Below are positions 1-64,000 of a stretch of DNA of 64,000 nt, one piece after another; the first letter of the stretch is position 1, and each line of letters begins with the position of its first letter. Below the pieces are notes generated by a model. The model was not told where the DNA came from, ran no database searches, and saw nothing but the letters and a program-made list of their open reading frames with translations. The position numbers and the translations under genes are program-made. Source of the stretch: Sclerotinia nivalis (Eukaryota; Ascomycota; Leotiomycetes; Helotiales; Sclerotiniaceae); contig JAPEIS010000004.1 in the NCBI GenBank assembly GCA_029531795.1, positions 992,001-1,056,000 of the forward strand. The letters run 5' to 3'.

Positions 1-443
1 AATAAATACTCCTTCATCTACCGTATTCCCCAACCCCCGAAGTCCCTAAAATACACCAATTCAGAAGCCGTCCCCATCTCTCTGAGTTACATCAACATTA
101 TAACTTTCAAGTCCCGCCTGTCGAAAATATAATGAACATCGATGTTGCACAATGAGATGTCGTCCGATTACGGTCGACAGTAAAGCGCTAATGTGATAGA
201 AGAGGCTAAGTGATTGTAGCGCCTTACCTACCATAGTCTAGCGCATAGACCCTGTCAATATCACCCACCTGCTCCTCCCCCAAATCATCAGATCAAGTCT
301 TATAATTTTCCAAAGAACTCTAACTATATACTTCATGGACAACACTCTGCATCCTCAATAAACATTATCCCACCACATTCACATCCCACATCATTAATTT
401 TAATCCATACCATCAATCAACCAATTTACGCGCGACCACCACC
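1..443. other. Left edge, non-coding
   Basis: No conserved coding segment is visible. The last 100 bases before 444 are C/A-rich with few G, which looks like the promoter and 5' leader of the gene starting at 444. No RNA gene or repeat was recognised. Confidence 0.5.
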
Positions 444-1173
444 ATGAACCCCACCTCCATGAACACCACCTCCACCAATAATACTCCTTCTCGACCCACA
501 TCCTCTTCCAGACCCAACAGCAATAAAAAAGCCTCCCGGACTTCTGCTTCTGCTTCTAGTTCTAAGACCTCTAGTTTCGCCCGTCTGAAACAAGATCAGC
601 AAGCAAGGAACAAGGAACCTGATGATATTGATTACGAAGAATCATCGTCGGATGATGAATTGGCGGGGAGGAGTTATGATTTGTATGTTTCATTCTTACT
701 TTTGCTATCTCAGGGGGGTTTCTCGGTGGGTTGTGGGGAGTTAGTGTCGGGGCAAGCGGCATGGGGTATGAATGATGAGATGAGATGAGAAGATACGTTC
801 CAAGCTAATGCATCTGACCAAACCTCAGATTCGGAAATGAATCCTATACCAGCGTCATCATTCGGAGAGAAGCCGTAGCCGTACTCGATAACCCAGAATT
901 ACTGATGATGCACGCACAAGCTAGAAACGACGTACGTCTTTCCTCCTTCCCTTCTTCAATAAATCTAACTCCTCATAGTCTATCCCCCAAACTCGTCTCC
1001 ACTTCCTCCAACTCTTATCCGGACGTCCACCCACTCCAGCTCAAGAAAGAGAAGCTGCTGAACGCCGCCTAGCTCAGCTTAAAAAGCTCGCCAAAAAGCG
1101 TGAGTTAGCTGATGCTGGGATGATTGAAAAAGATCCAGGCTCGAGTTCGAGGGGTGGTGCTCCTGCTAGTTAA
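444..1173 (+). CDS. Small low-complexity protein of unknown function, 3 exons
   Basis: Not recognised. Exons 444-682, 829-931 and 979-1173 join in frame to about 178 residues; donors are GTATGT and GTACGT, acceptors CTCAG and CATAG, each with a CTAAT/CTAAC-like branch site. The first 60 residues are Ser/Thr/Asn/Pro-rich and probably disordered, followed by an acidic patch (DDIDYEESSSDDE). The second half has a hydrophobic, helix-prone stretch around YTSVIIRREAVAVL and a charged Ala/Glu/Lys/Arg helix (about residues 140-160), then a Ser/Gly tail. The splice-supported continuity and the change from disordered to helical composition argue for a real gene. A nuclear or cytosolic adaptor role is possible but unsupported. 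The start is the first ATG in a typical CCACCATGA context. Confidence 0.7.
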
Positions 1174-2419
1174 TTTGTTTAATTTGGCGATACTTCCTTC
1201 ACATCTTTGGAAGCTATAAACAAGGGGATGAAATGAACTCCATATAGTTCAGGACAAATAAAGTGTATGTATGCGAATTTGGGCTGATGATTTATCTGTG
1301 ATATAACAGAATCCATGAGATCGACTACATCAAAAGCCAAGGTGGGACCAGCTGTAGCCGGAGTCGAAGATACCTGGCGAAGATTTGACCTTAGATTCAG
1401 ACGTGGTATTCCTCCTCAGGAGTGAGGCTAGGCTAGGATAGGATATGACGCGATAGGACAGGACAGAGGTGTACATGGGTTTTACTTCTTCCAAGCATTT
1501 GATCTTCGGTTCAGGGGCTTGGATGCCCAGCATGAGGTTAGGTAGTAAGGATAGGATATGACAAGCTGGATCGCAGGCGTGAATGTTTAACACGGGATGA
1601 GGGCACAGAAGCAAAAATACAATCTCATTTGAGGAATTAACTCTTTCTAAATGCTGGTCTGACTGCTGTCAGGTTTTCCTTGAATTGATACCTTCTGTAC
1701 ATCCTTGAACACCATCTTCATGGTGCCAGGAACTGGGATAGCAAGAGTTAGAGATATTATTATTGAAGCTATTTGTCCAGCACCCTATGATATCCATATC
1801 TACGCCATATTTCACTATCACTATTTACGACAAAGCCCCAGTTTCAACCTCTTTCCTCTTTAATTTGAAATTTATTCAATAAACACTACAAATACATATC
1901 TATCGCTTCCATGAGCCAATGGGACCCATTAATCGAAGCAGAACAAGAGAAAAACTTCCAACGTCATTCATTACGTATCTATCGAATCTAGAATCTAGGA
2001 TCTAATGTAAGATCTAATCTATGAAAAACCATGCATCTAATCTATCCAATCCAATCTATAAAGTAGTTTATGCGTACCGCATAGTTATCCACCAACGCCG
2101 AAGATTTTGTCCATGAGTATCTATGTCTAGGTGGTTATATGTACCGGGTAAGGAGAACATATGTAGGTTCGTAGGGTATGTAGGTTTTGCAGAGGCTATA
2201 AAAGTGTGTCAATTTAGGGATTTCGTAAAAGGTCGTCGTCTGGCTTGATTTGGCCCAAGCCAAACTTCAAAAGTAGGTAGCTTTGGTGGTACACCCATAT
2301 CAGATGTTGGACTTGAAAACAGCCCCTGGTTATCACTGCATCGAAGGAAAATCCACGTCCAAAATCAGACTAGGTAGGTGTGATCATTTGTTTGAAAAGA
2401 GAAACTTCGAGGAATTCGT
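1174..2419. other. Intergenic, 1.25 kb
   Basis: Holds the 3' ends of the flanking convergent genes. A stretch near 1420-1560 repeats AGGATAGGATATGAC-like words, and there are A/T-rich words such as repeated TCTAATCTA around 1980-2060. A 94-codon open frame on the minus strand (1330-1614) has no coding character. No tRNA or transposon was recognised. Confidence 0.5.
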
Positions 2420-3591
2420 TCAGACGACTGTAGCTTCGGGTTCTTTGAATCCTTTTAGAGATCGGTACATTTTCTTATGTTGTTCGAGAAAGAGAAATGT
2501 TGCGATTGTTTGAGGTCCTATGATTTCTTGATTAGCGTCCCCACCTCCTTCATGCTCCTCATGCCTCTCATATTGTGAATTAAGCAGTGAAGGAAAGTAG
2601 CGATTAAAACTCACCCAGGCGAATAAAACTCGGTACCCAGCCCCTAAACATCCATCCGACACCCTCTACCTTATACACATCCGTCAAAAGTCTCGCCAAA
2701 CCCTTACTTTCATGGCTACTCATAATTCTTGTTTTGATAACATCTACCGGACTGCAAACTGTGGTAGCCACGAATCCCGCCATGAAAGAAGCAGTGAAAT
2801 GCGTCAAGAGCCCATCTTTCATTGGTGTATGGCCGAGAAGTAGCTGCTTGAAGCCATCATATGTAGCCAATTGAGAAGCAGTCATTAAGACAGCTCTCAT
2901 ACTATTCGGCCATACTCCGCGGTACAAACTTTTCCACCCTTCTTCTTTCGTCATTCGTATCAACCCATCCACAGCGTTTTTATAGTTTCTTCTCTGTTCG
3001 ACTGGTAGAGCAGCGTCGTGCTGCATGCGTACATTTAGTACATCGGCGGGATTTCCCACGATTCCGCCAAGGAAACCTGAAGTGGAGGCCATGGCGATGA
3101 GAATTGGAAAGGAGGGCGATTTGTTTCCTGTTGTGAAATTTGTCTTGAGTTTTTCGTAGACACCGAATCGGGTGGTACTGTATGTTATTTGACGGAGGAG
3201 AGAAGCGCTAAGTCCAGAATACAGTCCAAAAACCCCATTGTGCTTGAAGACGAGCACGAATGTGCCAACCATAGTTTTTGGCGCATTGCCAGATCGAGTC
3301 TGTAATCGAACCTGGCGATGGAATTTGTTTAGTATTAGGCAATGGACAAGAATCGGTGTTCGCGCATTCACGCGAAAGGGGTTATACCTTGACTATAGCA
3401 TAATTAGTATATGTTCGTACATAGAGTCAACTTCCTGTATCAAGAGGAGAACTTCACATACCAAGATCCAATGGATGAGTAACACAAGCCGCAAAACAAC
3501 TTGCGCTACCTCCAAACCAAAATGGATACTTCACAACCTCTGTTTTGACCCCCCCCTTCACCCTTCCCACACTTTGTTTCCCACTCGACAT
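2420..3591 (-). CDS. dic1: Mitochondrial dicarboxylate carrier (SLC25 family), with a 5-nt micro-exon
   Basis: Exchanges malate/succinate for phosphate or sulfate across the inner mitochondrial membrane. Exons in transcript order are 3591-3462, 3392-3388, 3311-2615 and 2517-2420, giving 309 residues, the usual length for this family. Three carrier repeats are seen with their Px[DE]xx[KR] signatures: HPLDLVKVRLQ near residue 40, NPADVLNVRMQ near 135 and SPVDVIKTRIM near 240. The first signature is only complete if a 5-base exon (TCAAG) is included: it supplies the end of V and all of K and keeps the phase. Both introns around it have good ends (GTATGT...CTATAG and GTATAA...CGCCAG) and branch-like CTAAT/CTAAAC. 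The last exon restores the RLGP start of helix 6. Related oxaloacetate carriers are the main alternative. Confidence 0.93.
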
Positions 3592-4195
3592 TGTTCCACT
3601 TGTTCTGAATGTTTCTTCTCGAGGTTCATTCCGAATTCTCAGAGGAAAACACAGGAATTGGAGAACGAGGGACGGGATGGAAGAAAAGATAAACAATTGA
3701 CGGAGTAATTGAGGGAAGAGATAATGGGAAAAGTGGATAGACCCAAAAAAGCAACAGAAAGAAAAATGGAGAAGATTACTCGAGTAGGGCTGATTGCTAA
3801 TGTTAGTATGAAATAGGAAAAGGAAAAAAAAAGGGTTTTGGCTTGGGAATATGCCTGGTACTTGAGGCACCGGGTGATTCTCACATTGATGATGATAATT
3901 GAAGAGATATTATGTATTTCTTGGATTTCTGTACGTACAAATTGATATATAGGAGACAAGAGGGGTATCTGAAGGTGTCCAGGGTACTTATCTGATAATG
4001 TAGTTCCAAGATTCTCAAAATTAATCTAGAACGGATGAAGAATGGTCGTGTGCATAATGTTCCCAAGAAGTCTTTCGTCATTAATCGGGATCGGGATGAG
4101 GCGGCCGCCATCAGGAACCAGGGATTTTCCGGAAGATTGACATTTCATAGCTATTTTCCCCATCAGGAAATTTCTTGGAGTCGAAGATCATAATC
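3592..4195. other. Divergent intergenic region between the dicarboxylate carrier and mitochondrial PheRS genes
   Basis: Both flanking genes encode mitochondrial proteins and are transcribed away from each other, so a shared bidirectional promoter is plausible. I see no named operator. Short open frames here on the minus strand are low-complexity Phe/Ser/Leu shadows. Confidence 0.5.
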
Positions 4196-5725
4196 ATGCG
4201 GCTCCTAAATGCGAATAAGTCCTCATTTTCGAAGGCCAATGAGGTATTGAAAGCATTCATTGGTCTGAGGAACGGTGCTGCAAGAAATTTGGGAGTCTGC
4301 GGACAATGCCGATATAATTCTTCACTGACGGGTTTGTTACATTCAATACGACCCCTCCATTTCTGAAGCGCTGTTAACATATTTCCGATAGACCTTTCGT
4401 CTAAAGCTTCAGACCCAATTGCTACCAAAGGATATAAGAAAGATGAATGGTACAATGTCCCACAATCAATTACTGATTCCCTCTCCCGAAGTCTACATAC
4501 AACTATAGATCATCCGATTTCCATAACTCGTTCGATAATCGAATCAAGATTTCCCTCACCTACCTACAAGTACCACAACACTTTCTTTCCCATAGTATCT
4601 ACGCATCAAAACTTTGATTCTCTAGGATTCCCTTTGGATCATCCCGGGAGAAGTAAGACGGATACATACTATATTAATAAGGAAACGGTATTGCGAACCC
4701 ATACAAGTGCACATCAAGCCGATGTATTCCGCACTAATGAAAGCGAAGGGTTCCTAATCAGTGCAGATGTATATCGCAGAGACGCAATCGATCGAAGCCA
4801 TTATCCTATTTTCCACCAAATGGAAGGGGCAAGAATGTGGGATAGAAAGAAGGTTCCAGATGGGGATATCGCAGCAGCTGTTTGGAAGGGTATCGAAACA
4901 CTACCTAAACATGATATGAAAGTTGAAGATCCGAATCCCCCTTTCCATGCGGAGAGGAATCCATTACAAGGAGAACATACAGAGGCGGAAGCTGAAGCTA
5001 TTGCGGCGCATCTCAAGAAGAGTTTGGAATTAATGGTGGTAGAGATATTCTCGCGAGCAAAACAAGCAGCCATAAAAGCGGATCCTACGTTCGTTGATGA
5101 ACCATTGGAAGTAAGATGGATAGAAGCTTATTTCCCATTTACAAGTCCATCCTGGGAGCTAGAAATATTTTGGCAAGGGGATTGGTTAGAAGTGCTTGGA
5201 TGTGGTGTTGTTAAACAGGATATCATGCAGAATGCAGGTGTGCCAGATCAACTCGGATGGGCTTTCGGAATAGGTCTGGAAAGGATCGCCATGTTACTTT
5301 TTGAAATCCCAGATATCCGATTGTTCTGGTCAAAGGATGAAAGATTTTTGAGTCAATTTAGAGGAGTCTCTGAGAATCTGGAGAATCTGAAGAGATTTAT
5401 TCCATTTTCAAAACATCCGGCATGTTATAAGGACGTTTCTTTCTGGTTACGATCATCTTCCTCAGCTGGAGGTGGTAATTCGGCTAATGCACACGATTTC
5501 CATGAAAATGACGTTATGGAGATAGTAAGAGATATAGGAGGAGATAGAGTGGAGGATGTGAGGAAGGTAGATGAATTTACACATCCGAAGACAGGGAGGA
5601 AGAGTATGTGTTACAGGATTAATTATAGGAGTCTACTGAGAACTTTAACGAATGAGGAGGCAAATGAAATGCATGAAGAGGTTAAAAAGGAATTGGCAGG
5701 GAAACTGGGTGTGGAGTTGAGATGA
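4196..5725 (+). CDS. msf1: Phenylalanyl-tRNA synthetase, mitochondrial
   Basis: Charges mitochondrial tRNA-Phe; monomeric class II synthetase. Exon 1 is 4196-4331 and exon 2 is 4392-5725, joined in phase 1 across a 60-nt intron with a weaker GTTTGT donor and a CGATAG acceptor. The product is 489 residues, close to the usual 450-490. Visible class II features are STHQNFDSLGFP and HPGRSKTDTYYIN (residues about 120-140), the HTSAHQ motif near 150, the glycine-rich motif 3 region GWAFGIGLERIAML near 340, and a C-terminal anticodon-binding FDX-ACB domain from about 385 (KHPACYKDVSFWL). The N-terminus is Arg/Lys/Asn-rich with few acids, as expected for a mitochondrial targeting peptide. The first in-frame ATG was chosen as start. 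Confidence 0.93.
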
Positions 5726-8700
5726 TTGATGATATAGAAAGAGAGTCGAAGAATGTATATAGTTGTTGCTTGTATATCACGATACCCAAAAAACCTCTCA
5801 CCTTGCTTCCAAGTCATTTACTGCAGTAATTGAATGAAACACAAATTTCACTTGTCAATTATCAACTGGGCTCATTGCGGAGCTGCGGCATAAGTTCTAA
5901 CATTTCGGCCATGGTAAATCCCTCACCGGTGGTTTTCCTATATCCGAGGTAATGATGAAGTTTAGCTATAGGCTTACGGGGAAGACCTACCTACTACCTA
6001 GGTAACAAACCAAAGTCCGGGGAGCTCACCGGGAATTTCCAAAAATCCTAAACAAAACTGTAGGTGGTGCTCACCTGGCGTTAATGTAGGTATGTATTGT
6101 TGTGGAGGGAACCTTACCCCCGCACGCGTCATTACTATTGATCTGCATCAACTTAGCTAGGTACGTAGTGAGCAGTAAACAAGTAAACAAGTACTAGGTA
6201 AACAAGTTCTATACATTCCAATTGAATTAATCTATTGAATCAATTGAGTTTATTTGAAAATTGATTTTGAGAAATATAACGGGAAAGAGACGAGAAGACC
6301 AGAAAAGAAGAGAAGAGAAAAGAAACATTGGGAAAGCATCCAAGCAAGTAAGCAAGCACGCAGGTAAAAATGACGGAAGCTACGAATACAAAAATGATGG
6401 ATACGGAGAGAGGAGGAGAAAATACACAGTGAGTTGTTTTTTTATACATATTTGGATTGATTACTGGAATCTTGAGGATATGAAGTACTGATGAAATGAT
6501 TCTAGATATGAATCCCAGAATATATTCACACAATCTCATGCTAAAGATCAGGGGACTTTTGGAGGTATATCATATCTCCTGTTTATTTTTATTAGCCCTT
6601 CCATGATCTCGCCTCGTCTCTCCTTCTCATCCTCTGTTCTTTCTCTCTATCTGTATCTATTCATATCCTTTCTAACAAAAAAAAAAAAAAGACTCAACAG
6701 GTCCCACGGAAGCGACGCTCCAAAAAAGCGCAGAACACAAAGCGCGCGGCGAGCAGACGGCGGAAAATATTAGATATGGAGAGGCGATTAGTGAACATGG
6801 ATTTGGAGGAGAGACGGTAGGGAATTCGGGGGGTGTAGGGGTTGGAGAGAAAAAGGAGGAGACGGACGATACGAGAAGGAAGATGGGATATGGAGAGGGT
6901 AGTGGAATTGGTGCTTGAGGAGGTGGATGATTGTATATTATATGGGATTTCTACTTGAGGGTTTAGTGTTTCGGTTTCAAGGGATGGAGATAACAATCAT
7001 GATTTATTTCTATATCTTGGAACAACAATCTAGTAATAAAAAAATATCAAGTACCATACTCTCCTTACCAGTTACCAAATACCAGCTCTCCGAATCTCCA
7101 TCAGGAACCCTAGACTCCGTTGCTCACAGAAGAATAGGTACCTGACAAGCGGCAATACCCATGAGATGAAACTGGAGCTCGCTGATGCCGAAGGATTCAA
7201 ATATATCTTCAACCATGTAGATATCGATAGAAGGAGTGGCAAAAATACCAGATTGTGAATCTCGCTCAAGCCGAAAGATACGCAGGTACAATTTGGATGT
7301 CCCGGATGTCCACGTGGTATGGTGCTAGGCTAGATGAGGAGGATGAGGAGCTAGGGACCCATGTTGTGTAACCTGGAAGGAAGAGGGGTGGATTGCTTGG
7401 TTTACTATGCGTGTTATTGGTTTGAATGAAATACCTAGTACAGTAGTGAAAATACTAGTCGAGTTGTTAATTGCAAATGCGTGTGATGTGTGACAGGCTT
7501 TTCGATACCTTGGGAGCTTTGAGAGACTCTTGGGATAACGTCAGATTTCTCTGCCGTTACATTCTAATGTCTGTGGAACTATCCGTCCCGTGGATCACGG
7601 CATTGTAGAGTAGGTAACTCATTGCCGTCGCGATTTCGGCATAGTAGCGTAGCATGCAAAGTAATTCATTCATGTCTCAGGGCATGATTAAATTATCAGC
7701 AGAATCGTGAAATTTTAATTTTAGGTCCTGTTATCATAGAACCATATTTGATAAAGCAAGTTGATTCTGGATTGAGAAGCTGTCATGTAGCACAGTAAGG
7801 GTAATATGCTCGAGGTTCCTAATGGGGAAGTGCTGCATTGGCTCTGGAACCAGCCTCTTAGTAAGATTGGTGGATTGGTTAATTGGCGTACCAAACTCTT
7901 GGTCCAAACACTTGGTAACTCGTGATATAGCCATGCCACAATACTACAGCAGGCGGATAGTATAGTAAGTGCAGGTAAGATCTTAGTAAGGTAGTATTGA
8001 TTCCAATCCTTGGGCCCGAATCAGAAGGCCGACTACCAATTAGCCCCTTGTCCGAGCACATCCACATCCATATAGCCTTGGTAATGCGAATTTGATTGAA
8101 GGGACCATTTGCACAGAGTGAATGATGCGCGATACCTATTCTCGTAATAGGTGCCACTTATTGTAAATCAGTACATGACAATTTGTCCGGTTCAATTCTA
8201 TAGATAACTGGATAAGTTCGGTTATGAGGTCTCATGGAACACTCCGTTACTCTACCGAAGCCGAAGCCGACACGCCGGCATCGCAACTCTCCCAGATCAG
8301 ATTCTCAAGGAACCGAGGGAAGATCTTTCTCAACATTGTTCCACCTATTTCCACTCTTTTCACTCCACAATAAAGCCTGAGAGCTTCTAGTTGGAGATGT
8401 CTGGGACCTTCCTCTTTACTAAGCTGGTAATAAAGTGGAAATTCCTTTCTGTTGGGTTTCAACACATTATGATTGGACATATGAGATATGAGACAGACCT
8501 GAGTAAGAAGGATTATGTGGGGACAAGAATTCGAAGACGCCAGGAACATTGAAATAGTTCTAAATTCTAAAAGAGATACCCGGAGTAAACGACGATGAGA
8601 TCTCTCGAGGTTTAGATAGGAGCAAACGTTCAAAATGAAAATATATTGTATTGTATATTGTATTGGAAGAACTCTAGATGCATCAACATTCTCTCGTTTA

Positions 8701-9446
8701 ATCACCCTGATTGTCACAAGATCTGCAATCATTTGAATTCTTTCCCTACCACAAACGCAAGCTTATGCACTTGACCCCCACACATCTCTAGTCTACCAAG
8801 CCACGCCTTGCAAAGGGGAGGGAATTCCGAAATGTGAAATCTAAATTAGGTCGAAATTGGTAAAATTGGTATTTGGAGCCGCCGGAGTGTATTCGCTTCC
8901 ACCTAGTAGGTTAGTGATTCGGTGGAAAGGGAGTCAAGAAATAATAACGCCTATGTGTATCGTACTAAGCTGTAATCCAAAATAAAAGAAGCCAATCAAG
9001 AAGAAGGGAAAAGTATACAGCAAATCAATAACCGGGGTAAATTACACAAACTCCCTTGGGTGTTGTAGCTACACAAGTCCATTGCCCCGAAGTCAACTTA
9101 CAGCTAAAGACCTAGCTGATTCCCTTTCAAATATCTTACATTTCCATTCTTCTTCTTCTTCTACTACCTCTTCCTCTTCCTCCTCATACTTCCCCTAAGA
9201 CTGTGATCACCCGATTCAATCTTCTCATTCCTCACATTCACTCTTCTGAACGATACCCCTTCCGATATAACATATTTGAATTTCGTCACCGATTATTGGG
9301 TTCACAAAGAAAGGAGACACTAACTTTCTACGACCCCGCATTGCGGTAACACTTTTAAGCAAATACCAAGCTTGCGGCGTAGACCTTCACACTTCTACCT
9401 TTACATATCAATCAATTTGCGATACAACAACTTCCACGCCATAGCA
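5726..9446. other. Long intergenic region, 3.7 kb
   Basis: No gene could be supported. Contents seen: a purine-rich stretch near 6285-6420, an A14 run near 6678-6691, and a CT-rich tract at about 9145-9200 (repeated TTC/CTT) that probably belongs to the acetyl-CoA synthetase promoter or 5' leader. Several 60-160 codon open frames, the longest on the minus strand at 8247-8732, show no domain, signal peptide or biased composition. The size suggests large regulatory flanks, a non-coding RNA or a decayed element; I cannot tell which. Confidence 0.5.
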
Positions 9447-11799
9447 ATGTCTGAAGGAAAAGTAAAACCATCTAATCCAGTAGTAGCAGAAGCTCATGAT
9501 GTCGACACTTTCCGTATGTCAAGAATTCAAGCTGTCCGTGCCAAATATACATTTACTGACCCGTCATGCGCCTATAGATCCTCCGCAAAAGATGTTTGCC
9601 AGTAAGCTTTAAATTCTGAAGTCCACGAGAGGTTGCATACCAATTGATGAGTGCAAAATACTAATGATTCTCTACAGAGCATCCAAGCAAACCTCACATA
9701 AATGGTACAATTCCCCTTTCCTCTTGGCAGAAAACATGGAAACTAATAGTATTAGGACTCGACGAATACAAGAAGCTCTACGAGGAATCGATCAAGGAGC
9801 CCAACAAGTTTTGGGGAAGAATGGCCCGTGAGCTTTTAACTTGGCAAAAGGATTTTGAGACCGTTCACAGTGGATCGTTCGCAGGCGGCGACAATGCTTG
9901 GTTCTTAGAGGGCCAATTAAATGCTTCATACAATTGCGTTGATCGTCATGCAATTAAGAATCCAGACAAACCAGCCATCATCTACGAAGCCGACGAGACT
10001 ACCGATGGTCGTACTCTTACATATGCGGAGCTCCTTCGAGAAGTCTGCAAAACGGCATATGTTCTCAAACAAATGGGTGTTAAGAAGGGAGATACTGTTG
10101 CGATTTACTTGCCCATGATTCCAGAAGCTGTTATTGCGTTCTTGGCTTGTTCGCGTATTGGTGCAATTCACTCTGTTGTCTTTGCTGGTTTCTCCTCCGA
10201 CTCCCTCAGAGACAGAGTTATTGATGCTCAATCGAAAGTTATTATTACCTCGGATGAGGGTAAGCGTGGTGGAAAATTGATCGGCACAAAGAAGATTGTG
10301 GATGATGCGCTGAAGCAATGTCCTGATGTCACACACTGCTTGGTTTACAGACGTACCGGTGCGGATGTTCCAATGACTAAGGGTCGTGATTGGTGGTGGC
10401 ATGAGGAGGTCGAGAAATGGCCATCTTATATTGCTCCAGAGCCAATGAATTCGGAAGATCCATTATTCTTACTCTACACCTCTGGATCAACCGGCAAACC
10501 AAAGGGTGTTATGCACTCAACTGCCGGTTATCTTCTAGGTGCCGCAGCTACTGGAAAGTATGTATTCGATATTCATGACTCAGATAAATTTTTCTGTGGT
10601 GGCGATGTCGGATGGATTACTGGTCACACTTATGTTGTTTACGCTCCTCTCCTCTTGGGTGTTGCGACTGTAGTATTCGAAGGAACTCCAGCATACCCAA
10701 ATTTTTCCAGGTATTGGGATGTCATTGAGAAGCACAAGGTTACACAATTCTATGTTGCGCCTACCGCACTTAGATTATTGAAGCGTGCTGGTGATGAACA
10801 TGTCAAGGCACCAATGAAGCATTTGAGAGTATTGGGATCAGTTGGTGAGCCAATTGCTGCCGAAGTTTGGAAGTGGTATTTTGAAATTGTTGGAAAGGAG
10901 GAAGCTCATGTTGTTGATGTAAGCATTTTCATCTGGCCTATGGATGTCAAAACTGACAAAAGTGTAGACTTACTGGCAAACCGAGACCGGTTCCCATGTC
11001 ATTGCTCCTCTCGCAGGTGTTACCCCTACAAAGCCCGGTAGCGCATCTCTTCCATTTTTTGGTATTGAGCCTGCGATTATCGATCCTGTCTCCGGAGAAG
11101 AAATTCACGGAAATGATGTCGAGGGTGTATTAGCATTCAAACAACCATGGCCTAGTATGGCTCGTACCGTTTGGGGTGCACACAAGAAATATATGGACAC
11201 ATATTTGAATGTCTACAAGGGATACTACGTAAGTTTTACTTCCCATCTCTCATTACGGATTACTAACATGATATAGTTCACTGGTGACGGAGCGGGACGT
11301 GATCACGAAGGTTACTACTGGATCCGAGGCCGTGTTGATGATGTCGTCAATGTCAGCGGTCATCGTCTCTCTACTGCTGAAATCGAAGCTGCTTTGATTG
11401 AGCACCATGCTGTTGCCGAAGCCGCAGTCGTTGGTATTAACGATGAGCTTACCGGACAAGCAGTCAATGCTTTCGTTGCCCTCAAGGATGGTAATGAGAT
11501 CAACGATGCATTGAGGAAAGATCTTGTCTTACAAGTCCGAAAGAGTATTGGTCCGTTTGCTGCACCAAAAGCAATATTTGTTGTTCCAGATTTGCCAAAG
11601 ACTAGAAGTGGTAAGATTATGCGTAGAGTTTTGAGAAAGATTCTGGCCGGTGAAGAGGATCAATTGGGTGATATTTCTGCGGTATGTTTTATGCATCGCC
11701 ATTCTTTAAATATTTGGTTACTAACATCCATACTAGCTCTCTGATCCAAGTGTAGTCGAGAAGATCATTAATACAGTTCACAACGCAAGAAAGAATTAG
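9447..11799 (+). CDS. facA: Acetyl-coenzyme A synthetase, 7 exons
   Basis: Converts acetate, ATP and CoA to acetyl-CoA; needed for growth on acetate and for cytosolic/nuclear acetyl-CoA supply. Exons 9447-9513, 9578-9601, 9678-9704, 9756-10918, 10968-11228, 11277-11681 and 11737-11799 join to 669 residues, the family length. Seen in order: an N-terminal ACS domain with KHPSKPHI and [27 protein letters not shown] near 155, the AMP-binding P-loop [11 protein letters not shown] near 280, the [11 protein letters not shown] active-site segment rebuilt across the exon 4/5 junction near 430, the GDGA and [13 protein letters not shown] hinge near 520-540, and the C-terminal [10 protein letters not shown] whose lysine (about 627) is the regulatory acetylation site in this family. 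Exons 2 and 3 are only 24 and 27 nt but restore the conserved N-terminal alignment, so I trust them. Confidence 0.97.
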
Positions 11800-14288
11800 A
11801 CAATGAGAGAGTGATGAATGGGATATTTCAAGGGTGGAGGAAGGAGTTTTATATGGTTTAAGGTTTATGATACATGGCATGCTAGTTTCTTTTCCTTGTA
11901 GTCATTGGACTCAACTTGAAGAATTGGTTGGAAGTTTTGTTAGCGATGCTGGGATGAAATTTGGTTCGGTTGGTTTCGTGGGATATCAGGGGTTAGGGAA
12001 TTTATTATTGATGGCTATTTATTTAAGTAAGATGAATTTAAGATATCTTTTCTATTATAAAACCCGATTCGGCTTTTAAAGATTGACATGAGATGAGATG
12101 GATTGGTAATTGCTGTGAGCCCAGCCAAATCTTGTACGCCGAGACGGCCCTTGGCATGGTGAGCTTGGCTCCCCATAGTATTGGGCTTGGCTGCTGATGA
12201 TTCGATGGCGTGGAATGGAATGGGTGATGCGGTGATGCGGAACTGGTGGTGTAGTGTTGCATAGCCTCTTTCTGGAAGCTGAAGATGAAAATGAAGATGG
12301 TGGAGCTTGGAGGTTGGTGGTTTGTCGGGGAAAAAGATTTTAAGGGCTGGTTTTGGGTTTATGGTTTCATGGGTTGAGGGTTATGGGTTATGAGTTATGG
12401 TTGAGGGGTTGAGGGGTAGATGAGTGGTATTTGGCATTGGGTATAGGGTTTAGGGTTTATGGTTTAAGGTTGAGGAGTCGTCATCTTTGTGATGTGAATC
12501 TGATGTAGTATGGGATGGGATGTTCGGGTTTAAGGTCAAGGGACCTGTCATCTTTGTGAGGGCGTGATGTGATGTACTACGGGATGTACTATGTGATGTA
12601 TGCGATGTGTACAGAGATACACGAGCATAGCCTCGAATTTGTGGGTGTTTTCACTCGTCACTTACGGAGTACTTACTTGTGTTGGTATGCGGTAGTTGGG
12701 TTCGGTTACGCGTATGCTTTTTTGAAGATGGCATGGCGGTTTGATTGCGAGGAAGGTTTCTTGACTTGAGAGTTGGGTTTGGGTTTGGGTTTGAAAATTT
12801 GAGATGCGGATGGGTGGGTGAGGGGATGGTGTTAGTGTTTAGTGTTTGGATGGTTGGATGGATGGATAGTGAGGAAGAGGATGTTGAAATTTTGATATGG
12901 AGATATTTCTCGGATACTATTATTATTGATTCTAGTACTTTATCTATCCGAGATTTCTAGCTCTAGTCCCCAAATGCACTTATTAGCACGTCAAAATTAA
13001 GATATCTATATGAGAAATGCTTTCAAATATCCATATATCCTTCTTCGGCCGAATGGACACGTGATTATTTATCACGGGGCATGAGAGGTAGTTTGAGTTT
13101 GCGCTTGAGTTTGAATATGGCTTGGAATACTAGGTGGATATATATGGTTTTTGATTGTGGTGAGTTTTTGTTTTGGAAATTGTTGTTTATCTTGCATTGT
13201 GCAGTATGTGTAATGTAATATGTGACGGATATCAAATGGTTGGATCTTCGATAACCTTATGTATAAAAATGATGTTGATACCCTGAGCCCATGTGTCGAG
13301 AATCTCATGTCAAGATAAGTCTGTTTTGTTTCATCTCGTCTCATCTTCCTCCCACTTTCACCTTATGATAATATGCAATGACTTCATTGGTTAAGAGAAA
13401 GATGGAGATGGGTGGAGGGTCGCAATACTAGTAATGGAGCGATGTTACCCCCAGCTTTTGTCCTTTGATAAGGAAAGGAGTGTTATGGAGGGGCAACGCC
13501 TTCGATTGAGGCCAGAGGTCAATTGCTCCGCCACATAATGTCGCCACCATCTAGATTCCAGAGGAGAAGGAAAAGTTAAATAGGTATTTCGGAAAGTGGG
13601 AGAACAAGCTCATGAATTAAATTTTGAATTGATTCTTTCGGGGCAAAGAAATTAGGTTATGAATGAGTTGATGAATTGATAATAAGCCAAGATATTTAGT
13701 TCCATGGCGTGTTGCATCTCAAAATTTCGTTGGGTCTATCTCGTATTATCTTGCCGGTCTTCCAGCACATAAAATACTTGTTAAACAAAGCTCAGCCACT
13801 CACTGTACGGAGTCGGGAGTATAAAGACAATCAGATCCCGAGTTTTGATAAAATATACAATATTATCAAATATACCGAAGAAGAAAAGATATCTGAACTA
13901 TCCTTGGTCTCATTCAATAAAAGGTGTTGCGCTAGGAGGATTTACATCAATTTATTAGACGGTCTCAAACTTCCATTTAACAGTCAGCCATTCAATCAAA
14001 TTCCTCACAAACATTCACGAACATTTACGAAACTTCATACCACAAACACTCACCATCGCTTTTTTTTAAAAAAATTATACGATAATATTTCGAGTCGCTC
14101 TTTTTTTGTTAAAAGCTTGGTCGAGAAGGATAATATTATATCAATTTGGGGTTTTCGAAGACTTTTTCAACTGCGCATGAGATAAACAAGGGTACAACGT
14201 TCTGGTGCTCTCATCACGCTGTGCCTCAGCCCATTACAACGAAAGATTGTGAGGACAACAGGACAACAATTGTACACAATTATAGATC
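11800..14288. other. Intergenic region, 2.5 kb
   Basis: Starts with the acetyl-CoA synthetase 3' flank, followed by strongly G/T-rich low-complexity sequence (about 12280-12860) and then A/T-rich sequence. A 158-codon open frame at 13709-14185 lies directly upstream of the ADAM protease; its composition (Lys/Ile/Asn/Phe, no domain) looks like AT-rich leader sequence rather than a protein. Confidence 0.5.
12355..12470. repeat. Degenerate G/T-rich repeat, telomere-like words
   Basis: Imperfect tandem copies of GGGTT(T/A)(A/T)TGG-like units run through this stretch, with the best segment near 12440-12470 reading TATAGGGTTTAGGGTTTATGG. The words resemble TTAGGG/TTTAGGG telomere units, but only two adjacent perfect units are present, so this is at most an interstitial remnant or chance low complexity. 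Confidence 0.4.
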
Positions 14289-16983
14289 ATGTACATATTG
14301 AGGGGTATAGTCGTACTCACGACTTTATTCGCAGATTTAATAAATGGTATGTTTATCACATTCTGAAATGTTCTTGATTTTTAAAGAAAGACAAAACACA
14401 TGCCAACTTCTTCGATGAGCCAACAGCCTTAAATATGGAGATCATCAAAAGCTAATCCATTAACCTTAAAGCACACTCTAATGAAAGAAACCCTTTAACA
14501 TATATTTCATTGGTCGATACTCCGGATATCAGAACACCATCACATCGAGTACATGCTTTGTCGAGTTTTGATGTCGAGTTCGGATTACATGGGGGTAACC
14601 AACGGGTGAAGTTGTCATTGAAGCCCAATCATGATGTTATTGCGGATGGAGCGACCATACAATATTTGGCACCGGATGGATCAGTGAGGACTTCGGAAAC
14701 TATCGATAGGTCGGCGCATCGTGTATTCAAGGGTTCGACATGGCTACAACATTATGAAGGTGCGGAATGGACGAATGTTGGATGGGCTAGGATAATGGTG
14801 AAAAAGGATGGGGATGAACCTATATTTGAAGGTGCATTTCGGGTAGATGGTGATCATCATCATATTCAAACGAAGACGAGTTTTATTTCTACGAGACATG
14901 CATTAGATCCATCGTTACCGGATGAAGGAAAGGAATATATGGTTGTATGGAGGGACTCTGATATTGGGAGTGGTTATACAGAAGATTTTGATGGACTCAT
15001 GCACCCCGAATTGAGAAGAAGCGCACGGGAGGATCCTTCATGTTCAGCAGATGGACTAAATTTTAACTCGATGAATAATCCGATCAATAACTATGAACCA
15101 ATGGCTAAACGAGAAGAGGGGTTCTGGGGTTCAATCTCAACTCGAGCCATATTCGGACGACAAATCGATACACAATCAGGTGGTAATTCTGCAGGAGTTA
15201 ACCTTACCACAACTATCGGATCCTCAGCTGGATGTCCTTCTACACGAAAAGTAGCTCTTGTGGGAATAGCAACTGATTGTACATATACGGCTGCTTTTAA
15301 CTCAACCGAAACGGCTCGAGAGAACGTCATTCAAGTTATTAACGCTGCCTCTGCACAATATGAGGATAGCTTTAATATTACGCTGGGTCTACAGAATCTT
15401 ACTGTCAGTGATGCTGCGTGTCCTGCTACTGCAGCCTCTTCAGCTCCTTGGAATGTGGGATGTAGTGATAGTGTTACGATTCAGGATCGATTGAATCTAT
15501 TTTCTGCATGGAGGGGCGAACGGGCCGATAATAATGCTTATTGGACTTTGCTTAGTACTTGTGGTACTGACAGTGTAAGTTCCCCCCCCCCCCCAGGTTG
15601 TTTCATTTTAGAGCTAGAATGTCTACGTAAAAGACTTGCCGGACAATCATTTGATCATGCCCTTTACTGATCTTCATCTAGGCTGTTGGATTAGCTTGGC
15701 TTGGTCAAGCCTGTGTCACGAACGCACAAGTAGCCTCAACATCAACTGGTAATGAAACAGTTAGTGGTGCCAATGTGGTTGTTAGAACGAGTACCGAATG
15801 GCAAGTTCTTGCCCACGAGACTGGACATACATTCGGAGCCGTTCATGATTGTACATCAGCAACTTGTAGTGATGGTCAAACGGTCGCAGCACAACAATGT
15901 TGTCCACTTAATGCACAAACATGTGATGCTGGTGGAGCATATATCATGAATCCAAGTACTCGTGATGGCATCACGAGATTCTCACCTTGTACCATTGGGA
16001 ATATCTGTTCAGCTATTGGAAGAAACAGCGTTAAAACCAATTGTTTGACAGCCAACAAAGATATTACTACGATTACCGGAAGTCAATGCGGCAATGGAAT
16101 TGTGGAATCAGGTGAAGACTGTGATTGTGGTGGACCTAGTGGCTGCGGAAGCAATAGTTGTTGTGATCCAACTACTTGCAAATTTACGACAAACTCGGTT
16201 TGTGATCCAAGTAATGAAGATTGTTGTACATCGACTTGTCAGTTTGCATCGAGTGGTACAGTATGTCGTGCTAGTACGGGTATCTGTGATCCTCAAGAAG
16301 TATGTAGTGGAACTGCTGCTACTTGTCCTGCGGATGCTACTGCTCCTGATGGTAAGATTTCTGATCATTCTACTTTGAATCTATTCTAACTCATGATAGG
16401 AACTTCTTGTGGTAATTCTTCCTCATTGGCTTGTGCTTCAGGCCAATGTACTTCTCGTGATCTTCAGTGCAGAAGTATTATGGGGTCATACACCACAGGT
16501 AACGATACATATGCCTGTTCATCCTCCGGTTGTCAAATCTCTTGTGCTTCTCCCGAATTTGGCGCCAATGTTTGTTACTCTATGCAACAAAACTTTCTCG
16601 ATGGTACACCCTGTCAAGGTGGTGGCAGATGTTCTAATGGTGGCTGCGAAGGGGCATCCGTCGGTAAAGAAATAACTTCCTGGATTGAAGAACATAGAAA
16701 TCTCGTTATAGGTATCGCTTGTGCGGTTGGCGCGCTAATCATCTTTGCATTACTCAGTTGTATTGCGGGTAGTATAAGAAGGAGAAGAGCAATTAGATTA
16801 GCCAAGGAAAGAGCAGCTAATCAACAAGGTTGGTCTCAAGGTCCAAACATGTGGCAAGCTCCTCCTATGAGTAGTGGAAGAAGAGGAATGGGTGCACCGG
16901 GTCCCAGTGGAGGAGACTGGGTTGATGGAAGGTGGAGACAAGAATCGCCAGGGGGATGGCAACCGAGTGTTAGGTATGCTTGA
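14289..16983 (+). CDS. Fungal ADAM-type membrane metalloprotease (metalloprotease, disintegrin, TM)
   Basis: Predicted type I membrane zinc endopeptidase of the adamalysin/reprolysin family (M12B). Exons 14289-14346, 14472-15574, 15682-16351 and 16400-16983 give 804 residues. Exon 1 encodes a hydrophobic signal peptide ending near LINA. The prodomain begins with RNPLTYISLVDTP and HRVHALSSFDVEF. The catalytic zinc site HETGHTFGAVHD lies near residue 432, a full HExxHxxGxxHD. A Cys-rich disintegrin-like domain starts near 523 (CGNGIVESGEDCDCGG). One membrane helix lies at about 711-733, followed by Arg-rich stop-transfer residues and a Gly/Pro/Trp-rich cytoplasmic tail. Intron 2 carries a 13-base C run right after its GTAAGTT donor. 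Likely functions in shedding of cell-surface or wall proteins; the substrate is unknown. Confidence 0.95.
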
Positions 16984-18075
16984 TTTGAGTTTAAGTTGAG
17001 TCGGGTTTTAAAAATGGGAGTATGTTCATTGTACTTTGTGCATTATACATTACATGGTGTTTTTGGATTCCATTGGGTTTTGGTATAGGATGTTGATGGA
17101 TGGGATTCCATTGGGTTTTGATTGGGTATGGCGTTTGGAATGTTGTTGAGGAACGGGGTATATCTACCGCCACCCGACTGGTATATAGTAATTATATTAT
17201 TTTATTTTTATTTTAACTCACTCTTATCTTACTCTTATATTATATTATACTGCCGGTGGACGGTGGAGATAAAAAGAGTGGAGTGAATAAGTAAATATCT
17301 TTCCTTTATCTTGTTGTTGGGCATCCTTGAATCTTGAATCTTGAATCTTGATGAGACGAGAGAATAGAGATAGAAAAGAATGTCTGAGAGAATATCCAAA
17401 AGATATTCCAAAAGAATGTCCAAAAGATATTCCAAAAGAGAATATATAAACGAAAAAAAAGGGGTTTACTAGGAAATAAAAGATAGAATAATTACGATAA
17501 GGATTTCGGAGAGGTTTTGTTTGTGAAGAAGGACAAATATCTATTTAGTTCATCTCTAGAGTTCATTCTATTTGTTCATTTTATTCATTGGTGCCTAAGA
17601 TAAGATGCATGTAAAGACTCAAGTAGTGTTTTATGGATGATTGCTATCATATCATTTCCTTTCTTTCTTTCATATGGGTAACGCAATTGCAGAATTCCTA
17701 TTAACGTCCTATCCACTTCCTATAACGCCAATCCTATCCATATCATGCCGGCCATCTCCATCGTATGCAATAATGCAATTATTGGTTGTACATTTTATTT
17801 TATGTAGATTTCTGGATTTCTTTTGCTTTTGTTTTTGAGGTACCCGTCCATCTAATGACTGCGAGAAACGGATTGCTCGATTTTTGTGTATGCAGCTGCT
17901 GGATAGGAGGAATTTCATGCTTCTTCGATATATCGCATTGTTTCGAAATCGAGGCATGTTGGTCCAAAGGTAAGAGGTGTATAAGAGATGCAGAACATCT
18001 GAATCGAGACCTCCGAGGATTCGGTACTTCATCACAGGTTTCGTTCCCCTTTGATCAACCTCGAACAGATAATCT
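16984..18075. other. Intergenic region between convergent ADAM and RPB3 genes
   Basis: Mostly A/T-rich sequence with tandem repeats at 17327-17443. No conserved coding segment is visible; open frames of 60-100 codons overlap on both strands without domain signal. The last part presumably carries the RPB3 3' untranslated region. Confidence 0.5.
17327..17443. repeat. Two adjacent short tandem repeats
   Basis: At 17327-17350 the heptamer TTGAATC repeats about 3.5 times. At 17396-17443 a 24-nt unit (CCAAAAGATATTCCAAAAGA plus AATGT-like end) occurs twice almost perfectly, and each unit is itself built of two related half units. Confidence 0.8.
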
Positions 18076-19215
18076 CTACCATCCATTTTGACCATTTTGA
18101 CCATAAGGAGTTGCACCATAAGGAGTAGCTGCACCACCTGCTGCACCACCTGCACCACCCCAAGCATTCCCCCCACCATACGGTGTAGCATAACCCGCGT
18201 CCTGCCAACCTTGGCCATTCATACCGACATCCGGACTTTGAGGCGCATCATATCCACCATTAGCTTGTCCATCACCCTCGGTAAGATCCTGAAGAACCGC
18301 AGCCAATTTTTGTTGCATGACTTTAATACCTTGTTGAATAATGGCATCGGGTTCTAGGTTACCAATCGATTCGACTTCAAAGTAAAAGTTATTTGGTACG
18401 GCGTCGTAATCAAAGGGGGCGCCTTCTTGAGGTGGTTCTTCCCAATCCGCATATTTACTTTTAGGCCTGTAGTGGCTAAGTAAGCATAATGCATTGGTCC
18501 CACTAAAGGATCATTTACGTACCATTCCTTTGCAGCGTCATGTTCATACCACAAATCAATATGCTTCAATTTGTTATGTGGATCATATTCAAAGCCGACA
18601 GCAGCTGTAGGTGCCCATTTAGCGTGTTCCTTTCCGATACCCTTCAAGGCTATACACTTCATGCGTAACTCCTGTCCCTTTCTCAATTTGGCAATGACAG
18701 GTCCAAGTCCATCTGGATCAGTGATGACAGGATTCCCAACCCATTTGTTAGCACGTTGAGGATCTACCACTAAATCGCGAGCATAAACCTTCATAATTTC
18801 ATCGCCTGTACATCTCGCGTGAAGAGTAAGTGTAATACTGCAAAGTTCACAGTTTCCATCGCAATCGCAATCTCTAGTGTAAATAACATCGTCACAGTTT
18901 TTGGAGTTCAATGGGATGAGACCAAGTCGATGGGCGATAAATTCATCTGCTAGAACCGATGTATTGGCTTCTATTTGTACTCGATCGATAGCAATTGTTG
19001 GGACTTCTGAGAGAATTGTTCGACGGAGGGAGTTTGCAAAGGAGAGGTCTACATTGGATAATTCAAAGTCGACATGATGTGAACCAGCCTATGACATAAT
19101 GCGCGTGAGCTTCCCATCCTTTCAAATCAACTATAGCAAAATGGAATTATACCTCTGTGATCTTGACTTGAGGTCCCGAGGACTCCTGGTCCATTACCAT
19201 AGGGTCGTAATCCAT
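18076..19215 (-). CDS. rpb3: RNA polymerase II third-largest subunit RPB3
   Basis: Alpha-like assembly subunit of RNA polymerase II that pairs with RPB11. Exons in transcript order 19215-19153, 19088-18523 and 18466-18076 give 339 residues. The alpha-like dimerisation segment is in exon 2 ([20 protein letters not shown], then [17 protein letters not shown]). The metal-binding cluster [10 protein letters not shown] lies at about 95-104, followed by the insert domain ([42 protein letters not shown]). The second intron (GTACGT...CTACAG) splits a Trp codon; removing it restores [16 protein letters not shown]. After the conserved heptad-like C-terminal helix ([15 protein letters not shown]) there is a Gly/Ala/Tyr/Gln-rich tail, typical of filamentous fungi and absent in animals. 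Confidence 0.97.
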
Positions 19216-21642
19216 ATCGGCGGAGTTAACAAAGAAATTTGCTGCTGGGCAAATTGCGCTGCGCGTGCGGTGGAATTGATTCTCGAAAATTCGAGGATAG
19301 ACGGACTAATCCTTAGGCAGAACTCAATTCTAACACTGAGTAATTTCCTGAACAGGCTGAGTCGCAAATTGATAATGGATCCAAATGTTAAGACTGTAGG
19401 CGGTCTGCAAGGCTGAGGTGTTTTGTGATGAAATTTAGGTTTTGCAATAGAAATTCAAAAGATACTGCGGTTGATAGAATAGAGGCTTAACCACACTCCT
19501 TGTCTTCATTGTCTCGGAGGATCGGTAAAAAGGTTTACCCCGGTCCTTACTTGAATGTTGCTTACATAATACGTACCAAGACCGAGCTACGGTAAACCAC
19601 AGTACAGCAAAATGTGGATAGGAGGCTGTGTTTGGCCCAGAACAATGAGATCAAGACCTCGTGGTAAGAATACGAAAAGAAAATTTATGAGAAGGTTTAA
19701 GACTGTATAAACTACGCCTCCAGAGACCTGCTGAAATATTGAAAACGGCCCTTGCGGTCTCGAATGTGGAGGTTTATCATATGTAAAAGAAGGCTGAGTA
19801 TTAGGGGTGATGTTGTTGCACAAGGGGCTATTGCTACATGATTTCTAACCTTCATTTTGTGCTTGATTGGAGTAGACAAGTGAAACTTTTTGAATTTGTA
19901 ACATTATTGATTCATGACGCGCCATAGCCATTGATTATCATGACGATGAGTGGACCAATAACCAAAAGCTTATATGATGAGGAATTAATTACCCGCTGCG
20001 CCCTCAACAAGAGAATATGGAGACGAAGCTTCAGACAGAATGCATGCTGGGCAGCTGGGGTCCAATCTCTACATGCATCAATCTAACCCCGCCGCCAATC
20101 CCGTGCATTTGGGCCATCTACAAGATAATCAATTTGATCTTGGTACTTACGTTTGGGCGACCAAGTGGAACTTTTTCCATTGAAGATTTGTGTATGCAAG
20201 AACCAGTCTGCAGAACTTGCGATGGCAGTGCTTCAATGCTTTGCAGATTTTAGAGGGTTTCCAGGAAGCTCCAAGATCACAAAGGACACGAGTCTATAAA
20301 ACCCCATAGTATAGAAATCAGAACAATCTTAAAGACATGGACAGCAAGTAGATCTAAGCTTCCAATTGTTCAATGATGTTTCTTGCTGGGGGGTTGGGGT
20401 TTTCTGGCATTGGCAACATGGGTGTGGAAGTGAAGGATTACTTGTTCTGGTAATCATTTCAATTTCCATTCTCCCACTTGCGTTTTCGTAATCCTGGGGC
20501 TCAGCTTTTTAAGCATTCATACGGTGAATAGGTGGATAGATGTATAGAAGGGAAGTTGAATAATAATTGTAGGCGTCCTAACGAAGGTAGATCGATAGGA
20601 CACTCCTACAGTTAGAACTGGAGATATAATATCAGTTTGCTGTATGATAGTTCGAATCAAGCGCTGCATGTAAATTCTGAATCACTATCATAATCACCAT
20701 CATATGAGATAAGATAACATAACATAGCCGTGACATCCAGTGACCTGGGTACTTCGTATATACGGATATGAATATGTACACAAGAATGAATTCAGCAAAC
20801 TATAAGATTAATTATTGACAATTTCCCCATCGGATACTCCGCTCCCTCAAGGATCTATCATGAAAAACGAAGGAAGAAACACGGATGAAAGAAAGAAAAC
20901 GCTTGGCTTCTTGGTGATAATGTTTCGTAGTTTCGTAGTTGCGTCGGAAAAGACGACGGCCCAGATGAAAGCGCCTAATGAGTAGGAGATATGAAATCAG
21001 ATTTGTGATTTAGTGGCTTGGGACTTAAGATTCTTTTGCTGACAATATTCATATTATTGGTTAGATTGATCCGCCGGTTTCCATTTTCCCTACTACCTAC
21101 TACAACAAGACAAGACGACAAGACGACAAGACGACAAGATGGAAAAGGTGGAAATGTGGAAAGGTGGAAAGGTGGACAAGGTGGAAAAAGGTGGACAGGG
21201 TTTATTAATGTCATTGCTTGCTTTGCGTGTAACTCCACCCATCCATCTGCCTTAGCACGTGTTGCTGCGCCCATAATTCGCCTCCATGCAAACAGTAAAG
21301 AAGGACCCTTGCAGACCGCGGCCACCACTTTTAATGTCCGGAAACTACTAGATACAGATTATCAAGCTCCAATTTTTTGGGAGGTACAAAGACAATTGTT
21401 TCGCCCTTCTCTTTTTTATATGAATACTTTTCTCTATCAATCAATAAACGAAACACATCTATCTATCTAGATATCTATCTACAAGAAAGATAACACCTTT
21501 CGAATAAACCTTTCTGAAAGTCAAAGTCAAAGTGTCAAAGACAAATTAGAACTTGTCTATCAAATACACTTCACGCTACACCGCACATCATCTACATACT
21601 ACAGCTACAATCAAACCACTACACACACAACAAAATATCAAA
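19216..21642. other. Intergenic region, 2.4 kb, RPB3 / calcipressin divergent
   Basis: No coding segment supported. The RPB3 promoter should lie near 19216-19500, and a long CA/TC-rich leader precedes the calcipressin ATG (about 21450-21640). The middle is mixed-composition sequence without repeats to name, apart from the tandem tract at 21105-21200. Confidence 0.5.
21105..21200. repeat. Compound minisatellite
   Basis: An ACAAGACG octamer repeats about four times (21105-21138) and runs directly into an AAAGGTGG-type octamer repeated with variants to about 21200. The strand is purine-rich throughout. Confidence 0.8.
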
Positions 21643-22416
21643 ATGTCAACTCCAACTTCCCCAACAGGAAGCACCCTCTCCTCCCGTCGCGGATCCCATA
21701 TATCGCTCTCCCTCGACCTCTCCAACCTCCCTCCTCTCACACAACCCACACCCCCCTCCAACACCCTCCTCATAACCAACCTCAAAGACGCCGAGATCTT
21801 TCGCCCCGATAACCTCCAATCCATCAAAGAACTAATCAACACCTCGGCGCCCATCCATTCCTGGGCACCTCTAAAATCCTTCTCCCGCATAATCGTATCC
21901 TTCTTCTCCGAAGAATCCGCCATCCGCATCCGCCAAATCCTCGACGGCGAAGAAATAATGGGCGAACAAGTGCGCGTATATTTCGGCCAACCGACCTCCA
22001 TCTCCCCAAAAGACACGCATCTCAATCTCCCCGATGCAGGAAAACTCTTCTTCATTTCTCCACCGCCTTCTCCTCCTCATGGCTGGGAAATGAAAATGGA
22101 AGATGCGCCCAATAAGCAAGTTCACGCGGAGGATTTGGCAGAAGCGTTGGCAAAATTACATCATCGTCCCAATACCGATTTACCTGCTAGTCCTATGAGT
22201 GACAATGGATCGACTGCATCGTCGAGATATGGGAGAGGGAGAAGCCCGAGTATGACGACCATTTATGATCCTCAGGCTCATGGGTTTAGTCCCAATTTAC
22301 CAGCGATAGCGGTGGAGGATACGACGGGGGATGATTGGGGTATGAGTCCCTTGGAGACGGAAAAGCCTATTTTAGCGCACACGGCGAGACCACCGGTGGA
22401 ATTGATGGAGTGTTAA
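21643..22416 (+). CDS. rcn1: Calcipressin (regulator of calcineurin)
   Basis: Binds and modulates the calcium/calmodulin phosphatase calcineurin. Single exon, 257 residues. A Ser/Thr/Pro-rich N-terminus is followed by an RNA-recognition-like fold (about residues 45-125: NTLLITNLKDAEIF as strand 1, RIIVSFFSEESAIRI as the RNP-like strand). The family hallmark LFFISPPPSPPHGW lies near 135-148; this SP-repeat motif is phosphorylated and contacts calcineurin. Near the C-terminus PAIAVED resembles the calcineurin-docking PxIxIT motif. The start is the first ATG after a CA-rich leader. The flanking genes are unrelated. Confidence 0.95.
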   Translation: MSTPTSPTGSTLSSRRGSHISLSLDLSNLPPLTQPTPPSNTLLITNLKDAEIFRPDNLQSIKELINTSAPIHSWAPLKSFSRIIVSFFSEESAIRIRQILDGEEIMGEQVRVYFGQPTSISPKDTHLNLPDAGKLFFISPPPSPPHGWEMKMEDAPNKQVHAEDLAEALAKLHHRPNTDLPASPMSDNGSTASSRYGRGRSPSMTTIYDPQAHGFSPNLPAIAVEDTTGDDWGMSPLETEKPILAHTARPPVELMEC

Positions 22417-22864
22417 ATACTTGCGGGGTATGAAGATAGAAAGGGGAAGGGATGTGTATATGACATGATGGAAGACGGATACGGTATAATTTGGAGGAGC
22501 ATTTACTTTTGGACTTTTTGGGCATTTCATTGGTGTTGGTTTGGGTTTGAAGCAAAAGAGATATTCCTTGCTGTTTTGTTGTTTCTTTGAGATGCATTGC
22601 GAGGAGTTGAGAAGTTGGGCGTTTACCACGAAAAAGCGAATGCGACGGCATGCGGCGCGGTTGTATGATACATGAGGGAGCGAGGATAGAATGTAGCGAG
22701 GATACCTATGACGAGTAGTCATGCAAAATATAAATCTTTTACTAAAATTTTCTTAAATTTCATGTTAAATTGTGATGCATTGCGCCATTGTATGCAGGTG
22801 AGTTTTTTGGCAAAATATACAGGGCTACCTACTTGTATACAACCAACCAACAAAAAAACAACCA
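22417..22864. other. Short intergenic region between convergent genes
   Basis: Shared 3' flank of the calcipressin and MpaB-like genes. Open frames on the minus strand here are shadows. Nothing else was seen. Confidence 0.5.
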
Positions 22865-24623
22865 CTAACCTCCCATTCGCCATTCCTCATCTTCCCATCC
22901 CCACAACCAAACCACCCCCCTCCCTACAGCCATCGCCCCCATCACGACACCCCTCAACCCCTTCCAAAGAACCCAACCTCCAATCCCCATCCCCACCACC
23001 GCCAAAACCAAGGCTTTCAAATTCCTCCTCTCAAAACCACTCCTCTGCTTCATCCCCACCACATACTCCCCAAGTTCCGTCTTCGTCTCAAATTTCGGAA
23101 CATACTGCAGCGCAAAATCCGTTTCGGTTGCTAATCCAATCGTCGGACTATGCATCACCATCGGCAAGACTCTTCTGAGGAATTTGATCTGTTTTCGATC
23201 TAGATATCCGATGCTTCTGTATACGTAACTTATTGTCATGTATAGTATACATTGGCCCGCTACGAGAGACCAGTAGTAAAGAGATGGGTTGCCGAGTCCG
23301 AGGGCATTTGATAGTTCGGTGCCGTTTAGCCAGCGGGCGTTGGCTTCTAGGAGGGAGCGGGAGGGGTAGGCGGGAGGTTGGTTTTGGAGGGAGAGGATTA
23401 TGTTGTTGGCGAGGATTATGGAGGTTGGGGAGGGTGATATTTCGGTTAGGAGGATGGATTCCATGATTTTTTTGCGGAGGCGGGAGAGGAGAAATATGTG
23501 GTGGGAGTGCCGAGGTAGTGAGCAACGAGACGCCAGAGAGCGATGTAGTCGGTTATTTCTTGGGGGCGGAGGAAGATCCCTTGTCGGGGAAAGGAGAGCC
23601 ATATCAGGGTTGTGGAGAAGGTGCCGATGGTTGCTATGCTATCGAGGTCATTGATTGGAATTCCGTATTCTTCGATGGAATAGTAAGAGGGTTTTTCTTT
23701 GGCTAGGGCGAGAATGCGGCGGCGGACAGCGGCGTGGAGGAGGCGGACTTTTATGGAGGATATGTGGCCGGTACCGCCGGGTTTGATGGCTTCGATGGAT
23801 TCGGTTACCTGGAGAATGTGTTGAGTTGTTTCAAACATTCTTCTTCTCGCTGACTATTGATTGATCAGGTTATTTTCGGGATCAGAGGATGTGCGTTGTT
23901 TGAGAAGATTGAGACTTGAAGCTGCTTCCCTTGAATGTATTCTTGTGAACAGCATTTTCCAACAGAACAAAGAAAACTTCTATGGGGTAATATGCAGGTT
24001 CAAGCCATGTACTTCTCACGACAACGATCTTACCTTTGTAGAAAAGCCACCAGTCCTAGCTAGAACCTCTGTAACTCTAGCTGCACCCATTCCCCCTAGC
24101 AACGATTGATATGCAAGCTGTTTGGCATATCAGTATCCCACATAGAATTGTGTGATATAGATGACATACACCAGTCAACGCAGCCCCTCCATATCTGTAA
24201 AAAACTTCTTGCCCTCTTCCAATCTGATCCCAGTCCTAAATATAGTTTGAGCAAAATCACCAGTATCAAGGTCACTAGACCACTCACAACCCAATCCAGT
24301 ATTGTATTAACCTCTTCCCATAATTCTCCCAGTTTTTCATCCTCAGAAGAATGATCTCTCAGCAAAGCGTACAAGTCTCTCTTGGGCTTTTCCTTGCCTT
24401 CCTTTTGATTCGGAAGTATACTTTGATTTCTTGGTAATTCCCCAGATGTGGGTGGCGATATTTTATCTAGACGAGTTAAACATTCTTCAGCCAGAACATC
24501 ATATGAAAATTTCATGGGACGCATTTGTTCTTCTGTAAGATGCTCAGGAGTCCATTGAAAGGTGTATCCCCAAGCGTTGCGAGTATTTTCATCATTTCGA
24601 CGGAAAGGATTTGGCCAAGCCAT
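22865..24623 (-). CDS. MpaB / DUF2236-family oxygenase-like protein, conserved frame broken at an A7 heptamer
   Basis: Family members are haem-dependent, membrane-associated oxygenases such as MpaB', which cleaves a prenyl chain; the substrate here is unknown. Exons in transcript order 24623-24288, 24235-24170, 24117-24034 and 23853-22865. Exons 1-3 give the N-terminal part (MRPMKFSYDVLAEECL, PKRDLYALLRD, RGQEVFYRYGGAALTG, YQSLLGGMGA). Exon 4 gives RVRLLHAAVRRRIL, YGIPINDLDSIATIGTF and WRLVAHYLGTP. At 23467-23473 the conserved reading moves to the -1 frame and continues with IMESILLTEISP, LENQ-like LQNQPPAYPSRS and RWLNGTELSNALGLG to a stop at 22865. The zero frame would stop at 23446 (297 residues); with a -1 shift the product is 491 residues, the family length. 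Could be one lost A, an assembly error, a young pseudogene or genuine recoding. Confidence 0.85.
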
Positions 24624-25180
24624 ATGAATAATGGTGATACTCGACGGAAGACAAACTAGAAGTCTATAGAAGTCGTTTGAACGAAAAGAAACAAAGCGAA
24701 AATTGTTCAAAATCTTATGAAGTGGAAATTAGATTTAAAGATAGATGCCTCCTGCCAATCAACCTACGTATAGAGGCATCATAGACTAACAAATACCTAG
24801 TACACTATGTAGATACTGGGTAGTATTTCCATGTTTGAGTTTTTGAGGTAGAGTGGTCCAAAGCAAGAAACCTTTTCCTGGAATATGAGCATGAATGAGG
24901 ATGGGATGAGATAACATGTAAAATAAGACGGATTTGGATAAATAGTATATCAGCAGCGAATATCAAAGTTTGTGATAATGAACAATTTACATTTACGTCC
25001 ATTCTCAAATAAGATCAAAGGTAAGAAAGAAAAAGTGAAGAAGGTTCAACATTTGCTACAACCCTGATAAGCAACTTGACCGATAAGAACCCCGGTCAAA
25101 TTCTTAGGCGAAGATTTTCTTTCCATCAAATGTTTCCCAGAGCCCATAAACTTATTTTTCATCCAAGAATATCAATAGAC
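24624..25180. other. Divergent intergenic region, MpaB-like / RRG9
   Basis: Promoters of both divergent genes must lie here. An in-frame ATG at 25130 could extend RRG9 by 17 residues. No recognisable motif or RNA gene was seen. Confidence 0.5.
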
Positions 25181-26275
25181 ATGTCTTGTTCTTGCACGAA
25201 AAGAACTCTTCTATTGTTTATACGAAATGTAGCCCAAGTTGAGCTAGCTGCATCGAGCACATCCACTTACCGACCACAAAGAACCAATTTTCGAAGGTTC
25301 AATGTTCCCTCACTTCCATCTCTCCATCCTTCGCACTCCAGAGCATATTCGTCAGCTTATTCATCTGAACCCATAAGAGATGCTGTTGAAGATGCGCCTA
25401 TCGAAAGTCAAGAAGAAACTCCTTCTGCGACGGAAGGGCACATAAATACTACACCCGACAGGATTGATGATATGGATGACTTGTTCATGGAAATTACACC
25501 CGAATCGTTAGATGCGCTTGCAGCGGAGACAAGATCCGAGTTAGCAAATTCGCAGTCAAGGGAATCAAAGGAATTGAAACAGCCATGGCAAGCAGAGAAA
25601 TCGAGGAAATCCATTGACCCGAAAGAGACAACGGAAGAGACATGGATCCAGAGTGAACCGATAGACATATTTTCAAAGCCGATGAAAAAGCCAAGATGGG
25701 ATAAATCCGTGGAGACAACGAGGTTCAGAAGCATCAAAATTGACAACGCAATGTCGTATTCCCCACAAGCCAGCACATCGAAGAGAAACATGGTGGGTGA
25801 TGATTGGACGCCACCCAAGCGTAAAACTTGGATGGAGCAAAAAGCAGCACTGAAGGAAAAATTCCCTGAAGGTTGGAAGCCGATGAAGAAATTATCGCCA
25901 GAAGCGCAGGCAGGTATCCGAGCACTACATGCTCAATATCCGGAGCAATATTCTACGCCTGCACTGGCCGATCGTTTTCAGGTGTCTCCTGAAGCGATTC
26001 GGAGAATCTTGAGAACCAATTGGGTACCAAGTCCAAAAGAAGAGGCAGACCGTGAGAGAAGATGGTTCCAAAGAGGAAAGAACGTATGGAGTAGATATGC
26101 TGAATTGGGAGTAAAGCCTCCCAAGAAATGGCGAGAGGAAGGTATAGGTAGGGGCAAACCGGAGTGGAAGAAGAGGGCAGCTCCTGTCCTTACGACTAGT
26201 CGACCTGGAACTTCTGAACCTCGAAGGCCAGACACGATTAGTCTCGACGATGAGATGGAAGATAGGATTTTTTGA
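25181..26275 (+). CDS. rrg9: Required for respiratory growth protein 9 (RRG9), mitochondrial
   Basis: Fungal mitochondrial protein needed to keep the mitochondrial genome and respiration; distantly related to animal neugrin. Single exon, 364 residues from the ATG at 25181, or 381 from the in-frame ATG at 25130. The first 60 residues are rich in Arg/Ser/Thr with few acids, consistent with a mitochondrial targeting peptide, followed by a long variable acidic/Ser-rich region. The conserved core is C-terminal (about 225-330): W-rich stretch PPKRKTWMEQKAALKEKFP, GWKPMKKLSPEAQAGIR, then a helix-turn-helix-like segment YSTPALADRFQVSPEAIRRI and WVPSPKEEADRERRWFQRG. I favour 25181 because the peptide after it looks like a complete targeting sequence, but the sequence does not decide. 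Confidence 0.92.
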   Translation: MSCSCTKRTLLLFIRNVAQVELAASSTSTYRPQRTNFRRFNVPSLPSLHPSHSRAYSSAYSSEPIRDAVEDAPIESQEETPSATEGHINTTPDRIDDMDDLFMEITPESLDALAAETRSELANSQSRESKELKQPWQAEKSRKSIDPKETTEETWIQSEPIDIFSKPMKKPRWDKSVETTRFRSIKIDNAMSYSPQASTSKRNMVGDDWTPPKRKTWMEQKAALKEKFPEGWKPMKKLSPEAQAGIRALHAQYPEQYSTPALADRFQVSPEAIRRILRTNWVPSPKEEADRERRWFQRGKNVWSRYAELGVKPPKKWREEGIGRGKPEWKKRAAPVLTTSRPGTSEPRRPDTISLDDEMEDRIF

Positions 26276-27401
26276 GCATGAATTGTCCTCGAATGTGTAT
26301 AATGTTAATGTAAGACTATGAGATGACCCCATGTACAGGAACGGGATTATGTATTGATCGGCGAATTTTTAATTGGCCTGCTGCCATCCTATTGATGTTG
26401 TATTCAGTATATCTGGGGATCGTATTACCCAATCATAAAGGTCGAGGGTCTTTGGAAGATATATATCAATCAAATAGAATGGGTGGTACTTAAATATGAC
26501 TACTCTTTTTACCTACCTTAAGTAGGTCGGTCACCTATGTTATCCATTGTAGAGTACGTCCCAAACTAATCAACTGTACTAAACATATGACATATGTACG
26601 GACTATGTATGAATGACATTGTTGATTGATCTCTGAATATAAAGTCTGATCAAAAACGAAAATCTGGAGAGCTATCGACATGAACAGCAACGTTCATTTC
26701 CCTTTTCAAACATTACAACTCCAGATCTGGAAGATTAATTTGTTGGCAATCAAACCTAAAATCTTCCAATAACGTTCTGGAAAAGTTTCAATTTGTTGTG
26801 GATTAGATCCCATTCCCGAGCCTTCCCCTGATTAAGATGCCCTTGTAAACAAGACAAGGGCAAGGTTAATCACAGACCTTCCTCTCACTTTTTTAATTGA
26901 ATCCCAGTTCATCGACACCGAATATTGAAGATCCCTAGCAATTTACTATTCTTTGTATATCACGATAGGATAGGGCAAAAAGATAGAGGAGAAGGTGGTT
27001 TTATCTGCCACTTTTATTTTTGATATTCTTAATTTCTGGTTTGTAGTTTCTGGTTTGTTTCCTCATCACTTCATCGTCATCAATATCGGGTCACCAATGT
27101 TTTGAGGGTCTCTCTTTTCTTTCTTCCTTTCTTCCCCTCCCTTCCCACTCTTTTTCTATGTATAATCGGTGAGTAAAGAAAATCACGATAGGAAAACTCA
27201 TCAAGCTAACTAACATCATTATAGTTTTGATTTTCCCATGTTCATTATACCCTATTTTCCTTCCGAGACGAACAAAAGTCAAACTCTTTTCCTAAATTAT
27301 AAAATATTTAAAGCACCAATCAACATCGTCAGGTAATAGTTGAAGGGTAGAGCTTCGACCCCTCCATTTAGGTTGTCCCAGTGTTTCATGGATAGTCAAT
27401 A
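26276..27401. other. Intergenic region, 1.1 kb
   Basis: Contains the RRG9 3' flank and the promoter and leader of the WD40 gene. A CT-rich tract lies at about 27110-27155. No coding segment, tRNA or repeat was recognised. Confidence 0.5.
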
Positions 27402-30400
27402 ATGGCTTCAACACCCATCAATTCAAGGACCTTCGCTGCGAACACAAGTCTCGGCTTGAAATCTAGTCCTTCTCCATTTCCACGAACCCCGCGACCCTCG
27501 AATAAGAACCGAAATCCCTACGAGTTAGGATTATCGTTGAAGAAAATAATTGGAACTACAGTATCTTCTCCACCATGCTTTGATTGTCTTCCTACATCTC
27601 GGATATTTGCGTATACAGCTGGAGCCGCAGTAGTGGTTGTTGATATTGATGATGAGGGAAAACACTCACAACGTTTCTTCCGGGCTTCTCCAACTGCAGT
27701 TGCCGCCAATGCAGGTAATGCAGGTTTGGGTGGACCCTCAACGCCAGCCAACAATGCCAACGATAGCAAAAACGGAAAAGGATTTCGAGATGCTGCAATT
27801 CCCTATGCACCATCCACCGCACATACGAGTTTAGAATCAGGTGACTCTTCATCAAAGACGTGGTCGAGCAGGGAAAGAATAAAAGCGGCTACTTGTGTAT
27901 CTATGAGTTCAGATGGTCGCTTCTTGGCTGTGGGCGAGGTAAGCAGGTCTGCATACAGATGTGTATAATGGCTGATGAAGACATAGACAGGGTACGCTCC
28001 TAGAGTTCTTATATTCTCTTTGCAGGACAATTCTTCAGATACACCTCTCGCCATCCTCACTGAGCATACCTTTGGCGTAGCCGCTATATCTTTCAGTCCA
28101 GATGGCAAATATTTGGCCAGCTTAGGTAATGTAAACGATGGATTCCTTCATGTATGGTCCATCAATCAAAAAGCTGGAACTGTAAAACTACATTCAAGCA
28201 ACAAATGTACTAGTTTCATCAAGCAAATGCTGTGGCTTGGAGGGAATGTAGTTACGGTGGGGACTCGTCATATAAAAGTTTGGAGGGTTGAAGATGGCCG
28301 ATGTCCCTCACCGAAACAAAAATTCGCCCTTGACGGCACACCCTTACCAATGCCAGTACAGCCAGCACTTAAAACTCTTACCGGTCGAAACTGTTTACTT
28401 GGACCACTAGGAGATGCGACTTTCACCTGTGTGGCTTCTTTCTCTGACCACAGGGCGATTGTCTGTTCAGAAAAAGGAGACGTTTGCCTCCTGGACAGCA
28501 CGGAAGGCCAAAAGCTAATAAAAGTTTTGAGCACCGGATTTCCCGTCACATGTGTTGCTATTGAAATGGAAACGCGACAAGTAAGGATAGGAGGTCGTAA
28601 TGGTAAAGTCAAAACGGCATCCTTAGACACCCTTCTGGCTCCGAGTACTCCTCCATTGTCACCCGTTTCGGTAGATGGATCTAACGACGAAGTTGACGCT
28701 GGCCATCTATGTGCTATGGGATACGCCGGAGGTAATTTTGTTACGATTGATTCTAGGCATACGATTGAGATCTGGGGCAAATACGACGACGACGCGGACC
28801 ATGGGTTTCAAAATACACTCCAACCTGCGCATGGCGATGCGGTAATGGGTGTCCAACTCTTACCCGGGAACAACCAAATGGGCGCCTCATTTCTCACTTG
28901 GTCTGTCAATGGTAGCCTTGCCTTCTGGGACTTGCATGGAAACAGCAGAGGGTCGATTACAATTGGCATTGATCAAGTATCCATGGATGAGGAAGCTTCC
29001 AATTCATGCCAGGTCGTAAGGACATCGAAGGAAGCTTTGTTCTTGGTTTCCGGAGACAAGTATGGGATATTGAAAATCCTAGACCCATCTACTGGTGCAT
29101 GTGCTTTTGAGACTCGTGCTCATTCTACCGAGATCCAAGATATTGCTATCTACGAGGACGATACATCAACCATGGTAGCTTCCTCTAGTCGGGACCGCAC
29201 CATTCAATTATTTCGTCGAGTCTTTAACAAGTGGGAATTAGTACAAACCTTAGACGAACATACTGCTGGCGTATGTGGTTTATTTTTCGCCGAGAATGGC
29301 GAGAAGCTCATATCTTGCGGTATGGACAGGACAATTCATATCAGGCAAATCGTAAAAAAAGGAGCAGCAGGAGGCGACGTGCTGGCTGCTGTACCAGTCC
29401 GTATCATCACCTTGAAAGCTGCTCCTGTTTCGATGACGCCTTGCCTCGGTACTCAAGTAGGTAATCTTGTGGTGTCTTTGTTGGATCGTACTGTAGCTAC
29501 CTATGAGATAGCTAGTGGCCGTCTTGTAAACTCATTTCGGGCCACGGACTATGATGGAGCAGACGCTGTCGCTCTAGACTCTCTTGCCATGGGTACACCT
29601 AGTACTCTCTCTGGACGACCTAGTACGATTCTTGCAGGTGTCTCCACTACCGACAAGTCTGTTCGTATTTATGACTGGAGTACTGGATCTTTCCTAGATC
29701 GAGAGTGGGGTCATAGTACTTCCGTCTCGGGCGTAGCGCTCCTAGAGAACACCGATTCATCATCTAGAATATTAATAAGCACAGGTCTAGATGGCACAAT
29801 TATGATGTGGGATATTGCTTCCAACACCACGGATCTTCATCCTCAACCCGAATCAAATGATGGCACTCGTGATGAAACACCACCAAAGGAATCAACAACG
29901 TCACGACAACCATTGAGAAAAGTCTTGCCAAAAGCTGAGCTTGCCGAGTTTCAACGGGCATCACCAATGACTGCACCTTCTGGACGGTCTTCACCCCCTA
30001 GAGTAGTTCGACGTAAGACTTCGAAGCACAGTTTAGCAAATCAAAATCCCACCTTATCAATTCCACCTGTACCGGCTATGCCAGCTAAACATTTTGCATC
30101 CGCTTCAGACGATTCAGGTCGTAGAACTTCTCCAAGGAACAGATCTCGCAGTCCAAGCAGTCCTCAAACGAGAGAGGTAAGACGTCCATCGACAGCATCT
30201 GTGGATGTACGTGGTCGCGGCAAAGGTTCTAGCAGTGGCATAAGTGAATTTGGATCACTTAGCATGGCGACGGAACAAGCTTGTCGAACACTTCGAGCGT
30301 ACCGGAGAAAGCTCTTATCTACTGAAACTTTCGACGAAGAATGCCTAAAGGAGCTAGATCAAGAATTGCGGCTCACTTCGGTAGCACTAGGGGACAAAAG

Positions 30401-30605
30401 TCAAAAGTCCAAATCCATTAGTGAGACAGTTCTAGCAGGACTACTTGACCAATACTCCGACAGACTCGTTTCCATGTTTGATGAGAAGTTGAGATTGAGC
30501 CAACTAGGGGCGGGCAGAATGGTCGAATCTCCCACTGAGATGGTCGAACGCCCAAGGACGGCTGATAGATCCAGCGAAGATGGAGAGTTCCTTGACTGCC
30601 ATTGA
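27402..30605 (+). CDS. Large WD40-repeat protein, MAPKBP1/WDR62-like
   Basis: Probable scaffold protein. Exons 27402-27938 and 27987-30605 join in phase 0 (48-nt intron) to 1051 residues. A short disordered N-terminus precedes LSLKKIIGTTVSS and DCLPTSRIFAYTAGAAVVVVD, which resemble the first blade of MAPKBP1/WDR62 proteins. WD40 units can be seen through about residue 800, for example GVAAISFSPDGKYLASLG, LHVWSINQ, GSLAFWDLHG, MVASSSRDRTIQLF, GEKLISCGMDRTIHI and ILISTGLDGTIMMWDI, enough for two propellers. The tail (about 810-1051) is Ser/Pro/Arg-rich with RSRSPSSP-like stretches and a helical segment near 930-1000 (ACRTLRAYRRKLL, DQYSDRLVSMFDEKLRL). Assignment to the MAPKBP1/WDR62 group rests on the N-terminal segment and the long two-propeller layout; other WD40 scaffolds are possible. 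Confidence 0.85.
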
Positions 30606-31412
30606 TTATATATTTCGTTTGTTTTATTGCATGGGGTTTACAGGTGTTTAGGATACCATACTCTCTTTAGAAATTGGCAGGTCGTTTGAAGATGGTTCCA
30701 TTTGCATGGGACTTGTCGTTTACATTGCATAAGATTCTAGTTTACTTTACGGCGTTTGCATAAGCTCGGAGGTCGGGCAGATATCAACATCGTGCATCGT
30801 TGAGGAGTTTGTTTTTAAAAAAAAAAAAGAAGGGCGGGTATTGATATAAGAATTGGGGAGGTATTAGGAGGCCGAAGCCTGGAAAGTCGGCCGTTTGGAG
30901 CAATTAAATGATGGCGTTGGAAGAAATATAACACAGACTACAAACAGTATTCTGCAAATTTTGCATCTCTCCCTCGTCGAGATGTGAATGATCAATGCAA
31001 ATGTATACTGCAAGCTTGACCGATTACCAAATCTACCAACCAGATATAACACTAACGGATGGCCTCATAATCACCCTGCAAATAGCCGTAGTTCACAAAC
31101 ACCTACATACTTAATAAAACTCTAATAGAAACTGCAAGATGATCAAGGATCTCAGCCTTATGCATCCCACGTGATCAAGATCCACGCTTAATTTTCCGTC
31201 GTGTTTACATGTGCAGCCTTCCGCGAAATTATTCTCAGGTTAGCATAACTTCATCTTCAAGATTTAAGAATAATTGATTTTGCGCCAATTACAATCAATC
31301 TCTTTCCAAGTCCGTGATACTTGAAAATATTTTTAATCTACGTATCTGATAACATATTTAAAGATTTGATAAGAAGATTACTCTCTGTTTTGACCACATA
31401 TAAATCACAAAT
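30606..31412. other. Intergenic region, 0.8 kb
   Basis: WD40 gene 3' flank and RVB1 promoter. It has an A12-type run near 30816-30828. Nothing else recognised. Confidence 0.5.
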
Positions 31413-32900
<1,488 letters not shown>

Positions 32901-33525
32901 ACAGTATCCGCTGCGGCTGATGCAGTTCATTGGCATGGTTACACCCACTGGGACAGGGGTTTATCAAAAAGCTACTCGCTTCGTTTGGCGTCTAAAGGGG
33001 GTTTTCTGTTTGCAGGTATTCATGGATTACGTAGCTAAACACTAATTGGGAATAAAATTCCTCCCAAATTGGAAGTAAACATTCCAGTACGATTTTATTT
33101 AGTAAGCAAGGTTATTTTACCAACGTTACCAAAGCGTTTTCTTACTTTTGATTTTTCATTTCTTGGGAATTACTGGGAGTGAATATTGGCAACGGAGTTC
33201 ACTCAAGACAAAGAAAAACGCATGCGAAACTGCAGCTGTGCAGTCTTCCCGAGACAACAAAGACACCAACATTTGCCATAATGCCTAGAATGCCTAGAAT
33301 GGACAGAATGACACAACCAGATTTTGAATGTGGATGAATTGAGATATTATAGAATTGTCCTTTTCTTTATGCATACAAAGCATTTCGTCACTATCAAGAA
33401 GGGCATTCTACCCTTCTTTTCTCTCTTCTTTATTTGCCTTTCTATCTATTATACTCTGGAGCTCCCACTTGATATTTACAATCAAAAACATCAACAAATT
33501 TTTTATTTCATATTGAAGCAACATA
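32901..33525. other. Intergenic region, 0.6 kb
   Basis: RVB1 3' flank followed by the HMG-box gene promoter. AT-rich; no further feature recognised. Confidence 0.5.
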
Positions 33526-35970
33526 ATGTCAATTATTTCAGGAGTACGCAGAACCAATGGTAATTTTGGTAGAGATGCGCCTCGATCGCCTGTTAGTATC
33601 TCAACAGATTCTAGCAGGAGGAATTCGTTGAGGCCAATTCTCCCAGACAAGCACTCAGAGCCTCCAACTCCAGTTTCACCTCCAACTTTTGACCGTTTGT
33701 CAAGGAAACGAGCAGCGTCACTCGATACTGAGAGCGCAAATCAACCACGAATCGGAGATCTCGCATTGAATAGTGCGAGCACAAGCAATAGTACCACCGG
33801 AGGACCTTCGCCAATTTCTGATACGGCCGTCACAGAACAAGTCTGCCTTTGTCAACCTGACCCAAAGATACCACGACCTCGAAACGGTGCGTGACTTAAA
33901 ACTTTTCTTTGACAATGATGATTGACAATAATCGTATGATTGGTTATTGAGAAGGGCTCCAGAAACCCTATGTTCACCCTAATCTTTGTTTATTGAGATG
34001 GCATCCTTTGTGTTTACTACAGAAGCTAACATCATCTCTTTATAGCATTTATCCTTTACCGTCAACATTATCAGGCACAAGTCGTCGCCCAGCATCCCGG
34101 TCTTGCAAATCCCGAAATATCAAAGATCATTGGCGAACAGTGGCGAGAGCAGGCTCCAAACGTAAAAGAGGAATGGAAAAGACTCGCTGAAGTAAATAAC
34201 ATAGTAATAGCCCGTGATCTTTGACCATGCTGATTTTATGATACCTAGGAAGAAAAACAACGTCATCAAAGACAATACCCCAATTATCGTTACCAGCCAC
34301 GAAGAGCTGGGAAAGCGGTCGGTAATCGTCCACCAGCTTCAATATCGGACGATCCTATTCGGTGTCCGAGATGTAACGGACGCTACATCTCAACGCCAAG
34401 TACACCACTGACACCATTTACGCCGGTATTTGGGGCTGCCGTTCCTCGTAACGATAGACTTCTCCCGTCCTTCATCGCGAATAACCAGTCCCAGCAGCAG
34501 CAGTCCCAACATTGTCAGTACCAATCCCAGCCCGGCGAGCTAGAGAGACAACGCTATCTCGCCCAAATGCCCGGAAGCGGTAGATTAGATTCGCCACGTA
34601 TAGGTCCACCTCCCCAACAAATGGTCAGACGACACCCATACCCTCAACCCCTCCATACCCATCATGAGCACGATCAAGATATCGAGATGCAATCTCCCTC
34701 CCCAGATTTCAAACGTCGACGCTTCACAAATGATCCGAGGGTCTACCCACAAGCATCTCCAATGACTTATTCTAGTCCCCATCAAAGCTTTATCCGCAAT
34801 CAACAAATCCCAATGTCCGCAGGCCCCTTCCGGAATCCTCCTCAACCTCTTCCATCTACAAGGCCTGGTGTAATGGGTCCGCCTCAATCGGCACCTATGC
34901 GAAGCACTCATATGCAACAGACCATGACACCCATTTACCGCAGCCGCACACCCACATTCGACGAATCCTTACGACTGCCTCCTCTACAAACCCAAATTCC
35001 TACTACAACCTCCACCTCCACCTCTACCCACCGTCCCACCGATCGCGATGTCCGTCACGAAAGCCGGGAATCCCAAGCTCGCAGTGTTGAAGCTATGGTG
35101 ATGACAATTCCGTATATGAATAAATTGACGGTGCTTTCGAAAATTTCCCCGCCGTTGGCAACGCCGGGCCCGACAAGCCCGGCACAGGATATTAGGGGTG
35201 CGGTGATTGCGGTTGAGGGGGTTGAAAAGGGATTGATTAAGGAGGTGGGACATTTTATTAGGGGACATTTAGAAAAGGACGCTAGTTGCGTGGTTCGGAC
35301 ATGGATCACGGAGTCAAGTGCTGCTCGGGATTCGAGAGAAATAGCGGCAGATGGCGACATGGATACTGAGATGCGGGACGTCTCGGCTGTAAAAGACAGT
35401 AGGCGGGAACAAGCAAGGGAAAAGGGAAAGGAAAAGGATCCAGAGAACATTGAGCATAGACATGAGATGATGATGGATATGAAAGATTTCAAACACAAAG
35501 AAGAATCTTCCGATCTGTTTGTCGATTATTTATCGACTATCTCTCAATGGCATCGCAATTCCTCTCAAATCACCAAGTTTATCACTACTATCCCTCCTTC
35601 CTCTCCTCGCAGAGATACTTCAATCACTTCCTCAACACCCCAATCTTCAGAAGCTTCCCAATCATCTACTCCTCACAAGAAAACACCTATAGCCCTCATA
35701 CCCCATGGTTACTCTCTCACATTGTCAGATTCGTTTTCGCTAAGGTTACCAATAAATGATTCTTATGCGCCAGTAGATCATTGGCAGTGGATGGCTACGC
35801 TGTGGCGAGGTATCATAGGTGCGGATCTTACGGTTTTTGTAAAGGGGGTAGGAAGGGAGGAAATGGATCGGTGTGGGGGTGTAGAGTGGATTGTTGGGGG
35901 AGGGGGAGGGGGATCGTGGTTAGAGTTTTGGTTTCGGAGAAGGGGGCGGGGAGGGGAGTTTGGGAGATAG
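33526..35970 (+). CDS. HMG-box transcription factor
   Basis: Sequence-specific HMG-box (SOX/MATA-type) DNA-binding protein, presumably nuclear. Exons 33526-33886, 34046-34191 and 34249-35970 give 742 residues. The box begins across intron 1 at PRPRNAFILYRQHYQ (about residue 118) and continues ISKIIGEQWREQAPNVKEEW and KRLAEEEKQRHQRQYPNYRY, ending near 187 with an Arg-rich patch. Downstream is a small CPRCNGRY Cys pair, Gln-rich and Pro/Ser-rich disordered segments, a bipartite Lys/Arg stretch (FKRRRF), and a conserved-looking domain about 410-700. It resembles fungal Ste11/Rox1-like HMG regulators; the exact ortholog is not clear. The frame stops at 35970 in a G-rich tract, while a neighbouring frame stays open to 36205 with coding-like composition, so the 3' end may be frame-broken. 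Confidence 0.85.
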
Positions 35971-36205
35971 TGTGGGCTTGAGGAAGGGGAGTGCGAGTAC
36001 GGTTGGGAGTGGTGGTGTGGAGAGGGAAAGGGAAAGGGAAAGGGAAAAGGAGATAAGTGGTGGAACTGGAACTGGAACTGGAACTGGAATCGGAAGGGAA
36101 AGAGAAAAAATTAAGGGCAAAATGGATGAGAAGACTAGGAGAAGATTAGGTTTTGAAGTTGGTGAATGGGTTAGGGGGATTGATGGGGGTTGGGGACGTT
36201 GCTGA
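35969..36205 (+). other. Possible out-of-frame C-terminal extension of the HMG-box gene
   Basis: Right after the HMG-box stop, the next frame is open to 36205. It encodes a Gly/Ser stretch, repeated ER pairs, GT repeats from a GGAACT tandem (36061-36090), then TRRRLGFEVGEWVRGID, which looks like a structured protein end rather than random sequence. The frame offset is one base within runs of G (about 35936-35958). It could be the true C-terminus behind a sequencing or biological frameshift, or chance openness of a purine-rich repeat. Confidence 0.35.
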
Positions 36206-37583
36206 GATATTTACACTGGGGGTGGGGGTGGGTTTATACATATTGAAGTTGAGTTAATTCATTAAAGAGATTTAGCAGCGAGCACTCGCGAGTATACTCT
36301 ACTGTATTGTACGAGGTCTTGAGTGTGTGTAGTCGGGATATACATTATGGATGGGTGTACAATTCCATTAAGGTTTATTTTTATTATTTTTCTTTTGGGC
36401 ATCGATGGATATCGATTGGATTTTTTCTTCTACTTCTTCTCTTGTACGTTTTTTTTTTTTTTTTTTTTTTGATTAGGGATGGGTTTTTGCTTGAAAGACA
36501 AGGTTGCAATGAATGTTGGTACGGATCTTATGTATCTATTGGTTCTTTTTTGTATGGCGTGGACGTCCGGGGCTTAGCACGAGTTTGGGATAGCCTCAAA
36601 TGGTAGTGGGTAGGGGGTAGGCGTAGATAGATCTCAATAGTTTACTTGAATGGAGAACGCTATTGTCGATTTTTTATTTTTGGTTTTTGGTTTTTATATC
36701 ATGGATGAGATGGGTGATGTAATGGAATGTTCTTTGTTGTTTTGTTGTGTTATCGTGGACTTTATATACATGTACGGAGTATATGGGGATCTTTTTTCGA
36801 GGATATATGGAATTTGAGAAATTTTGATGTGTTCTTCATCTAAGTGTCTAACTTTTTGATTTGTTGAAAGTTGAATCAATGGAAATGGGAATTGGAAAAG
36901 GGGAAGGAAATGGATTGATAGATATACTTTTAAATATCCGAACAAATATCATATCATTTCGAGTCTCTGTGTGTATAATGTAGCTAGTGTAATGCTGATG
37001 AGGTCATGCTACTATTAAAATATAGTAGTTGACAGCCTTTTGATTACATTTCTCCTTGAATTGTTTTTCCTTCCTTTCTTAGCTTGGGCTCTGGAAAAAT
37101 ATGGTAGGTATGAGGAAGTCCTCTTGTAAAATTACGTTATGCATTTATGTTATGTGTATCTAATTTTCCCATCCAACTTTTTGATATCCTCGTCCCCTTC
37201 CTCCTTCTTTCAATATGGGTTCGTCACTACCACCGCTTCCCTTGCGATGTTTATTCCCACAAGAAGAACTTCCTCAAGGTCGTGCTTGCTTTTTTGTTCT
37301 ATAATATTCAGTTAACTTACACAGTCAATAGCGATTTCCCAATAGTAATGAACCAACAGTTGAACTTAGATGAAGGAGTTCCAATTCCCTCAACTTCAAG
37401 CCCTTCACAAAAATCAATAACATACATACATTGAATAATTCCATCGCATGCTTATACAATTATTCCGGTATCAATCATTGAATATAAATTTGCGTCCAGC
37501 GCTTCCAAGTTCCACTTCTATTTCGATCCATCTTTTACCCATCCATATTCATCCCAAGACTCCGAACCCAGCATCGCTCAAAT
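36206..37583. other. Intergenic region, 1.4 kb, with a T22 run
   Basis: AT-rich with a homopolymer of 22 T at 36449-36470. A two-exon reading (37216-37434) could encode about 57 residues but has no supporting feature. No RNA gene recognised. Confidence 0.5.
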
Positions 37584-39520
37584 ATGTCCTGCTCCTCCTC
37601 TACCCGCTGGTTTGAACGCAATCACAGCACCTCAATCCCCTTCAATGACGACGCCATCCCAGGTTCAATTTCTCCTCTTTCCCTTTCCCTTCCGGACACA
37701 CCTCCAAACGCTCCTTTTCAAAAACCCAAACTAGTCTCGGACGTTAATGCGGGAAAACGTGCAGATCAAAATAAATACAGCAAACAACAAATGGTTTATC
37801 GAGCTATTGATGAGAAAATTGACTTGGTTAGGTTTTTGCAGGCGTATGAGAGTGTGCTTGCTGCTTTTGGGGTGGAGGGGGAGGAAAGAGAGGAAGAGGG
37901 AAGTTTGAAAAGGGGAAGAGAAAAGTTGGAGGTGGCGGAGAGAATTGTTTATAGGTTGTTTTGTACGTGTATTTAGGATAGAACTCCCCCTGGAAATTTC
38001 TCCAGAGCTGAGACGAGAGTGTGATTGCTAATTTGATGAGTTTGATAGGGAATGATAAGAGCTGTGCGGGAGGATCGGGAAGTAAAAGTGTGCCTTTAAC
38101 TCGGGCTAAAGCGGATAATCCGGTGCCGAATAAGGATACCTCGCGAGCACTAAGAGTTACGGCTTCAGAGATGGATGCTATCAGTGCAATTGTGGATGAA
38201 GCATATGAAGGTCTTCGTATTTCTGCAGGACCTGCCATCGATAAGATTCTCAAGAAGGATGAGACAACTTCAACAGTTAGGGAGGTGACAGAAGTAGAGG
38301 GTGAGATTGACGGATCGACAACCGAAAATCTTACAAATGGTATTGTTGAGGAAGGTGTTTGCGTCGCTGCGCATGCAGACATCAATTCTAATGCAAAGAA
38401 AAATGAGATCATTTCAACAGTCACAGAAGTGGTTGGAGCCCCGGTTGATATTAATTCATCGCTGGTAGAAATGACAGGTGGAAGTTTGAACGAGGTTCAT
38501 TCTCTTGCCACAGGTCATATAACCAACATCATTGATGAGAATGATCAAATATTCTCTACCATTTCGAAAATGGCAGAGATACCGAAGACTTTTCGTCTAG
38601 CAATAAGATCTAAGTCTACCAGTGAAGCTACCAATGGAGATCCTTCTACTACTGTCCCGATCAAGCCAGAAATGGGTGCCGCTGCAGAAACTCTATACGA
38701 AGAAATTATGAAAAACCCGAAGATCTTATTGCTCGGACGATGGGGACGCCACAGGTATACTGAATGGGTACAGGAAAACGACAAAGCAAAAGAATCCCAA
38801 GACGAAGATGCAAAAAAGGAAATCTTCCGTCTCATGGAACTAAAACACAAGCTCTTACCGCTTGAATGGGGAAGACTACCCTATACCTATCCCATAGCAT
38901 CATCGACTCGAAATCATAGCGACTCTTGTACTATAATGCTGTGGGGATTTGATCCCATTCAAAGAACGGAGGAACTTCTCAACGTCAGATTTAAGTGGAC
39001 ATTTGAAGAAGGAATTCTCAAAGCTATCACGGCAGAACCAATGAATCTTGATGAATTTGCGGCAGACAAAAGCAAAGGTCATAAGGCACTTAAAAATGCA
39101 TTTGCATTTCTTGGATTCTGGGATTGGTCGGTTCGACAAAATATGTATTCTTCCAACCGAAAAGTTAAAGCCATGCACCAGCTCTGTTTGCAATGGATTG
39201 ATCCAAACAATGTTTTCCGCAAAGCGTATTTGCAGAAAAGACCGGATTCGAATTCTTCGGAAAAGGTTAAGAGGGGACGGGAAGTTAACATGGGGAGGAA
39301 TTGCGGGAGCTGGAGGGAGAAACGCACGGTTAGTGGTGCGAGTTATGTTGGGGGAAAGAAACGTAGTGGGAGTGGTGGTTGGAGTAGAGGGAAGAAAAGA
39401 ACGGCTAGTGGAAATAGCTGTAAGGGAAAAAAAGAAAGAAATGATGGAAAAGAGGATAATTTGAATAAGGGATTGAGAAAGGTTAAACGCAGAACTGCGG
39501 TTGAGATGATGGATGTTTAG
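37584..39520 (+). CDS. Orphan protein of unknown function, Lys/Arg-rich C-terminus
   Basis: Not recognised. Exons 37584-37962 and 38049-39520 join in phase 1 across an 86-nt intron (GTACGT...GATAG with a GCTAATTT branch-like site) to 616 residues. The N-terminus is Ser/Pro-rich, then a helical segment KIDLVRFLQAYESVLAAFG with an acidic/basic charged stretch. The middle (about 190-310) repeats motifs of the form EIISTVTEV and DINS. A compact Trp-rich part (about 360-500: LLLGRWGRHRYTEWV, LPLEWGRLPYTY, FLGFWDWSVRQNMY, LCLQWIDPNNVFRK) looks globular. The last 90 residues are basic with KKR(S/T)xSG repeats, suggesting nuclear or nucleic-acid association. Probably lineage-specific. Confidence 0.7.
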
Positions 39521-39898
39521 GAAATGGTAAAATAGCATAGGAGAACAAGCTTTAGATGTGTTGTGGCATTTCGAAGAGGTGCGGTTGGAAAGAAATTTGG
39601 GTTATGGAATTGTTAGACGGTCGTTATAGGTATAGGTATAGTAATGGTAGTATGGGTTTGAGAGTACATTGACTTTCATTAATATTATTATGACTTTGAT
39701 GCATGTATACTACGTCTACATTCTGAATGTGATTCATGTAAAGATGTTTTAATAGTAAGGAATTTGAGTCATATATACTTAAATAGTTTGTAGTTTTCTA
39801 CCAAATAAGACAAAATTGAATTCTACAATCTTCAATAACCTCCATACTTCTCAGAGGGATAATAGATAGAGTATGATTTCTTGGAGTTATGAATATGA

Positions 39899-39927
39899 CA
39901 TGGTATGGTATGATATGGTATGGTATG
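39899..39927. repeat. TATGG simple repeat
   Basis: Five or so near-perfect units of GGTAT/GATAT in tandem. Confidence 0.8.
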
Positions 39928-40349
39928 TAAAGTGTATATATAATTATACATATTGGATTTTAAATTGAATTTTTGGTGTGGGTATGAGGTTGGTGTGGGT
40001 AGTGAGGTGGGATGGATGAAATGGATGGGATTGATGGGGTGGATTGAGGAGGATATTGGTGGAAAGATAGGGGAGAGCAGATAGGGGCGGAAAATGGTGG
40101 AGAAGATAGGGGGGGATATTAGTTTGTAAGGTTTTTAGGAGGGAGGGGGAGTGAGTGAGTAAGGTGTTGGAGTGTATACATATATAAATAATCAAAATAT
40201 AATACAACTACTCTCAAGAATGATAAATGAAATGTAGATTTAAATGATACTTAATAATTAAATAATCACTTACAATGCCTTGTATGACACGGTGTATTTA
40301 ATTGGTATTAATAGGGGTTGAGTGGAGGTGAGTGGAGAAATGGAGGAAC

Positions 40350-40376
40350 AGAGGTAGAGGTAGAGGTAGAGGTAGG
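40350..40376. repeat. AGAGGT hexanucleotide repeat
   Basis: Four units of AGAGGT followed by a partial unit. Confidence 0.85.
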
Positions 40377-43300
40377 TTAATGAATGATCTTTTGTGCGTA
40401 TTGTTTATGGGTTGTTGTGGAATGGGGATTGGTTGTTGGTTCTTGATGGGGTATGAGAAGTTGATGATAGAGCCTTGAGAGTATAAGAGGAAGGTTAGGG
40501 ATTTAAGATTTGAGATTGTAGATTATCTATATGTATGTATGCGTATGTGTATGTTTATGTATACGTGGATTAATAGTAAGATATAAGATATGAACATCAT
40601 TTGAATATTACCTTCGACTCTCGAGAACAAGGAAGTTTAATACATATCGAGGGATGGATGTTATATTTCATATTTCATATAATAAACCCGCGAGACTGAT
40701 GTACATGATCTCAACAACTTTTGAGAATCACATTACAATATATTTCAAGAGACTCAGGAGTAAGATTTAAGTAAGCCTTGGACTATCAATTCAATAATCA
40801 ACAATGAAAAATAAGTGATAAATACTTAATGATAATAATAATAATAGTATCAACATAACATAACAGAAGACGAGAATAAAAGAGATGAAACACCCCAGAT
40901 AACACAATAAGCATCTGCACTCACTCCTGATTCACATATATCTACCTACCTACCTACCGGAAGATCACACGAACGACCCATTTAAGGATAATGGCGGTAT
41001 ACATATAATACAATCCATCCATTTATCCATGTATATACTTGAGCCCCACAGACTAGTCTGAGTGAGGGTATAGAGACGGGATTTGAAGTTGGGAGCATGG
41101 AGATTGGAGGATGGGGATGGGGACGGTGATTGGGATTGAGATTGAGATGGGTGGTGGAGAGTTTAGGGGATGTAATATTTACGGTGTGAGATGCGAGATG
41201 TAAGATGTAGGATGTAAGGTGTAAGATGTAAGATATAAGACAAAAGGTACAGGGGGCGCTTCGGAGTGGGTGGGGAAGTAATGTGAGAGATATTTAGGTG
41301 GTCTAGGTGGTGTTTGGTGATGGAGCGGGTTATGGAACGGGTTATGCGGGTATGATTTTAGGGGTATGATTTAGGGGTGTTTGTGAATAAGTGAGTGAAT
41401 GGGAATCTATAGGTGGTGTTTATGAGGGTGATAGTATTCTAAAAGTGGTTGGGGTTGTTAGAGAGAATTCTCGGCAACTGAGGTTTAGGAAATAGGTTCA
41501 AAGGGTTTTACTAGATTACATGCTCATACATTACTAATGGGCTGAAGATGAATGCTGTATAAGAAGTTCTGAATATTAATGATTAGATTTAGGAATTATT
41601 CAACAATGCTCATTCACATGTTACATCCTAGATAGAGTCATTCGTCCGAGAGTCCTTTCCAAGGAATAATTGAAAGTGGATATCAAAAAGTAACTACTGT
41701 CTAAAGATAGAATGACTGCAGATGAGACGCAACCTAGCCTGAATCAAGTAGTTGGGTTATTATCCATCAGTAGGAAGTTTCTCAACCTAGATGATGTGAA
41801 ATGGAAGGCTTCGTATTGGACAATAGGGAAGCGGTATGTGATAGTCTTACCGACTTATCAACTAGACTGAAATATTGAGAAGGGTTGTTATCAAAATGGT
41901 AGAGATCCCAAGCCAGACTAGGATATAATGAAGGTATCATCTGATATTCTGGATACTCAAAATAGATTATGACAATGGGAAAATATCGTCTAGATAAAGG
42001 GTAAAAAATCAATCGCGACGGAGATATCATGAATTGCCAATTTTTCGATAGTAAGAGATATATATCTGGGTTAGAATGAAGTATTGGCATGTCATCGTCT
42101 GGAGCTTGACGGCATTGAGTGTAACCGCGGAGCAGGTGGAAACGGAGAGAAGTCTTCGGTCAATAGAGCGATGTATCCCCATCCTCGAACTTTCGAGTTT
42201 AGTCTTTCATGCCGAGAAAGAAAAATACTAGTTTCTCTGCACAGTAAACCTTGCTTATTCGGCCCATTTCTTCACAGTGATAGTGGCAAGGTGTGCACGT
42301 AGGATTATGATGCACCTGCACCATCCCCCTCGTCTTGTCTTTCATCTTGTGGTAGTTGATTTTCTCTTTCTAAATTGACTCATAATGTAACGACAAATAC
42401 ATGAGAAGCTTGAACAATACATGCCACAAGAAGCATTGCATACCAAAGAATCGGAAGACGAGCTAAGTGGACCGTGGGCCTTGGGCCTCAGTGGATGATG
42501 AGGAGAAGTTTATTAATAGTCCGATTGTGGGTCCCGTAAAATAGCTTGCTTGTTGATATTTTTGTGGATCCAAGCTATCAAGCGCTCGGGGACAAACGGA
42601 AGAATGGGTATTTGACAGCCGAGGAGAAGTAGATAATGCGCGCCTAGTTGTAAGTTGGTGAATGAGTGGCTGAACTCATTCAACACTTTTGTCGTAAGCG
42701 ACAAATGGTAATCGGACAATCCACTTCTGACAGCGGCTCATTTGGGTGCTGTATGCCAATCGAATGGTAATATCAAAGTCTGAAATTGTGGGTACAGATG
42801 GTAAAAGTCTATCATAAGCGTCAGTATTTTATTGTTCTAACTAGAAGTGTATAATATCTACTTCGAATCTTTCGAATCTAAACAATAAGATGGTGGGTGT
42901 ATCTTTGATATCACTATTGAACGATACGAATCTTGTAAATATGTAGTGGGATGTATTTGACGATTGTGACCGGCCAATAGAACGAAATACTTATTTTGTG
43001 TAGATTAGACGATTTTTACGATGCCGAAGGTTCGACCCTTGCATCAATGATAGGTTGGTGACCACTTGGACGAATAAATGACTTGTCTTCACCTAGTCGA
43101 TAAACCGGAATTCGGCAAGACGTTAAGAAAATTTGTGTGGCAGGATTAAACGGGCGACAAGGAAAACATTGAATGAATGGACAGGAAGACAGTATGGACC
43201 CAAGATTAAACGTCTACGACGTCGTTGAATGAGGTTTGGAGAGACTTCCACATCCCAGTGTTAAATGTCACATGCAGATAATTGAGATGTAACCCAGCAA

Positions 43301-44809
43301 TTTGAGTAAATTGTACCGAAAATAGCAAATCAATCGGCAGAGATGCACAGAGCTTCTATTTCGAGAACAATTAGCTGGACTTCCCGGTTGTATTACGGTG
43401 ATTGAGTCCTGACCAATTTGAGTGGATAAAGCTGCATTAATTAGTGATAATTCGTACTTATTGAGACAAGAGTAAAAGGCAGGGATAGATGAGGAGGTTG
43501 GTAAAAGACCCGAATCAGATACCTGTTCATAGATCTCGAAAGTTTTATCCCACACATCGGAAAAATAGTGGGAAAAGTTTCGGGTAGTTAAATATTGCTA
43601 ATTGTCACGGGAGTGGAGCTAGATGCGGGATGCTTAAGGTTGCGTCGCTGCATGGGAGAGATTGGACCTGTAAACGAGAGGACATTCAATATTGTGAGGA
43701 TACCTGAGAGATACAATTTGAAGGTACGTTAAAGCTACATTCAGATTAGATAGAGGTATAGTGAATCCCTGGAAATCGACTTACTCCGTCTTATTATGGA
43801 TCTGATGCGATAGCGAAGTGAAGATTTCCCTAGATTTAGCTGATCATTATCTCTAGACCCGTCTGCTTAGTTAAGTGTAAGAAATTTCGAAATGGTGGAG
43901 TCTGAAGTGTTAATATTCCCCGAGAAGGAATGAGGTTAAACTGCAGTCAGCACAACCGATGGAAGTTCACCGCAAAAGCTGAAGCATCCAAACAACGCCT
44001 CGAAACAGTGTAGATTCACCTTCACGTCTTTAACCACATGGCGGATTGTCAATGCTCAGGGTAATTGAAAGAAATAACAAGAGAATTAATTTCAAGGAGA
44101 GATAGGAGTATTTCTTTCTTCTTTCTAATTTCTCTGGCTGACTATGATGATGTACTGACTCCTACCCTTCTCCTCAAAAATCCACCCGTTTGTCTAATCA
44201 GTTAACCATCAAACATGATGCAACTTTTGCACCACTTGGCGATAGATTAAGGTACCACATACACATAGATTGATTAGCAGTTATTGAATCGTTCTTCCTC
44301 CCAGTTTATGGGCATCGATCAAGAAATCCTTGATCCATAGAAATTCTGTCACGGAGAAGGTAGGAAAACAGTTCCTGTCAAACCGGTAGTGATCAATGCC
44401 ATGCCAGTAAAATTTTCATACTTGCAGGGCTACCCAGTACGATGTCTAGATGCTTGTAACTTGACAAGCCCAATGAATATCGTCCGAACAGTAAATGTGG
44501 ATTGAGCGATTATCCCCACAAATATTCAACAATTCGAGCATGAAGCATTGAAAGCAAGTATAATAATAGCTCGTTTAGGGTTATATGAATTAACCGCTCG
44601 GGTATTTTTGTTGGTGAATAGTAATAGCAAGGCAAGGTATGAAGGTAACTCTAAGTAAACGGCGAAACAATGCGCGAATAGGAGGATGCGGGAAGGTGTA
44701 TGCTTGCGACGTCCGCGATAGTTGGTGAATTCCAATGTTGGATCAAAGATTGTTTTGAGAACAAGTTTCCTGAGTGCCCTAGATGTCGTATGATACCTGG
44801 CTAGTCAGG

Positions 44810-44868
44810 TAGTGTAGTAGGGTAGCAGTGTAGTAGGGTAGCAGTGTAGCAGTGTAGCAGTGTAGCAA
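44810..44868. repeat. GTAGCAGT / GTAGTAGG tandem repeat
   Basis: About seven copies of an 8-9 nt unit (AGTGTAGC and AGTGTAGTAGGGTAGC variants) stand head to tail, at the far side of the gene-poor tract. Confidence 0.8.
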
Positions 44869-46067
44869 TCAAATAAATGAGGTTATTTCCTTTTGTACCA
44901 TCTTACCGTGGTACAACAAAAAAGGTGCATTAAATTTTTCATCTCGTGCATATGATCGTGATGAGAACAGACCAAGGGAAAAAGAGAGATGATATCAATC
45001 GATAACTGAAAAAAGGTATGCGTTACAATTTAGATTTTGAGGTTAGAAGATGGATAATGGAGAGAATTGAATTATCTCAACCAGGGTGACAAAAAGACTG
45101 TCTGTAAATGTTTGGTAAAAATTCAGAAGTTTATTAGATGAAGATACATATCAAGGGTTGCGTAAATGGAGCAAGCAATGGGTCAAGCATTAGATATTTT
45201 TGTCAGTGTCTGGTGTGATAAGTGGTTAGTGCACGTCCGCCATTAGGCAACACTAAACGAGATCCCCCCATTAGCTTCATCTAAACTTCCTTGCTCTCAT
45301 CTCATTTCATCTTAGATCAATTCTATTCTCGACTTCTTTCTTTTCTTTCCTTCAACCTTCACTTTGATCAACCTTCACTTTGTACACTAACAACAATCCT
45401 TGTGCTTCTTTTATCCTGAACAATGGTTTGTATGCAGGAAGAGGATAAGATATGTAAGATAGAGGATTCAATCCTTGTCTCGCAGAAATGCAAGAAGTTC
45501 GGGAACAGCCCTTGTCTACAAGACTGCACGCCAAATGAAAAAGGTACAACATCCACAATGAAGAGATCCACATCTTTTGTATCATGTATCATTCTACAAG
45601 GTTCATCGTTATTTTTCCGTTTCGTTTGATAACTTACCTCCGCATTGTACTAGTGTCTTCAGGGTCTGAATTAATTGACTAGGTCTTGCTTATTGTTCCT
45701 ATTCTTATTTATCTAATCCTCAATCGAGTCAATTGACTCCGATTTCTATAAGATGACTTCATTCTCCCTTCAGTTGTGGTAACTCATCAAAGCTTCAATC
45801 TCATCTCATCTCCATCTCTAAAAACATCTACTTAATCTTCAACCTTCTTATACTTAGACGTCAATTCACTACCTCCTTCTCATACGGCAGCAGTCTCAAA
45901 ACTTGATATTCTAAAAATCGAAACTTCCCAGTGCTGGACTATTTAATTCTCCATCCTTTTCAACAACTCCAATTTATATCCTTCCACCTCCTCAAATCTG
46001 TGTCGACCACTACTTCCAACCAGAACAATATCCAATTTACAACATAATTCTTCACATCAACGACATC

Positions 46068-46802
46068 ATGCATTCTATCAGCAGTATCGTTCTCCTCTTG
46101 GCTTCGGCCGTTGCCGCTGTTCCAGTCAACACTGTATCATCTCTCCCTTCAAATGATTATAGTTGTGGAACACCAACACTACCTGTCAATGGAGGTGCGT
46201 TTTCACCCTACAAGTTTCACCCACTCTTGTTTCAAGAACTACAACTAACATCTCTACTTCCAGGTGTTTCTGAGCTTCCATCACCAAGTGGTACTCTCGC
46301 CTATGCTGCTCTCGGCCGTGGTATCCAAAATTACACCTGCTCCGCCGTTGGTGCTACTCCAGTAGCTCTTGGTGCTGTCGCAAGCCTCTACGACGCTACC
46401 GAATACGCCAAGTGCAATAGCGCTGCTTTCAATACTTTGCCTAATATCGCTGTCTATACCAATCTCCCCTCGACTACTAGTGCTAAATTCCTGGGTCTCA
46501 AAACTCTTGGCAAGCACTTCTTTGATGCTAGTGGCACTCCAACCTTCGACCTCTACACTGTCTCCAAGATCTTGTACAGTGCCAAAACTGGTGATGTTAC
46601 CGCTCCAATTAACGCCAGCCCAGGACCCGCTGATACTGGTGCCGTTGATTGGTTGTCATTATCTGCCAAGGTCAATTACGCATCTGTTGGTCTTACAGAA
46701 GTCTTCCGTGTTGAGACTGCTGGTGGTAATTCGATCAATCCTTGCACAAAAGCTGGTGTACAGAGTGTTCAATACGCCGCTCAATACTGGTTCTACAGCT
46801 GA
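46068..46802 (+). CDS. Secreted DUF3455-family protein
   Basis: Function unknown; the family is often mislabelled malate dehydrogenase and is typically secreted. Exons 46068-46194 and 46264-46802 give 221 residues. A clear signal peptide is seen (MHSISSIVLLLASAVAAVPV). The mature part shows the family pattern: LPSPSGTLAYAALGRGIQNYTC near residue 50, GAVASLYDATEYA near 80, LGKHFFDASGTPTFDL near 120, INASPGPADTGAVDWLSL near 160, and a C-terminal EVFRVETAGGNSINPC with a short tail. The 69-nt intron (GTGCGT...TTCCAG) is a multiple of three and has no in-frame stop, so the unspliced message would also give a continuous protein of 244 residues; family conservation favours splicing. Confidence 0.92.
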   Translation: MHSISSIVLLLASAVAAVPVNTVSSLPSNDYSCGTPTLPVNGGAFSPYKFHPLLFQELQLTSLLPGVSELPSPSGTLAYAALGRGIQNYTCSAVGATPVALGAVASLYDATEYAKCNSAAFNTLPNIAVYTNLPSTTSAKFLGLKTLGKHFFDASGTPTFDLYTVSKILYSAKTGDVTAPINASPGPADTGAVDWLSLSAKVNYASVGLTEVFRVETAGGNSINPCTKAGVQSVQYAAQYWFYS

Positions 46803-47431
46803 CTCCCTGAAGTCGCTGATCCTTCTGACGATGATGACGTATGTGATAATTCGGAAGAGTAATGGATCGAGGCTTCAAGAAGAGATGTCATTTCTTATGG
46901 CTTTTAATGATACAGGATGGATGAAAGCACGGATGAATGGATTAGGCGAACACAGAAGAAATGCATATGTAGAATATGCTTCTGGATGGGCACAGGACAA
47001 TAGGAAAATTGGTCAAACAAAAGCAATACCTCAGTAGGACATGCATTAATTTGTACATAAATTCATTTCTCTGTGATAGCTGGACTGCTAGAGTTTTTTG
47101 CTTTCTTATGAGACTTTTTTTTTTTTTTTTTTTTTTTTAAATACAATAAAAATTTATAGTATATCAAATTATCTTTCTGATCGAGATCTTTTTTCCCTTC
47201 TTACATTCCTTGTATATTCATTCTTCTCCTCCTTGGAACAGTACATGTTATAAACCAAGAATACGAACTGGGAGTAATAAATTTTCATTTCCGCGTCCAA
47301 CAAAACGAAAATTCCATTGCGAAGAAATCGAGGTAAAATTTACATTTCTCGAGTTAAAGAGTACAGTAAGATCTTACCATAAAAACTACATCTAAACCCA
47401 CACACACCACTTACACTCTCAATAATGAATC
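46803..47431. other. Intergenic region with a T24 run
   Basis: Shared 3' flank of two convergent genes. A run of 24 T sits at 47115-47138. The open frame continuing through 47037 on the plus strand is a shadow of the DUF3455 gene. Confidence 0.6.
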
Positions 47432-50400
47432 TCAATAATGAAGCTGCTGATCCTCATACAATTTCCTAAACAAAGAAGGCCGCGCGAGTAAATTCCCCGG
47501 AGCATCACATTCCATTAATTCTCCACGATCAAACAGGGCCACGCGGTCGAAATCGACGATTGTGTTTAGGCGGTGCGCGACGGCTATGATGGTGCAGTTG
47601 TGGAAGATGTCTCGGATGATTCTTTGCATTAGGGCGTCGGTTTCTTGGTCTACGCTGTTTTTTTTTTGTGCGTTAGTTTTTATTTGTGTTTTTGTTTTTG
47701 GTTTGAGGAGGATGGGAGAGTGGGTTAGGTGTTTGGGTATTTATGACGATGTGAAGATAGAAATATATGACATACTTGCTCGTAGCCTCATCCATAATTA
47801 AAATTCTCGCCGGCCTCACAATCGCGCGCGCAAGACAAAAAAGTTGTCGTTGTCCGTGACTTAGGATCTCGGCGTCCATTTCACTATCCAGAGTTCCGGT
47901 GCGTGGTATGATAGATTCCAACGATACCATTTTTAATGCGTTCATTAGAGATGCGTCGTCGGATACGTGGTGCGGATCGAGATTCTCTCGGAATGTCCCT
48001 TTGAGGAAAAATGGCTCTTGCGGTATAGCGTTTAGATGAGCGCGGACTTTTTCTCGGGGGAGAAGGGTGATGTCGATGTTGTCGATGGAGATGCTGCCCT
48101 GTGATAGATCGAGCATGCGGAATAAGGTTAGGGTTAGGGAACTTTTGCCACTGGGGTTTTGTAGGTTAGGATGTATATATTTTAGGTGGGATTTAGTGTT
48201 TACTTACCTCCCGCTTTTTCCACAGATTCCGATTTTTTCTCCGGGCTTGATGGATAGTTCTACGTTTTTTAATACTGGATTGCTGTTTGAGCTACGAGTT
48301 GTTAGTTTGATATAAACTCCATTGGCGCCATCGCTACAGATAGGAGTTAACTAACTTGTAAGTGGCCCAGGCATTTTTGAACTCAACACTGCCATTTTGT
48401 GGCCAATCCTCACTAGGGATTATCATCTCCTGAGACGAGGTCTCGCTCTCCGACTCTGTCGTTTCACCAAACGTTTTAATTCTCGAGACGCTACCGATGG
48501 AAGTTTCCAGCGTGGTCCAAAGTATCACGATCTGTTTTAGAATAGTATTGAACGACATGAGGTTTACGAGCGCGAGACCAATATAACTGTGATGGGAGCG
48601 AGTGACGGTTGCAACACCGACTAAAACTATTACGATGGCTGTAGTCACCATGTTTAAAATGACGGCTAACCATTGTTGAACCATGAAGAGAAGGTATACC
48701 GGGCTTTGAGATGTATCTAGTAGCTTGGAATTGAGTTCCTGGTTGATCGCCGTCCAGTTAAAAGCTCTTATTGTTCGAAGTCCACGCAGAGTTTCGAGGA
48801 AATGTGTACTATAATCATTCGTCGTTAACGTTTGATACTTGAAAATATCAAGTGACGGTATCAACGTATCGTTTGAAAACCGACTGGGGAGACTTACTAT
48901 AATGGCGACTTTGCGTCTAATTCCAGTAAACGAAGTTGACGGGAAGTTCTGAGGTAAAATTTCTGGATATAGTAAAGAATTGCAAATAACACGGGATACG
49001 AGATAGCTAGGTATGGCGATGCAACGGCAATGATTATTGCCTGTCCAACCATCATAAAGATCAAAGCAGCTATATTCATTAGCGCATTGGGTAGCTCTGT
49101 ATCGATCAGCAAAATGTCTTGTGAGAATCTATTAGTAATGGATCCAGAATCAGTCGTATGAAAGAAACTTAAAGGTGCGAATATTGCCGTCTTAAGAAGT
49201 CTAAAGTGTAAGTTCTTGCCCGACTTCTTGGCCATTGAGTTGAGTCCATGTTGCGCGAGAAGTGTGACAGAGAGTAATCCAAGTAATTGGAAAATACTAT
49301 ATACTGTCAGATACATTTTGTTATTGTCGTTTGCTTCTGACCACCAGCTTAGCCAGACAAGTGGGAAGTTGTAGAAAAAGCCAAAGGACGCTGCAAAAAA
49401 CAGGTAAGGGATCATGTTGAGAAGCCCGATAGATGTAAAATAATACCAATAGACCGAAAAATCGGTATTATTGCCCACTTCAGTAGTGATAGCTGGAACA
49501 TTAACTGCCTGCTCATTCGACTCGGTAATTGCATCTGGAGCGGTAGGAGTTTCAGCATTTGCCTCCGAGTTACTTTCCACGACCTTCAAGTTGGATGCTA
49601 CTAAGCGCTGAGTGTATCCTTGAGTACTAAGAAGCAATTGTGGACTTCCTTGCTCAATAACGGTCCCATTAGTTCCAAGAGCGACAACGTAGTCGGCAAA
49701 TTGTATAAGATCGACATCATTTGTGAAAAGCACTACGGTGGTTTGTTTCCGACAAAGCAGTCCTTTAGAGCCAAAAACACCGTTGAAAACACGTTGTTTG
49801 GTAGTTGCATCGAGGCCGTTGAAAACATCGTCAAAAATAGCGATATCATTTCTTGCATAAACTGCTCTCGCAATTGATACTCTTTGTTTCTGGCCTCCGC
49901 TTAAGCCCAATCCATTGGCACCGACTAGGGTCTGGTCTCCAGATGGTAAGATGTTAAGATCGTGGCTCAGTGAGACAGCATTTATGACACTATCGTACCA
50001 TAAACTGTCAAAAACTGAAGATCCAATGATATTTTCTCGTAGTGTGGTGTTGGTCAAAAATGGGGTCTGGTCGCAGAATGCTATTTGAGATGATGAGAGT
50101 TGTACGATGCCTTCGGAAAATGGAATTTCTCCCAGAATGGCATTGCATAGAGTTGACTTCCCAGAAGCTACTGGTCCAATCACCATAGTAAGCTGTGATT
50201 TTGGGAATTCGATATCTATGTCATGAAGGGTGTGGCAGTTTTCTGTCCAACCAAATGCGCCTCCTTGAATTTTAATGCTGACTTTGTTGAGCAATGGCAT
50301 AGTAGTAAGGCTCAAAACAGTAGATGGTTTTGTTTCTTGGGAGAGGTCCAAATCATCTAGTGGAATATCGTCCGTGTTTGCCATGAAAGTCTCACTTCTC

Positions 50401-52521
50401 GCAGAGACATTAGAATCGAAACTTTCGCGCTTGTCTATTAACGATGGGCGCTCTAAGAAATGAGATATACGACCGAATGAACTAATGGCTGCCGCAAGTT
50501 GAGGGATGACCTGAAATAGTTGTGTCAATGGTTGTGTTTCGAGCAAAAGTGTTGATATGGATGTATAAACTACTGTTGAGGCGAATGCTCCACTACCATG
50601 ATTGGCTACATTAACGAATATAGCGAAAGTGACGACTGGGGAAATTATTTCAGGTAGGAAAGCTAAATCTTTTGTTAGTCATCTTCACAATAATTAAGCT
50701 CGGATTGTTGTGATCACCGAAGAAAGCGGTAATAACTTCTACTTGTCGAAACGCTTTCGCCGATTTGAGTTCGGTGAGTCTCAGCGCGTGAATTGTTTTG
50801 AAAAGCTTTTCCGTTAGTCCCAACATTTTGACTCCTTTTATTGCTGAAAATGTGGCCGCTGTTGTAGCTAATTGTATGTAAGCTGATTTGTCTCTTGTGG
50901 AAATATCGAGTTTACTGACCCACTCGCTGTTGTATGACAGACATCCACTCGCGTTGGTGAATATTTGCTCGAGAACTGAGCCAGAATGAAGCAGTACCAC
51001 AACCTACATCAAACTGTGAGTCATGCCTGTGTTAGAGCTGAGTTCAAGCATACCTGTAGCGATGACCAAAGGAGCAAAGCAAGCAAAGCCGACTTGTGTG
51101 TATAAGAGCCAGCTTGCTAAGCCTACTTCGATAATGTTGGCCCACACTTCATGCATCTGTCTTAGTGCATACATAATACGTTCAGTATCTGCACTCATTA
51201 GAGTAACTGCTGCAGCATTGTCAAATTCTCCAATGCCAATCTGGGTTGTTTTGTGATATATTGCAGATACCAAAACACCACGTATCATGATCAATGATCG
51301 GTAAGTCAAACGATAATAGATGGCAGTAGAGATCTGGGACCTAGTAAGTATTGATTCATAAGATTGAGAGTATGTCATGGATCCTACCGTTATTCCTAGA
51401 TAAACAATACCTTGATGTAATTGTCAGCTCATAATATTATACGGAAGGCTTAAGGCATTACCGTAAGCTCCGACAAGCCCATAACCTTGGTTTGTGGTAT
51501 TTTCGGTAACAGGTTGTTGTAAGTAATTAGTAAATCGACGTATTAGAAGTGGTTGACAAAAGTTGAAGCCAATTAGACAGACTCGTGGGATCATTGCAAC
51601 GAGTATTGAACCTATGAGGGCTCTGAATGTCGCATAAAGAGCGCGGTAGCTACCGGCCTTGGCTCCTGCTACTGAAATTAGACGACGAAGGCATTAACAT
51701 TAGGGAAAATCTGATTCCAACGCACCTCGTTCCCAAGCAGTTTGGAATTTAGGCAAAAGGGTTTCAGTTGAAAGTTCCTCATTGAGTGGATAAAGATCTC
51801 CAAGTGCTAAAATGTTCTTTCGTCCCCGAATCAAAAGGTCTTTCAGCCACCAGAATACTGCCTTATTAAAAACACCGCTCTTTTCTTCAGGGCCATATTT
51901 CTTATAATCATGGTACAGTAATTGGTCCTTTCCCCCGGCTTCGAGCAGGAACATGCATAACTTCAGAGCCAGTGAAGCAGAGAAGACTCCTGCGATAGCT
52001 ATGTCATTATCAATCAACCAAATAGTCCTGATTTGAACAGCATCGAAAATCAATGTGCATAGCAGATACACATTCAGTATACTCGATGGGCGGATTGACT
52101 TAATATGCTCCTGATACGACAAGATACAAAGAAATACTACCACTACATTGTATAACACTATCGAAGGAATGGCAGTTCGTGTATTTTCTGTGTTGCGAAT
52201 AGAATATAGAACAAGAAGGACAAGCTGAAGTAGACCATATAGAATAATGAAAAGCTACGAATTGTAAGTCTTTGTTTGTATTTTTGCGATGCAAATGATC
52301 ATCCTCACCAATTTAAATAGTTGGGCACCGGTACCTGATACTCTTCTAGGCTGTCTATGCAAGGAGTAGATCTTTTGTGATGAAATTAGAATAAAGAGTA
52401 TAGAAGGTAATATGGAAAAGAAGCTCTGTTCAAAAAGAAGGGTGAAATCAAAATCCTCTCGGCATCCCCCTTGAATGGTAGGACCAAAACTGTCATCAGT
52501 ACAAATGCTTGATTGATTCAT
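47432..52521 (-). CDS. ABC-C (MRP-type) full-length multidrug transporter, 12 exons
   Basis: ATP-driven exporter of the plasma or vacuolar membrane. Exons in transcript order: 52521-52309, 52254-51726, 51671-51462, 51410-51388, 51333-51054, 51003-50920, 50867-50718, 50662-48898, 48808-48356, 48291-48208, 48150-47776, 47654-47432; the phases all agree and give 1462 residues. Layout: N-terminal TMD0 (DDSFGPTIQGGC start), TMD1, NBD1 (about 625-840), TMD2, NBD2 (about 1220-1440). NBD1 has GPVASGKST, LSGGQKQR and FDDVFNGLD; an Asp replaces the catalytic Glu, as usual in ABC-C NBD1. NBD2 has GKSGSGKSS (rebuilt across an intron), LSHGQRQL, MDEATSNVDQETD (rebuilt across the last intron) and AVAHRLNTIVDFDRV. 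It lies divergent to an MFS transporter and next to a repeat-peptide precursor, so it is a candidate exporter or self-protection pump for that product. Confidence 0.93.
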
Positions 52522-53273
52522 GATTATCTTGCGTTGTATCAATTCCAAAAGATTTCGATAGCCAGCCTGTTTTGCTGCCGGGTGATGAACCCGAATACCA
52601 AAATTCGCTAAAATGGGGAAAAGGTTGTTCTGAAGGGTAAGCTTAAGGTATTTTTTCGAGATTAAATCAAATCATAATCATACCGGTACTCTGATTTTCA
52701 AGGCTTATAGTGTATGAGAAGCTAATACTGTTTCTTACTTGAAAATTTCAAAGCAAAATCATGATTAGTTGATTGATTCGATATCGAATTTCTTTCTATG
52801 GTATGGTTGAGTATGATTTTACTGTTCGGCAATGTTCTTCCGATTCATGAGCCTCTAAAAGATAAGCTCTTATCATCATCTCCAATATTCCTGACTTGGT
52901 TCCAGATCTCATTGGGCGATGAGTATAGGATCGTGATGGGTATCTTTCAAGCATCCGAATTAGGTAGGTGCGGAAATAAAATAGGAGATTGCTGGGAACT
53001 GATGACATGTACAAGTGGTGGAGCCCCGTCGTCGTTTACAATCACTAAGCCAATCAAAGATTATGGATCAACAACAAGCCGCGACTTCCAACTCGCTAAT
53101 GTTTGAAAAGCAGGGGGAAGAAGATGTCGCTCCCGTTTGGGATGCCATATTACCCATCATGTCAGATTCTCCTTCGTTCTTCTCAACTCCTACCTACATC
53201 TATTCTCTCGGATTGCCCACTATTCTCGCTCGACATAAGCAATTGATGACCGCACTACTCAGAGGCCTTTACC
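52522..53273. promoter_or_regulatory. Divergent promoter region of the ABC-C and MFS transporters
   Basis: The two transporter genes start 752 bases apart in opposite directions, so their promoters must lie here and may be co-regulated. On the MFS side an upstream open frame (53063-53287) overlaps the MFS start codon out of frame. I see no specific binding site that I can name with confidence. Confidence 0.45.
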
Positions 53274-55180
53274 ATGGCAGCTCTTAATCCCTCAGCCGGC
53301 GAAGAGACACCTCTCTTGCCTGCGCCACCGCGAATTTCTATTGTCTCTTCGTCTTCGAGACGGTCTCGATGGATCTCTGATCGAACAACCTTTTGCATCC
53401 GTCGGGCACGTTCACCTCACGTGATAACGGCTATCGTGCTTGCGTCTTTACTTTGGCTCGAGTTTGGGGGGTATTTGATGGCAGTACCAGTATTGAGAGT
53501 TTACGAGGATATCATCTGCCATCACTACTATGATCGTCTGCAGGGTGCCGGTTATACAGTGCTGCTGGGAAACATCGATGAGAGCATGTGTAAAAAAGAT
53601 GATATTCAGAATGAACTGAGTATCGTGGTCGCAGGATCTCACTTTCTTGGGGCAATATCAGGTAAGTAGCGAAGGGAAAATTCAATTGTTGAAAAAAGGA
53701 GCTAATTCAACATAAGGTCTTATTGCGACAATACCGTATGGTATGCTTATGGACAGGTATGTACCAATTTCGATGCACTATTATTCTATATTTCTACATA
53801 TATTCACAGAAGAATATCCCTAAGTTATATCTTCAAAAGAGAACAATGGTTTATGCCTTTTTAAGATGATGCAAACAAAAATTATACTAACACCTAACAG
53901 AATTGGACGAAAGCCAATTTTCATTTTAGCAATGATAGGTATAGTCCTTGAAGCTCTGTGGGGGTTGGTAGTCATGTGGTTTTGGCGTACGCTTCCCCTT
54001 CGCCTCGTTTGGCTCAGTCCCGTTTTTACCTTGATCGGGGGTGGATCAAGTGTAGGAAGCATGGCATTTTTTGCTATCATAAGCGACATCACTCCGGAAG
54101 CAAAGAGGTAAGCTTGTTTTCCGACTTTCAGATACCATAGCAAATACTAACGAGTACAGAACGGATGTATTCTTTCTGGCCGCCGCCACGGATCTTGTTG
54201 CTCAGCTAATTGCTCCGTCTATGGCTGCTATCTTGATGGCCAAGTCTCCGTGGCTTCCCCTTACTTTGGGGATATTTTCCTTTATCCTCGGAAGTCTCCT
54301 CATAATATTCATTCCAGAAACCTTACACATACATCAGACTTCCGATCCATCGCACTACCCCTCTCCTTCTAACAATGACTTCCCCAATAGCCCAAAATCA
54401 CAAAAGTCTCTTTTACCCACAATCAAACACCAGATTTTAGCTAGTCTCCAATCTCTAAAATCCTCGATCTCAATCCTCAACTCTGCGCCTCTAATCCTGC
54501 TTCTCATCACCTTCGTCATCAAACATTTCAGCAGCCAATCTGTCGATATCTCCCTCCGCTACATTAGTAATCGCTTCCAATTCCCTCTCCGCTACAGCTC
54601 CTTCCTCTGGTCCCTCCGCGCCGGAGTACAAATCATTCTATTTTTACTCGTCCTCCCCTCCCTATCACGCATCATGACCACCCGTCTCCAAATGCCCCCT
54701 GCAAAAAAAGACCTCTACCTAGCCCGGACCTCAATCCTCATCCTCACCCTTGGATCCATTTTAATCGCTGCATCCCCAACGCTACCGTTGGCCATCCTCG
54801 GGATGACGGTATTTACTCTAGGCGCAGGATATATATCCATAACACGCTCCCTGATAACGACGCTGGTCGATCAACAGCACAAGGGACAATTGTATGCGGC
54901 GGTGGCGGTGGTTGAGACGACCGGAAGACTAATAGCGGGACCAGCATTTGCACAGCTTTATATTGTAGGATTGAGGTTGAAAGGCGCTTGGGTTGGGTTG
55001 CCGTTCTTCGGACTGGGTGTCATATGTGGTTTGTCAGGGATAGCCGTCTGGAGTGCCGGCTGGGTGATGAGTAGGAGAAATTGGGAGTGGGAGAATGGTA
55101 GTGGCGAGAGTGTGGGAGACTCGGCAAATGCAGAGGAGGATGAAATTGCAGTGTTAGGTGAGGAAGAGGAAGTCCGATAA
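53274..55180 (+). CDS. MFS transporter
   Basis: Proton-linked major facilitator; substrate unknown. Exons 53274-53661, 53717-53756, 53901-54107 and 54160-55180 give 551 residues with about 12 membrane spans. A Ser/Arg-rich cytosolic N-terminus is followed by TM1 (VITAIVLASLLWLEFGGYLM). The MFS motif A, GMLMDRIGRKP, is rebuilt across introns 2 and 3 near residues 138-148. Next come GGGSSVGSMAFFAIISDITP (TM4/5), a charged central loop with NDFPNSPKSQKS, TM7-12 (LILLLITFVIKHF, VFTLGAGYISITRSLI, LIAGPAFAQLYIVGL) and an acidic tail. Exon 2 is only 40 nt. MFS exporters are regular members of fungal RiPP clusters, and this gene lies 750 bases from the precursor, tail to tail. Confidence 0.92.
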
Positions 55181-55931
55181 CGAGAGGAGTCAAGGTGATT
55201 TAATAGATTTGGATATGATCGAGACAGATATAAAGAGGTGGTTTTCATATTATACATGTATAGACTGTTTAGATTCAATTTAATATGGTTATAAGTTGTT
55301 ACACAAGTAGAATGTTGGCCAACAGTGCTTAACAAATTACCTAACTTCCGCAAGTGTGGACATACGTAGGTAGATACATGTAGATGATGGAATAGTCATC
55401 AATAACAGCTTATTCGAAGTCGTCATCTTCCCACGGCTCAATTCTTCTCTTTATGCACCATTTCCCAATATCTACATATAAAATCACAATCAAATTATGA
55501 TCGCACGGGCCTTCGAGTCATCTCACAATTCATACATTCCACATATATTTCACACACAAATTAAGATCACAATAAAATAACAAAAGCACAAAATATTCAT
55601 TCTAAACCAACTACCTCCAACTAACAACCCTCACACTCGTCCCCAAAAACCAAAAAATCAAAAAACCAAAATCATAACTCATAAAGTAACTAACTACCCA
55701 TCATACTAGAAATATATATATATACCTTCCAATGCAGCAGCAGGTCAGTCGTACCCAAATCCAGGCAAAAGTACAAGAGCAGGAAAAGCTTCCAAAACCT
55801 ACTCTACTCTTACGACCTCGCGACTCCATGAGACGAATCTCGATAATGCCTAACTTTGTGCGCCGCAGTGCTCTCCCTTATTTATATTATGTGGATCGTT
55901 GCTCCGCGGCTTGGAAAAGGATGGGAACTTT
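55181..55931. other. Intergenic region between convergent MFS and RiPP precursor genes
   Basis: AT-rich 3' flanks with a (TA)n stretch near 55708-55722. The open frames crossing the right end are shadows of the periodic precursor sequence. Confidence 0.6.
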
Positions 55932-56585
55932 CTAAGCTGATTGGGCTGAGGTGTCTTCGGAGTAGTCGGCATAAGGGACGACGGTTGGGACGAAGCGTTT
56001 GGTTTGGGCTTCGGCGTCCTCCGAGTAATCGGCGTAAGGAACGACGGTTGGAACAAATCTTTTGGTGTTCTCCTCATCCTCAGCATAATCTGCGTAAGGA
56101 ACGACGGTGGGGACGAATCGCTTTACGTTCTCGGCATCCTCGGCATAATCGGTGTAGGGGACTACGGTGGGGACGAAGCGCTTGGTTTGACCTTCAGCAT
56201 CCTCGGAGTAATCGGCGTAAGGAACGACAGTGGGAACGAATCTCTTTACGTTCTCCGCATCCTCAGAGTAATCCGCATAAGGAACGACAGTGGGGACAAA
56301 TCTCTTAGATCTCCTAGCATTGCGCTTGGATGATGCATCCTCAGAGTAATCCGCATAAGGAACGACTGTTGGGACGAATCTCTTTGATCTCCTAGCATTG
56401 CGTTTAGATGATGCATCTTCAGCATAATCAGCGTAAGGAACAACAGTGGGAACGAAGCGTTTGGTGTTGGCTTCAGCGTCCTCAGCGTAATCGGCGTAAG
56501 GGACGACGGTAGGAACGAATCTCTTGGCCTGGCCTTCGGAAGCGTCCTCAGAATAGTCGGCGTAAGGAACGACCGTGGGAACAAA
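55932..56585 (-). repeat. Ten in-frame coding repeats of 60-78 nt
   Basis: Units in transcript order start at 56585, 56519, 56456, 56378, 56300, 56240, 56177, 56117, 56057 and 55994. Units 3 and 4 are 78 nt, the others 60-66 nt. The core is held at the protein level with many synonymous changes (for example GTC/GTT/GTA for Val), which points to purifying selection rather than very recent amplification. Units 3 and 4 are the closest pair and share the unusual spacer. Confidence 0.95.
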
Positions 56586-56732
56586 TCTCTTGGCATTACC
56601 AGGAACTAGCTTTTGTGAGTCTTGTGTTCATAGAATGCTGCATTTCATGAACTTACTAGCTTTGGGAGCAGGAAGAGCTGCAACCAACGTGCTAAGCACG
56701 GAAAGTGAAAGGACGACTGAGCCGGTTTTCAT
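55932..56732 (-). CDS. Kex2-processed repeat precursor, candidate dikaritin-type RiPP precursor
   Basis: Secreted precursor predicted to be cut into many copies of one short peptide. Exon 1 is 56732-56657 and exon 2 is 56605-55932, with a 51-nt intron (GTAAGT...AAGCTAG); total 249 residues. Residues 1-25 are a signal peptide (MKTGSVVLSLSVLSTLVAAL...). After a short IPGNAKR leader come ten copies of FVPTVVPYADY[S/A]ED, each spacer ending in KR, the Kex2 site; the last copy ends SAQSA and stop. Copy 7 reads PYTDY; copy 8 has an E for A change just after the core. Copies 3 and 4 carry a longer spacer, SSKRNARRSKR, with extra dibasic sites. The signal peptide, KR-spaced repeats, Tyr-bearing core and nearby UstYa-like genes match UstA/PhomA-type precursors. 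No start codon exists in the exon 2 frame, so simple ORF calling misses it. A pheromone-like or structural repellent peptide is the alternative. Confidence 0.9.
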
Positions 56733-57787
56733 TGTCTTGTCTTTGACGAGTGGTACTTGGGTAGGTAGGTAATGGTTGGAGACTTGTGATGTTGTTGAAG
56801 GAGATGAGATGAGTGATGTTTCTCTTCTTGGTCAAGAGAATGCCTTTACTTTATACTTTTGGATCTTTGGATATCGGCTGGAAGCATATCGCTTCGCGTA
56901 AGCTTAACATTTGAAATGAATGCGTGGTTAACGCTCATCCGCCGATCAAGATAGCTTTACCTTCCTCATGGAGTTGTGAATTGTCATAAGACTCAAACTT
57001 GATGGTAGATCAGATAAAGGCGTGCGAATCAGTTGTCGTGAGACAAGGAATGGGAAGGAAAAGACCCCGGAGAATGATTCCTATCCCATTGTCCTATCAT
57101 CACAGATTACCTGAATGCGTTGTTAGAATCATATGTTCTCACATCATGCAAGACAATATGCAATAATGGAAATGCTATCTTTGAAGATGTTTCGGGCTGT
57201 AGAAGCAATTTGCTTGACGATGTCTAATCAGATCTTTTCCTATTTCACTGCACAAGACAGCAACACTACCGCCTAGTATGCAGATAGCTCTAGATCTCCT
57301 CCTCTTCCTTGCTGGAGGATGTTTTAATTGCTCGATATTCCCCACAAAACAATGATAAGTGGCGTGACTGGCCTATTTACTCGTCTTATCAGGAGCCAGA
57401 TTCTCCTCCTTATGACGGATGGAACCTCTAGACAACATATGAAGAAAGGTTGTAATGGCGTAACATGAAGCAACCGTCATGGTAGAATTCAACACGTCTT
57501 CCCTTGGCATCAAGGTATGATGATATGGGATATGGTAAGAACTCAACACATTGACGAAACTGTCCAGGATGTAAACGCCATCATCGTCTCCATGGTCAGT
57601 AACCACCAGTCGGCAATGACAGAAAATTGAGAGATCGTCACGGGTAACGGGCTATCGTTTAGTTAAGCTTATGCTAGTTTTCTCCACGTACGTACTCGTG
57701 TATGTGAAGTGAAGGTTGCAGATACCAGCAACGGTGATGATAGCGAGATACCAAATGCACTACCATATGGTTCTACTTTAACAACAC
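56733..57787. other. Intergenic region, 1.05 kb
   Basis: Upstream region of the precursor gene. A 77-codon open frame on the minus strand (57373-57606) has no domain. No transcription-factor gene is seen, although such genes often lie inside these clusters. Confidence 0.45.
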
Positions 57788-58195
57788 TTATGATTGCTGG
57801 GGAATATCTGAACAGGTTGATTTAGAATCCTTCAATACAAGATCGGCAGATGCAGGGCACGGTATTGTGCAACAATAAACTTACACAAGCATTCTCCAAG
57901 TCGTTCGTTTCCTTCTACACAAGCTTGGCCTAAACTAGCGACATGACCTTTTAAAGCGTGTGTAAGAGATACCGTGGGTTATAGCACGGGATTGGTGAAT
58001 GGTAATGCGTGCTCGCAGCATGTGGCAATCAGCGTTTACTTATCACAGGATAAGTCACCACAGGCGAGAGAGATCGTCCACTTGAAAGGCAGATAAGAAA
58101 GAACCTTCACATCCAAGCACTAGCTTCTCCTCCCATGCTCTCACAGAAAGGCAAACAATTAACAACGCGAAGAATACTTTATGGAGGAATGCCAT
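57788..58195 (-). CDS. Possible small secreted cysteine-containing protein (tentative model)
   Basis: Tentative. Exon 1 58195-58105 encodes a convincing signal peptide (MAFLHKVFFALLIVCLSVRA) then WEEKLVLGCEG. Exon 2 57947-57885 gives HVASLGQACVEGNERLGECL, and exon 3 57807-57788 ends with YIPQQS and stop, total 57 residues. Donors GTTCTT (weak) and GTAAGT, acceptors AAAAG and TTCAG. The unspliced reading of exon 1 ends at 58055 after SFLSAFQVDDLSRLW. I recognise no family. The signal peptide is the main evidence; exon choices are uncertain and the whole model could be wrong. Its place between the precursor and the first UstYa-like gene makes it worth testing. Confidence 0.3.
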
Positions 58196-58601
58196 CCGAG
58201 CCCCTCGCCCGAAGTTAAAATATGTGCAAGGTTTAAGTGCTTGGCGACTGGCCACTTTGTACTCAACCCCCAATTCAAACAGATGTCTAAGGCCCGGCAT
58301 TAGCGATCAACTAGTTGATGCAGGGTGTCAGATTTAAGGTCAACCTATGAAATAGTTCCCCGCTATATTTGTTGATCAATACCGAATCGAAACCGCATAG
58401 CTACTCACTTTGATGATGTCCATCCTTCAATCAAGCTAGAGATATCAAGAAATCCCAATATCAAGTTTTCGCTTGATTGCTTGCCACAATATTGAGTTCT
58501 TTGTTCGAAAACTTGCCCGTTGCGTTCATATCTTCTATACCCTTCGACACGGGATTCATTGATCAAATTCTTGCACTGTTAGACTTTCCTTAATCTCCAT
58601 C
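58196..58601. promoter_or_regulatory. Upstream region of the first UstYa-like gene
   Basis: About 400 bases that must contain the promoter of the gene at 58602 and, if real, of the divergent small gene. No specific element was recognised. Confidence 0.4.
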
Positions 58602-59705
58602 ATGTCAGACAAACATTCAGTTCACTCGGAAGATGAGCCTTCTTGGAGTCCAAAAGATGTTGAGGAAAGTCTTCTTCCTGAAGAAATCAATGGGCTAAAC
58701 AAAGGCAATAAAAAGTGCCATCGCTCTTACCTCCGGTGTTGTACTGGCCAGATCATATCTTTTTGCTTGGGAGCTCTTTTTGCATTCATCACACTTAGTC
58801 TGGCTTGGAGCAGACCAATATTTGATTCCAAATTAGACAATAATCAATGGAGTATATCTATTTTTCCATCTTATTCGCTTGTTCATGCTAACGCAATCCG
58901 CGTAGTCCAGAACACAGAACTCCGGGGTCTTGTATCAGCGCCTACAAAAAAAGTGAGATTCGATGGGACATTTAATCGTTCATCTCCTTATAAAGGGCCG
59001 CCATCGCCTGAAGTTGACGCGTTATGGGAAGAGGTTACAGAGTGTAAGTGTTGCGATTCCTTTGTAGATATCCACTAACAAATCTCAAGTGGGAACCATG
59101 AGTATTTCTGAGGATGTCTTCCAACACCTGAATGCCTCAAAACACGCAGTTAAATTGCCAAGTAGCCTCGGAGGTGGCCGACTCGCAGTTTTTGAGACAA
59201 TTCATCAAATACATTGTGTGGTAAGTAGCCCAAAAGTCGATTCAAAAGCTTGTCATTAACTTCATCGAAGCAAGCGTTATGGCAGGCAGCCTATCCTGAG
59301 TATTATACCAAACAAACAGAATTCAAGATCAGCAACCCAGGAGACTGGTATGATCACCTAGGTGAGTCACAGTCAAAACTAAGAGCTCTGCAACTTTGCT
59401 AATCCGAAATCCTAGACCATTGTGCGGATATGCTCCGACAAAAGCTGATGTGCGACGCTGATACTGGTATCATCACTTACAATTGGATGAAGGGACATAG
59501 AAATCCCCATCCGAATTTCAATGTCCAGCATGAGTGTCGCGATTTCAATGCTATTCTAGAGTATGCTCGTGACAACCAAGTGGATAAGGAGAACAGTGAG
59601 CGGATAGATGTCGAACGGTTGAAGCCAGACAATGGACTGATGATGGAATTTGAGGGCGAGCCTCCATTTGATCCTGATGCAGTGCCGTCCATACGTCAGC
59701 AATAA
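58602..59705 (+). CDS. UstYa-like (DUF3328) RiPP-tailoring protein, first copy
   Basis: UstYa-family proteins are copper-associated, membrane-anchored oxidases that close side-chain ether or C-C rings in dikaritin RiPPs. Exons 58602-59043, 59090-59220, 59271-59361 and 59416-59705 give 317 residues. Visible: an acidic cytosolic N-terminus, one membrane span at about 50-70 (IISFCLGALFAFITLSLAW), a lumenal SPEVDALWEEVTELGTMSIS segment near 138-155, the first metal motif HQIHC (HxxHC) at the exon 2/3 junction near 187-191, and the second motif DHCADMLRQ near 223, followed by MCDADTGIITYNW, ECRDFNAILEYARDNQV. Both hallmark motifs are intact. The C-terminus is longer and more acidic than usual. Lies 1.9 kb from the precursor start and is likely to act on that peptide. 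Confidence 0.93.
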
Positions 59706-61395
59706 GAGTTGTAAATTAGTATGTCTCAAAGAAATTAGCCTGTTGTTTCAGCAGGATTCATAGCAATATAAATGTGCATTTGCACTAGCTTGATTGAAAC
59801 GAAAAAGCCCAATGGTCTACCTTAGGTGATATTAATCAAACTAATGCATTTTCCGATGCATTGAAGTATGTTTGCCATGCTTAGACTCCTATTACACTAG
59901 GTATAATGTGAGGACCTAGCAGTGTTATCATCCTCTCACTTGAATTTACTTTGGCGGGACTGCATTAGTTGGCGTTCTATTCCCAGTATATTTCTTCAAT
60001 GCCAATCTGACAGCTGAAAGTAACGGGCGCTAGCTGGATCTCTGGCAACATCCACGGTTGCAGTCGCTTGGGACTACCAGCTTGATAAGATGATCGCAGG
60101 TTAAATCTGTCAAGTGGCGCGGGAAAGTGATTGAGTGATTGTGGTGTTAGTGGACGACTAGTCACTATGAGGGAAGCCTTAGTCTATATTTAGCATGGCT
60201 TCCGAAAGCATGATTTCACCATAACAGCAAAGTAGCACGGTATTACAGTACAGAAGATCTTCCTCGAATGAAAGGCACTTGCTTAATCTTTTAACCTTAA
60301 AAATCCCTGAAGGATAACTTCCTTTTTCGACTTCATCAAATACCCTTAGCTGTAGTTTTATCCACGACCTAGGCAGACACATCTACCGTGGCCACTATCA
60401 AAACTGGGCACTATGTAGGATGCAATCAGGTAATCATGAGGGTAATAGAGCGATGATCTCATTGCACCTCGGAAAATGTCTCCGAGGCTACTTCTCAAGG
60501 TGCGGGGAGTTTTGCTTGTCGTTTTGTTTCCCTGCTCTAACTTGTAGCAGCTGAACTTTGGAGATCTCTGATCTCCCTTACTTCCTGCCTCGACCTTTTG
60601 CTAGGTCTTCCGGCCATGTCTTCAAACATCAAAAGAAGTTCATTCTGGTGCAAGATTATCCACCGACATCTTCATCGTGAACTACCCCGCACCCGCTCCC
60701 GGACGTCAGAGCCATCGCGCAATCCTGATTAACTCTCCCCACTCTTTCGCTACGCCACAGAAGCACAGGATGCTAATCCCAAACCCAGATCTTCTTCAGT
60801 GGGTCGTACGGATACTACCTTCTATTTAAGACATGGCGTCAAAAGACAGATCAACTAGGATAGGGAAATGAGGAACACTCTTTAGACTAACATGCTTTAA
60901 CCTTAAATAGAGAAGAAGATCTGAGAGTTCTGAGTGCTGTAAACAAACCAATACAGATTTAAGTACGCGTATCTAGAATGGTGGAGCCCTCGTAAAGTAA
61001 AAGCCAATCGGACGGAGTACCTAGATGTGCACCCAGCCAAGATCAAGGAAAAGTGGGACATCTTAATAGATAACAAGCTTTAGTCTAGAACAACAAGCTT
61101 TAGAATATCCGCATATCCGTCAAATGTACTTCTGTTTGACGTCAGTGCACGACACGGATAAGCATGTTTGTGATGAACATACACAGCGCAGGCGGATCTT
61201 GAAGTGCCAGGACTCAGGAGTAGAGAAGATCGCCATATATTCTGTGAAACTTACATTAAGCTCTTTCGTATATCCCTATCGCTTTGATGGATACCAGTAT
61301 GCCAAAGTTGAAGAGGCTTAAGCTCATGTTTGTCACTTCTTCTTGCAAAACTCCAGAGTTACTTTTCAGTTTTCTCGCTGAGAGTGATTAACACC
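59706..61395. other. Intergenic region between the two UstYa-like genes, 1.7 kb
   Basis: Long for a gap inside a cluster. Open frames of 60-67 codons show no domain. No third tailoring gene, peptidase or methyltransferase could be recognised on either strand; a decayed gene cannot be excluded. Confidence 0.5.
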
Positions 61396-62178
61396 ATGAG
61401 CCACATCCAAACCACATCTCAATTTTTATCCTCGCGAAGAGGTTACCAACTCCCTTCCTTGGAAAATGATCAACTACCTTCTCGAAAAAGCTGCAATTCT
61501 AGTCATCCGCTTTTCAATCGTCAAGCCGTGCTCATCTTCTTCTTCTTTGCGTTTGGAATAAGTGTTAGTTTTGTGACTGGGCGTTACTACATACCATATC
61601 AAGATGCTGTCAGTAGATGTCAGCCAAACATAGAACGTAACTTGACCCTTCTCAGTGTATACTAAATCTAATGCGTCAATGGCATATAAGCTGATTATTC
61701 TTCAGTACCTTTACAGGAACATAAGTTTGTTTACAACCAGACATTCGTTGAAGCTGGTCCAACCGCAGACAAGGCATGGGAGTCACTGTTTCCAGCCCAA
61801 GGAGGATATTTCCGTCACCCAACAGTCTCTCCAGCGCGCGCCAACTTTGCAGTCTTTCATCAGCTGCACTGCCTGGACAAGATGAGGCTAGCATATTGGG
61901 CATTATACGATGGCAGTCTAGCAGTACATAATGGAGCGCCCGGGGCTGATTTTGACCCGAACAGCCTATCTGACCATTTTGCGCCCCTTCACATTACTCA
62001 TTGCTTCGAACTGATAAGAAACGCTTTGATATGCAGACCTGACACAACAGTCGAAGTCAAAGACTTGAAAGTCAATGGAGTCACAGGCTTCGAGGCTGAA
62101 CATTTTTGTGTTAATTGGAATCAATTAGTCGATTGGGTTTCGGAGTGGGAGAATTATGGCAAGCCAGGTACTAAGTGA
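61396..62178 (+). CDS. UstYa-like (DUF3328) RiPP-tailoring protein, second copy (UstYb-like)
   Basis: Second member of the oxidase family, of a different subgroup from the first. Exon 1 starts at the ATG at 61396; exon 2 is 61706-62178. Two donors fit: after 61636 (GTAACT, 237 residues) or after 61654 (GTGTAT, 243 residues); both keep phase 1. Visible: a Ser/Arg-rich cytosolic N-terminus, one membrane span at about 45-65 (AVLIFFFFAFGISVSFVTG), FVYNQTF, AWESLFPAQGGYF, the first motif FHQLHCLDKMR, the second motif HITHCFELIRNALIC, then DTTVEVKDLKVNGVTGF and HFCVNWNQLVDWVSEWENYG. This GxxGF...H.C end is typical of UstYb-like proteins. Dikaritin pathways usually need two different UstY proteins, and this pair fits that. 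Confidence 0.92.
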
Positions 62179-63161
62179 AAAGAATATCAGTACTCTAAGT
62201 ATAAAATCTTGCTGTCCACCTGACAGTCTCTCGTTGTCTGTAGCAAACGTAATGATGAAGTCTGCTTCAAAACCTAACCCAATGTAAGACGGATGTAAGT
62301 AGTATATAAGACACAATATGGCTAGCTTAGCAATACTTCTAGTCTCTGAGCCAGTGCAAAGGATGTTCAATGAAACTTAAACTCAAATCTGACGGAACTT
62401 TCTATCGACCTGGCGCACCTTTCTGGCTACGTTCCATGCAGTAATGTTTCTCTTGAGCGGTACTCAGCACCATCGCTCAAATCTGGTGCTTGAGATATGA
62501 CCTCGTTCAAGCTGCTTCTTACGAGGCATCTCCGTTCTTCAAGCTTCAAAGTTCAACCCTGACAACAATTGCCAATATATTGGTAATCTACTGGGTCAAT
62601 GTTACTGCCCAAACTATCGGGCCGAATGGTTTTGAGAAAACCTTCATCCCGACCGACACGTTCAGGTGTTATAAACAAGCCCAAAACAGGGATGACACCG
62701 CTTTCGTTCCACTCTGACCCTTCCAGGAGCACATTACTTATTTGATACACAGATGCTCATTTTCGCCAAGACCACTGTCCCAAGCATAGGGGATGTGTTC
62801 CGGGCCATTGCGCAATTTTGACATTCCGAAATGAACTTAGCTCATTCCGCAATGGGCTAGGTTGCGAAATGAGCTAGTTGATACCGATTGATTGATTGAT
62901 TAAATTAACGTCTACACTGAGTCTAAGACTATCTAAGACGGCTAGAGGCTCTTACGAACCCCTAACAGATAACATAATGAAGGTAAGCTGGCTTATAGGC
63001 CTGGCTAAGTATATGATTTAAATGATTGAGGTAAACTCAATCTTTTGAGTTGAATGGGGGAAGTGAAAACTAATCCTGAGGAATAATCCCGCTCTACAAA
63101 CGCTAAAGTATACTATAGAGATAACAAAAGAAATAATATTTATTTAAAATTGTAGAAGGAT
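62179..63161. other. Intergenic region with hairpin, cluster / retroelement boundary
   Basis: Contains the 3' flank of the second UstYa-like gene, a near-perfect inverted repeat at 62838-62876, a (GATT)n run near 62886-62900, and then AT-rich sequence that is probably the 3' untranslated part of the LINE on the minus strand. Confidence 0.5.
62838..62876. repeat. 15-nt inverted repeat, 9-nt loop
   Basis: Left arm TAGCTCATTCCGCAA (62838-62852) and right arm TTGCGAAATGAGCTA (62862-62876) pair at 14 of 15 positions. A related GAAATGA word lies just upstream at 62828-62834. It may be the end of a small inverted-repeat element or a transcribed hairpin. Confidence 0.6.
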
Positions 63162-64000
63162 TTATACCCTTCTTTCAATTTCATCATTCGTTTCTTCTTT
63201 TGTTCTTTTTGCTCCTTTTGCTTCTTTTGCTTCTATCTCTCCTCCTTCTCTTTGTGTTCGTTTGAGATACCATGATCTAGTAGCTATTCTTGTTGTATCG
63301 ATGAATTCGAGGGTTTTGATTGTTCCTGCTTTGGTATGAAGTAGGTATTTCATAGTGAGTTTGGACGATAAGTTATTTTCTTTGAGTTTTCTTCTTGTTT
63401 TTTTATATAAAGGGTAGTTGAGTAATAAATGATCAGGAGTTTTTCTTTTTCTATATCTACATTTATCATTTGCCGAGATTCCAAAGTGTTGTAAATATGA
63501 TTTGAAGTATTTGTGATCAATCTTTAATTGGAAAAGGGCATTGATGATATTTCTTTTGATATTCCCTGGGATACCGATTTTTGAGTTGGTTTTCCAAGGG
63601 TAAGTTTTTGTATATGATGATGATGATTGTTGGGGGTTGTTTGTATTGAGAAGGATAATCCAATCTTCAGATTTCGTTTTTTTGATATCCATTCCTAATG
63701 AGGCAAAGCTAGTTTTGTTCGATGATGATTTTAGTTTTGTAGTTTCTTTTGCAAGGGTATCGGCTAGTTTGTTTCCTTCTACCGAGGTATGTTTAGGGAT
63801 CCAATTGAGGGAGATCTCGGTTCCTTTCCTTATGAGAGTTTCTGTGGCCTTGATTGTTTTGATTTGGTATGTTTGATTAGGAGTATTCGAAGGTGTTTTC
63901 AATCGGTAAAGTCTGGTTTGATTATCAGAGTAGATCTTGAATTTCTGGTTTGATTGAGTTATGGAATTTGTGTATTCGATTGTTTTTGTGATTCTAAGAA
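63162..64000 (-). mobile_element. LINE retrotransposon (Tad-like) ORF2 3' part: RNase H and C-terminal domain, runs off the window
   Basis: The frame is open from the window edge to the stop at 63162. Near the edge it reads KFKIYSDNQTRLYRLKTPS, matching the middle of the RNase H domain that follows reverse transcriptase in Tad-type LINEs. WIPKHTSVEGNKLADTLAKE is the RNase H end motif with the conserved H and D. The C-terminal part NDKCRYRKRKTPDHLLLNYPLY corresponds in position to the usual Cys/His segment, but two expected Cys appear as Tyr. The last 25 residues are Lys/Glu/Arg-rich. Very A/T-rich codons set it apart from the neighbouring genes. Reverse transcriptase itself would lie beyond the right edge. 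Confidence 0.85.

Follow-up and report, generated by a model that had tools for sequence, protein, structure and literature searches.

What does a gene for a repeat protein produce when it lies between two putative exporters and two genes for UstYa-type (DUF3328) oxidases: a cyclic peptide, or something simpler? In Sclerotinia nivalis such a locus occupies positions 47432-62178 of the window (the whole 64,000-nucleotide stretch of DNA analysed), and the first-pass annotation had read it as a candidate dikaritin-type RiPP cluster in which UstYa oxidases act on a Kex2-cut repeat precursor. The co-occurrence of precursor and UstYa genes in related fungi and the constraint on the core peptides support this reading, and we consider it highly probable that the locus is a minimal, asperipin/dikaritin-like RiPP cluster, with putative roles in cyclisation and export for its enzymes and pumps. 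Its features are as follows, the gene structures being by prediction.

52521-47432, minus strand: ABC-C type full transporter, 11 predicted exons, 1477-aa open frame
53274-55180, plus strand: MFS transporter, predicted exons 53274-53661, 53717-53756, 53901-54107 and 54160-55180, 551 aa
55932-56732, minus strand: precursor gene, exons 56732-56657 and 56605-55932 with a 51-bp intron, 249 aa
55962-56585, minus strand: core array of ten 11-residue cores, KR before each
56733-58601, no strand: intergenic region of 1.87 kb separating the precursor gene from the divergently oriented UstYa-1 gene, a candidate shared control region
58602-59705, plus strand: UstYa-1 (DUF3328), exons 58602-59043, 59090-59220, 59271-59361 and 59416-59705, 317 aa
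61396-62178, plus strand: UstYa-2 (DUF3328), exons 61396-61654 and 61706-62178, 243 aa

All five predicted genes are open after removal of the predicted introns, and the splice DP returned identical exons for the precursor. In the precursor the unit KR-FVPTVVPYADY-[SA]ED is repeated ten times. Ten FVPTVVPYADY cores between KR sites had been counted before; the ten units and the KR before each of them stand, but only nine cores are exact, the other being FVPTVVPYTDY (A-to-T), and no KR follows the last core. The N-terminus, MKTGSVVLSLSVLSTLVAALPAPKA, is hydrophobic and, judged by eye, resembles a secretion signal; by the same judgement it is similar across six precursors, that of S. nivalis and five orthologues. 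The protein combines what characterises a KEP (repeats between dibasic sites, with the secretion signal judged by eye) with what characterises a dikaritin precursor (multiple near-identical cores, each after a dibasic Kex2-type KR).

The ten DNA copies of the core all differ from one another, nearly always at silent sites (pS 0.645, pN 0.008), indicating that the repeats are not due to chance and that the S. nivalis cores are under strong constraint at the protein level. The 50.3-Mb genome contains ten stretches of DNA that encode residues 1 to 8 of the core, all of them at the precursor locus; the reversed core pattern does not occur in that genome at all, and a protein search found no second copy of the precursor. 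Two domain matches of the precursor were rejected as chance: one to DUF6305 (26.6 and 25.5 against a cut-off of 25), which covers 20 residues of the 154-position model and arose without any single stretch passing alone, and one to an NrdI-like flavodoxin, which was under the Pfam cut-off.

The MFS protein matches PF07690 (E=5.5e-19), and the ABC-C protein carries two PF00005 stretches, corresponding to two ABC domains. The two divergent exporters reported alongside the precursor, ABC-C on the minus and MFS on the plus strand, were found again with frames open once the predicted introns are removed, the ABC-C model including six of ten introns chosen by eye, one of them with the weak donor GTGATC. 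We tentatively place both pumps in the cluster by their position, and the chance that the cluster is genuine while both transporters are unrelated neighbours falls only a little short of even. Position is what ties them to it, and ordinary genes stand further left; on the other hand, both have open predicted frames and directly adjoin the precursor, and the asperipin cluster includes a transporter, aprT (PMC6514808; here and below, papers are cited for the parts of their text that were available).

The left side of the cluster is bordered by one DUF3455 gene and 6 kb without any frame of 160 aa, followed by the ordinary genes. To the right of UstYa-2 lies a retroelement-rich stretch that includes a Gypsy-type element; the next frames look retroelement-like by eye (two were scanned with Pfam, with no match), and further on come a release factor, a gamma-glutamyltranspeptidase and an aspartic protease. 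The suggestion that the cluster might continue past the right edge was not borne out, no further cluster gene being recognised in the 30 kb beyond that edge (nine frames scanned with Pfam). The gamma-glutamyltranspeptidase gene, whose start is some 27 kb beyond UstYa-2 on the far side of the retroelements, was left out of the cluster; the A. flavus cluster for ustiloxin B contains such a gene (PMC6941272). The locus's contig gave no match to PF03572 or PF00264 at E<=0.001, in keeping with the earlier remark that no S41 peptidase or tyrosinase is visible. That remark had also named a methyltransferase. The window has 40 frames of at least 160 aa, and a Pfam scan of 30 of these showed neither a methyltransferase nor a P450. 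Apart from the precursor, nothing in the cluster was recognisable as a backbone gene for a small molecule.

Both oxidases are intact and carry both HxxHC motifs, as first described. UstYa-1 matches PF11807 with E=6.9e-48 (163.8 bits) and UstYa-2 with E=4.1e-20 (73 bits), against a curated cut-off of 25; the motifs are HQIHC and HLDHC in the former, HQLHC and HITHC in the latter, so that all four histidines and two cysteines of the copper motif HxxHC(x)nHxxHC are kept in both. UstYa-1 is 100% identical to OCU04_004367 of S. nivalis. In CctR this motif binds copper and is needed for activity, and AprY, the asperipin cyclase, is likewise reported to be copper-dependent (PMC12435403). A solved relative was found neither by sequence (177635 distinct PDB sequences compared, none reaching E<=1) nor by fold (no Foldseek match with E<=0.001 for a predicted model with mean pLDDT 76 and pTM 0.61), and the copper site therefore rests on the motif and the CctR paper.

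What such enzymes do to the core is a separate matter, as DUF3328 proteins hydroxylate and halogenate besides cyclising (PMC12435403). UstYa-1 and UstYa-2 might oxidise the core and yet form no ring, for instance by hydroxylating it as CctR does cyclochlorotine; we regard this as unlikely, because the known role of DUF3328 enzymes on repeat precursors with Tyr-bearing cores is macrocyclisation, as in ustiloxin and asperipin (PMC6514808).

Orthologues show which residues of the core are conserved. Outside Sclerotinia trifoliorum the core follows the pattern F[VI]P-x-[VI][VI]-[PQ]-Y-x-D-Y, and F, V/I, P, two V/I, Y, D and Y are kept in all 23 units (10 in S. nivalis, 6 in Botrytis/Botryotinia and 7 of the lichen type). 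Two tyrosines, together with possible partner side chains, are thus present in every one of these units, as expected of a dikaritin core. The Botrytis/Botryotinia precursors have three cores each with KR before each, whereas two lichen-type precursors (from Usnea florida, with three full repeats, and from a 27.9-kb contig) have KAR or EAR before each core, which is not dibasic, so that Kex2-type sites are not common to all orthologues. The annotated precursor of S. trifoliorum has the differing cores FVVPYADY, FVPTGDYIPD, FVVVDYSED and FIPTGDYIPE, which may reflect either genuine decay or an incorrect gene model.

In four of five relatives the precursor orthologue shares a contig with an orthologue of UstYa-1, UstYa-2 or both, the fifth being that of B. 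cinerea (ABEW05); it should be noted that the assignments to one contig follow from equal contig sizes and that the protein database was clustered at 90%. Orthologous precursors lying without any UstY gene had been named as evidence against the cluster; the comparison of these relatives did not refute it. In Botryotinia calthae the precursor BOTCAL_0032g00060 adjoins the UstYa-1 orthologue BOTCAL_0032g00050 (71%; adjacent locus tags). The 27.9-kb contig (lgn contig 27886) carries, besides a lichen-type precursor, orthologues of UstYa-2 (67%) and of UstYa-1 (59%, with 46% of the query covered). In S. trifoliorum the precursor is found with a UstYa-1 orthologue (86%, contig 1792904) and in Usnea florida with a UstYa-2 orthologue (63%, contig 757751; no UstYa-1 among the matches listed), on contigs so long (1.79 and 0.76 Mb) that sharing one does not amount to adjacency. 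S. sclerotiorum has a UstYa-2 orthologue, sscle_08g065960 (92%; chromosome 8 by its tag), and a short UstYa-1 model, with no precursor orthologue among the matches listed.

The oxidases from precursor-bearing contigs also group together. Those of the UstYa-1 type form a single clade with support 98 in both trees (the second tree comprising 40 of the 93 rows of the first), and those of the UstYa-2 type form one with support 100 in the 93-row tree, although a FastTree warning pointed to long branches coming together at this clade. Rows without a known precursor on their contig make up 6 of 9 in the UstYa-2 clade and 10 of 14 in the UstYa-1 clade. One step of the UstYa analysis took in 60 of the 92 UstYa matches.

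These data bear on whether the precursor is an ordinary Kex2-processed protein that gives linear peptides (signal, pheromone-like or surface), the UstYa genes acting on another substrate. The majority of KEPs, 6120 of 7878, lack a DUF3328 gene nearby (PMC7329392), and several mushroom KEP products are linear (PMC9769878). We nevertheless judge this improbable: the orthologues share a contig in the relatives named above, both tyrosines persist outside S. trifoliorum, the cluster offers no other recognised backbone, and a place picked at random in the S. nivalis genome has a 0.16% chance of having two UstYa genes no more than 6 kb away, a count of places in which the precursor locus is itself one of the seven multi-gene UstYa loci. 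A KEP was present at 2 of 17 scanned UstYa loci (of 24 in the genome); 13 loci were scanned with 1.5-kb flanks and four (the precursor locus and three on one other contig) with about 10 kb, and the scan demands three alike stretches after KR or RR and would miss precursors of the AR type. That the cluster is a decaying relic, no longer productive in Sclerotinia, as the scrambled-looking S. trifoliorum cores, the short S. sclerotiorum UstYa-1 model and the abundant retroelement frames on the right side might suggest, is very improbable in view of five open genes and ten strongly constrained cores in S. nivalis.

The cyclic-peptide cluster that we favour comes closest to the four-gene asperipin-2a cluster of Aspergillus flavus (aprA, aprY, aprT, aprR), which likewise has a repeat precursor, a DUF3328 oxidase and a transporter, is described without an S41 peptidase or tyrosinase, and has the core FYYTGY with Phe and several Tyr, as here (PMC6514808). 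The S. nivalis cluster differs by a second DUF3328 gene, a longer and different core, an ABC-C besides the MFS transporter, and no isoflavone-reductase gene recognised in the scanned frames. Ustiloxin B and phomopsin share the secreted KR-bounded repeat precursor, UstYa/UstYb-like genes and a core with Tyr and beta-branched residues; in S. nivalis, however, the sequence after KR begins with FVP rather than the cross-linked Tyr, and the matches to tyrosinase and S41 peptidase, like methyltransferase and P450 genes in the scanned frames, are lacking, which places it outside that subgroup. The epichloecyclins (GigA) also derive from a repeat precursor, and their cross-link reportedly runs from an internal Tyr to an N-terminal Ile (PMC9233826); S. 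nivalis differs by the missing methyltransferase among the scanned frames. The architecture is that of the 1758 of 7878 KEPs with DUF3328 neighbours (Umemura 2020), a survey whose genera include Botrytis, Botryotinia and Sclerotinia. The adjacent DUF3328 pair in the RIPP candidate cluster on chromosome 3 of S. sclerotiorum (Graham-Taylor 2020, PMC6941272) is a different locus from the UstYa-2 orthologue on chromosome 8; the paper counts four such pairs.

UstYa signature genes have been reported from Parmeliaceae, to which Usnea belongs, in a survey (Pasinato and Singh 2025, PMC12048977) whose authors detected no conserved repeated regions in either of their two clans and call the precursor a mystery. 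The Usnea precursor described here has three full repeats, and AR rather than KR sites. Tentatively, and with somewhat less than even confidence, we propose that one product family, F[VI]Pxxx[PQ]YxDY, with two UstYa enzymes was kept in or passed between plant-pathogenic Sclerotiniaceae and lichen-forming Parmeliaceae, the release site switching between KR and monobasic AR. If so, this would be, to judge by the papers searched, the first repeat precursor linked to a lichen UstYa gene; it would also be a RiPP that has conserved its core better than its processing signals.

None of six core strings and none of five locus tags had a match in open-access papers, the supplementary tables of KEP surveys lying outside the search, and within this scope the claim that no product with this core has been described holds. 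Confirmed fungal UstYa-type peptide groups were few in a 2022 review (PMC9233826), such peptides being mostly predicted and seldom found. Orthologues of precursor and oxidases co-occur not only in a lichen fungus but also in Sclerotinia and Botryotinia, near relatives of well-studied pathogens of crops. Gene deletion is routine in those pathogens, which makes the product directly testable; the co-occurrence also offers a way into lichen UstYa clusters by sequence.

For cleavage, cyclisation, bond positions and export we infer the following route. The repeat protein would enter the secretory pathway through its putative signal, judged by eye, and would be cut by Kex2/Kex1 after the KR preceding each core, giving ten near-identical peptides that start with FVPTVVPYADY and carry an acidic tail. 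UstYa-1 and UstYa-2, with the copper motif behind a hydrophobic helix, would then carry out the oxidation of the core within the lumen, most likely forming ether bonds from one or both invariant tyrosines to side chains of neighbouring residues, the candidate partners being the two beta-branched Val/Ile directly before Pro-Tyr. Proteases encoded outside the cluster may trim the tail, and the product would leave by the secretory route, possibly through the MFS or ABC-C pump. The computed [M+H]+ values for the linear form and for the loss of 2 H and 4 H are 1270.635, 1268.620 and 1266.604 for FVPTVVPYADY; 1601.737, 1599.721 and 1597.706 for FVPTVVPYADYSED; 1355.725, 1353.709 and 1351.693 for the Botrytis core FVPTIIPYKDY; and 1341.709, 1339.693 and 1337.678 for the lichen-type core FVPSIIPYKDY.

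The precursor, a 249-residue, probably secreted repeat protein, is the third of five genes ordered, from left to right, as ABC-C, MFS, precursor, UstYa-1 and UstYa-2, on a fungal assembly of 50.3 Mb in 31 contigs (S. nivalis is placed in the Sclerotiniaceae, Leotiomycetes).

52521–47432, minus: ABC-C type transporter, 1477 aa, 11 predicted exons
53274–55180, plus: MFS transporter, 551 aa
56732–55932, minus: repeat precursor, 249 residues
58602–59705, plus: UstYa-1, PF11807 match; Sclerotinia nivalis OCU04_004367 matches it at 100% identity
61396–62178, plus: UstYa-2, PF11807 match

All five have an open frame once predicted introns are removed (in ABC-C, six of the ten were chosen by eye), and the precursor and UstYa-1 are transcribed divergently from a 1.87 kb interval.

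The precursor has a hydrophobic N-terminus followed by ten units, each directly preceded by KR. The first-pass annotation was right about their number, but the core reads FVPTVVPY[A/T]DY and not uniformly with A. The stretches between cores, 9–15 residues long, begin with [S/A]ED and finish with KR, two of them ending in SKRNARRSKR. At the DNA level no two of the ten cores are alike; over 45 pairs, synonymous differences occupy 242 of 375 sites and non-synonymous differences 9 of 1110, a pattern that long selection on the peptide would leave and recent duplication would not. Elsewhere in the genome there is no DNA coding for those first eight residues of the core, and a protein search gave no second copy. 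The protein database had no row for the S. nivalis precursor among the matches listed (0.55–1.75 of query length), which suggests that it was left unannotated or annotated at another length.

Both UstYa-1 and UstYa-2, which share 26% identity, exceed the PF11807 cut-off and carry the HxxHC-type motifs in open frames, as had been proposed for two intact DUF3328 proteins. When 60 of the 92 UstYa hits were aligned, with the S. sclerotiorum orthologue P0009 representing UstYa-2 (the window's UstYa-2 carries the same motifs), the six His and Cys positions of HxxHC(x)nHxxHC proved conserved in 58 or 59 of the 60 rows (one His in 57 of 57); two more cysteines (C234 and C262 of UstYa-1) were conserved in 58 of 58. 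CctR is reported to be a membrane-associated homodimer in which this motif forms a binuclear copper centre, and the asperipin cyclase AprY is likewise described as copper- and dioxygen-dependent (PMC12435403). A UstYa structure model of middling quality returned no solved relative.

Among the matches listed, the protein database held five orthologous precursors: Botryotinia calthae BOTCAL_0032g00060, Botrytis cinerea ABEW05_002640, S. trifoliorum P0097, Usnea florida BDR22DRAFT_819442 and one on a contig labelled 'lgn'. The first-pass annotation had named orthologous precursors lacking any UstYa gene as grounds for refuting its idea; in four of the five a UstYa gene was placed on the precursor's contig, equal contig size serving as the proxy for identity in a search listing that gave one contig per 90% cluster. 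In B. calthae (contig 140554), BOTCAL_0032g00050, with the tag adjacent to the precursor, is 71% identical to UstYa-1. The 'lgn' contig (27886) holds both P0014, of UstYa-1 type (59% over 46% of the query), and P0049, of UstYa-2 type (67%). The contigs of S. trifoliorum (1792904; UstYa-1 orthologue, 86%) and Usnea (757751; P0034, UstYa-2 type, 63%) are long, so that placement there means the same contig and not adjacency. Among the matches listed, the Usnea contig had no UstYa-1 row and B. cinerea ABEW05 no UstYa row on its precursor contig, which leaves B. cinerea undecided.

UstYa-1 proteins from precursor contigs group in one clade with FastTree (support 98; 14 rows, 4 precursor-linked) and in a quick IQ-TREE run on 40 of the 93 FastTree rows (SH-aLRT 98; 10 rows). 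The UstYa-2 rows also form one FastTree clade (support 100; 9 rows, 3 precursor-linked), which mainly splits UstYa-2-like from UstYa-1-like sequences at a point where FastTree warned of long branches meeting. For the remaining members of either clade, no precursor is known from the same contig. Two of the relatives' proteins, P0039 (UstYa-2 clade) and P0064 (UstYa-1 clade), are listed with an 'ena' contig of the same size (12413); they are perhaps on one contig, possibly the same cluster in another source, and no precursor was seen beside them.

Among these relatives, Botryotinia and Botrytis carry the cores FVPTIIQYKDY, FIPPIIQYKDY, FVPNIIQYKDY and FVPTIIPYKDY, and the lichen-type precursors (Usnea and 'lgn') FVPSIIPYKDY in 7 of 7 units, Usnea having one extra partial unit without the FVP part. 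The annotated S. trifoliorum P0097 has deviating cores (FVVPYADY, FVPTGDYIPD, FVVVDYSED, FIPTGDYIPE), which may reflect decay, the rise of new cores or an erroneous gene model. KR precedes the core in 20 of 20 units of the Sclerotiniaceae precursors, S. trifoliorum included; in the lichen-type precursors the residues are KAR in six units and EAR in one, and U. florida belongs to another class (Parmeliaceae, Lecanoromycetes). The UstYa-2 proteins P0034 and P0049 from lichen-type precursor contigs have C-terminal repeats like GLPSKGSS, which are missing from UstYa-2 of S. nivalis, S. sclerotiorum and B. deweyae.

UstYa exon matches number at least 45 in the genome and merge into 32 genes; of the 24 loci that these occupy, seven, the precursor locus among them, hold two or more genes. 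Places within 6 kb of two UstYa genes make up 0.16% of the genome, the precursor locus counted in; from the reported ascomycete average of 5.25 Kex2-processed repeat proteins (KEPs) per strain (PMC7329392), 0.008 would be expected there by chance.

That no S41 peptidase, tyrosinase or methyltransferase accompanies these genes was borne out: the single S41 match in the whole genome is weak and lies on contig C8, none of 18 tyrosinase exon matches is on C4, the contig of the window, and Pfam scans of 30 of the 40 window frames of at least 160 aa recognised no methyltransferase or other tailoring enzyme. As to the suggestion that the cluster might run past the right edge, no further cluster gene was recognised in the 30 kb read there. 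The window closes with a frame whose RNase H match sits at the cut-off; a Gypsy-type element with reverse transcriptase, integrase and chromodomain occupies part of the first 10 kb beyond, and the second 10 kb hold frames judged by eye to be retroelement-like, of which the two scanned gave no Pfam match; farther right are genes for a release factor, a gamma-glutamyltranspeptidase and an aspartic protease. The gamma-glutamyltranspeptidase gene (C4:1081210-1082938, L011:5210-6938 in the fetched stretch, plus) lies ~27 kb right of UstYa-2, past the retroelement frames; the A. flavus ustiloxin B cluster is reported to include such a gene (PMC6941272). The left flank holds a DUF3455 gene, then 6 kb without any frame of 160 aa (39600–45900), then ordinary genes; the plus strand is G-rich at 39–43 kb. 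Among the window's other genes, an ADAM-like metalloprotease (14456–16980, plus) matches the reprolysin and disintegrin models and, weakly and under the cut-off, the ADAMTS cysteine-rich one.

In the proposed mechanism, the precursor would enter the secretory route by its signal and be cleaved at KR before each core, and the UstYa pair would oxidise the core in the lumen, needing copper and oxygen. Tyr ether cross-linking would be the most likely chemistry by analogy with ustiloxin, phomopsin and asperipin (PMC6514808, PMC9233826), and the Val/Ile pair just before [PQ]-Y would offer beta-carbons of the kind used in those three. The acidic tail would then be trimmed and the product exported. 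As for its role in the fungus, such peptides are usually guessed to be secreted and to act on other organisms; strains deleted for the ustiloxin cluster, the asperipin precursor or GigA are reported to have shown no phenotype that was noticed (PMC7329392).

The kind of cluster is already known: the 2020 KEP survey, whose genera include Botrytis, Botryotinia and Sclerotinia, counts DUF3328 neighbours for 1758 of 7878 KEPs (PMC7329392). In agreement with the earlier statement that no described product with this core is known, six core strings, like five locus tags, occurred in no open-access paper, supplementary tables lying outside the search; the Botrytis precursor is possibly listed in those of the survey. 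The S. sclerotiorum study mentions four DUF3328 pairs and puts forward a single cluster, located on chromosome 3, as a RIPP candidate (PMC6941272). A lichen survey reports no conserved repeated region in two UstYa clans (PMC12048977), and the Usnea precursor is a candidate for the missing repeat piece of lichen UstYa clusters.

Elsewhere in the S. nivalis genome, a second repeat precursor (C16:1010013-1010312, L044:7864-8163 in the fetched stretch, minus) has four units like VVDGDDAVAYAWAVDAEEKKR and lies ~1.2 kb from the first match of another UstYa pair, which fits the reported gathering of DUF3328 genes around KEP genes (PMC7329392, section 7). Three UstYa-family genes at C7:1584470-1590022, the first two of which flank a tyrosinase match (C7:1585494-1586134), are a possible ustiloxin/phomopsin-like set. 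Single UstYa matches at C1:3885081-3887552 and C11:1286621-1287954, the latter a short fragment, each have a tyrosinase match within ~2 kb. Since a tyrosinase match lies nearby at these three loci, the genome may hold ustiloxin-like sets besides the precursor locus.
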